This document shows positions 1 to 38,657 of a DNA stretch of 38,657 nucleotides, one piece after another (positions within the stretch are counted from its first letter, which is position 1; every line of letters starts with the position of its first letter). The notes beneath the pieces are model-generated. The model was given only the letters and a program-made list of their open reading frames with translations. It had not been told where the DNA came from and did not search any database. The DNA comes from Desulfobacteraceae bacterium (GTDB lineage: Bacteria; Desulfobacterota; Desulfobacteria; Desulfobacterales; Desulfosalsimonadaceae), in the NCBI GenBank assembly GCA_011390465.1, contig JAABSH010000036.1:1-38657 (forward strand), given 5' to 3'. The position numbers and the translations under genes were made by a program.

Positions 1-670
1 CTGCCGCACCGTCCGATGGTCTGGCCATAAATCCGTTCTGCCGCTTGATTCGCTCCATGTCCAGGCCGGTGATCACATTGGGAAACCGGCCGTATCCATA
101 GGTGCCTTTCCGGGCTGCGTCAAAGGGCTTGAACCCGGTGGCGACCACCACTGCATCGGCGCCGGCATCGGCGGTCTGTGGGGCATCGCTCACCACAATG
201 GCCCCTTCCGGGCACACATCTTTGAGCAGGGATTCATTACCGGCAACTGCCTCGCTGTTGACGGCATACAGGGGCAGGTTGTTTCTGGAAAACCCCTTCA
301 GAATCAGATTTTTATCTTTTAACTTGTCATAGCAGATTCCGCAGTTGGTGCATTTTTCCGGAACAATGAACGCCGGAGATTTTTTCAGTTTTACCAAATA
401 GCGGGTTTCATTTTTAATGGATTCAATTTCCGTGGACAAATGAACAGTGATGTTGTCGCTTTCCACCACATTTTTAAGCATTTTTTCCACGGAACACGCC
501 CCGCACTGGAGACATTCGGATGTCGCCTTGCAGGTGTACTGGATGGCATGTCCTCCCAGGAAGCCGCTTTTTTCAACAAGATCGACATGCAATCCTGCTT
601 CGGCAAGCTCCCAGGCGGCTGTCATCCCGGCGATTCCGCCGCCGATAATCATGACATTTTTGGATTCCAT
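1..670 (-). CDS. hdrA: Heterodisulfide reductase subunit A-like FAD/Fe-S protein (N-terminal part, cut by window edge)
   Basis: Flavin- and Fe-S-containing electron-transfer subunit of the HdrA family; family members sit at the flavin branch point of HdrABC complexes. The 223 visible residues begin with a Rossmann FAD motif GGGIAG (residues 10-15). A cysteine group follows (CKATSECLQCGAC, about residues 47-59), then a ferredoxin-like CTNCGIC with a later CPEGAI. This order of FAD motif, Cys insertion and ferredoxin motif is typical of HdrA. The reading frame stays open to base 1, so the C-terminal two thirds lie outside. The gene follows metF by 67 bases on the same strand, which suggests it belongs to a MetFV-Hdr type complex like that described in acetogens. 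The family call is firm; the complex is inferred. Confidence 0.87.
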   Translation of the reverse strand, partial: MESKNVMIIGGGIAGMTAAWELAEAGLHVDLVEKSGFLGGHAIQYTCKATSECLQCGACSVEKMLKNVVESDNITVHLSTEIESIKNETRYLVKLKKSPAFIVPEKCTNCGICYDKLKDKNLILKGFSRNNLPLYAVNSEAVAGNESLLKDVCPEGAIVVSDAPQTADAGADAVVVATGFKPFDAARKGTYGYGRFPNVITGLDMERIKRQNGFMARPSDGAA

Positions 671-737
671 CTGGTTAACACTCCTTCATGGTTTTAGTTG
701 CATCTGCCGCAGGGTCTGTTTGTCAGGCAATGCTTGA

Positions 738-1661
738 TTATACCTTGGGTCTGGGAAGGACGCCCGCGCGTTCGGCAATTTCCGGAACTTTGTGCTCCCA
801 TTCGATTGCCATCAGATGTACACCGGCAACCCCTTTCATTTCCTTGAATTCTTCAATCTGCTCGCAGGCGATTTTAATGCCTTCATTGGCCTGCTCTTTC
901 TTGTCCACCCCTTTGAGGCGGTCGATGATATAGTCCGGCACATCCATGCCCGGCACTTTGGATTTCATGTACCGCGCCATACCAAGGCTCTTCATGGGGG
1001 TAACCCCGGCAAGGATGTAGACTTTTTCGGTGAGCCCCATGTCATTGGCCTGCTTGACCCATTCCCGCATTCTCTCCATGTTGAAGACGCACTGGGTCTG
1101 GATAAAGTCCGCGCCGGCCTGGACTTTTTTGGCCAGCCGGTACACCCGCCAGTCAAAGGGTTCCGCAAAGGGATTGGCGGCCGCGCCGATGAACATTTTG
1201 GGCGGATCGTCAATTTCCTGGCCGTTTAAAAATTTTCCTTCGTCGCGCATGTCTTTGACCATAGTGATGAGCTGCATGGAATCAATGTCAAACACGCCTT
1301 TGGACTGGGGATGATCCCCGAATTGCTGATGATCCCCGGACAGGCACAGCATGTTTCGGATGCCGTGGGCATAGGCCCCGAGGATGTCTCCCTGCATGGC
1401 CAGACGGTTCCGGTCCCGGCAGACCATCTGGAAATTGGGCTCCAGCCCTTCGGCAATGGCAAACAGAGAGGCGGCCCAGCTGGACATACGGACCACAGCG
1501 GTCTGGTTGTCCGTAATATTCACGGAATCCACCATGTCCTTTAAGGGCGCTGCTTTCTTCTTGATGGCCTCCACGTTGGCGCCCCGGGGGGGGCCAAGTT
1601 CCCCGGTAAAGGCAAAATGACCGGCGGTTAGTATTTTTTCAAGTTGGCTTCCTGATTTCAT
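738..1661 (-). CDS. metF: Methylenetetrahydrofolate reductase, MetF-like flavoprotein
   Basis: Reduces methylene-tetrahydrofolate to methyl-tetrahydrofolate, or the reverse in acetate oxidisers, in the cytoplasmic C1 branch of the Wood-Ljungdahl pathway. The 307 residues match the usual MetF barrel: an N-terminal FTGELGPPRGAN (family E-x-x-P-P-x-G signature), NITDNQ near residue 49, LCLSGDHQ near residue 106, GAAANPFAEP near residue 159, FIQTQCVF near residue 187 and LAGVTPM near residue 217. It lies between metV (82 bases upstream) and hdrA (67 bases downstream) on one strand. In acetogens the short MetF works with MetV and Hdr subunits, and the neighbours here fit that arrangement. No NAD(P)H site was identified, so the electron donor is inferred from context. 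Confidence 0.93.
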   Translation of the reverse strand: MKSGSQLEKILTAGHFAFTGELGPPRGANVEAIKKKAAPLKDMVDSVNITDNQTAVVRMSSWAASLFAIAEGLEPNFQMVCRDRNRLAMQGDILGAYAHGIRNMLCLSGDHQQFGDHPQSKGVFDIDSMQLITMVKDMRDEGKFLNGQEIDDPPKMFIGAAANPFAEPFDWRVYRLAKKVQAGADFIQTQCVFNMERMREWVKQANDMGLTEKVYILAGVTPMKSLGMARYMKSKVPGMDVPDYIIDRLKGVDKKEQANEGIKIACEQIEEFKEMKGVAGVHLMAIEWEHKVPEIAERAGVLPRPKV

Positions 1662-1743
1662 AATCTGTTCCTTTTCTTAAATTCTTATATTACCCAGAGG
1701 TAAAGAAAATATATGATAATAAGGATGCGAAAATAATGAGTGA

Positions 1744-2421
1744 TTATTCCGCGGCTGCTTTACGTTCTTCATAACCCGGCTGAATCAGGGTCTGGGGCTT
1801 GGTGTTCCGCCAGTCATTAGGGGGACTGATCTTGAGGATGTTCTCCAAGCGGCCCTGTTTGGCCAGCCGTTCGTAAATCATATACCAGGCGCAGGGCTGA
1901 TCCTTGTTGATTTCGCAACTTTTATGGTTGGTGCCGCCGCAGGGGCCGTTGAACAGGCTTTTGGCACACATGGTCACCGGACAGATACCGCCGGTCATTC
2001 CCAGAACGCAGGAACCGCAGGCTTTGCAGCGTTCTTCATACCAGCCGACGTCTTTGTTGACCCCGATAAAGGTGGTGTTTACTGCCGGGAACACCGGGAT
2101 TTCCGGGTAGCGTTCCGCCAGAAACTGAATGCCGGCACCACAGGCCATGGAAAGCAGGGCGTCGTATTCACCCACAATGTCTTTGAGCTCATCCAGAAAT
2201 TCCATGTCACACTGACGCTGCACCGTGGCTTCGCCAAAGCCGGCAGGATCAGATGACCCCTTGTTGCTGAGTTTCAGCTCAGCTGCCAGCACGCCCACTT
2301 CCTTTTCACCGCCGGCCAGACAGACCGCAACACAGGTGCCGCAGCCCACCACCAAGACTTTTTTATAGCCCTCAATCATTTCCTTGATTTCCGCAAAAGA
2401 CTTTCTTTCTGCAACAATCAT
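1744..2421 (-). CDS. metV: MetV-like Fe-S/zinc partner of methylenetetrahydrofolate reductase
   Basis: Small partner of the short MetF (MTHFR C-terminal domain family), thought to carry electrons to MetF. The 225 residues contain the family's cysteine sets: CGTCVAVC near residues 27-34, SMACGAGIQ near residue 95, and a rich cluster CKACGSC...CPVTMC...GPCGG between about residues 132 and 161. The start is ATG at 2421, preceded on the minus strand by AAAGGAGGG (about 2430-2438). It is the first gene of a metV-metF-hdrA block reading left. The 380-base upstream gap is shared with the divergent gerMN-fusA pair, so its promoter should lie there, but I did not find a convincing one for this strand. 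Confidence 0.88.
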   Translation of the reverse strand: MIVAERKSFAEIKEMIEGYKKVLVVGCGTCVAVCLAGGEKEVGVLAAELKLSNKGSSDPAGFGEATVQRQCDMEFLDELKDIVGEYDALLSMACGAGIQFLAERYPEIPVFPAVNTTFIGVNKDVGWYEERCKACGSCVLGMTGGICPVTMCAKSLFNGPCGGTNHKSCEINKDQPCAWYMIYERLAKQGRLENILKISPPNDWRNTKPQTLIQPGYEERKAAAE

Positions 2422-2802
2422 GAGGCTTCCCTCCTTTGTAAGCGAAACAAACCATATTTACCGCAATTTCCATGCGAGACTGCTGCAACGGAACGGGTAA
2501 GTATGTTATTTCAGTGTATATAATCTATTTTGAAGATTAATTCAGCCAGGCGCGGCCAATAGCCGGCATCCCCGGAACCTTGCCGGCCAGAATGCAGCCG
2601 GCATCTTAGAAAAATTAAAAAAAATTATAAAACATGAAAGAAAGGGCAAAGTCAAGAATGTTCCTGCTGATTTTTTTAAATCTCCGTATAAGATTTTATA
2701 AGATCAGAAATGACACGGTTCATGCAATTGTCAGCGAAAAAACAGGGAATAATTTGACAGCGAAAAATTAGTTGCCTAAAATACAAAAATTTTAATATTC
2801 AG
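2422..2802. other. Divergent intergenic region between metV and the gerMN gene
   Basis: This 381-base spacer separates two divergently transcribed units. It is AT-rich apart from a GC-rich patch at about 2550-2607, where GCCGGC occurs three times. The right end carries a good plus-strand promoter (listed separately). The 10-mer CAGCGAAAAA occurs twice, at 2732-2741 and 2758-2767, with 26 bases between start points; the second copy overlaps the -35 box, so it could be a regulator site. No ORF with a ribosome binding site was seen. Confidence 0.6.
2754..2782 (+). promoter_or_regulatory. Sigma70-like promoter for gerMN-fusA
   Basis: TTGACA at 2754-2759 is a perfect -35 box. A 17-base spacer follows, then TAAAAT at 2777-2782 (five of six consensus bases). 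Transcription would start near 2789, just ahead of the gerMN start codon. The repeated CAGCGAAAAA motif overlaps the -35 box. Confidence 0.7.
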
Positions 2803-3558
2803 ATGGATCAGGTGTCACAGGTTATGGTTTACAGGTTTTTGGATTTGCGGAGATGCCGAACCCGGGCAGCCCGAAATTGCGCATCCCGTGTCCAAAAAAG
2901 CCGACTGCCGGCAGGCCGGATACCCGCAGATCGGCCGCAAACGCGACGGGTATGGGCCGGTGCAGTGTTTTTCTGGGTCGTTTTTCTGGTGGCCGGCGCG
3001 GGGGGCGCCGACAACATGCCCTCTGATACGGGCGGACCGGCAATGTCTCAGACAGGTCTGGTGCCGGGGGTGTTTCCGGAGGACGGGCCTTTGCCCGTGT
3101 TTCTTTATTTTGCGGATGTATCAGCGCCTTTTCTGGTGGCGGAGCAGCGGCCGGGCGTAAGATTGGGATTGCGACCGGGACAATCATCTGATAATTTTTC
3201 GGATAGTTTGTCCGGTGATCCGGATCCGGCAGAAGTTTGCCGGCGGCTCATGGCCGCGCTGGCCGCCGGTCCGGAAAGCGGACTTTCCCGGACCCTGCCG
3301 AAGGACGCGGCGATCCGGGCCGTGTTTGTAGAAGACCAAACAGCTTATATCGATTTTTCCCGGGAAGTTTCCACATCCCATCCGGGCGGTATTTTGTCGG
3401 AACTTATGACCCTTTATTCCGTGGTAAATACCCTGGTGCTGAATGTGGATGCAGTGGACAAGGTCAAAATATTAATTGCGGGACAGGATGCAGAGACCCT
3501 GTGCGGTCACATTGACATCCGGTTTCCCTTAAATGCGGATATTCTTTTAATCAAATGA
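2803..3558 (+). CDS. GerMN-domain exported protein
   Basis: Contains a GerMN (GerM/sporulation-type) domain in its C-terminal half, roughly residues 145-245. The key blocks are [33 protein letters not shown] and [18 protein letters not shown]. In non-spore-formers this domain occurs in envelope proteins of unknown role. A hydrophobic segment ([15 protein letters not shown], about residues 54-68) looks like a signal or membrane anchor. It is preceded by an odd arginine-rich stretch of about 50 residues, so the true start may be later than 2803; no strong ribosome binding site decides it. The stop overlaps the EF-G start by four bases (ATGA), implying translational coupling. The domain call is fairly sure; the function is unknown. 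Confidence 0.8.
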
Positions 3559-5585
3559 AAAACAACCCCATCAGCCAGATCAGAAATATCGGAATTATCG
3601 CCCATATTGACGCGGGAAAAACAACCGTGACGGAACGTATCCTTTTTTATACGGGCCGTTCCCATAAAATCGGGGAAGTGCATGACGGCGAGGCGGTCAT
3701 GGACTGGATGCCGGATGAGCAGGAACGCGGCATCACCATTACGTCCGCGGTGACCACCTGCCAGTGGAAAAACTATGAGGTTCAGATTATCGACACACCC
3801 GGGCATGTGGATTTCACCATAGAGGTGGAGCGGTCCCTGCGGGTCCTGGACGGGGCCGTGGGGGTGTTCTGCGCTGTGGGCGGGGTGGAGCCCCAGTCGG
3901 AAACCGTGTGGCGCCAGGCGGATAAATATCTGGTGCCCAAGATGGCCTTTGTCAATAAAATGGACCGGATCGGGGCGGATTTTTTCCGGACTGTGGACAT
4001 GATTGCCGGGCGGCTGAATGCCAACCCTTTGTTGCTGCAATTGCCCGTGGGAACGGAAGACAATTTTCGGGGCGTGATTGATCTGCTGAGCATGCAGCAG
4101 ATTGTCTGGGCCTCAGATGACCCGGCCAGCGAGATCCGCACCATTGCCATCGAAGACAAATATGCGGATCAGGCCCGGGAGTATCGGGAAAAGCTGGTGG
4201 AAAAAGTGGCGGAAGCAGATGATGAAATCATGGAAGCTTATCTTGAAGAAGCCGATATTTCCGTGGATCAGCTGGAAGCCGCCATCCGCCGGGCCACCCT
4301 GGGGCTCAAGGTGGTGCCGGTGCTGTGCGGCAGTGCCTTGAAAAACAAAGGGGTTCAACCCCTGTTGGACGCGGTGGTGAAATTTTTGCCCAGTCCAACC
4401 GATGTGCCGCCCATCCAGGGCCATCATCCGGACACCGGAGAGCTTATCGAATGCACGGCAAGGCGCAAAGCCCCGCTGGTGGCGCTGATTTTTAAGGTTT
4501 CCATGACCGAGGGGCGAAAGCTTTCCTTTGTCCGGGTTTACAGCGGGCAGCTCAAGGCCGGGGCCGATGTGTTTAATTCCTCCCGAAACAAAAAAGAAAA
4601 AGTGTCCCGCATTCTGCGCATGCATGCCAACAAACGGGAGCGGCTGGATATGGCGGAAGCCGGCACCATTGTGGGCGTGGTGGGGCTCAAGGATTCTTCC
4701 ACCGGCGAAACCCTGTGTGAGGCGGATGCACCGGTGCTGCTGGAGAAAATGGAATTTCAGAAGCCGGTGATTTCCATATCCGTGGAGCCCAAAACCCGGG
4801 CGGACCAGGAAAAACTGGATCAGGTGCTGGAAAAGCTCATGGCCGAAGATCCGACCCTGCAGGTGAAACAGGATGAAGATACCGGCCAGACCATTTTGTC
4901 CGGCATGGGGGAGCTGCATCTGGAGATCATCACCAGCCGGATGCAGCGGGAATTCAAAACCAATGTGAATATCGGCAAACCCCAGGTGGTGTACCGGGAG
5001 ACCTTGGGAAAAGGAGCCCGGGCGTCTGCCGTGTTTGACAAGGAAGTGGCGGGCGCGCGCCATTATGCGGAAGTGGAACTGACCCTCCGGCCCCTTTCCC
5101 GGGGCAGCGGCAGCGGGTTTCGGGTCGAGGTGGATCCGGCCGCAATCCCGGAAAATTTTCTGCCGGCGGTTGAAAAAGGGGTCAAAGATGCCATGGAATA
5201 CGGGGATCTCATGGGATATCCGGTGGTGGATGTGGAAGCCGTGGTGACCGGCGGCGGGTTCAAGGAGTCTCTGGGCACCGAGCTGGCCTATAAAGTGGCC
5301 GCCTCCATGGCCTGCCGGGAGGCGCTCAAAAAAGGCGAGCCGTTTTTGCTGGAGCCCATCATGGATGTGGAGGTGTTTGTGCCGGAATCCTTTATGGGGG
5401 ATGTGATCGGGGATCTGAGCGCCCGGGGCGGAAAAATCGAATCCATTTCATCAAAAGCCGAAATTCAGGTGATTTCCGCCATTGTGCCCTTGTCCAAAAT
5501 GTTCGGGTATTCCACGGCCCTGCGGTCGTCTTCCCAGGGCCGGGGCAATTTTACCATGAAGTTTTCCCATTTTGATAAGAATTGA
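3555..5585 (+). CDS. fusA: Elongation factor G (probably a second, non-str-operon copy)
   Basis: Ribosome-associated translational GTPase of 676 residues. The GTPase motifs are complete: AHIDAGKTT (P-loop, about residues 16-24), RGITI (switch I end), DTPGHVDF (switch II) and NKMD. Domain II, III, IV and V blocks follow, for example [10 protein letters not shown] and a C-terminal [19 protein letters not shown]. There are no rpsL, rpsG or tuf neighbours, so this is likely an additional paralogue. Deltaproteobacteria often carry two EF-G types (spdEFG1/2), and I cannot tell from sequence alone whether this copy does translocation, recycling or both. The start overlaps the upstream GerMN gene by four bases. 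The conserved GTPase site makes an active enzyme likely. Confidence 0.93.
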
Positions 5586-5647
5586 GGAGGAAAGCTTAAA
5601 GCGGAAAGGGAAAAGGGAAAAGCTGTGACGGGTTTGGGCCTTCCGGA

Positions 5648-6325
5648 TTACCCGGCGGCCTGTTTTTCAGCCGTGGGTTTCAGGCTGTCAACCACCACCT
5701 GGATGTGGGCGGTGCAGAAATCCTTGAACGCGGCCGCGGCTTTTTCCGGATTTTTGGCGATAACGTGATTATATCCCTGGCGGAGATGGGTTAACACATT
5801 TTGCAGCTGGTCCGGCTGGGATGTAATGGACATCCATTGCACCCTTTCCGCCGTGGGCATGAGTTCCGTGGCGATCCGTTCGATCATGGGGTTCCCGGCA
5901 ATTTTCAGAATTTTGTGGGCCATTTTGGTTATGTAGGTGAGGTAGACGTCAAAGTCATTGCCCGCAAGGCTGTCTTCCAGCCGGGCCATGAGTTTTTCCA
6001 GTTCTTTCACTTCTGTTGGCGTGATGTTTTCCGCTGCCTTTGAAAATACAAACTGATAAATCACATTGGCGGTTTCATACAGATGCATGATCCGCTCCAG
6101 GGACAGGGCGCTTACCTGATAATTTCCCTTGGGGGTCCGGTCCACCAGCCAGATTTGTTCCAGCATGCGCAGGGCGTCCCGCACCGGACTCCGGCTGACC
6201 CCGAGTTCCTTGGATATCTGGGTTTCATAAATCTGCTCCCCGGGTTTTAACGCGTTTTGTACAATTTTGCTGCTGATCAGATGAAAAATCTGATCTGATA
6301 AACTGTTTTTGGATATCTGTTCCAT
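5648..6325 (-). CDS. GntR-family transcriptional regulator with FCD ligand domain
   Basis: DNA-binding regulator of 225 residues. The N-terminal winged helix-turn-helix (about residues 10-75) shows the GntR pattern LKPGEQIYETQISKELGVS, then RSPVRDALRMLEQ. The rest is an all-helical FCD (FadR C-terminal) domain, which in this family binds small carboxylates or acyl-CoAs and often a metal through histidines. It is the last gene of the long minus-strand cluster, 25 bases after the ferredoxin gene, so it is a natural candidate for that cluster's own regulator. It converges on fusA with only 62 bases between. The effector cannot be predicted. Confidence 0.9.
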   Translation of the reverse strand: MEQISKNSLSDQIFHLISSKIVQNALKPGEQIYETQISKELGVSRSPVRDALRMLEQIWLVDRTPKGNYQVSALSLERIMHLYETANVIYQFVFSKAAENITPTEVKELEKLMARLEDSLAGNDFDVYLTYITKMAHKILKIAGNPMIERIATELMPTAERVQWMSITSQPDQLQNVLTHLRQGYNHVIAKNPEKAAAAFKDFCTAHIQVVVDSLKPTAEKQAAG

Positions 6326-6350
6326 CTGGTTTCTCCTGATATCTCGGGGG

Positions 6351-6587
6351 TCAGGCCGCCGCCGGCAGGGTCAGGGAAATGGCGCCGAAGGGGCATTCCT
6401 GTTCGCACGCGCCGCATGAGATGCATTTTTTTGCGTCCGCCAGCACCGGATACCGGCGGAAGCCGTTGCTGCTGTTTTTGATTGCCAGATCAATCGCCCC
6501 GGTGGGGCAGACACTTGCACACATATTGCAGGCAGTGCATATTTTCAAGTCAAAAACCGGGAACTGGGTTGATTTGGATAAGGACAT
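6351..6587 (-). CDS. Small 2x[4Fe-4S] ferredoxin
   Basis: Electron carrier of 78 residues with two complete [4Fe-4S] motifs, CTACNMCASVCP and CISCGACEQECP, in the classic clostridial-type arrangement. A longer in-frame start exists at 6611, but ATG at 6587 is better because AAGGA lies nine bases upstream of it. It lies directly after the thioesterase and aldehyde oxidoreductase genes, so it is the likely redox partner of the latter. Its position before a GntR regulator ends the cluster. Family call sure; partner inferred. Confidence 0.9.
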   Translation of the reverse strand: MSLSKSTQFPVFDLKICTACNMCASVCPTGAIDLAIKNSSNGFRRYPVLADAKKCISCGACEQECPFGAISLTLPAAA

Positions 6588-6631
6588 GGAATTTTTTCCT
6601 TTTTCAGGCAATTTTCAGGTTAACGGCGTTT

Positions 6632-7387
6632 TTAGAAACAGCGCCACCGGGTTTTGAGGCGCGTGATTTCTTTGCCGGTGTTTTCGCTGGTCATCCGGTG
6701 AATAAATGCCGGCGTATCCTCGGTTCCGGCATATTCAACCTCTGATTGTATCCGGTCCCCGTAAAGGGATTCCCCGATGTACTGAATCATCATTTCTTGC
6801 GGCCGCATTTCCGTGATGACCGCTTCCGGCACTGTTTCAAGGGCCCAGATGATATAGACGGCATTGTTGACATGGGTGTTGAAATCCAGATCATGCATCC
6901 GGATATTAAAATACCGCTGTTTGTCCGGCCGGGTGATTTCCGGCACGGATGCCGTATCCGCCGTATCAAGGACAACAGGATGAGAAAGGCCGTTTATCAT
7001 GGTTTCCGGCAGACTTCGGTTAAGCCGGGCCGGTTTTTTTGTGTTCAGGTTGATCACAATCCAGGTGCTTCTCGCGCTTATCAGGCAATTTCCGGTGTCA
7101 TCACAAATTTCAAATTGCCGCAGCTCATAAAGATTTTTGACCGGCTGCCGCCAGGTCCGGATGATGATTCGGTCGTTCCACCCGGGATAGTGCCGGATGT
7201 TGATGTGATATCTGATGACCACCCAGGCAAACCCGTTTTGGCGGAGATCATGGGCCGAAGCCTTCATCTGTCCGCAGTGGCGGCTCATGATGTCCTGAAA
7301 ATAGTTAAACGTGCTCACCGGTTTGATCAGGCCCCGGACCCCGGTTTCCGCATACCGCACCCGCAGGGTTTCTTCGTAAATGGTCAT
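6632..7387 (-). CDS. Acyl-ACP/acyl-CoA thioesterase (FatA-like double hot-dog)
   Basis: Hydrolyses an acyl thioester. The 251 residues fit a double hot-dog acyl-ACP thioesterase. The first half starts with the hot-dog pattern VRYAETGVRGLIKP. The second half has the catalytic loop DLDFNTHVNNAVYI (D168, N170, H172 region), followed by WALE. The start codon overlaps the stop of the aldehyde oxidoreductase gene (ATGA at 7384-7387), so the two are translationally coupled. In this setting it may release a free acid from an acyl-CoA that feeds, or comes from, the oxidoreductase reaction. Whether it prefers CoA or ACP substrates cannot be decided from sequence. Confidence 0.82.
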   Translation of the reverse strand: MTIYEETLRVRYAETGVRGLIKPVSTFNYFQDIMSRHCGQMKASAHDLRQNGFAWVVIRYHINIRHYPGWNDRIIIRTWRQPVKNLYELRQFEICDDTGNCLISARSTWIVINLNTKKPARLNRSLPETMINGLSHPVVLDTADTASVPEITRPDKQRYFNIRMHDLDFNTHVNNAVYIIWALETVPEAVITEMRPQEMMIQYIGESLYGDRIQSEVEYAGTEDTPAFIHRMTSENTGKEITRLKTRWRCF

Positions 7388-9339
7388 CCTGCAGATGAAT
7401 GCTCCCCCAGTTCTCTGGGGATTTCAGATGGCCGGCCGGTTTCAGTGTCCCAGTTGAACTGCTGCCAGTATTGGGTCATCATTTTGTCGATATTGACGGT
7501 GCGGTGTTTGTTGGCGCCTTCGGTCAGAGGCGGCTGGCCCACGGACCGGAGAGCGGGTTTTGCGGATTTGGGATCAATACCGTGTCTGAGGTTAAAGGCT
7601 TGTTTCAGGGCCTGGAGCCGCTTGCCGATGGCCATGTATTCTGCCGGGGTTTTGTTCCATCCGGTGGCCGCGTTAAGCCATTCAAACAGCGGGAACCGGT
7701 CCGCGCCGATCTGGGCGCCAAAGGCACAGCCGCCCGCGCCGTTTAAGACATTCATGAATTTGCTGCATGCTGCGGCTTCCATGGCTTTTTTGTCTGTTGT
7801 TTTGTATTTGGCGGATTTGCGGTAGATCAGCCAGGGCCGGGGCAGGGTTTTGTCCTTTTTCCAGAGCCGGAACATTTCATAGTACATCTGGGAGCCGATG
7901 GTGTGCCTTCCCGGAGTGGGTTCCACCGCGTAATGCATCGCAAACCCGGGATCAAACCGGCCGTCGTGCATGGGCAGCTCCTGCCCGCCGGCGTGGATGG
8001 CGTACTGAGCGGAATTTTTGCCGATTTTTTCAGCGGCTTTTTTAACGCCGTCCGCCAGAATGTCGCCAATGCCTTCCCGAATGATCATTTTTTCCATGAG
8101 CGCGATCATGGCACTGGTGTTGCCCCATCTCAGTTCCAGGCCGTCGGTGTCGGTTTTGGTCAGAATGCCCCGTTCATAGCATTCAATGGCAAACGCAATG
8201 GTGCCGCCGGCGGAAATCGTGTCCATGCCGGCCCGGTTCAGGCGGTCGTTCATGTGAAAAACGCTTTCCATGTCCGTGTTCAGGCACAATCCGCTCAGGG
8301 CAAGCATGGATTCATACTCGGGCTTGTGGGATTCGCCTCCGGGGAAATTGCCCCGGCTGATGCCGCCGCACCCCAGGGGGCATGAATAGCAGTGGTATTT
8401 GGATACTTCGTTTTTTGCGATAAGGTCCGGATTGATGGTGTCTGATTTAAAATCCAGGTTGGATCCGCTCCAGTTTTTAATGGGGGCATCGCCCAGTTCC
8501 ACGGAATACTGGTTCAGGGCAACGGTGCCCCATTTTCGGAGCATGATTTTCCACAGCATGCCGTCCATGGCGGTCTGGACTGGCAGCATCCGGAGGAGCG
8601 CCGCCAGAATGCGCAGGCCTTTTCCGGACAAAAACCAGGGCTGAAACTGCACCCATTTGTTGCATTTGCGGGAAAGGGTGCGGATTTCTTCCCGGTCAAA
8701 GGCCTCAATTTTTTTGGCACCGTCTAAGACCACGGCTTTTAATTTTTTGCTTCCCATCACCGCCCCGAGTCCGGATCGGGCCGCCATGCGGCCCAGGTCA
8801 TTGCTGATGCCGGAGATGCAGGAAAGGGTTTCGCCGGCCGGGCCGATACAGGCCACTTTAGGCTTGCGTTTGATCGTGAGATCCGCAATCAGGTTTTTTT
8901 CCGTTTCAATGGCATCCATGCCCCAGAGATGGGCCGCATCTTTTAATTCCGGTTTTCCGTTTTTGATGTACAAAAAGACGGGTTTTTCGCTGATGCCGTT
9001 AAAAAAAATGCCGTCATAACCTGAGCGCTTGATGGCCGGAGAGAAATTTCCCCCGCAGTTGGCATCCCCGTAGCCGCCGGTGAGCGGGGATTTGCCGCAA
9101 ACCATCCATCGTCCGGAAAACAGGCTGCCCGTGCCGGTGAGCAGTCCGGATACAAAACCCAGCATATTGTCCGGCCCCAGAGGATCCGCATCCTCCGGGA
9201 TGTTGTTGTATAAGATGAAGCCGCCCAGACCGGAGCCGGAGAGAAATTTTTCATACACGGCATCCGGAATTTCCTGTTCCTCAAAGGTTTGATCGGTGAG
9301 ATTGACCCGTAAAATTTTGCCCATGTAACCGTTCGGCAT
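7384..9339 (-). CDS. aor: Aldehyde:ferredoxin oxidoreductase family tungsten/molybdenum enzyme
   Basis: Tungsten-bispyranopterin enzyme family that interconverts aldehydes and acids with ferredoxin; the family also includes BamB of class II benzoyl-CoA reductase. The 651 residues begin with GYMGKILRVNLTDQ and GSGLGG, and continue with GKSPLTGGYGDANCGG (cofactor-binding region, about residues 82-97). The [4Fe-4S] ligands are CYSCPLGC (C317, C320, C324) and a late C538 in NGAGGCAFG. HAGGQELPMHDGR at about 449 is also typical. ATG at 9339 is chosen over the longer frame because AAGGAGG lies six bases upstream. A ferredoxin gene sits two genes downstream. No bamC-I partners are visible, so an ordinary AOR-type role is favoured over BamB. 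Confidence 0.88.
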   Translation of the reverse strand: MPNGYMGKILRVNLTDQTFEEQEIPDAVYEKFLSGSGLGGFILYNNIPEDADPLGPDNMLGFVSGLLTGTGSLFSGRWMVCGKSPLTGGYGDANCGGNFSPAIKRSGYDGIFFNGISEKPVFLYIKNGKPELKDAAHLWGMDAIETEKNLIADLTIKRKPKVACIGPAGETLSCISGISNDLGRMAARSGLGAVMGSKKLKAVVLDGAKKIEAFDREEIRTLSRKCNKWVQFQPWFLSGKGLRILAALLRMLPVQTAMDGMLWKIMLRKWGTVALNQYSVELGDAPIKNWSGSNLDFKSDTINPDLIAKNEVSKYHCYSCPLGCGGISRGNFPGGESHKPEYESMLALSGLCLNTDMESVFHMNDRLNRAGMDTISAGGTIAFAIECYERGILTKTDTDGLELRWGNTSAMIALMEKMIIREGIGDILADGVKKAAEKIGKNSAQYAIHAGGQELPMHDGRFDPGFAMHYAVEPTPGRHTIGSQMYYEMFRLWKKDKTLPRPWLIYRKSAKYKTTDKKAMEAAACSKFMNVLNGAGGCAFGAQIGADRFPLFEWLNAATGWNKTPAEYMAIGKRLQALKQAFNLRHGIDPKSAKPALRSVGQPPLTEGANKHRTVNIDKMMTQYWQQFNWDTETGRPSEIPRELGEHSSAG

Positions 9340-9395
9340 GGCATGCCTCCTTATATCATTTTTACCACAGCGTGCACGCGCGCAGAGTGAAAAAA

Positions 9396-10223
9396 TTAAA
9401 AACCCTGTGTTTTTTTTATTTGTGTGGTGCAATCGGGTTTTTCTGATGATACCAGTATTCCCATTTCAGACAAGCAGTTTTTTAAGCCTGCAAGGGCAGG
9501 GGATTCATTCATCAGCAGAATGCTTTTTCCTTCAATATCAAAGGCGCGCAGGGTGTCGTCTTCCGGAATCCAGCCGATAGTACCAATATCCGGCAGTATT
9601 TTCAAAGCGTTAAATTCGCCCCGGTCCCGGACCCGATTGACAATGAGGCCGGTTTTTTCATAATCAATGGCGGTTTGGGCCACCCGGCGGATGGTGGCGG
9701 CCACATTTAATCCTTTGGCAGACGCATCTGATACCAGCACCAGGTGGCTGACCTTTTTCATTACCCGCCGGTTGACCTGCTCGATGCCGGCTTCGCCGTC
9801 AATGACCACGTAATCAAAATTATTTGCCACGGAGGCAATAAGATCTTTCAGAATATGGTTGACCTGACAATAGCACCCGTCGGCTTCCGGCCGGCCAATG
9901 GCAATAAACGCCACGTTCCGGTGCTCTTCAAGGGCGGAAAACATTTCATATTCCAGCAGGGCAATCATCTGCTCCTTGTCCGATTCAAGGCCGGATTTAA
10001 CCCGTTTGATCAAATCATTGCGGACATCATCAACGGTTTTGTGCACGGTTATTCCCAGGGCCATGGAAAGGCCCACTGCCGGATCCGCGTCTATGGCCAG
10101 CACTTTGTTTTTCGGATCAGAAGACAGAATTTTCACAATCCCCGCGGACAGGGATGTTTTGCCAACGCCGCCTTTGCCGCACAGGGCAATGACCTTTGCT
10201 TTTTTAGCTGCTGTTTCAGACAT
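9396..10223 (-). CDS. cooC: CooC-like MinD-family ATPase (metallocentre maturation)
   Basis: CooC/AcsF-type P-loop ATPase, a family known for nickel insertion into CO dehydrogenase and acetyl-CoA synthase. The 275 residues from the start at 10223 hold the deviant Walker A CGKGGVGKTS (residues 15-24), DADPAVGL (about 46), the family's metal-binding CxC in GCYCQVNH (C117, C119) and DYVVIDGEAG (Walker B). The start lies inside the end of the preceding gene (eight-base overlap), which fits coupled translation. No CODH or ACS gene is present in the window, so its client may be another metalloenzyme of this cluster or a distant gene. The symbol reflects family, not proven role. Confidence 0.85.
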   Translation of the reverse strand: MSETAAKKAKVIALCGKGGVGKTSLSAGIVKILSSDPKNKVLAIDADPAVGLSMALGITVHKTVDDVRNDLIKRVKSGLESDKEQMIALLEYEMFSALEEHRNVAFIAIGRPEADGCYCQVNHILKDLIASVANNFDYVVIDGEAGIEQVNRRVMKKVSHLVLVSDASAKGLNVAATIRRVAQTAIDYEKTGLIVNRVRDRGEFNALKILPDIGTIGWIPEDDTLRAFDIEGKSILLMNESPALAGLKNCLSEMGILVSSEKPDCTTQIKKTQGF

Positions 10224-10959
10224 GAAGGGGGTTATCCTTTTTTTGCAACTTGCTTCGCATGGACCGGAGCTCCGCCACATCGCCGCACACTTCCCTGTAA
10301 TCACAGGTATTGCAGTTAAAGGAGAGCTCTTCGGCCATTTTGTTCATGGCGCTGATCAACGTGAAAACTTCATCCGCAATGGCTTTGGCTTCCAGAACAG
10401 TTGCCTGGTCTGCGGTGATAAAAATGATTTCCGCGGTTTTTACATATTCCACCGCCAGATACTGATCCAGCAGGGCACTTCCCAGATGGCGAAAGGAAAA
10501 TCCGTTGTTTAGTGCCTCATGGCTGACCCGGCTCCATTCCCGCTGGTACTGGGATACCCCGCGCATCATGTAGCCTTTTAAATGCACATCATAGCGCAGC
10601 AGTTCCATTTCCCGGTACCGGTCATAGCTGTTGTCCGCGTCAAAATCCCATCCTCCGGCAATGACGATTTTGCCGAAGGATACCGGTTTTCCGGAGAGCG
10701 CCGGCAGGTCCGGCCCCACCACGGAAATGCGGCCGTTTTTGAGCCATTCAGGATCGTTTACCCACAGCAGAAAGGCGGTGGACGCATCTCTGGGGCTGCC
10801 GAGCTCCACAGCCGTGTCCTGGCCCAGCACCAGGTTCCGGTTTTTTTCAGACGGCCACTGGGTGGGACCGGTGTGAAAATATTCGGTAACCTTTCCCTGG
10901 GCTCGCCGGAGGTCAAGATACTCTGAAACCAGTTTATATTGTTTGTCAAATAAGCCCAT
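10216..10959 (-). CDS. Unrecognised 247-residue protein with C-terminal cysteine cluster
   Basis: I do not recognise this protein with confidence. It has 247 residues and no signal peptide or membrane segment. Visible landmarks are GPTQWPSEKNRNLVLGQDTAVELG near residue 31 onward (split by no gap), VVGPDLPALS near 80 and a C-terminal cysteine motif CNTCDYREVC (C216, C219, C225) that could hold a metal or Fe-S cluster. It sits six bases after the Fe-S protein gene and overlaps the CooC-like gene by eight bases, so the three are almost certainly co-translated. A role with CooC in building or feeding a metallocentre is an inference from position. The cysteine spacing recalls proteins around CODH/ACS, but I cannot confirm that. 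Confidence 0.7.
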   Translation of the reverse strand: MGLFDKQYKLVSEYLDLRRAQGKVTEYFHTGPTQWPSEKNRNLVLGQDTAVELGSPRDASTAFLLWVNDPEWLKNGRISVVGPDLPALSGKPVSFGKIVIAGGWDFDADNSYDRYREMELLRYDVHLKGYMMRGVSQYQREWSRVSHEALNNGFSFRHLGSALLDQYLAVEYVKTAEIIFITADQATVLEAKAIADEVFTLISAMNKMAEELSFNCNTCDYREVCGDVAELRSMRSKLQKKDNPLHV

Positions 10960-10965
10960 AATGAA

Positions 10966-12153
10966 TTAGATTCCCATAATTTTGCGCCCGATATGCACTG
11001 TCCTGTCCAGGGTCCCTTTTCTGGCCTTCATGATTTCTTCATACAGGGTGTCCATATCTTTGGGCGGAATAACCTGTGTTTCTTTTTTTGCCAGGGTCAG
11101 GGCACCAGATTTGCAGGATGCCACACATACCCCGCACCCGATGCAGCGGTTTACATCAATGGCAACGGCATGCACTTTTTTGCTGCCGGTTTCCGGCTGC
11201 ATGGTGATGGCTTCGGTTTTGCATTTTTCGCCGCATTTGCCGCACCCCACGCATCTTTCCGCATCCAGAACCGCATGATAGTTATTTTTAACAAATTCCG
11301 ATGGCCTGGCCAGCATGCTGATCCCTTCCAGGCAGGCGCAGCAGCATTTGCAGCAGCTGCACACAAACTGGGCCTCCCGGGTGTTGGATGGCATCAGCAC
11401 CAGGCCGTCTTTTTCATTCTGTTCAAGAATGTCAAAGGCTTCTTCCTTTTCAATGGCCCGGCCAAACCCGTTGCGGGTATACATATCCGCAAAATCCCCA
11501 AAACCAATACACAGTTCCCGTCTGTCTGTTTCCCGGCAATGCCGTCCGATGGTATCCATGCCGATGCGGCAGACACAGTTTGCCACGCAGATGCGGCCGT
11601 CATTCTGCAGCACCAGTTCCCGGATTTCATCATAGGTGGCAATGTTCAGGGCCGGAGTAACGCTTTTTTCCACAGGAATGACGCGCATCTGGGGAAGAGC
11701 GGTGGATAGAAACGCCATGGCAAAGGACTGAAACGCATATTTTCGAAAATCCATATAATAGCCGGCATTCATGGTGGGCAGTTTCATCTCGTAGATTCCC
11801 ACGGCAAAGGGATGCAGGGCATATTCTTTTTTCCCGTTCACCATTTTGACAAAAATCGCCCCGTGACGTTCCATATTGTCCAGCATGTTTTGGATATCGG
11901 CCCCGGACCAGCCATTGCCGTTTACCCTGGAACAAATGGTTTCATATGCCTGGAACTTGTAATCCAGAAAAAGGGCCAGATGTGCTTCCTCTGCGGTAAA
12001 AGCATCCCTGAGCAGACGGCGTTCCACCCCGGATGCCGTGGCTGGAAACCCTACGGGCTGGGCGTCCAGATGTTTTTGCAGTTTCTTGTAGACCCTGTGA
12101 GATGTTGTGAAAATTCCCATCCCGTCTTTGAGCCGGTTTTTCAGCTGTTTCAT
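10966..12153 (-). CDS. Cysteine-rich 4Fe-4S protein with two ferredoxin motifs
   Basis: 395-residue soluble iron-sulfur protein, a likely electron carrier. The N-terminal ~120 residues look like a winged-helix fold without cysteine clusters. The C-terminal half has four cysteine groups: C189/C193/C195/C206; an unusual dense run CSCCKCCCAC (265-274); and two ferredoxin motifs CVGCGKCGEKC (301-311) and CIGCGVCVASC (337-347). At least two [4Fe-4S] clusters are expected, and the dense run may bind more. It lies between the second HgdA-like gene and the CooC module. It could be the electron donor for the activases, but that is inferred from neighbourhood only. Confidence 0.83.
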   Translation of the reverse strand: MKQLKNRLKDGMGIFTTSHRVYKKLQKHLDAQPVGFPATASGVERRLLRDAFTAEEAHLALFLDYKFQAYETICSRVNGNGWSGADIQNMLDNMERHGAIFVKMVNGKKEYALHPFAVGIYEMKLPTMNAGYYMDFRKYAFQSFAMAFLSTALPQMRVIPVEKSVTPALNIATYDEIRELVLQNDGRICVANCVCRIGMDTIGRHCRETDRRELCIGFGDFADMYTRNGFGRAIEKEEAFDILEQNEKDGLVLMPSNTREAQFVCSCCKCCCACLEGISMLARPSEFVKNNYHAVLDAERCVGCGKCGEKCKTEAITMQPETGSKKVHAVAIDVNRCIGCGVCVASCKSGALTLAKKETQVIPPKDMDTLYEEIMKARKGTLDRTVHIGRKIMGI

Positions 12154-12211
12154 CGATTAGTCCCTTTTATCGTTTCATTGCTGAACGTCTTGAACCTTCC
12201 ACCTTTCACCT

Positions 12212-12336
12212 CAATGTCGTTAACTTAAGAAGTTTCAATGTAGGGGAGGGGTTTACCCCCTCCCGCGAAAAAGGAGACCCATGCCGGGAGGGGAGAAACC
12301 CCTCCCCTACGCATATGGCCTAAGTTAATGACATTG
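12212..12336. repeat. Nested inverted repeat in the Fe-S protein / HgdA-2 gap
   Basis: An outer pair of 16-base arms (CAATGTCGTTAACTTA at 12212-12227 and its near-perfect complement at 12321-12336) encloses an inner pair of 26-base G-rich/C-rich arms at 12240-12265 and 12285-12310. The inner arms begin GTAGGGGAGGGGTTT and match with about three differences. CACCTTTCA also occurs on both sides (12200-12208 and 12349-12357). The structure could be a cruciform/hairpin or a small non-autonomous insertion. No protein is encoded. Confidence 0.75.
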
Positions 12337-12367
12337 GCTTTCAGCTTTCACCTTTCAGCCTTTTTTC

Positions 12368-13768
12368 CTACAACAATCCCCTCACATGAAAAAATTCATC
12401 CAGCCGTTCTTTTGTGGCATCCCAGGATTCCACCCGGTCATCAAATCCGTCGTCGTTCATGATGTGCACGGGAAATCCCTGTTTTTCCACATCCCGCGCA
12501 AAGGGTTTGAGCATGCCCCAGGTATTCCGGCATCCGGGGGTGCCGTTGTAGATCACGCAGTCCGCCTGATACATTCTGGCACAGGCAAGGGATTCCTCCA
12601 GCCACATGCCGTGCCGGTCATAGGGGCCCCGGATGGACCGGACCATGGGCATCCGGGCATTCATCTGGGCAAGGGTTTCAAACATGGCATCCGGAGAGGA
12701 CGTGTCCACATGGTAGGCGTTGTCCGGCAGATCCCGGACATATTTGTTTCCGTCCCGGAAGTTCCGGGTGAGGATGGAGCCGGTGTGGGCAATGCCCCGT
12801 TCTTCGAGATATTCATAAAAATTCATGTCCACGGTGTAATGATCAATATAACACATAAAGATGCGAAGTTTTTCTTCGCCGCATTTCAATCCCGGCACTC
12901 CGTTGTTCATCCGCCGGGTGACATCTTCGAGCATCACCTCCAGCAGTTCGGTATATTCCGGATGCCCGGCAAAACAGAAGCGACCTGCATAAATCATTAC
13001 ATTGAAAATGGGCGGGATCGGGGTGGGCACCATGAGCAGCATGTCTTCAATGTCTGCGGTAATGGCGTCCTGCCGGTTGATTTCTGCCAGGGCCTGTGCC
13101 AGCCGGTCATAATCCAGTTTTTTACCGCTGTGGGTTTCAATAAACCGGATCATTTCCCGGTAATCGTCAATATGGTATTTCTGGCTGCGGTCATCGCCGA
13201 TGGCGCTGGGATAATTCAGCTGGTAAAAAGGCTTGTCCAGATAGGCGGAAGAAAAGGCAAAGGCATTGGCATTGGTATCGCAGACCCCGGGAGTGTCGCA
13301 GACGAGAAAGTCGATATTTTCAAAAAGCCCGGCCAGAAAGGCGCCCAGAAATCCCCGCTGGGCCGAACACGCGGTTTCCGGCATGCCCGATTCCACGGCA
13401 TAATCCATATAATCGAACATGCCGCGCCGCCATACCATGCAGCCCAGGGCGGTGAGGATTTCAAAGGTGGCCGGTACGAGATCCATGGCATACAGGATGG
13501 CGGGGGTGTTGCAGAAGGTGGTGCCGACAATCATTTTCCCCTGGTCCCGGGCGGTCAGGATATTTTCATAATAACTGGCCAGCAGTTTGATAAACCGTTT
13601 GCCGGTGGGGCCCGCGTCGATCATGGTTTTCAGTGCCCCCCGGAAATAGGGGATATAATTGAACGCAAAATCGGTTTCCTTTTGAAACCCAACGGGAAAT
13701 TTTGCCGCGGCCGTCAGAGTGCCGCCCATGAGCCGGTCATAATTGTATTCAAGGATTTCGGGACGCAT
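12368..13768 (-). CDS. 2-hydroxyacyl-CoA dehydratase / benzoyl-CoA reductase family subunit (HgdA/BcrB-like, copy 2)
   Basis: Large-type subunit of the family whose Fe-S cluster, after ATP-driven one-electron activation, dehydrates 2-hydroxyacyl-CoAs or reduces aryl-CoAs. At 466 residues it is close to HgdA (about 477). Conserved cysteines are C86 (TTFCNTPA), C134 (ETACSAQRG), C157 and C163 (VCDTPGVCD) and C413 (NGTPGCRNTWG); C134, C157 and C413 fall where the family ligates its cluster. It is the same length as the copy at 15623-17023 and colinear with it, with clearly more than half of residues identical by eye, so it is a paralogue. Its gene is separated from the activase genes by repeats, and no second HgdB-like partner accompanies it. 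It may share the single HgdB, act as a homodimer, or replace copy 1 for another substrate. Confidence 0.88.
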   Translation of the reverse strand: MRPEILEYNYDRLMGGTLTAAAKFPVGFQKETDFAFNYIPYFRGALKTMIDAGPTGKRFIKLLASYYENILTARDQGKMIVGTTFCNTPAILYAMDLVPATFEILTALGCMVWRRGMFDYMDYAVESGMPETACSAQRGFLGAFLAGLFENIDFLVCDTPGVCDTNANAFAFSSAYLDKPFYQLNYPSAIGDDRSQKYHIDDYREMIRFIETHSGKKLDYDRLAQALAEINRQDAITADIEDMLLMVPTPIPPIFNVMIYAGRFCFAGHPEYTELLEVMLEDVTRRMNNGVPGLKCGEEKLRIFMCYIDHYTVDMNFYEYLEERGIAHTGSILTRNFRDGNKYVRDLPDNAYHVDTSSPDAMFETLAQMNARMPMVRSIRGPYDRHGMWLEESLACARMYQADCVIYNGTPGCRNTWGMLKPFARDVEKQGFPVHIMNDDGFDDRVESWDATKERLDEFFHVRGLL

Positions 13769-13800
13769 TTGTTTGCCTCCGAAGGATTATTTACTTGTTA

Positions 13801-13880
13801 ACCACAGAGCGCACAGAGGTCACAGAGAAAAACATGAAAATTTATTTTCTCCGTGTTCTCTGTGATCTCCGTAGTTGTAA
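13801..13880. repeat. CACAGAG-type inverted repeat
   Basis: The left arm (13801-13830) carries ACCACAGAG and CACAGAGAAAA. The right arm (13851-13880) carries their imperfect complement, TTCTCCGTGTTCTCTGTG then CCGTAG. The stem is long but interrupted. Such ACCACAGAG-type palindromes are a common class of intergenic repeat in proteobacterial genomes. No coding function is evident. Confidence 0.6.
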
Positions 13881-13895
13881 TATTGATTGGCCAGT

Positions 13896-13984
13896 TTGAA
13901 ATAAGTCGGTTTTTGCCTCGTTCCCACGGTCCTCCGTGGGAACGCATGCCTGGATTAAAAAAATAATTGAAATAAGTGGGTTTT
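13896..13984. repeat. Hairpin flanked by 18-base direct repeats
   Basis: A perfect ten-base-pair hairpin (GTTCCCACGG at 13920-13929, loop TCCT, CCGTGGGAAC at 13934-13943) lies between two 18-base direct repeats, TTGAAATAAGTCGGTTTT at 13896-13913 and the same with one change at 13967-13984. The second repeat ends one base before the activase stop codon. Flanking direct repeats suggest that a hairpin element was inserted here or that slippage duplicated the flank. The hairpin may also weaken read-through from the activase gene to HgdA copy 2. Confidence 0.7.
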
Positions 13985-13985
13985 A

Positions 13986-14795
13986 TTAACCTGTTTTTTT
14001 CAGTTCACCGTTGCTTTCAAGGGCTTCTTCCTGTGCGTACAGGGCCGCGCCCATGGCGCCCATGATCTGGGGGTCAATGCCCTTGATGGATTTTATTTCC
14101 ACATTCAGGGCCTCGGACAGGGCCTTGAACACACCGGAATTTTTTGCCACCCCGCCGGTCATGACCACGTCTTCTTTCACTTCAATGCTCTTTGCAAGAG
14201 ATGCCACCCGTTTTGCCATGGCCTTGTGAAGGGCGCTGACGATGTCCGCGGTTTCTTTGCCCTCATTGACCAGAGACACCACTTCGGTTTCCGCAAAAAT
14301 TACGCACTGGTTGGAGATCTGCAATTTTTCAGTGGACCGCTCGCCCATGGCCCCCATCTCCGGGAGCGGAACTTCCAGAGCGTCTGCCATGATTTCCAGA
14401 AACCGGCCCGTGCCGGAGGCGCATTTGTCGTTATAAATATAGCGGGCCACATTGCCGTTATCGTCCAATCGGGTGGCCTTGGCGTCCTGGCCCCCGATAT
14501 CAATGATCATTCGCACGGACGGCAGAACGTGCCAGGCCGCTTTGGCATGGCAGGAAATTTCAGATTTTACATGGTCAACAAAGGAAATCTGTTCCCGGCC
14601 GTAACCGGTGCCCATGACGCAGGCGATATCGTCCATGGTTAACCCTGCCGACGCCAAAACCATCTCCATGACCTCATCCGCTGATTCCGACGGCCGGGTT
14701 TTGGCCCGTATCACGGCGTGGGACAGGATTTTATCGTTTTCCATAATCACGGCTTTGGCCGTCAAAGAGCCGATGTCGCAACCTGCAACGATCAT
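13986..14795 (-). CDS. Acyl-CoA dehydratase/reductase activase (HgdC/BcrA type), copy 2
   Basis: ASKHA-fold ATPase that donates an energised electron from a [4Fe-4S] cluster to HgdAB/BcrBC enzymes. The 269 residues start with the phosphate-1 motif GCDIGSLTAKAVI, then GTGYGRE, the IDIGGQDAK signature and YNDKCASGTGRFLE. The cluster cysteines are C125 and C164 (SNQCVIFAETE), equivalent to the pair at 127 and 166 known in HgdC of Acidaminococcus. The late ATP motif MTGGVAKN is present. It is 30 bases after activase copy 1. Two different activases side by side recall the BcrA/BcrD heterodimer of class I benzoyl-CoA reductase, although both here are short, as in HgdC. Confidence 0.92.
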   Translation of the reverse strand: MIVAGCDIGSLTAKAVIMENDKILSHAVIRAKTRPSESADEVMEMVLASAGLTMDDIACVMGTGYGREQISFVDHVKSEISCHAKAAWHVLPSVRMIIDIGGQDAKATRLDDNGNVARYIYNDKCASGTGRFLEIMADALEVPLPEMGAMGERSTEKLQISNQCVIFAETEVVSLVNEGKETADIVSALHKAMAKRVASLAKSIEVKEDVVMTGGVAKNSGVFKALSEALNVEIKSIKGIDPQIMGAMGAALYAQEEALESNGELKKTG

Positions 14796-14825
14796 AATGA
14801 TATCTCCTTTTAGACTTGATATTGT

Positions 14826-15626
14826 TTAATTCCGGAGGCCGTTTCCATTTACCTTTTCCCATGAAAGGAGTGCCGCCCCGATGGCCCCGGCCATCTGGGG
14901 ATCGGCTTTTCTGGCTTTTTTGATCCGCTTGCCAATGAGTTTTTCAAGGGTAGACACCACCCCGATATTTTTGGCCACCCCGCCGGTCATGAAAATATCT
15001 TCTTCCGGCTTGACCGCATTCACCAGGATGGCCACCCGTCCGGCCATGGCCGTGTTGATGCCCGCGCCGATATCTTCCACCGGAATCCCGGAATTGATGA
15101 ATTTGATCACATCCGCCTGGGCCCAGACCGTGCAGGTGGAGGCCAGGGTCACCGGGGCCACGGACTGCTTTGACAATTTGCCCAGTTCATCTATGCTGAC
15201 CCCCAGGACTTTTGCCATCACTTCCAGAAACCGGCCCGTACCGGAAGCGCATTTGTCGTTGGTCATAAACCGGCTGATATTTCCGTCCCTGTCGATCCGC
15301 ATGGTTTTGCAATCCTGGCCCCCGATATCAATGACGGTCCGGGCCGTAGGCAGCAGCCATCGCGCCCCTTTGCCGTGGCAGGAAATTTCGGAAATTACTT
15401 CATCCACAAAATCAATCCGTTCCCGGCCGTATCCCGTGCCGGTGCAGTGGGCGATATCGCCTCTGGTCAGGCCGGCCTGGGCCAGCACGGCTTTCATGAC
15501 CGCGTCCGCTGAATCTTTTGGCCGGGGCTTTGACTTGATGAGATGGCTGGCAATGATTTTTTTGTTTTTCATGATAACGGCTTTTGAGGTGAGGGAGCCC
15601 ACATCACAGCCCGCGACAATACTCAT
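14826..15626 (-). CDS. Acyl-CoA dehydratase/reductase activase (HgdC/BcrD type), copy 1
   Basis: Second ASKHA-family activase, 266 residues. It has GCDVGSLTSKAVI, GTGYGRE, IDIGGQDCK, NDKCASGTGRFLE with C126, and C165 in LASTCTVWAQAD, plus MTGGVAKN. All residues expected for ATP and [4Fe-4S] binding are present. Its start overlaps the stop of HgdA copy 1 by four bases (ATGA at 15623-15626), so it is coupled to that gene. It differs clearly from copy 2 around the second cysteine (TCTVWAQ against QCVIFAE), which could reflect two partners or an AD-type heterodimer. Confidence 0.92.
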   Translation of the reverse strand: MSIVAGCDVGSLTSKAVIMKNKKIIASHLIKSKPRPKDSADAVMKAVLAQAGLTRGDIAHCTGTGYGRERIDFVDEVISEISCHGKGARWLLPTARTVIDIGGQDCKTMRIDRDGNISRFMTNDKCASGTGRFLEVMAKVLGVSIDELGKLSKQSVAPVTLASTCTVWAQADVIKFINSGIPVEDIGAGINTAMAGRVAILVNAVKPEEDIFMTGGVAKNIGVVSTLEKLIGKRIKKARKADPQMAGAIGAALLSWEKVNGNGLRN

Positions 15627-17023
15627 AACAACCCCCTTATGGTAAAAAATTCGTCCAGACGCTCCCGGCTGACTTCCCAGGATTCCACCCGGTCGTCAAA
15701 GGCATCATCATTCATGATATGGCAGGGAATGCCGTGTTTTTCGATATCTCTGGCAAAGGGTTTCAGCATGCCCCAGGTATTCCGGCACCCGGGGGTGCCG
15801 TTGTAAATCACGCAGTCCGCCTGATACATTTTTGCAAATGTCAGTGATTCTTCCAGCCACATGCCTTTCTGATCATAGGGCCCCCGGATGGACCGGACCA
15901 TGGGCAGCCGGGCGTTCATCTGGGCCACGGAGTCCAGCATGGCCTCCGGCGAAGAGGCGTCAATCCCGTAAGTGGAGCCGGCCAATGCATCCGCATAGGG
16001 GCTGTTGTCACGGAAATTGCGCGATAAAATAGACCCCACACTGGCAATGCCCCGCTCCTCCAGGTAATTGAAAAAATTGAGATCCACAGTATAATGATCA
16101 ATGTAACTCATAAAAACCCGCAGGTTTTCCTTTCCGTTTTTCAGCCCGGTTTCGCCGGAAAGCGCTTTTTCCCTGGCGGTTTTCACCATGGATTCCAAAA
16201 GTTTTGTGTACCGGGAATGCCCGGAAAAACAGAACCGGCCGCCATACAGCATCATATTGTAAATCGGGTTGATGGGCGTGGGTTTGAGCATGAGCATGTC
16301 TTCCAGGTCGGCAATCAATGCGTCCTGCTTATCCACTTCCGCCAGCACCTCGGCCAGGCGGTCGTAATCCAGGCGGTTTCCGGATTGGGCTTCCGCAAAC
16401 GCGATCATGCTTTTGTAATCGTCCACATGATATTTCTGGCTGCGGTCATCCCCGATGCTGGACGGATAATTGAGCTGAAAAAAGGGAAGGTTGAGGTATT
16501 CGCTTAGAAAGGCAAATGCATTGGCATTGGTATCACATACCCCGGGGGTGTCGCAGATGGCGAAATCGATTTTTTCGCACAGACCGCTTAAGAGCGCACC
16601 CTGGGAGCCCCGCTGAGAAGAACAGGACGTCTCCGGCATACCGGTTTCAACGCAATAGTCCATATAGTCAAACATGCCCCGCTTCCATACCAGGCTGCCG
16701 ATGGCGGTCAGCATTTCAAGGGTTACCGGCACAATGTCCATGGCATAGAGGATTACCGGTGAATTGCAGAACGTGGTGGCGCAGCATTTTTTTCCTTTGT
16801 CATGGGCAGTGAGGATGTTTTCATAATAGGCTGCCAGCAGTTGAAGGGTTTGCACCCCCGGATCCCCCGTGTCCACCAGGGTTTTAATGACATTCTTGAA
16901 ATACGGGATATAGGGATAGGTTTTTTCGGTTTCTTTTTTTGTGCCCCTTGGGAAATTGGCCGCTGTTTTAAGGGTCCCGCCCATGAGCCAGTCGTAATGA
17001 TATTCCCTGATTTCAGGTCTCAT
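15623..17023 (-). CDS. 2-hydroxyacyl-CoA dehydratase / benzoyl-CoA reductase family subunit (HgdA/BcrB-like, copy 1)
   Basis: 466-residue Fe-S enzyme subunit, a close paralogue of the 12368-13768 gene. Cysteines are conserved at the same sites: TTFCNSPV, ETSCSSQRG, ICDTPGVCD and NGTPGCRNTWG. The C-terminal block NDDAFDDRVESWEVSRERLD is almost the same as in copy 2. It overlaps the HgdB-like gene upstream and the activase downstream by four bases each. Together with them it makes a complete HgdB-HgdA-HgdC-like set whose sizes (379, 466, 266) are close to those of the 2-hydroxyglutaryl-CoA dehydratase components. The substrate is not determined; double-cubane-cluster proteins belong to the same superfamily and are an alternative. 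Confidence 0.9.
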   Translation of the reverse strand: MRPEIREYHYDWLMGGTLKTAANFPRGTKKETEKTYPYIPYFKNVIKTLVDTGDPGVQTLQLLAAYYENILTAHDKGKKCCATTFCNSPVILYAMDIVPVTLEMLTAIGSLVWKRGMFDYMDYCVETGMPETSCSSQRGSQGALLSGLCEKIDFAICDTPGVCDTNANAFAFLSEYLNLPFFQLNYPSSIGDDRSQKYHVDDYKSMIAFAEAQSGNRLDYDRLAEVLAEVDKQDALIADLEDMLMLKPTPINPIYNMMLYGGRFCFSGHSRYTKLLESMVKTAREKALSGETGLKNGKENLRVFMSYIDHYTVDLNFFNYLEERGIASVGSILSRNFRDNSPYADALAGSTYGIDASSPEAMLDSVAQMNARLPMVRSIRGPYDQKGMWLEESLTFAKMYQADCVIYNGTPGCRNTWGMLKPFARDIEKHGIPCHIMNDDAFDDRVESWEVSRERLDEFFTIRGLL

Positions 17024-18159
17024 ACCCTTAACCTCTCTAAGAACGCGTTGATGCGCAGTTTCATGCGGCCCACGTCAATCATGGGGCCGTATTCCCGCTC
17101 CAGTTTGAGACAGGGCATGCCCATGGCTTCGAGATCCCGTTCAAACAGGGAATTTTCCGCACCATGCAGGTCGCAGAAGCGGATGTTCTGCATCACCACC
17201 CCGTCCACCCGGGCCGCATCCAGTTTTTGTTTGAGCAGGGCCAGTCGCTCTTTGTATTTGCCGTACATTCTCGGACACACGGAAGACTGAAGATAATGAC
17301 GGCCAAGGGCTTCCACCGGATCACCGTGTTCGTCGATTTCATTGCCTTCATGCCGGATGCCGAAGCAGAGATTTTCCCCCACCACAATGGCGTCATTGTT
17401 TTCTTCCAGCATTCGGAACAACTCAATTTCATCACTGATGCTGCCAATGAGCATGAGCCGTTTTTTGCCGGCGCTCAGGGATGTTGTCCGGTTTTTCAGT
17501 TCCTCCAGCCACCGGCGGAGGGCCTGGTTGTAAGCTTCCCGCTGCATGACCGTACCGGCCACGGTGGCGGCAAATATATCCGTGCCGGAAACCACCACAT
17601 CGTCCCTGTACCGCAGGGATTCAATTTCCTGAAGCATCCGGCGGCCCTGGTTGTATACCTTGATGGCGTCGGCCAGGTTGTCGTCGGTGACCTTTACATT
17701 GAAATGATTTTCAATTTTTTTGATCAAGATCCGGAGTTCTTCGATATACCAGGCCATGCCATGATTCTCAGACTTGTGCGGCACATCAAAATAATAGAAA
17801 AAATCCGGCAAAATACCTTTGTAATCCTCCGCGGCTTTTCGCCAGCATTCATCCAGGCGCCGCATGCCGTCGCATCCCGGGGTAATAATGGCGCCGTCCA
17901 GAAACATGAATTTTTCTTTGCCTGCCAGCTGAAGCAGGCATTTGGGAAAACTGCAGATAAACGGGCCGTAATAGGTGTCTCCGATTTCCATGCCTTCGGT
18001 TTCAATGCCTTTGAGCCGGACCGGCAGGATATCCACGCTGTGGAAAATTTCACCCGGGGTATAAGAGCAGGTATAGCCGACAATGGGTCTTTCGGTTGCC
18101 TGCCAGTCGCGGATGGCCTGGCAGTTTAGTCTGGTTGCGGCATCATAAAATTCATCCAT
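17020..18159 (-). CDS. 2-hydroxyacyl-CoA dehydratase / benzoyl-CoA reductase family subunit (HgdB/BcrC-like)
   Basis: 379-residue subunit, the length known for HgdB. Visible family features are VGYTCSYTPGEIFHS near residue 27 (substrate-side P-x-E motif), C69 and C74 in FICSFPKC, C96 in ITPGCDGMRR, and a late cysteine in NIRFCDLHG followed by KLEREYG. C69, C96 and the late cysteine match the positions that hold the Fe-S cluster. It is the only HgdB-like gene here against two HgdA-like ones. The start lies three bases after the stop of the unrecognised 497-residue protein gene, and the end overlaps HgdA copy 1 by four bases, so all are in one operon. Confidence 0.88.
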   Translation of the reverse strand: MDEFYDAATRLNCQAIRDWQATERPIVGYTCSYTPGEIFHSVDILPVRLKGIETEGMEIGDTYYGPFICSFPKCLLQLAGKEKFMFLDGAIITPGCDGMRRLDECWRKAAEDYKGILPDFFYYFDVPHKSENHGMAWYIEELRILIKKIENHFNVKVTDDNLADAIKVYNQGRRMLQEIESLRYRDDVVVSGTDIFAATVAGTVMQREAYNQALRRWLEELKNRTTSLSAGKKRLMLIGSISDEIELFRMLEENNDAIVVGENLCFGIRHEGNEIDEHGDPVEALGRHYLQSSVCPRMYGKYKERLALLKQKLDAARVDGVVMQNIRFCDLHGAENSLFERDLEAMGMPCLKLEREYGPMIDVGRMKLRINAFLERLRV

Positions 18160-18162
18160 TTG

Positions 18163-19656
18163 TTACCCCTCCTCTTTTGCCAGCAAGGCCCGAAGCGCAT
18201 TGCGTGCGGTTTCCGCATCTGCTTCATACTCGTCATCTGACGGCTGAAGCACATCGCAGATCCAGGTGACCAGACCCGGCACAACGGCCCGTGCCATGGG
18301 CTTGAACTCTCTTGCCGCACCGCTGAAAAAATGGGTTGCGGTTTCCGCCAGTTCATATTCATCAATGGCGTTGACCATCTCAGCGGCCAGTTTAGTAAAT
18401 ATCTCCGGCTGCTCATCCGCAAGCCGGTTGACCAGCCGCAGGGCGTTGTTGACCACCTCCCCCATCTCCTGGACATCATAGGCACCCAGGTTTTGGGAAA
18501 GAGCTGCGGCCATTTCCGCATCCTCTTCGCTATCCCAGAGGGCCAGTCGCTGATTTAATGCCTTTAGCCGGATATTGAACAGTTCCGGCCCCATTATCAA
18601 ATTTAAGTGTTTGAATTTTTGGTTTCTGCCCGCGGCTTCAACAGCCGCGTAGTTGAGGGTTGCGCTGGTTTCTGCCAGGGCGATTTTGGCTTTCCAGAAT
18701 ACAGCGGGATCAGTTTGATCCAGGATCTGGTCGATCATTTTTGTCAGGACCCTGGGCAGCTGGGGGGAGCCGGGATCGCCCAGCAGGGCGCTGCCGGTAT
18801 GGATTTTTCGGACGATTTCCAGCACCTGGTTGAACAGACTGGCCATCGGCGCAGGATTGACTTCTTTTACAAAGGAGAGCACCACGTCCGTGAGCAGGTC
18901 CGGGGGAAGGTCGTTCAGCCGGCCCAGGGAAATATCAGCGCTAACGGTGAGCGCGTTTACCAGAGACGGGATCAGGGCAAGCAGCAGCACCACCTTGGCC
19001 GGATACTGCCACATGACATTATTGACCATTTCCACAAATGCCCTGCCGTCCTGGCCGGAATTGTCCACCATTTCCTTGAGCTCGCCAAAGTCAATGGATT
19101 CAATCCATTTTTGAAATCCCGGTGCCAGCGCAGTGGTGAAAAATTCCGGTTCCGACTGGTGCAGGTCGTTAATAATCCGGCAGGCCCGGGTGATGAGGGT
19201 GCCGGTTTGACCGGTGGAAAGGCCGGCTGTGAGGTTTTTTAAAATTTCTTTTTTATCGCCTGCATCCAGGTTTTCAATGGTTTGAGCGGCCGCCGAAACC
19301 AGGTCAAACAATCCGTTGATCAGCTCCGGCAGAGGTTCGGCCAGGTGTTTGACAAACCCGGGATCATCAAACAGGGGGGCCAGTTCCGGGGCCTCAAAAA
19401 CATCTTCGGGCCGGGCGAGGCTTTTGGTAAGAAATGATCCTGTTATTTTGAAGACAACCTGTTTAAAGCGGTTTCGGCTGTCACCGGCAAAAACATGGAG
19501 CAGATCCGGCAGAATTTTCGCAAGGGCCTGACGGACTTCCCGGGTTTTAAGGAGCCGGGCAATGGCTGTATTTTTTCCTTTCTGTTCCGCCAGATCGATT
19601 TCAGACAACTGGATGATCCCGGCCGGCAGTTCGGCGGGTCGGTTGATTTTTTTCAT
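18163..19656 (-). CDS. Unrecognised 497-residue helical protein ahead of the HgdB-like gene
   Basis: I do not recognise a family. The protein has no signal peptide, no clear membrane segment and few cysteines. It is rich in leucine, alanine and acidic residues in a pattern that suggests stacked amphipathic helices (HEAT-like, unproven). A loose internal repetition is visible: PELAPLFDDPGFVKHLAEP, FVEMVNNVMWQYPAKVV, and later GEVVNNALRLVNRLADEQPE followed by EMVNAIDEYE. The gene is three bases upstream of the HgdB-like gene, so tight co-expression is expected. A scaffold, chaperone or assembly role is only a guess from position. Its ribosome binding site (AGGATTG on the minus strand, 19662-19668) lies at the edge of the mobile repeat upstream. 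Confidence 0.8.
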   Translation of the reverse strand: MKKINRPAELPAGIIQLSEIDLAEQKGKNTAIARLLKTREVRQALAKILPDLLHVFAGDSRNRFKQVVFKITGSFLTKSLARPEDVFEAPELAPLFDDPGFVKHLAEPLPELINGLFDLVSAAAQTIENLDAGDKKEILKNLTAGLSTGQTGTLITRACRIINDLHQSEPEFFTTALAPGFQKWIESIDFGELKEMVDNSGQDGRAFVEMVNNVMWQYPAKVVLLLALIPSLVNALTVSADISLGRLNDLPPDLLTDVVLSFVKEVNPAPMASLFNQVLEIVRKIHTGSALLGDPGSPQLPRVLTKMIDQILDQTDPAVFWKAKIALAETSATLNYAAVEAAGRNQKFKHLNLIMGPELFNIRLKALNQRLALWDSEEDAEMAAALSQNLGAYDVQEMGEVVNNALRLVNRLADEQPEIFTKLAAEMVNAIDEYELAETATHFFSGAAREFKPMARAVVPGLVTWICDVLQPSDDEYEADAETARNALRALLAKEEG

Positions 19657-19668
19657 AAAGACAATCCT

Positions 19669-19818
19669 GACTGTTTTGTGAAAAGTCGAATCCAGCCGGC
19701 AAAGAAAAAAGTTCTAAATTCGAGGCGCGCGAATCCTCAGCAATGAGGCGTACTTGGCGTACGTTGAAGCAGCTGAGGATGAAGCGCAACAAAGAATTTA
19801 GACTTTTTGCGAAGCCGG
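19669..19818. repeat. Structured ~150-base mobile repeat, copy 1
   Basis: Imperfect palindrome shared with 36763-36910. Paired segments are GCCGGC (19695-19700) with GCCGGC (19814-19819), TCTAAATTC with GAATTTAGA, CCTCAGC (19735-19741) with GCTGAGG (19772-19778), and the inner hairpin CGTAC-TTGGC-GTACG (19749-19763). CAATCCT occurs on both sides (19662-19668 and 19819-19825), as expected for a target-site duplication. A short ORF on the minus strand across it is a by-product of the palindrome. The element sits between the GMC gene and the 497-residue protein gene, at the latter's ribosome binding site. Confidence 0.8.
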
Positions 19819-19843
19819 CAATCCTTTTTAACTTCAGCGCCTG

Positions 19844-21241
19844 CTAATGCAGCATCTCTGTCCGGGGGGCCGGTGCTTCCGCTGTTTCCGCTGCCGGCAT
19901 CAGGGCCGGAGCGGGGTCTGTCTTTTCCGAGGAGCCTTTTTTTGCTGCCTCCTCAGCGGCCAGAAGATGTTTGACCAGCCTTTTCCCCAGAGCAATGAGG
20001 GTTCTTGTGGGCGGAAGTCCCCATTCCTGGGGCATGACCGAGCAGTCGCACACATAGAGGTTGTCAAATTTTGTTTTCAGGTTGCTGTCCACCTGTTCGC
20101 CGATTTTTACGGTGCCGCCCGGATGGGCCGCCACCCGCCAGCTTCGGTAGATGTCTGTTGCGCCGGCGTTTTTAAGAATGCGTTTGGCGTGCTCCGTGCC
20201 TTTGTCCAGCTTTTTGACGTCTTCTTTGGTAAGGGATTTTTTGACCCACCCGTTATTGGCCACTTCACCGCCGAGCTCATCTCTGATTTTGATCATAATG
20301 GGCAGGGTGTCGCTGTAAGAAAAGGCCTGTTTGACTTTTAAAATTTCCAGATCCAGCCCAAGCTTCAGCATCCGGGGCATATTAAAATCCGTCATCATAA
20401 TCCCGTCTTCTTCAAAATGAATGCCCGTGCTCATGGGAATGGATTTGCCGCTGCCCAGGCCTTTTATTTTGCCGTAAACAAAAACCAGGGGGTCAAAAAA
20501 GAAGTCGAACCCGGCGCTTCGCATGCCGCTTTTGCGGAGAATCAAAGGAGATCCGATGCCGCCGGCGGCAATGATGATTTTCGGAGCATAGGCGTGAAAG
20601 GTTTCCTTGTCGTGGCGATACTGCACGCCCACGGCTTTTTTGTTTTCAACCAGCACTTTTTCCACGTTGGCAAAATTGATCATAAGGGCGCCGTTAACCA
20701 TGGCTTCGGCAACAAACCGGCGGGCGTCCCATTTGGCCCCATAGGGGCAGCCGTACATGCAGAGCTGGCAGTCGGCTTTGCACCGCGACGGATAGATGAA
20801 TTTATTCTGTTTGCGGGCGTCATACCCGAGATCCATCGCGCTTTCTAAAAACGCCCGCGGCCCCGGCCCCAGGAGTTCGTCCGGCAGTTTTGTCACCGGC
20901 ACATCGCTGGTCAATTCCTCGGATTCCCGGGAAATATCCACGCCATAGCTTTTCAGAATATCCAGGGGCGGATCAAATGCCGTGCCGCAATAGATCATGG
21001 AGCTGCCGCCCGTGGTAATGGCCCGGACCACCGGCAGGGCCTGACGGGTCAGCACCACATTTTTCCCGGGTACAAAGGCCCGGGGCAGGGTCTTTAAAAA
21101 CGTGCCTTTTTCCGGGTCATTGTCTCCCCTTTCAAGAATCAGAACCTTTTTGCCGTTTCTGGACAGTTCCCGGGCCACTGTGGCGCCCCCCGGACCGGTG
21201 CCCACCACAATGGCGTCAAAATCAGATGTGGGTGTTTGCAT
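19844..21241 (-). CDS. GMC-family FAD-dependent oxidoreductase
   Basis: Flavoprotein that oxidises an alcohol or reduces the matching carbonyl, 465 residues from the chosen start. The N-terminal ADP-binding motif is VVGTGPGGATVARELS (G14-G19), followed by LILERGD. A cysteine-containing segment CQLCMYGCPYGAK resembles that of anaerobic GMC members and could bind a metal or Fe-S cluster. The C-terminal GMC block is HPGGTVKIGEQVDSN, then YVCDCSVMP and PPTRTLIALGKR. ATG at 21241 is preferred to a longer frame because AGGAGA precedes it. It is the first gene of the long minus-strand cluster and is followed by the mobile repeat. The substrate is unknown; a hydroxyacid or cyclic alcohol would suit the cluster. 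Confidence 0.86.
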   Translation of the reverse strand: MQTPTSDFDAIVVGTGPGGATVARELSRNGKKVLILERGDNDPEKGTFLKTLPRAFVPGKNVVLTRQALPVVRAITTGGSSMIYCGTAFDPPLDILKSYGVDISRESEELTSDVPVTKLPDELLGPGPRAFLESAMDLGYDARKQNKFIYPSRCKADCQLCMYGCPYGAKWDARRFVAEAMVNGALMINFANVEKVLVENKKAVGVQYRHDKETFHAYAPKIIIAAGGIGSPLILRKSGMRSAGFDFFFDPLVFVYGKIKGLGSGKSIPMSTGIHFEEDGIMMTDFNMPRMLKLGLDLEILKVKQAFSYSDTLPIMIKIRDELGGEVANNGWVKKSLTKEDVKKLDKGTEHAKRILKNAGATDIYRSWRVAAHPGGTVKIGEQVDSNLKTKFDNLYVCDCSVMPQEWGLPPTRTLIALGKRLVKHLLAAEEAAKKGSSEKTDPAPALMPAAETAEAPAPRTEMLH

Positions 21242-21363
21242 GATTTTTCTCCTGTGATTATTTCTGTTTGTTGTGGCAAGTAAGAGAAACTGCCGGCCGG
21301 TGGTGCGGGTCAGAGGAGCGGTGGTAAATAAAAACAGATGAAGTTTCAATAAACAATGTTTTA

Positions 21364-21387
21364 AAGTCGACCGTCGACCGTCGACTT
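21364..21387. promoter_or_regulatory. Triple GTCGAC array, candidate operator
   Basis: Three GTCGAC palindromes spaced seven bases apart form a 24-base block with self-complementary ends (AAGTCGAC and GTCGACTT). It starts three bases downstream of the minus-strand -10 box, so it would cover the transcription start of the long gene cluster. This is a typical repressor position. The GntR/FCD protein at 5648-6325 is a candidate binder; there is no direct evidence. Confidence 0.5.
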
Positions 21388-21389
21388 CT

Positions 21390-21418
21390 AATCTAAAATT
21401 TTACCTGATTGAAGTCAA
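21390..21418 (-). promoter_or_regulatory. Sigma70-like promoter for the long minus-strand cluster
   Basis: On the minus strand TTGACT (complement of 21413-21418, five of six) is followed by a 17-base spacer and TAGATT (complement of 21390-21395, four of six). Transcription would start near 21383 and run into the GMC gene about 140 bases downstream. Confidence 0.55.
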
Positions 21419-21694
21419 GGTTTTTTTTATGGGATTAATTGCCTGAAATTTTATATAAATTTGGAATATAACACCAATCGGTAATCATTTACAGAGTGCC
21501 TCAGAAGCGCGGCGCCGGGCACGCAGACGTCCTGATCGTACTTTAATCGCCCGGGAACAATACAAATAAGGTGCCCTGTGAACGATGACGATTTTTGTAT
21601 GTATTGACCTGGCATACCGGTCATGATATCAACAAAAAATTTTGAAAATATCGGCGGGCATTATTTAACTTTCAGGCAAAGGGGATTTACGGAA
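21419..21694. other. Spacer between the minus-strand cluster promoter and the lipoprotein gene
   Basis: Together with the promoter and operator this makes a gap of about 450 bases between divergent genes. It should hold the lipoprotein promoter, but I could not place convincing boxes. No repeat or RNA-like structure was noticed. An in-frame upstream start for the lipoprotein exists at 21623. Confidence 0.4.
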
Positions 21695-23254
21695 ATGCGG
21701 AAAGGGGTTCAGCCAGGCATGGCATTGTGGGTGATTTTTTTCTTTGTGGCAAACATTATGGGGTGCGGTGGCAGCAGTGGGGGCAGTTCCCAGGAGGAAA
21801 CGCTGGAAAAACAGCTTGTTAGTTATAATACGGCTGTAGACTGGGTGTTTGAAGATATGGCGGATCTATGGGAATCCGTGGATCAGCTAACTGGAGCCCT
21901 TGCATCAGACGTGATAAGTCGTGAAAACACTGAAAACATCAGCAAAATTGTGGACCGGTTTGGCCATGACGCGGACGCCTTTCTGGTGAGCGTTGAAGCC
22001 ATGGATGTGGCGGAAGCCGGGATTCAGGAAATTGTCAACGCTGAAACCGGCCTTGATTCCATCCTTATTTCCACTATTGTCGGGGGCGGGCTGGTAATTT
22101 ACGGGCTTTATTCTTTTGGCAAGAAAATGAAAGACCTGAGTGACGAAGCGTCTGAAGCCCGAAAAGACATGGAAGATGCCATTGAAGATATCGGCAATGA
22201 CGACACAGAGGCGGATGGCATCGCGGATTATGAGGACGCCAAAAATGACCTGGAGGACATCGGATATGAAGCAACAGAGGAATTTAATACCAAAGTGGTG
22301 TCTGATTTAATTCTTTCACCGGTCAATCCTACGTCCACCACCGGCGTTATCATCAAACATGTTGCCGGCAATAAACTTCAGGACAAGCTCAAGGTCATCA
22401 GTGCCACCAAGGAATGTGAAGACGGCTATGACGGTCCGGGCTGTAAAATCGGTCTGGACGAGACTGATGAATTCGACAGCGCAGGGACGCCGGATGGCGA
22501 TGTCGTAGTGGTGGTAGCAAACGATGATATGGCGCGGGTGGTAAAGGAAGAAAACCTTCCCGCGGATGCGTTTACGGAAATCGTGATCGATCCCGTGCCG
22601 GTGGAAGACGCCGGGGATGAAATGATTATAGAAGATGATGACACCGGTGACGACAATACCGACGATGGGGATGATGGGGATGATAATACCGGTGATGATG
22701 ATATTGAACCCTACATGGACGTGAGCGCTTCCGTAATGGAAGAAGATGCCGATTCCATAACTTATGCCCTGGCCGTTGCGGTTGCTGGTGTTACCGGCAC
22801 TACATCTGTAAATCTTACCATTGAAAATGCGGCAACCTCGGGGTCAACCAAAACAATTTCAGCGGACGGCACTGTCATTTGGACGGTTACTGTCCTGAGC
22901 GAGGATGCTTTTGTAACTGCCCGCAGAAACGACACCGGCGAAACCCGGTCCGTGACGTTGCCGGGAAAAAAGGTAAATTACGACGGCACTTATGTCGGAA
23001 GTGCTGTCACCACGTTTGAAGGTGAGGACTGTATCTGTCTGGATGTTGTTGAAGGTATTACGGTTATCGTGTCCGGAGCCACATTAAGCGGCGATGCCAC
23101 CGGAACTGTTTCCGGAAATCGGGTAACCGGCTATGATAATACGTACACAGAGTTAATTTATTCCGGCACGATAAACAATAATGTCATGAGCGGGACGTGG
23201 TATGATTCAGTGGATGGCTGCTGCAGCGGAACCTTCTCTTTGGTCAAACAATAA
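21695..23254 (+). CDS. Acidic lipoprotein of unknown function
   Basis: Predicted outer-envelope lipoprotein, 519 residues from the chosen start. A charged N-terminus and hydrophobic stretch end in the lipobox IMGC with C24, followed by a Gly/Ser linker typical after lipidation. ATG at 21695 is chosen because it gives a normal signal peptide and has AAAGGGG ten bases upstream; a start at 21623 would add 24 residues. A second hydrophobic segment (STIVGGGLVIYGLYS, about 126-140) could insert in a membrane. A strongly acidic Asp/Gly/Thr linker at about 312-337 separates a helical half from a beta-rich C-terminal half containing paired cysteines (EDCICLD, GCCSG). I do not recognise any domain. A strong terminator follows. 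Confidence 0.75.
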   Translation: MRKGVQPGMALWVIFFFVANIMGCGGSSGGSSQEETLEKQLVSYNTAVDWVFEDMADLWESVDQLTGALASDVISRENTENISKIVDRFGHDADAFLVSVEAMDVAEAGIQEIVNAETGLDSILISTIVGGGLVIYGLYSFGKKMKDLSDEASEARKDMEDAIEDIGNDDTEADGIADYEDAKNDLEDIGYEATEEFNTKVVSDLILSPVNPTSTTGVIIKHVAGNKLQDKLKVISATKECEDGYDGPGCKIGLDETDEFDSAGTPDGDVVVVVANDDMARVVKEENLPADAFTEIVIDPVPVEDAGDEMIIEDDDTGDDNTDDGDDGDDNTGDDDIEPYMDVSASVMEEDADSITYALAVAVAGVTGTTSVNLTIENAATSGSTKTISADGTVIWTVTVLSEDAFVTARRNDTGETRSVTLPGKKVNYDGTYVGSAVTTFEGEDCICLDVVEGITVIVSGATLSGDATGTVSGNRVTGYDNTYTELIYSGTINNNVMSGTWYDSVDGCCSGTFSLVKQ

Positions 23255-23278
23255 AAAAAGCATTGTGTGATTTGTTGT

Positions 23279-23314
23279 GCGGGCGGTCTGGTGTCAGGCC
23301 GCCCGCTTATTTTT
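23279..23314 (+). terminator. Rho-independent terminator after the lipoprotein gene
   Basis: A 12-base-pair GC-rich stem (GCGGGCGGTCTG at 23279-23290, loop GTGT, CAGGCCGCCCGC at 23295-23306, one G-T pair) is followed by TTATTTTT. It lies 25 bases after the lipoprotein stop and should isolate it from the acyltransferase gene. Confidence 0.85.
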
Positions 23315-23441
23315 GGGAAAATGGCCCTGGTTTGCATGCGCCGGTTTCCGGGCAGGCCCGTTACCCTTTAAAGATGGCGATCTAAGGGCGTCCGGCGTAA
23401 TTTTCCGGTGTAAGTTTTTCGGCGCAATGAAAAGGTAAAAA

Positions 23442-24347
23442 ATGAAAATGACGGCTTTTGAAACCCTGGTCTATCGGATGATCAAGGCGATATTTGATGT
23501 GCTGGCGCTGGTGCCGCCGAAAACTGGTGAAAAGATGGCGTTGTTCTTTTCCAAAATCTGGTTTGCCGTGGACCGGCGGCACCGGAAAATTGCCATTGAA
23601 AATATCACCCGGGCGTTTGGCAGGGAGAAAACCCGCCTTGAAATTAACCGCATTGCGCGCACCACTTTTTTTCACGCCGCTAATATGATTTTTGAAACCC
23701 CCCGGGTGTATGCATTAAAACCAAAAGATGTTTCAAAGCATTATACGGTTCACGGGCTGCATCATTTACGGATGGCGCACACCAAAGGCAAGGGCGTGTT
23801 GATGCTTTCCGGCCATCTGGGCAACTGGGAAATATCGGTTCAGCTCAACAACATTGCCCGGCTCACCGTCTGCGGTGTGTACCGGAAACTCGACTATCTG
23901 CCCATGGAGAGATATTTCCATGAAAAGCGGGAGTCCACCGGCAGCCGGCTTTATCCGCTCAAAGGAGCGGTGAACGCGATTTTGCGCGAATTTGCCGCCG
24001 GAAACGGCATTGCCCTGCTCATTGACCAGAATCCCAAAAGGCACCAGGGGGTTTTTGTGGATTTTTTCGGCAAACCCGCATGCACCACCATGGGCCCGGC
24101 CTATCTGGCCCTTTTAACGGGTGTACCGGTGATCATGTATTTTTTTGTTCGCGAAAACGGTAAATACCGGTGTGAATTTTTGCCGGAACTGCGGGTTGTG
24201 AATACCGGTGATATGGAACAAGACATCCTTGTAAATACCCGAAATTTTAACAGGGCACTGGAAGGGATTATCCGGCGATACCCGGACCAGTGGTTTTGGA
24301 TTCACAACCGGTGGAAAAACCGGCCCCTGCCGGAGACGGTAAGCTAA
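23442..24347 (+). CDS. Lipid A biosynthesis acyltransferase (LpxL/HtrB family)
   Basis: Membrane-associated acyltransferase that adds a secondary acyl chain to lipid A, 301 residues (family about 300). The catalytic HxxxxE motif is in LSGHLGNWEIS near residues 122-132. Other family blocks are YRKLDYLPMERYF, LLIDQNPKRHQGVFVDFFG and the C-terminal PDQWFWIHNRWK. The N-terminal segment (YRMIKAIFDVLALVP) is the usual membrane-anchoring helix. The start has AAAGGT upstream. It stands alone between the lipoprotein terminator and the ATP-grasp module. This gene supports a lipopolysaccharide-bearing outer membrane. Confidence 0.9.
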   Translation: MKMTAFETLVYRMIKAIFDVLALVPPKTGEKMALFFSKIWFAVDRRHRKIAIENITRAFGREKTRLEINRIARTTFFHAANMIFETPRVYALKPKDVSKHYTVHGLHHLRMAHTKGKGVLMLSGHLGNWEISVQLNNIARLTVCGVYRKLDYLPMERYFHEKRESTGSRLYPLKGAVNAILREFAAGNGIALLIDQNPKRHQGVFVDFFGKPACTTMGPAYLALLTGVPVIMYFFVRENGKYRCEFLPELRVVNTGDMEQDILVNTRNFNRALEGIIRRYPDQWFWIHNRWKNRPLPETVS

Positions 24348-24559
24348 AGACGCTTGCCAGTGCCTCTGTTTTTTGGATCAATTTTTTGAACACTTTGGCC
24401 CAAGTGTTTTTTGCATCCCAGGCAGCCGTTTTTTTTCAGTTCCCGCAGGTTCACCATCCGGGTCTCCGCCCCGTTTTTTCGCACCGGCCAGAATCGCTCC
24501 CACCAGGGTGTGGGTATTGGCATTTTTTCTCGGACTGGCATTGATCCCGATGCTTTCAT
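24344..24559 (-). CDS. Possible small protein (71 residues) with CxxC
   Basis: Weakly supported. A 71-codon frame starts at ATG 24559 with a very good ribosome binding site, AAGGAGG seven bases upstream on the minus strand. The product is basic, with PTPWWERFWPVRK and a CLGCKK motif, and resembles nothing I know. Its stop overlaps the stop of the convergent LpxL-like gene. A longer version would start at 24607. The strong Shine-Dalgarno is the main reason to list it; base composition does not help. Confidence 0.3.
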   Translation of the reverse strand: MKASGSMPVREKMPIPTPWWERFWPVRKNGAETRMVNLRELKKNGCLGCKKHLGQSVQKIDPKNRGTGKRL

Positions 24560-24824
24560 CTGTTCGCCTCCTTCTGCCGCTTCAATCGTGTCTTTTTCAT
24601 GTCTCAATCAAATAAAAGAGTCATGGCAGGCACTGGTCAGCAGAAAAGCAAAAAACTCTTTTTTGAGCGTCACTTCAAGGTTGGGGTGTTGTTGCTTTCG
24701 TTCACTATATAAAGTGCTTCATAAACCTATAGTTATGAAGACTTCATGAAGATTAATATCTCTAAATCTCCTATTTTGGGATATTTATAATATATATTGA
24801 TTATAAAATACATATTGGCGGACC

Positions 24825-24853
24825 TTTACATTTGGGTGTGTGTATGCTATACT
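24825..24853 (+). promoter_or_regulatory. Strong sigma70-like promoter for the ATP-grasp operon
   Basis: TTTACA at 24825-24830 (five of six), an exact 17-base spacer and TATACT at 24848-24853 (five of six). The upstream 100 bases are AT-rich, like an UP element. The start site would be near 24860, giving a leader of about 170 bases before the ATP-grasp start. Confidence 0.7.
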
Positions 24854-24877
24854 TAATTATTATGCGTTTTATCCGAC

Positions 24878-24961
24878 ATGCGCATGGTCTGTGTGTTCAA
24901 CCCGCCGTTGACCGGAAAGGAAGTCCACACCAAAGAAGGGTATTATGAAGTCGATGAATAA
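24878..24961 (+). CDS. Possible 27-residue peptide ORF in the ATP-grasp leader
   Basis: A short frame ([13 protein letters not shown]..., ending EGYYEVDE) starts about 18 bases after the predicted transcription start. It has no visible Shine-Dalgarno. The end is rich in Thr, Lys, Glu and Asp, which would suit a peptide substrate of an ATP-grasp ligase, but it could equally be a remnant of a lost gene or chance. Confidence 0.2.
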
Positions 24962-25032
24962 TAAGGGCAGTTATTACTGAATATGATTCAGCATTCTCCA
25001 ATTGCCCGAACAGGAAAAAAGAGGTGAAATTT

Positions 25033-26256
25033 ATGAAAAAAGATGAGAATAAAGGGTATGTGGCGCTTTTGGGTTGGAAATTGAATGCCATTGATGCGCT
25101 GGAAAGTTTTGACCGGCGGTATATTGTGGTCGCGCCCCAGTGGGCGGAAGATTATGCAAAAGAACATAATATTCCGTTTATGAGCTGGGATTATGAGCGG
25201 CTGGACGAGCGGTCCTTTGAAATCGCCCACCGGCTCCAGGATGAAGGGGTGGATGTGGCGATCCCGCTGTTTGAAGAAACTGTGGAATGGGCCGGGGCCA
25301 TCAATGCCGTGCTTCTGGGAAACCCCCGGCTCATGGGGCAGTCCATGCTGTTCCGGGATAAATCATTAATGAAACGGCGCGCACAGCTGGCGAATATCCG
25401 GGTGGGAATTTTTGAAGAGGGCAATGACAAGGGAGATGTTATTCATTTTCTGAAACGGGTGAACCAGGCCCTGTTAAAGCTTGACGGCGACCCCAATGAT
25501 CCCATTCATTTGAAGGCGTTTGACAAGTCGGGATGTTGCGGGCACCGGGTGATTCGGACGCCGGATGATGTAAATAATATTCCGGATGACGAATTTCCGG
25601 TGTTGATGGAAAGTCACCTGGACGGATTTGAGTTTGCAGTGGAAGCCTTTATCAAGGACCGCAAAATTCAGTTTTTAAATATCTCGGAATATGTCACACT
25701 CGGATATTCGGTGTTTATTCCGGCAACACCGGAATTGGAAAAATGGCGGCCCATCGTAACAAAAGAAATTGAAAAACTGATCGAAGCTTTTGATATTGAT
25801 TTCGGGTTTATCCACCCGGAATATTTTGTCACCAGTGACGGCAACATGTATTTCGGCGAAGTGGCGTACCGGCCCCCCGGTTTCAATGCCCTTGAGCTGA
25901 TGGAAAGGGCCTATGGTTTCAATGCATATCAGGGGATTGTGCTGATGTTCGATCCCAAGACAACGGAAGAAGAAATTAAGAAGTTCTTTCCCCGGGAAGT
26001 GGTGGATGCCAAAGGTCATGCCGGATGTTTCGGCGTTTATCCCCGCCGGCGGGTGGTCAGCGAACTGAGAATACCCGAAGAAACGGAAAATGACCCGTAT
26101 TTTGAGTTTCATGAACTCCAGGCGCCCATGGAAAATAAAGTGACAAAACGAAGTGCTTTCGGGACCCACTGGGGTCTGATTTATTTTTTCGGCGAAGACC
26201 CGCACCGGATGAAAGACCTGCTGAAAGCCCAGGAAGAACTGGATTTTTATGTCTGA
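25033..26256 (+). CDS. ATP-grasp ligase of unknown substrate
   Basis: Predicted ATP-dependent carboxylate-amine (or similar) ligase, 407 residues. An N-terminal alpha/beta domain (YVALLGWKLNAID, IVVAPQWAED) precedes the ATP-grasp fold. Likely nucleotide residues are K161 in HLKAFDKSGCCGHRV and E193 in VLMESHLDGFEFAVEAF. The metal-binding strand is FIHPEYFVTSDG followed by FGEVAYRPPG (about 259-283). This pattern is closest to L-amino-acid-ligase/carbamoyl-phosphate-synthase-like members. A GTG at 25024 is in frame, but ATG at 25033 is better placed after GAGGTGA. It overlaps the next gene by eight bases, so they form one unit. The product is unknown. Confidence 0.85.
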   Translation: MKKDENKGYVALLGWKLNAIDALESFDRRYIVVAPQWAEDYAKEHNIPFMSWDYERLDERSFEIAHRLQDEGVDVAIPLFEETVEWAGAINAVLLGNPRLMGQSMLFRDKSLMKRRAQLANIRVGIFEEGNDKGDVIHFLKRVNQALLKLDGDPNDPIHLKAFDKSGCCGHRVIRTPDDVNNIPDDEFPVLMESHLDGFEFAVEAFIKDRKIQFLNISEYVTLGYSVFIPATPELEKWRPIVTKEIEKLIEAFDIDFGFIHPEYFVTSDGNMYFGEVAYRPPGFNALELMERAYGFNAYQGIVLMFDPKTTEEEIKKFFPREVVDAKGHAGCFGVYPRRRVVSELRIPEETENDPYFEFHELQAPMENKVTKRSAFGTHWGLIYFFGEDPHRMKDLLKAQEELDFYV

Positions 26257-28261
26257 CAACGAGAATTTGCGTGCGCCGCTCTCTTCCGGCAGCGGACAGC
26301 AGGCGGTTTTGGAAGAAAAGCTGGAATATGCCTGCTCCCGGCTGGAAAAAGCCCAGCCGTTCAATAAAGTCCGGTTTCAGCATCCCGTGCTGGATCTGGG
26401 CCGTCGCCTGATGAATCAGGAAAATGGCATCCCGGTCCTTTATGCGATGGCGCCAAGGATGGATAAAGCCGGGCTTTTTACAGGAACCGACTGGAGCAAT
26501 CCCGGAACGCTGCTGCCGGGTCTGGTGACCCAAACCTTTGAACACGGGGACCGGGATACCGTGATGCTGGAATGTGTCAGTGAGCTGCGGCTGCTGGCCA
26601 TTGCCGGAGGCGTTTACAGTTCCCCCGGCATATCGGCTGAACATGCCCGTCACTTTCTGACCCAGGTGCTGGCTCTGAACCTGGAATATTTGTTCGGCAC
26701 CCGGACCGAAACCGTCAGAGAGCGCCTGGGGCCGTTGGGTGAGAAAGTTGAAGAGCTGTTTCAGTTTATTCTCACCCATATCGGGTTTGAAAATATCCTT
26801 GAAAATCTGATTGAAGAAATCTGGCGGATTCTGGCCCAGCGACCGGTTCAGGTGCAAAATGTCAAAACCATGGTCACCCGGATTGCGGTCATGCTGTCCC
26901 GGGGGGATATCGAGATCGGGGAATACCGGCTCGGCGCAGACCGATTGACGAGCGCTTTGTTTTCGCCAACCCAGGGGTGTTATAATGACCCCGGAATTGC
27001 GGCTTATCAGGATCGTCTTGACGCCATGGATTTTGCGGCGCTCCAGCAGGAGGCGGGCGGATTTGCCCGATCCATGCACGATACCGGCCTGGTATCGGAT
27101 TATCATGCCGTTTTTCTCAGGATGCTGATGGCGCGGGAACAGTTTCAATTAATTCCCGATGCCCTGGGACTGAGCAGCACCGGACTGGATGTTTTGCGCT
27201 GTTATCAGGACCTGGTGCATGCCCTGATCAGGGAAGCAATATATCCCCAGACTGCACAGGCGGTTTATGGTCTGGCCATGCTCCTGGAGCGGGGCATCCT
27301 TCATATTCCCGCCATTGCGCCGGCATTGTGGCGGCAGATCGGCCTGAATCTCTCGGTTCTGACGGAATCAACCCTGATCCAAATTTTTGGAGAAGCCGTA
27401 TCGCCGAAAATAAAACTCCTGGCCGGTGTAATCTCCCTGCTCGGCCAGCCTCTGGGAATTGCCCAGGGAAACAATCCCACCTGCCAGGCGGCCCGGGCGC
27501 TTTCCCTGTGGTCCTATAATGCGCCTGATTACTTGTTATATTTCATTCATCAGGTGTCAAAATACGACAGTCTTCTGATGCACTTTGAGGGTCGGCCGAT
27601 TCTGTCCACTGATGTGCCGGCCGGGCTGCTTCAATCCGCACCCATTGACGCGGACCCGGTGTCTGCACTTCTTGTGCCGCATCTTGACCGGATATACAAT
27701 GAAATGTCACGGTTGTGTATCGGCCGCGGCGAAGATCCCCACCGCTGGATCAATCCCGAGTTTCACGGGTGGTGGACGGGTCGTGATTTCGTAATTGTGG
27801 TGGACGTTGCAACCGGAAACCTCAAAGCTGCGGATACCTTTATTACGCGTTTTTATAACAGTTACCATCCTTTCTATAATGGGAATCAGCCGGTTATTCA
27901 TCCCCAGCCGGTGGGGGTTGCGGTAACAGACAGCAATGCAAATTTTGTCGGCTGGCATGCCATTACCCTGATTCGCGTGGCCCTGGATCAGAAAAATGTG
28001 ATGCGGGTTTATTTTTACAATCCCAACAACGACTCCGGGCAAAACTGGGGCAATGGGGCGGTGGTTTCCACCCAGGGCCATGGTGAAAGATTCGGTGAAG
28101 CGTCCCTGCCGTTTCCGGAGTTTGTTTCCCGGCTATATATTTTTCATGATGATCCACTGGACAATTCCGATCCGGCAGAGATACCGGAGGCGGAAATGCA
28201 AAGGGTCAAGGAGATGATGCAGCACAGCTGGGCATCAGACCGGATGGGGGATGCCGGATAA
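26249..28261 (+). CDS. Large protein with a papain-like Cys-His-Asn arrangement, paired with ATP-grasp ligase
   Basis: 670 residues, no signal peptide. The first ~400 residues are mainly helical and unrecognised. The C-terminal part looks like a papain-fold peptidase or transferase: AQGNNPTCQAARALSLW has Q406 and C412 six residues apart, the spacing of the oxyanion glutamine and nucleophile in papain. H570 follows in VGWHAITLIRV, and N591 in YFYNPNNDSG. FYNPNND with D595 offers an alternative third residue. The gene starts inside the ATP-grasp gene (eight-base overlap), so the enzymes probably act together, for example ligation and then cleavage or acyl transfer. The triad is a reading of motifs, not a proven assignment. 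Confidence 0.75.
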   Translation: MSDNENLRAPLSSGSGQQAVLEEKLEYACSRLEKAQPFNKVRFQHPVLDLGRRLMNQENGIPVLYAMAPRMDKAGLFTGTDWSNPGTLLPGLVTQTFEHGDRDTVMLECVSELRLLAIAGGVYSSPGISAEHARHFLTQVLALNLEYLFGTRTETVRERLGPLGEKVEELFQFILTHIGFENILENLIEEIWRILAQRPVQVQNVKTMVTRIAVMLSRGDIEIGEYRLGADRLTSALFSPTQGCYNDPGIAAYQDRLDAMDFAALQQEAGGFARSMHDTGLVSDYHAVFLRMLMAREQFQLIPDALGLSSTGLDVLRCYQDLVHALIREAIYPQTAQAVYGLAMLLERGILHIPAIAPALWRQIGLNLSVLTESTLIQIFGEAVSPKIKLLAGVISLLGQPLGIAQGNNPTCQAARALSLWSYNAPDYLLYFIHQVSKYDSLLMHFEGRPILSTDVPAGLLQSAPIDADPVSALLVPHLDRIYNEMSRLCIGRGEDPHRWINPEFHGWWTGRDFVIVVDVATGNLKAADTFITRFYNSYHPFYNGNQPVIHPQPVGVAVTDSNANFVGWHAITLIRVALDQKNVMRVYFYNPNNDSGQNWGNGAVVSTQGHGERFGEASLPFPEFVSRLYIFHDDPLDNSDPAEIPEAEMQRVKEMMQHSWASDRMGDAG

Positions 28262-28293
28262 TGATCAAAAGAATAATCAAAACCTGCCGGCAC

Positions 28294-29079
28294 TTATGTT
28301 TTGGGAAACCAGGGGATAAATGCGCTGGTTTTCGATACATAGGCCTGGTATTCGGGGTTGTCGCCAAATTCCGTTTCCTCCATCATAGAGACGCCGGTGA
28401 GCTTTAACAGCGTGTAGGTGATCACCAGGGGGCTCACAATGGTCCAGATTCCCCATGGCACGGACAGCACGATACCGAAAATGCCCCACCACATCAGCGA
28501 TTCCCCGAAATAATTGGGATGCCGGCTGTACCGCCAGAGGCCGGAGTCCAGGATTCTGCCTTTGTTTTCAGGTTTTTTGGTAAAGTTTGAAAGTTGCCGG
28601 TCGGCCACGGATTCAATCATAAATCCTGTTGTCCAGATGAAAATGCCTGCTAAATCGAACCCGGTCAGCTGGGCGGGAACCGCAAAAATCTGGCCGTATT
28701 GCACGCCCAGTGAGATAAGCCACTGGAACAATGCCTGAATTAAAAATACCTTGAACAGACTGATGATCCAGAAGTTCTCCCCGTGTTTTTTCCGCCATGC
28801 GGCATACCGCGGATCTTCGCCTTTTCCCGCGTTGCGGCCGTGCAGGTGAAGAAACAGCCGCAATCCCCAAAGAGTCACCAACGTCGTTAAAATGATTTTT
28901 CGCCAGATAAATCCGTGAGTGTTGAAAAAGGTCAGCCAGGCAATCAGAACAAACCCCGGCCCCCAGAAACTGTCCGCAATGGTCACGTTGCGGCGGACCA
29001 GGCTGATCACCCACCCGACCGTCATGAAAGCGGCCGCAGCCGCCAGATTGATGGCAAAAAGTGAAAGGCTGGTTTCCAT
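28294..29079 (-). CDS. DUF1295 membrane protein (steroid 5-alpha-reductase-like fold)
   Basis: Integral membrane protein of 261 residues with about six or seven hydrophobic helices. The family signature is near residues 180-200: DSGLWRYSRHPNYFGE followed by WWGIF, which resembles the cofactor-binding end of steroid reductases and isoprenylcysteine methyltransferases. ADSFWGPGF in the N-terminal third is also typical. ATG at 29079 is chosen over 29145 because GGAGG lies six bases upstream, inside the end of the MFS gene. It is the last gene of a chalcone-isomerase-like / MFS / DUF1295 unit and converges on the ATP-grasp module. A role in lipid modification is inferred from family company. Confidence 0.87.
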   Translation of the reverse strand: METSLSLFAINLAAAAAFMTVGWVISLVRRNVTIADSFWGPGFVLIAWLTFFNTHGFIWRKIILTTLVTLWGLRLFLHLHGRNAGKGEDPRYAAWRKKHGENFWIISLFKVFLIQALFQWLISLGVQYGQIFAVPAQLTGFDLAGIFIWTTGFMIESVADRQLSNFTKKPENKGRILDSGLWRYSRHPNYFGESLMWWGIFGIVLSVPWGIWTIVSPLVITYTLLKLTGVSMMEETEFGDNPEYQAYVSKTSAFIPWFPKT

Positions 29080-29080
29080 T

Positions 29081-30469
29081 TTAAACCTCCGTTTTAGATC
29101 TCGCCAGCGGATCGACAAACGCTTCTCCCCGATCCCGACGGTCAATGGCTTCCCGGATTTGTCGGTGAACGTCGCCGTTTAGCGGATATGAAAGGGCAAT
29201 GATAAATCCGGCGGTGTTGCACAGGCACGGGACCAGGGCATACAGCACCCGCAGGGTCATGACCACGGAATCGGTCTGCCGGATATTGGGGACATAACCG
29301 GAGACCCCGAGCAGGGCCAGGGCCGCCCCCACCCCCACGGCGGCCGCCAGTTTTTTGGCAATGGACCAGAATCCGATATACAGTCCTTCCCGGCGTTCGC
29401 CGGTGATCAGTTCATCATAGTCAATCACATCCGCCTGGATGGCGGACGGAATCGCAAGCGTTGCCCCGAATCCGATGCCGGATAAAAAGACCAGTATGCC
29501 GTACAAAAGTTCATCTCCGGGCCCGAGCAGAAAAACCCCGAAAAACGCACCCGTGTTCAAGGCCATGGAAGTCAGCCACATCAGTTTCTTTCCCGTTTTT
29601 CCGGAACCGTATACCCACATGGGCAGAAAAAGGATGCCGGTGGCAAAATAGAGCAGCAGAAACAGGTCGGCCCGGGCGGAATGGAGCACGTATTCTACAT
29701 AATACAGAATGAGGGTGGCCGGGAGATTGTTGCCCACCGCGCTGATGGTGTAGGAAATCAGCAGGATGCGGAAGGGCCGGTTTTTCAGGCTGGATGCCAT
29801 GCGGGCGAAGATTTTTTCCGTTCCTGCGGCGATTTTCGTCGCTTTTTCACGAAAGGACATCACGCACCAGATGGCGGCTGCGATAATCAGCGGCGCATAG
29901 ACCACTGAAAGGATGAAAAAGGTGCGTCGTTCTCCGGCCGGGGTTTCCGGGAGGTTGAAGATGGCTTTGACTGCGGCCGGTGACGCTGCCGCCGCCAGGG
30001 TGCCGGCAATCAGGGCGCCGTCACGGATGCTGAAAAGGGTGGTGCGCTCGTCATAATCAAAGGTCAGCTCCGGACCCAATGCTTCATAGGGGACAATGAC
30101 CAGGGTCCAGAACAGAAACAGTAAAAAAATCAAAACCATGAACCAGATGGTGGCGTCACCGGCACCCATTTCCGGCGGGTTGAACAGCAGCAGGATGGCG
30201 ATGGTGGTCAGCAGGGAGCCTGCAAAAATCAATGGCCGACGCCTGCCAAAAGGGGTTCTGAGGCGGTCGGAGATCAAACCGATGGCCGGATCGGTTACCG
30301 CATCAAACAACCGGACAATCAGCAGGATAATTCCCAAAGCGGAAATGTGGACCCCCACCACATCGGTATAAAATTTGGGGATGTAAACATATACGGGGAT
30401 TCCCACAACCGCCAGGGCAAAGGCCGGTGCCGCGTAGGCCAGTTTTTTGGTAATGGAAAGGGTTTTCAA
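29081..30469 (-). CDS. MFS transporter, glycoside-pentoside-hexuronide (MelB-like) type
   Basis: Inner-membrane secondary transporter, 462 residues with about 12 hydrophobic segments. The MFS_2 signature is clear: KFYTDVVGV near residue 32, then RLFDAVTDPAIGLISDR and TPFGRRRP (about 53-78), with VPYEALGPELTFDYDERT near residue 126. The class includes sodium/proton-sugar symporters, but members in chalcone-isomerase/DUF1295 clusters probably handle lipids or other compounds. It begins three bases after the chalcone-isomerase-like gene, and its tail carries the ribosome binding site of the DUF1295 gene. Substrate unknown. Confidence 0.88.
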   Translation of the reverse strand: MKTLSITKKLAYAAPAFALAVVGIPVYVYIPKFYTDVVGVHISALGIILLIVRLFDAVTDPAIGLISDRLRTPFGRRRPLIFAGSLLTTIAILLLFNPPEMGAGDATIWFMVLIFLLFLFWTLVIVPYEALGPELTFDYDERTTLFSIRDGALIAGTLAAAASPAAVKAIFNLPETPAGERRTFFILSVVYAPLIIAAAIWCVMSFREKATKIAAGTEKIFARMASSLKNRPFRILLISYTISAVGNNLPATLILYYVEYVLHSARADLFLLLYFATGILFLPMWVYGSGKTGKKLMWLTSMALNTGAFFGVFLLGPGDELLYGILVFLSGIGFGATLAIPSAIQADVIDYDELITGERREGLYIGFWSIAKKLAAAVGVGAALALLGVSGYVPNIRQTDSVVMTLRVLYALVPCLCNTAGFIIALSYPLNGDVHRQIREAIDRRDRGEAFVDPLARSKTEV

Positions 30470-30472
30470 TGG

Positions 30473-31051
30473 TTATTTTCCCAGCAGGTTGTTGCGAAAA
30501 CCTTTGTCAATGGGGTTTTTACCGATCCATATGGAAAAAAACGCCGCGGAATATTCCGCTCCCGGCACCACGCCGAGCACCGCCCCGTTTAATGCCAGCT
30601 CCGTGCCGATCCCCGGAATATAGGTGGCCCGATATTCATCTCCGGGGTTTACGTCTTTGTACAGCGCGTTAAGTTGTGCGATTTCCGGCTGCAAGGCCCT
30701 GAAGCGGCTGTAAGAGACATTTTTCTTGATCATTTCCGTGGTGGCGGTTGCAAAATCCTCCGCCGGAATCGCGTGAAAATAGTGCAGGACCAGCCGTCGG
30801 GGCACATCCGTCAGGGCATCGTTGGATGAAACCCCTTTTTCCAGATAAAATGCCCCCACATAAGCCTTGATAAGGAGCATGTAGCGCAAAAGCGAGGTAC
30901 CGCGAAGGGTCGCGGTTTTGCCGCTGATCACGGCCGTTTCTTCAAAATTTACCCCTTCAATCTGGGCGGCGTGGAGCGGGGATGCGAGTGTGAAAACGAA
31001 AACCAGGGTGTACAGGAAACAGAACAGTGATTTATAAAATTTTAAAATCAT
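30473..31051 (-). CDS. Exported chalcone-isomerase-like protein
   Basis: 192 residues with an N-terminal signal peptide (KSLFCFLYTLVFVFTLASPLHA, cleaved after about residue 28). The mature part fits the bacterial chalcone-isomerase-like family: IEGVNFEETAVISG, LLIKAYVGAFYLEKG near residue 65, LVLHYFHAIPAEDFA and AEYSAAFFSIWIGKNPI near the end. Bacterial members are not flavonoid enzymes as a rule and may bind fatty acids. ATG at 31051 is chosen because AAGGAT precedes it and it gives a normal signal peptide. It is the first gene of the unit with the MFS and DUF1295 genes. Confidence 0.86.
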   Translation of the reverse strand: MILKFYKSLFCFLYTLVFVFTLASPLHAAQIEGVNFEETAVISGKTATLRGTSLLRYMLLIKAYVGAFYLEKGVSSNDALTDVPRRLVLHYFHAIPAEDFATATTEMIKKNVSYSRFRALQPEIAQLNALYKDVNPGDEYRATYIPGIGTELALNGAVLGVVPGAEYSAAFFSIWIGKNPIDKGFRNNLLGK

Positions 31052-31192
31052 AAGGAATATATCCTTCCGAAGCATTAATGAGAATGACATATAACCAAAT
31101 CATACGTTGTTATCCGGGATTTGCCAAGCATTACTGTGTTGGAATTTTTTAGTCGATTGACAGGGGCAGGTAAATAATTTTTTTTTCATGGC

Positions 31193-31221
31193 TTGACGGC
31201 ACCTGTCCCAGTGTTTATTAT
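31193..31221 (+). promoter_or_regulatory. Sigma70-like promoter for the tandem small-protein genes
   Basis: TTGACG at 31193-31198, a 17-base spacer and TATTAT at 31216-31221 (five of six each). It leads into the gene at 31340 and probably also the paralogue at 31701. Confidence 0.65.
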
Positions 31222-31339
31222 TAAACATAGTTTTTTATAAATTTCATTGTTTTTTTTTATGACCAATGTATTTTTCTGCTTTCATAACAGGTTGTGTTTT
31301 TCTAGAATAAAAGCCACAATTTTAGCCAAAGGAGTCAGC

Positions 31340-31648
31340 ATGAGTGATGTAAAAGATTATTGTGAAAAAACCTATAAGCGTCTGGTTGGCCTGAAAGCCG
31401 GCTTGTATGATGTCATGACAAAGGCGGAGTCGGTTTCCGATGCGGTCCACTCAGAAGCGGTCGGCAAATTGCAGTCACTGGTGGATGGTATTGAAGCCGG
31501 GCTGGACGAGTTAACCAATCAGTGCCCGTCAGACTGGTCTCCCAACAAGAAAGAGCTGGATGACAGGATGGATCAGCTGGCTGAAACACTCAGCAAGATG
31601 GCGGACAAGGTGGGGGTGGCGCTACCGGATACAACGGCGTGGGTTTAG
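31340..31648 (+). CDS. Small helical protein, tandem paralogue 1
   Basis: 102 residues, soluble, predicted almost all helix with coiled-coil tendency. I do not recognise the family. It shares a clear pattern with the next gene: DYC near the start, then LKAGLYDVMTKAES, a run of amphipathic helix, and the hallmark CPSDWSPNKKELDD near residue 65. The start at 31340 has AAAGGAG five bases upstream and removes a hydrophobic in-frame extension. Two conserved cysteines (one in DYC, one in CP-x-x-WSP) could pair or bind metal. The function is unknown; the strong promoter and ribosome binding site suggest good expression. Confidence 0.78.
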   Translation: MSDVKDYCEKTYKRLVGLKAGLYDVMTKAESVSDAVHSEAVGKLQSLVDGIEAGLDELTNQCPSDWSPNKKELDDRMDQLAETLSKMADKVGVALPDTTAWV

Positions 31649-31700
31649 TCTGCGCCGGCATTAAGCAGCATAAATTTTAAATTTTTAAAAGGAGGATGTC

Positions 31701-32012
31701 ATGGATGTAACGGATTACTGTAACAACGTGGGAATCGAACTGACTGCATGGAAAGCTAAACTGTATGACATGATTCGAAAAATTGATTCACTTCCCTCCG
31801 GTGCCAAGGAAAAGATGCTGGGCAGCGTGGGAGATCTCCACAACGTGGTCACTGAATTGGAAGACCGGATCAATTCATTGAAAAATGAATGCCCCACCGA
31901 ATGGTCCCCCCAGAAAAAAGAAATCGATGATGCCCATGTTGACATGCGCTCCAAGTATGAAGAGGCCATGGATTCCATCGGCAAAGCCGCGCCGGTATCG
32001 GTGCCCGGATAG
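31701..32012 (+). CDS. Small helical protein, tandem paralogue 2
   Basis: 103 residues, a diverged copy of the preceding gene. DYC, WKAKLYDMIRKIDS, LEDRINSLKNECPTEWSPQKKE and DD are kept, and lengths differ by one residue. The ribosome binding site is very strong (AAAAGGAGGATGTC before ATG). It follows paralogue 1 by 52 bases. Keeping two copies with the same cysteines suggests a heteromeric pair of helical bundles, which is inference. No similarity to a known family was recognised. Confidence 0.78.
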   Translation: MDVTDYCNNVGIELTAWKAKLYDMIRKIDSLPSGAKEKMLGSVGDLHNVVTELEDRINSLKNECPTEWSPQKKEIDDAHVDMRSKYEEAMDSIGKAAPVSVPG

Positions 32013-32143
32013 ATGCCCGGATAGATGACCGGATGGGGCGTTTACGAGAAAGACTTTAAGAATGAAAGCCTGAAATAATCTGGCCGGCAGGTGGGGGTGT
32101 GAAAACACTGCATTTGCCGGCCATGTTTTTTAGGAAACATGCC

Positions 32144-32575
32144 ATGAATTATTTTTTATCTTCCACGTTTTTAAAAGTTGCCGGTCTGTCCATTGTGATT
32201 TTTATTGTACTGGATCTTGTCTGGCTGTCTGTTGTGGCACGGGGTGTTTATTTTCGCCAGATGAGTTATCTGGCAACCGTTGAAAACGGCCGGATTGTCT
32301 TTAACCTGCCGGTGGGGCTGTCTGTTCAGGCCATTATCGCCCTGGGCCTTGCGGTGTTTATTTCTCTGGGACTGCTGGTGGACAACACCCTGGCCACCGC
32401 CCTGGGGGTGGGGGCGTTTGCCGGGTTTGTGATGTACTGTACCTATGACCTGACCAACCTGTCCTTTATCCGGGACTACCCGATAGCCATCACCGCAATT
32501 GACATTGCCTGGGGAACAGCCCAGGGTGTTTTTGCCGGTTTTTATGTGTTTTTCCTGACCCGGTTTTTTTCATAG
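32144..32575 (+). CDS. DUF2177 integral membrane protein
   Basis: 143 residues with four hydrophobic helices. The family pattern is present: LDLVWLSVVARGVYFRQMSYL in the first helix region (split by no gap), CTYDLTNLSFIRDYP near residue 107, and AIDIAWGTAQGVFAG near the end. ATG at 32144 follows AGGAAAC; a GTG at 32099 is an alternative that would add 15 residues. Its function is unknown. DUF2177 genes are often found near cyclopropane or furan fatty-acid and chalcone-isomerase/DUF1295 genes, and the latter two are close by here. Confidence 0.84.
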   Translation: MNYFLSSTFLKVAGLSIVIFIVLDLVWLSVVARGVYFRQMSYLATVENGRIVFNLPVGLSVQAIIALGLAVFISLGLLVDNTLATALGVGAFAGFVMYCTYDLTNLSFIRDYPIAITAIDIAWGTAQGVFAGFYVFFLTRFFS

Positions 32576-32585
32576 TCAGCCGGTA

Positions 32586-33575
32586 TCAGCCCTGGTTGTC
32601 ATCTTCTGTTCTTCCGGCCTGATATCGTTCAACAACCTGCCTGGCCTGGTCTGTTGGTTTATTGCGCACCCTTCCGAACAATTCCCGGCAGTTGTCGACA
32701 CTCAGGTTTTTTACCCGCCGGATGCAGGCCATTTCATCTTTTAAATGAAAAAACAAATTGCCGGTTTCCTTGTTTTCCTGCTTGTGGATGATTTTTGAGT
32801 AGATCACGGACCGGGCCGCCAGAAGGTCTTCCGTGTCCCTGCGGGCGCGCCCGGGATGAAGGATATAAAACAGGGTTAAGAGGTCTCCCGGACTGTAAAC
32901 CGGACTGTAAAGATGCTGACGATGTCCGGCCTCGGACAAAACCAGGCGGTCCAGATACACGGGCCGCACCCGGTACCGGTCTGACAGCAGGCGGTGAAGC
33001 TCCCTGAACAGAAAAAAATGAATGGTTCCGGCTTCCACATAAACGGACGTAAAATGGGCAGCCTGCCGGGCAATTTCCTGGGCCCGCAGGGAATCCCGCA
33101 GTCGGAAGCGCCGGGCATCGGTTTTTGAAAATTCCCGGACCGCCTGGATCACCGCATCAAAAGACCCGGTGGCAGCGGTTTGGTAAAACTTCAACAGCGC
33201 GCCCGTGGCCTGTCGTTCCGCCATAAATACATAAAAGGGCAGGGTTTTTGGTTTCAGGTCATCCGGAGTGCCGCCGTCTGCAAACGTATCGTGAATGGAA
33301 AGCAGTGCCGCATAAAACGGCTCCACCTGAATCAGTTTTTTGCCGGCATGGTGGAGCTCTTTTTCAAGGGCGGCCATCTGGCGGCTGAAATCAGGGTATT
33401 CCAGGTCCTGGGGCATCAGGTAGGCTTCTATGCTGATATTTCCCGCAAGCATTTCACCAAACCCCGGATCCGGGGGCTCTTCCAGAAAAATCACATCATG
33501 GGCGCCCATGAGTTCAGCGGTTTTGGGGATCATTTCCGGCCGGTGGATGGAAAAACCGATATGAATGTGCTTCAC
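32586..33575 (-). CDS. TraB/ChaN-like protein of unknown function
   Basis: 329 residues from a GTG start at 33575, chosen because AGGAA lies upstream and the longer frame runs into the preceding gene. The start KHIHIGFSIHRPEMIP, then DVIFLEEPPDP, and the mid-protein FRLRDSLRAQEIARQ with SVYVEAGTIHFFL resemble the pattern of TraB/ChaN/EreA-like folds (histidine near the N-terminus, glutamates, a late GxxH). The resemblance is faint, so the call is tentative. The gene lies 16 bases after the ADP-ribosylglycohydrolase homologue on the same strand, suggesting a functional pair. The C-terminal 100 residues are charged and unrecognised. Confidence 0.5.
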   Translation of the reverse strand: MKHIHIGFSIHRPEMIPKTAELMGAHDVIFLEEPPDPGFGEMLAGNISIEAYLMPQDLEYPDFSRQMAALEKELHHAGKKLIQVEPFYAALLSIHDTFADGGTPDDLKPKTLPFYVFMAERQATGALLKFYQTAATGSFDAVIQAVREFSKTDARRFRLRDSLRAQEIARQAAHFTSVYVEAGTIHFFLFRELHRLLSDRYRVRPVYLDRLVLSEAGHRQHLYSPVYSPGDLLTLFYILHPGRARRDTEDLLAARSVIYSKIIHKQENKETGNLFFHLKDEMACIRRVKNLSVDNCRELFGRVRNKPTDQARQVVERYQAGRTEDDNQG

Positions 33576-33591
33576 GTTTTTTAATTCCTGA

Positions 33592-34584
33592 TTACAGAAC
33601 CGGAGTGGGCGGCGGATCAACCAGCCCTCCAGCCCATTGTTCCGGCCAGGCGGCCATGCCGTGAAAGGCCCCCAGAAGCGCGCCCAGCACAGCACCCCTG
33701 CCGGCATTGTCCCCGCCGCACATGGTGTTGGCAATCAGTGCTTCAGATGGATCGTCCGCATATTTCAGTGCCAGGTAAAGGGTGGCGGGTATGGAGTCCT
33801 GCAGATAGCAGGCCGGGGAAAAATGGCGTCCCACCACCACCGGGTCCGGAAAGTCCAGTAAGGATGCCAGTTGCTGGTTGTAAACATTCCGGGACAAAAT
33901 GGCATCGGGTAAGGACGTCCCGTACAGCACATCCAGAAGGATATCCGCAACCAACTGCCCGCCGCGGGCCATGGCAGGGCCGCCATGGGTGAGGGCCAGA
34001 TGCTGGAGAGCGGTTTTTCGGGCAACGTCCCGGTCTCTGGAAAGGACAATCAGCACCGGCAGAAACAGGGCCAGCCCGCCGATATGATTCTCGTCTTTAC
34101 GCCCGCAGTCTGTAAGTGGTGTGCCGTTGCCGTAAGCCGTGAAGAAATGGCGCAGATATTCTTCTATGTAGGTGTCCTGGTGGGTTCCCGGCGTGGTCAT
34201 GAATTCTACCAGATGCGCCAGCCAGGATGCGGCGGAATAGGGTTGTTTCTGCCCCGCCAGTAGCAGCCATTCCCTGGCCAGTTTGATATTCAGGGTGTTT
34301 TCCCCGGGTTTGAGAAACTGGTGATAATGGATGCCCCGGCGGCCCCAGTAAGGGGCCTGATCATGAAGGATGTCTGCGGACCGGTTGGGCGGGGTGTATG
34401 CGGATCGCCAGAGAATGGAATCCGGGTGGGGGTTTTTAGGGGCAAGATAACCGGTGACCCGGCCGTAATCCCGCACCAGCGCCTCCCGGTCATAATACCA
34501 GTGCACCGGCATGGCCAGGGCGTCTCCGATGAACAAGCCATAAAGGGCGGCCCTGATATGATTGTCATCCGGTGGGTTGGGCAT
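33592..34584 (-). CDS. ADP-ribosylglycohydrolase homologue, crystallin-J1-like
   Basis: 330 residues of the DraG/ARH fold. The N-terminus has YGLFIGDALAMPVHW (residues 15-29), and the C-terminus has MCGGDNAGRGAVLGALLGA. The classical TDDT magnesium motif is not seen; the corresponding region reads KPGENTLNIKLA. The last motif is GGDNAGRG rather than GGDTDT. This pattern resembles the crystallin-J1 branch, whose catalytic activity is uncertain. ATG at 34584 is chosen over 34638 because AGGGAG precedes it. It probably forms an operon with the TraB/ChaN-like gene. Confidence 0.85.
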   Translation of the reverse strand: MPNPPDDNHIRAALYGLFIGDALAMPVHWYYDREALVRDYGRVTGYLAPKNPHPDSILWRSAYTPPNRSADILHDQAPYWGRRGIHYHQFLKPGENTLNIKLAREWLLLAGQKQPYSAASWLAHLVEFMTTPGTHQDTYIEEYLRHFFTAYGNGTPLTDCGRKDENHIGGLALFLPVLIVLSRDRDVARKTALQHLALTHGGPAMARGGQLVADILLDVLYGTSLPDAILSRNVYNQQLASLLDFPDPVVVGRHFSPACYLQDSIPATLYLALKYADDPSEALIANTMCGGDNAGRGAVLGALLGAFHGMAAWPEQWAGGLVDPPPTPVL

Positions 34585-34728
34585 ATTACTCCCTTCGTAA
34601 AATGATTGCGCATAAGCGCAGTCCTTAATTTTAGGCACTTTAGCTCACTTTAAACTTTTTACAATTCCAGGTATACTGGCCCCCCCTTAAAGGGGCATCC
34701 CAACGCCTGGTTCTTTAAGCCATTATTT

Positions 34729-35109
34729 TTACTGATGGATTTCATCTCCCACAAGGGGACGTTCCCGGACAAGTTCGAAAAACACGAGAAATCTATCCTC
34801 ATTGACTTCTTTGGTAGCCTTTCTGCGCTGCAGGGATTCAATTTGATCAGCGTTTTTTTCTTCTCTTACCATACGCAGGTAAAGCCGATTCCCTTTGTAG
34901 CCGGGGCCATCCGCAATAAACAGATAAACTGCATGGGGGTTGGCTTTTATATTTTTGTGAGACAGACGATCCCGCATGATAAACGCCAGTGTATCTCCTT
35001 CGATAAAATGCGGTCGGGAATAAATCGCTGCGTTAACATGACCCTTTGCGTCTGCGGTTGATAATATCCCCGTACCCGTTGTTTTTTCGAAATAATCCTT
35101 TAGCTCCAT
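34729..35109 (-). CDS. Pyridoxamine 5'-phosphate oxidase-like (PPOX) flavin-binding protein
   Basis: 126-residue split-barrel protein. The pattern GILSTADAKGHVNAAIYSRP at residues 13-32, then TLAFIMRDRLSHKNIKANP, is typical of the small PPOX/pnpOx-like family that binds FMN or F420 or haem. No substrate can be named. It stands alone; the C-terminus FFELVRERPLVGDE continues past the barrel. The start has AAAGGGG about nine bases upstream (minus strand). Confidence 0.83.
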   Translation of the reverse strand: MELKDYFEKTTGTGILSTADAKGHVNAAIYSRPHFIEGDTLAFIMRDRLSHKNIKANPHAVYLFIADGPGYKGNRLYLRMVREEKNADQIESLQRRKATKEVNEDRFLVFFELVRERPLVGDEIHQ

Positions 35110-35346
35110 TTTTTATTCCCCTTTTTAATTGAAGGTTCAGATATACTTTTTACCCTATACGATTTCCCGGTTAAGCACCAGCGGCGATTGAGTTATAATC
35201 TTAACTTTTTCAGGAATTTGTTTTTTTGCTTTATAGATACATTTTTGATATATCCATCAAGACCTCTATTTTTTTAAAAAAAGTCCGGATAGACGCTTGA
35301 GATTTTTTTGAGCTCCCCAATCACTAAAAAACGGTCACTTTACATA

Positions 35347-35781
35347 ATGAAAGCGCTCACCCAACTCAAGGCAGTTCTTGTTTTCATCGCTATTTTCCAC
35401 TTTGTTTTTGGCTTTGGTCTGATGGTGTCAATAAATTTTCAAAAGGCCGCCCTTGCCGGTTATGGCAGCACCCTTGAATTGACCCCCACGACCATATATT
35501 TTATCAGAATCATCGGATCTTTCGCATTTGTGCTTGGCTATTTGGCCTGGATGGCGTCCCGTGACCCGATCAGATATAAAGTAATTGTTATCGGATTCAT
35601 CGAATTCTTTATCCTGCGTAATATTAACCGGCATCTTTTTGCAGATGAGCTCTATATTGCACTTAATGTGAGTCAAACCATGAATGTGATGACGTCGGTG
35701 TTTTTTGGACTGCAGGCGTTGCTGCTGGTATATCTGTTGTGGCGCACGTCCAAACAAGACAAAAATCGTCAAAATGATTAA
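35347..35781 (+). CDS. Four-helix membrane protein of unknown function
   Basis: 144 residues from the ATG at 35347, with four hydrophobic helices (LKAVLVFIAIFHFVFGFG, FIRIIGSFAFVLGYLAW, KVIVIGFIEFFILR and VFFGLQALLLVYLLW). I do not recognise a family with certainty; small four-helix proteins of this sort are common. A longer TTG-initiated frame starts at 35308. No good Shine-Dalgarno decides the start. The gene is preceded by an AT-rich gap of about 240 bases with nothing else visible. Confidence 0.65.
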   Translation: MKALTQLKAVLVFIAIFHFVFGFGLMVSINFQKAALAGYGSTLELTPTTIYFIRIIGSFAFVLGYLAWMASRDPIRYKVIVIGFIEFFILRNINRHLFADELYIALNVSQTMNVMTSVFFGLQALLLVYLLWRTSKQDKNRQND

Positions 35782-35913
35782 GAAATCAAAAAGGAACGCG
35801 CGCAGCTCTGGGAAAAATTGCATGAATTGGCCGATTCCGGATTTAATATAATTTTTATCATTTATGATTTGGGACTGTCAACGTCACTTAATCTTTAAAA
35901 GGAGGTCAATGAT

Positions 35914-36582
35914 ATGGATCGTTCGACACTGTTTACGGTCAGCGCTTTGATGGAAAGCATCAGCAGAGAGGAATTTGCCATAAATTTATATAACCGCCAG
36001 CATCATCGCGATCCTTTTGCAACAGTGCCCTTTGCGCCGCTTTATTATGTGCTGAATGAAGTATACTTCCTCACTCCAAGTCCTGTAATTTTAGGTGATT
36101 TATTGGGAATCGCGGAAATCGAAATTAATCACCGGAAACGCTTTTCTGATGCGGTTAATGAGCTGAATCCAAAAAACGAGCCTGTAAACAAGATTATTTT
36201 TCCGGAAGAGCTCTTCGACGCTATTGTTTTACCCGAAATAGAGCCAATTAAAGGAATGAAGACGACCCTTCAGGTTATTAAAACCGACCTTGTTCAGGAA
36301 CAGCGGGCGCGGCTGATCTATGAATATTTTGCCAGGGAAACCGATGGGGCGGTGAGTGATCTTTTTGCGGAAATTGCGACTCAGGAAGTAGCGCACCATC
36401 GTATATTCGAGCGGGCACTTTCCGATATCACCAACAGGAAAAAAATCAATATGTATTGCCCGGTATGCGGCAAAATTTTAGCCCAGGAACCGGAAGAAGG
36501 ATATCAGAGCGGTTGCGGATTCTGCAAATCCAAGTTGATCCTGGATATCGAGGAGGACGATTTTCTTTTGAAATTTCGATAA
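35914..36582 (+). CDS. Ferritin-like diiron protein with C-terminal zinc ribbon
   Basis: 222 residues. The first ~170 form a helical ferritin-like domain with the expected carboxylate/histidine sites: SREEFAINLY near 20, AEIEINHRKRF near 70, EQRARLIYEYFARE near 128 and ATQEVAHHRIFE near 155 (E-x-x-H pairs). The C-terminus has a zinc ribbon or rubredoxin-like knuckle, CPVCGK and CGFCKSK (about 181-205). The layout is like rubrerythrin, which reduces peroxide in anaerobes, but the spacing differs and the ribbon may bind zinc rather than iron. The start has AAAGGAGG upstream. Confidence 0.75.
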   Translation: MDRSTLFTVSALMESISREEFAINLYNRQHHRDPFATVPFAPLYYVLNEVYFLTPSPVILGDLLGIAEIEINHRKRFSDAVNELNPKNEPVNKIIFPEELFDAIVLPEIEPIKGMKTTLQVIKTDLVQEQRARLIYEYFARETDGAVSDLFAEIATQEVAHHRIFERALSDITNRKKINMYCPVCGKILAQEPEEGYQSGCGFCKSKLILDIEEDDFLLKFR

Positions 36583-36762
36583 GATATCGCAAATATAGGC
36601 ACAAAGAAATCAAAATTTATTGAAATTGAAATTGTTTCCAAATGATTACGCTATGTTGGCTCTCAAAAACTGTTCCAAGCCATACCCATTATGCAAGATG
36701 TAAAATTTTTCCATCCGGCTTAGCGCTCTGGTAAATGCTCTTCGTGACACAGTAACGTTGAT

Positions 36763-36910
36763 GCAACCGTAAAAAGTCAGATTTAGACGGCAAAGTATAA
36801 AAGGTCAAATTCGAGGCGCGCAAATCCCCAGCAATGAGGTGTACTTGGCGTACGTTGAAGCAGCTGGGGATGCAGCGCAACAAAGAATTTGGACTTTTTA
36901 CGAAGCCGTC
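36763..36910. repeat. Structured ~150-base mobile repeat, copy 2
   Basis: Same element as 19669-19818. Pairings are GACGGC (36786-36791) with GCCGTC (36905-36910), CCCCAGC (36826-36832) with GCTGGGG (36863-36869), and inner TGTAC with GTACG. Each arm differs from copy 1 by changes that keep pairing. AACGTTGAT occurs on both sides (36754-36762 and 36911-36919), a nine-base direct repeat consistent with insertion. Confidence 0.8.
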
Positions 36911-37127
36911 AACGTTGATATTTCAAAATAATCTTTAGCACATGACGTTCAACTGTGGGACTTGCAATGATTAAGGATTTTCCTTATTTTCCAAATTTTT
37001 TGAATTTTTTGCAGCCTCAAGATATAGGGAATTGAGTAAAAGTAAAAAATGGGGGAAGTGCGTAAAGTTATCGTAAGTCCGCGCTCTTAAAAATTTTAAG
37101 ATTGCTGTCGGTTTAAGCAATCATGCC

Positions 37128-37156
37128 TTGACTTTGAGAATTATTGTAATTACAAT
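37128..37156 (+). promoter_or_regulatory. mazEF promoter with palindromic operator
   Basis: TTGACT at 37128-37133, a 17-base spacer and TACAAT at 37151-37156. The perfect 14-base palindrome ATTGTAATTACAAT (37143-37156) covers the -10 box, the position expected for autorepression by a MazE/AbrB-type antitoxin. Confidence 0.75.
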
Positions 37157-37183
37157 GTATAAACAAATCAAAGGAGGCATTAC

Positions 37184-37438
37184 ATGAGAGCACGTGTTAT
37201 TAAAATTGGAAATTCAAAAGGCTTACGCATCCCAAAGCCTATTCTTGAACAAACAGGAATTATGGATGACGTTGAAATTGAAGTTGAAAAAAATCAAATC
37301 ATAATCCGGCCTGTTAAAGATGTCCGGGATGGATGGGAAAACGCCTTTAAATTAATGCGAAAAAAAGGAGATGATGAACTTATCATTGAGGATGAAAACA
37401 TATTACATTCATGGGATGAAGAAGAATGGCAATGGTAG
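37184..37438 (+). CDS. mazE: MazE-like antitoxin (AbrB-type)
   Basis: 84 residues. The N-terminal AbrB/MazE fold reads ARVIKIGNSKGLRIPKPILEQ followed by the strand VEIEVEKNQIIIRP. The acidic C-terminus (ELIIEDENILHSWDEEEW) would bind and neutralise the toxin. It has a strong ribosome binding site (AAAGGAGG). Its end overlaps the toxin gene by 13 bases. The palindrome over its promoter fits autoregulation. Confidence 0.92.
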   Translation: MRARVIKIGNSKGLRIPKPILEQTGIMDDVEIEVEKNQIIIRPVKDVRDGWENAFKLMRKKGDDELIIEDENILHSWDEEEWQW

Positions 37439-37755
37439 TGAAGCGATTTGACGTTTACTTGATAAGTCTTGATCCGACGATTGGGTCTGAAATTCAAAAG
37501 ACCAGGCCATGCTTGATTATCTCACCTGATGAAATGAATCGTCATATCAAAACAGTAATTGTTGCGCCTATGACATCAACTGCAAAAGAATACCCAACAA
37601 GGGTAACTTGCAAGTTTAGAAAAAAACAAGGCCAGATCGTTCTTGATCAAATAAGAACCATAGATAAATCAAGACTTATCAAAAAACTTGGTTCAATTGA
37701 TTCAAAAGCTCAATTAGAAGTCATTTCTACTTTGCAACGGTTGTTTGCATTTTGA
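37426..37755 (+). CDS. mazF: MazF/PemK-family mRNA endoribonuclease toxin
   Basis: 109 residues of the MazF fold. RFDVYLISLDPTIGSEIQKTRPCLIIS near the start (family G-x-E-x-x-K-x-RP pattern) and VAPMTSTAKEYPTRV contain the usual active-site region, followed by GQIVLDQIRTIDKSRL. MazF toxins cut mRNA at short sequences. The ATG at 37432 is an alternative start two codons later. The gene is translationally coupled to mazE. All expected motifs are intact, so it is probably active. Confidence 0.92.
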   Translation: MAMVVKRFDVYLISLDPTIGSEIQKTRPCLIISPDEMNRHIKTVIVAPMTSTAKEYPTRVTCKFRKKQGQIVLDQIRTIDKSRLIKKLGSIDSKAQLEVISTLQRLFAF

Positions 37756-37962
37756 TCAAGTTGCATTTCTGCTGTGAATCATTCTGTTTTCAGCAAAACA
37801 TCTATTCACCCATGAACTTCAATAAAAACCCGAAGTTTTCCAAAAAATCGGTAAAAATTTCCATCACCATATGGTATGTCAAAAAAGTAGAGAATTTTGA
37901 TCGGTCTTATCGATATGCTACACTGATGTAAAATTTTGGAATACTGTCGTTTTCACCGAACT

Positions 37963-38307
37963 TTATAATTTTTCAAGTTCGTCCAGCAGCTGGATGACCC
38001 TGAGAGATTCTGCCACACCGGTTGTACCCCTCATACTGATCACCACTGAAAGGGTTTCGAGTATTTCGTCTCTTGTTGCACCCAGCTCCAACGCTCCTGT
38101 TGCCTGGCCTAAAATGCAATTTTCGCATCCTGCGCCGAGGGCCAATGCCAGTGCCAGTAAACGCTTGGTTTTCCCATCAAGGGCGCCATCACTATAAGCT
38201 GCTTCCACTTGAATGCCGAGTTGTTTTGCTACATCAGGCATTGCCTTTAGTAACTTGCCAAGATTCTTTCTGCGTTTTTTATCCCTCTCTATTTGATCTC
38301 CAGGCAT
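37963..38307 (-). CDS. Carboxymuconolactone decarboxylase/AhpD-like protein
   Basis: 114-residue helical protein of the CMD family. The motif CENCILGQATGALELGATRDEI (C-x-x-C then histidine position replaced by glutamine) is near residues 60-81. AhpD-type members use CxxC with a nearby histidine for peroxide defence; here GQ replaces the usual H, so redox activity is uncertain. Preceded by KTKRLLALALALGAG, typical of the family. The start at 38307 has AAGGAG upstream (minus strand). It is a single gene convergent with mazF. Confidence 0.85.
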   Translation of the reverse strand: MPGDQIERDKKRRKNLGKLLKAMPDVAKQLGIQVEAAYSDGALDGKTKRLLALALALGAGCENCILGQATGALELGATRDEILETLSVVISMRGTTGVAESLRVIQLLDELEKL

Positions 38308-38657
38308 ACTGAATCTCCTTCTGTGTATTCATTTCTCAATTTTTGCCAGATACCCTAATCCGTCTCATAAAATTATCCTATCATGCAGAGAAGATACGAA
38401 GGTCGAGAAAAGACTATCGCCCAGAAGGTTGTTGGTCTTCTGTCTTTTTCGTATTTCAACTTTTCAAAATCCAGCTGACCTCTGCAACATGTAATAGCCA
38501 GCGGAAAATTTTGTAAAAATCGGCAAAAAGACTCACTCTATATGTCTTATGGACTTTCCCCCGATGGCCACTTTAAAATCCCCCACTTGTGGCCGGGTCA
38601 AAATCCCCCACCCCGGCGACAGAACAAATTTAATTTAATCTCTGAAAATGGACAATC
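38308..38657. other. Right-edge region without a supported gene
   Basis: 350 bases. ATACGAA and TTCGTAT occur as a spaced inverted pair at about 38394-38455. Nearer the edge lies a tandem 25-base repeat (listed separately). No ORF with coding character was seen. Confidence 0.5.
38565..38614. repeat. Tandem 25-base repeat resembling an IS21-type end
   Basis: Two adjacent 25-base units start with TGGCC and share AAAATCCCCCAC (38575-38586 and 38600-38611). Multiple terminal repeats of this sort, with TGGCC and ATCCCCCAC, are typical of IS21-family ends. The transposase genes would lie beyond the window. The identification is from memory of the pattern. Confidence 0.4.

Follow-up and report, generated by a model that had tools for sequence, protein, structure and literature searches.

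Enzymes of the BCR/HAD radical-enzyme superfamily spend ATP to drive electrons below the potentials of most biological carriers, and to our knowledge few branches of these ATP-driven enzymes have been characterised. Class I benzoyl-CoA reductases are made up of two activases, one B subunit and one A subunit. According to the accessible parts of PMC11971306, the BCR and MBR types are permanent heterotetramers, the [8Fe-9S] double-cubane cluster of BzdN is held by Cys36, Cys73, Cys100, Cys263, Cys293 and Cys327, and the beta subunit of the 2-hydroxyacyl-CoA dehydratases carries a [4Fe-5S] cluster.

The locus compared here with these systems lies on contig C49 of a 3.93 Mb Desulfobacteraceae genome; the whole stretch analysed, 38,657 nucleotides long, is called the window below. 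It holds five genes in the order B-A1-act1-act2-A2, all on the minus strand (Table 1). We consider it probable that they encode an ATP-dependent BCR/HAD radical-enzyme reductase of a third double-cubane lineage, beside the BzdN type and DCCP, in which A1 and A2 are exchangeable on a shared B. The branch is apparently undescribed, and we recognised no paper describing the cluster in the literature searched, which took in few subscription papers and preprints.

The five-gene set and its neighbourhood

All five open reading frames proposed in the initial annotation were found at the same positions and lengths, with strong Pfam matches. B overlaps A1, and A1 overlaps act1, by 4 bases each, while act1 and act2 are separated by 30 bases. 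A2 starts only after a longer spacer, with GGAGG upstream of its start, and folding 206 bases of this spacer (13780-13985) gave two strong hairpins (z -6.4), making it a possible regulatory or processing point. An open frame of 471 aa on the plus strand (12386-13801) was taken as a mirror frame of A2 and rejected as a gene; one sequence cluster of the loci proteins (c9) likewise appears to be made of antisense frames.

Table 1. Genes and spacer of the reductase locus in the window; the last column gives the number of loci, out of 79, in which each accessory gene was found, as a lower bound
Feature	Coordinates	Strand	Length	Evidence	Loci
GMC-family FAD oxidoreductase	19844-21349	minus		Pfam GMC_oxred_N, E 1.1e-18	44
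All-helical protein	18163-19656	minus	497 aa	3 bases before B; model pLDDT 81.7	49
B	17020-18159	minus	379 aa	Pfam HGD-D, E 4.5e-83	
A1, catalytic subunit	15623-17023	minus	466 aa	Pfam HGD-D, E 1e-48	
act1, ATP-dependent activase	14826-15626	minus	266 aa	Pfam BcrAD_BadFG, E 1.1e-59	
act2, ATP-dependent activase	13986-14795	minus	269 aa	Pfam BcrAD_BadFG, E 4.6e-55	
act2-A2 spacer	13769-13985	minus	217 bases	two strong predicted hairpins; GGAGG	
A2, second catalytic subunit	12368-13768	minus	466 aa	Pfam HGD-D, E 1.5e-53	
Iron-sulfur protein	10966-12153	minus	395 aa	two 4Fe-4S motifs and further conserved cysteines; loci by profile match	20
Stand-alone acetyl-CoA-synthase domain-2-like protein	10216-10959	minus	247 aa	Pfam CdhC, E 3.2e-10	57
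CooC-like P-loop ATPase	9396-10304	minus		best PDB match CooC 3kje, E 2.7e-19	54
Aldehyde:ferredoxin oxidoreductase (AFOR)	7384-9432	minus		Pfam AFOR_C, E 7.1e-94	

The genome has seven HGD-D matches: the B/A1/A2 trio, a pair on contig C70 and a pair on contig C33. What is unusual in the set is the extra A only, the rest matching the make-up of a class I benzoyl-CoA reductase. The initial statement that the set is neither a plain HgdABC nor a standard BcrABCD stands at the level of families but not of subunit make-up, which is BCR-like. The NCBIfam cut-offs for bzdN/O/Q and bcrA-D were missed (for example bzdO 30.9 against 448.6, bzdN 125 against 453.8 and bzdQ 184.3 against 380.2), as were those for HadB (A2, 40.5 against 750 bits) and HadC (B, 139.6 against 700 bits), and B falls outside the BzdN and DCCP clades.

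A profile of A, searched against genome contigs, returned 84 relatives, of which the best 80 were kept, giving 78 distinct loci; with the window these make 79, in which gene presence was counted by a six-frame profile scan. Because many of the 79 are cut contigs, the counts are lower bounds: A in 79 (by construction), activases in 71, B or B' in 69 and A' in 21, with the accessory genes as in Table 1. The usual order is GMC, 490-aa helical protein, B, A, act1, act2, (A2), (4Fe-4S protein), ACS-domain protein and CooC-like ATPase, followed in some loci by B'-A'-act'. Exceptions are L072, with A alone, and L087, with the ACS-domain and CooC-like genes inverted. In the Smithella locus L122 the place of GMC is taken by a TetR regulator together with two acyl-CoA dehydrogenases, and members of these sequence clusters fill it in several other loci. 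Judged by title, the records come from Smithella and other Syntrophaceae, sulfate-reducer groups, spirochaetes and SAR324; one locus, L110, belongs to Desulfoluna limicola ASN36.

Among 297 genomes sampled from the phylum, A was found at E <= 1e-40 in 20, four of them carrying distant relatives (200-257 bits), which lie in a B-A-act-act order in L164, L165 and L167 and as A-act-act near a contig end in L166; ACS-domain and CooC-like genes adjoin the distant set in L165 and L167. BzdO-like genomes (11 of the 297) overlap with the 20 in none, where about 0.7 would be expected by chance.

CooC is the accessory ATPase of CO dehydrogenase/acetyl-CoA synthase (CODH/ACS). Both the P-loop and the CxC of CooC 3kje are present in the CooC-like protein (C144 and C146 in 49/49, the rows being chosen by length from 50), whose true start may lie downstream of 10304. 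Its neighbour resembles the ACS region around what we take to be domain 2, together with the first cluster cysteines of ACS, and stops soon after a CxxCx5C motif near its end (C216, C219 and C225 in 48/48). It is not a full-length ACS with an A-cluster domain, having 247 aa against the 416-870-aa frames of most weaker ACS-like matches, and both genes here adjoin the reductase, not CODH/ACS.

Stand-alone ACS-domain proteins, taken at a cut of E <= 1e-25 that was set after seeing a gap in the match list and with at most nine candidates scored per genome, were found in 25 of the 297 genomes, including 19 of the 20 that bear A (Fisher p ~8e-24). One A genome (G264) is without such a protein and six genomes have it without A. 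Outside A clusters, 16 of 17 copies were examined (not G192:C233): 11 lie near B-, A'- or activase-like genes, so that the ACS-domain protein goes with a wider reductase group, and five (L174, L175, L177, L178 and L179, three of them whole contigs of 3.7-8.3 kb) have no reductase-like neighbours.

For the other accessory genes, the model of the helical protein gave no PDB fold match at E <= 0.001, and most GMC members carry Cx3Cx2Cx3C (motif cysteines in 29-31 of 38 rows, chosen by length from 41). The 395-aa iron-sulfur protein is a possible electron carrier and AFOR a possible source of low-potential electrons. Counting the window, 7 of 79 loci hold a member of the AFOR sequence cluster, and AFOR is not a constant part of the gene cluster; this count, like the residue-conservation and activase-group figures, comes from ORF-based clusters and alignments, not from the six-frame scan.

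A predicted double-cubane relay and two activase groups

In a residue alignment to 8s02_B, C31, C69, C96, C265, C295 and C329 of B align in turn to the six double-cubane ligands of BzdN, and these columns are kept in 79-80 of 80 B and B' rows (chosen by length from 84). We predict that B is a BzdN-like electron-relay subunit with an [8Fe-9S] double cubane. In a tree built with samples of 19 B and 10 B' rows, B, B' and one protein from L111, which is without C265, form a clade (support 98) beside the BzdN-type (99) and DCCP (100) clades. The earlier suggestion of a double-cubane-type reductase is therefore apt for B, with its six cysteines, but not for A, where two of the six positions are without a conserved cysteine and no double cubane is expected; in a profile-profile alignment it is F85 of A, not C86, that stands opposite C31 of B.

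The six cysteines argue against a plain dehydratase, although they would not suffice alone: all six are also present in a B-like protein on C70 whose best-scoring model is HadC (219.6 bits, far below the cut-off of 700), so that the six-cysteine set by itself is compatible with a dehydratase. That the locus encodes an ordinary 2-hydroxyacyl-CoA dehydratase of HgdABC or HadIBC type with redundant copies nevertheless seems to us very improbable, given that HadC of 3o3m is missing two of the six cysteines, that the activases fall into two conserved groups, that the HadB and HadC cut-offs are missed by far, and that A is without two tyrosines common to five BzdO rows and the genome's two HadB-like proteins.

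The two activases are 51% identical. As had been noted at the outset, both keep the two cluster cysteines and differ around the second, which lies in TCTVWAQAD in act1 and QCVIFAETE in act2, and the difference is conserved between the groups. With rows assigned by gene position, the act1 type has W in 47/50 and Q in 47/50, and the act2 type has F in 39/40 and E in 40/40; five solved activases have F and E where act1 has W and Q. Residue conservation was read from 107 of 121 activases, and the tree, from 110 of the 121 (81 of 84 rows for B), resolves two old groups, on which the act1 and act2 labels given by position need 4 and 6 changes. From this conserved asymmetry, which fits a heterodimer, we infer that act1 and act2 pair with each other.

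Two catalytic subunits beside one B

A1 and A2 align over 466 columns with 68% identity and no gaps, and the initial annotation was right that they share their length and their cluster cysteines. The A1 cluster residues are C134, C163 and C413, beside which A1 has E103, C86 and N166; C86, E103, C134, C163 and C413 are present in both copies (A conservation was otherwise read from 76 of 85 rows chosen by length, the A2 of the window not among them). Divergence between the copies is greatest in blocks 31-60, 271-300, 331-360 and 451-466, none of which holds a cluster ligand. Other assemblies show this gene order too, and we therefore rejected an assembly artefact as the source of the two genes.

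In a tree of rows of at least 430 aa, A1 groups with A genes that lie directly after B (8 rows, support 98) and A2 falls in a 16-row clade (99); a second tree gave 7 and 16 rows, both at 98. The gene order is kept among the relatives, but among the members of the clade we found none that has been characterised. In each of four other genomes (L067, L077, L079 and L097) one A was found, an A2-clade protein that accompanies one B, in the order B-act-act-A in L067 and directly after B in the other three. These genomes are 91-94% complete, so a second A could have been missed. The earlier remark that the second HgdA has no HgdB partner is misleading: with A2-clade proteins as the one A found beside B in these genomes, it is very likely that A2 uses the same B and activases as A1. 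Two enzymes sharing one subunit is accordingly the best supported of the three options first offered, both copies also being under constraint: dN/dS to orthologues is 0.07-0.10 (A2 0.07-0.08, three orthologues) and 0.17 between the copies, with dS near saturation.

These substitution rates mark A2 as a duplicate under constraint. That A2 is a leftover copy, without function or expression, would fit the hairpin spacer before it and the single A of many relatives, but we regard this as extremely unlikely for a full-length open frame with its checked catalytic residues kept, its own ribosome-binding-like site, low dN/dS to three orthologues and clade members that are the sole A elsewhere. A2 is not directly coupled to B, and this, with the 217-base hairpin spacer that precedes it, counts against sharing.

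Two A copies were found in 9 of 79 loci, a lower bound given the many cut contigs. They lie in one cluster in six Desulfococcaceae-type loci (the window, L060, L061, L063, L068 and L070), and an independent pair lies side by side in L122, L126 and L127 (support 99; 96 in the second tree). By the tree, the Smithella-type loci duplicated A independently, and L169 and L170 may be further independent duplications. In L061 both slots are filled by A2-clade proteins. In L070 the A2 clade supplies the first slot, and the A of the second slot belongs to neither clade. Copies have thus disappeared or been exchanged in the course of evolution. As L070 illustrates, the slot of an A gene is no sure guide to its clade, which counts against the favoured reading.

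A was thus duplicated at least twice while the B beside it stayed single. This pattern, and the persistence of both copies in one cluster in six Desulfococcaceae-type loci and side by side in three others, would also suit A1 and A2 acting in one complex, either an A1-A2 hetero-oligomer or a B-A1/B-A2 double dimer that performs two consecutive reductions in one pathway. We think this rather unlikely: many relatives manage with one A, and an A-A pair would, in the absence of B, lack a double-cubane electron store, because A is without a conserved cysteine at two of the six positions.

For the favoured arrangement of exchangeable A subunits on one B, we suggest that reduced ferredoxin would load an act1-act2 heterodimer holding one [4Fe-4S] cluster, that ATP hydrolysis would push electrons one at a time onto the [8Fe-9S] cluster of B, and that these would pass to the [4Fe-4S] active site of whichever catalytic subunit, A1 or A2, is bound. 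The two would be isoforms on one electron supply, giving two enzymes that differ in specificity or expression. The sequences themselves show the gene set, the cluster-ligand residues, the orthology, the duplication and the constraint; from these we infer the cluster types, the heterodimer, the sharing and the path of the electrons. Candidate donors near the cluster, namely AFOR, an EFR1-type ferredoxin (L122) and a 2-oxoacid:ferredoxin oxidoreductase (L167), fit a ferredoxin- and ATP-dependent reductase.

The active site was compared with BzdO in samples of 18 A and 10 A' rows. The class I ligands, BzdO cysteines 95, 128 and 380 with Glu65, are kept in A, while Trp46, His131, Tyr97, Gln274 and Tyr298 correspond to C86, N166, S/A136, I308 and L333, in an alignment so distant (~18% identical) that single-column statements may be off by one. 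Across A the Tyr298 position holds Leu or Met and the Tyr97 position Ser or Ala; Leu302 is also replaced. Since A retains only a minority of the BzdO residues that surround the benzoyl thioester, the substrate is probably not benzoyl-CoA. A class I enzyme reducing benzoyl-CoA or another aryl-CoA (Bzd, Bcr, Mbd or tetrahydronaphthoyl-CoA type) would have the identical subunit make-up and cluster ligands, and AFOR, 2-oxoacid oxidoreductase or ferredoxin-like proteins lie near the cluster in various loci. We hold this quite improbable in view of the replaced residues, the missed bzd and bcr cut-offs, the position of B outside the BzdN clade, and a Pfam scan of sampled neighbours in which the sole enoyl-CoA hydratase family protein lay near L094 and no aryl-CoA pathway was evident.

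With low confidence, the GntR or TetR regulators together with GMC or the acyl-CoA dehydrogenases hint at a substrate that is lipid-like or linked to CoA, and our tentative, rather doubtful guess is a hydrophobic CoA- or carrier-linked compound handled with GMC or, in the Smithella type, with two acyl-CoA dehydrogenases. Loss of the thioester tyrosines could mean, counter to this guess, that the substrate is not a CoA thioester. We also deem it unlikely that the set is a new class of ATP-driven low-potential reductase of anaerobes, with a double-cubane relay supplying exchangeable catalytic subunits whose [4Fe-4S] site has an extra cysteine and is without the thioester tyrosines. Such an enzyme would have a substrate that is neither aryl- nor 2-hydroxyacyl-CoA and would depend on the CooC-like/ACS-domain pair for metal handling, and nickel or a different metal might then sit in or close to the active site.

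If the favoured reading is true, a conserved third double-cubane branch with its own accessory genes and a shared relay would widen the known range of biological Birch-type chemistry. Its spread, by record titles, over Smithella and other Syntrophaceae, sulfate reducers, spirochaetes and SAR324 means that it may point to a step in anaerobic carbon turnover that has gone unrecognised.

Likenesses to and differences from described systems

The benzene-activation 'Magic' cluster was taken as different, the accessible part of its description (PMC13101534) mentioning no CooC, GMC or BzdN; the accessible part of PMC10936416 yielded no link to the cluster. Tetrahydronaphthoyl-CoA reductase is described in the accessible parts of PMC12016498 and PMC13365417 as a class I enzyme, of Azoarcus or Thauera type.

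Compared with HadBC/HadI and HgdAB/HgdC, the set has a B with the full double-cubane complement, two activase groups, and an A without the thioester tyrosines. DCCP and DCCP-R (6eno, 7yyl) have the six cysteines in common with B, but B scores 174 against a cut-off of 350 bits (NF040772), and the present system has two unlike subunits, of which A is predicted to hold no double cubane. The closest likeness in make-up is to BzdNOPQ of Aromatoleum and MbdONPQ of Thauera chlorobenzoica: as there, two HGD-D and two activase subunits are encoded in one operon, and B has, by alignment, the six [8Fe-9S] cysteines of the BzdN-type subunit. It differs from them in the active-site wall of A (Trp46 to Cys, His131 to Asn, Tyr97 to Ser/Ala, Tyr298 to Leu/Met), in the separate clade of B, in the duplicated A, and in the GMC, ACS-domain and CooC-like genes linked to it.

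Other HGD-D and activase genes

A second HGD-D pair of the window's genome lies on another contig (L001), with an activase match adjoining. All six of the double-cubane cysteines are present in the B-like protein of this pair too; for the A-like protein, the highest score is with the HadB model. Two further activase-domain matches fall on a 1475-aa open frame, which may resemble multidomain PlsA-type ether-lipid enzymes. Elsewhere, a Rhizobium leguminosarum plasmid (L138) carries an A/B-like pair together with two annotated activases; three of the six double-cubane cysteines are missing from its B-like protein.

Acetyl-CoA-synthase-domain proteins and the spacer palindrome

Stand-alone acetyl-CoA-synthase-domain proteins were found near other sets of B, A' (an A-like protein) or activase in 11 of 16 loci (L171-L186), two of which (L171 and L172) also contain a GMC flavoenzyme. 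It is possible that such a protein is a general accessory of these reductases. An ACS-like frame of 746 aa is present in the window's genome, outside the window. The spacer between act2 and A2 contains a long palindrome. The genome has 7 occurrences of the palindrome's 16-base core, CACAGAGAACACRGAG, against 0 for the reversed control; this core is possibly a dispersed repeat.

Coordinates of the features
Feature	Location	Positions
Methylenetetrahydrofolate reductase and second MTHFR-related protein	window	738-2421
act2-A2 spacer, containing the palindrome	window	13769-13985
Second HGD-D pair (L001)	G000:C70	
Activase-domain matches	G000:C22	17217-18608
ACS-like frame	G000:C97	
A/B-like pair and activases	L138	10637-16065
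Small ORF	L168	6617-7303
Small ORF	L169	4450-5157

Small ORFs beside the 490-aa protein

In L168 and L169 a small ORF precedes the 490-aa protein and gives a weak match to the profile of that protein (L168, 53 bits; L169, 37 bits); the two ORFs may be akin to the 490-aa protein. Their location is similar to that of the second small protein (c16) of the Smithella locus L122.
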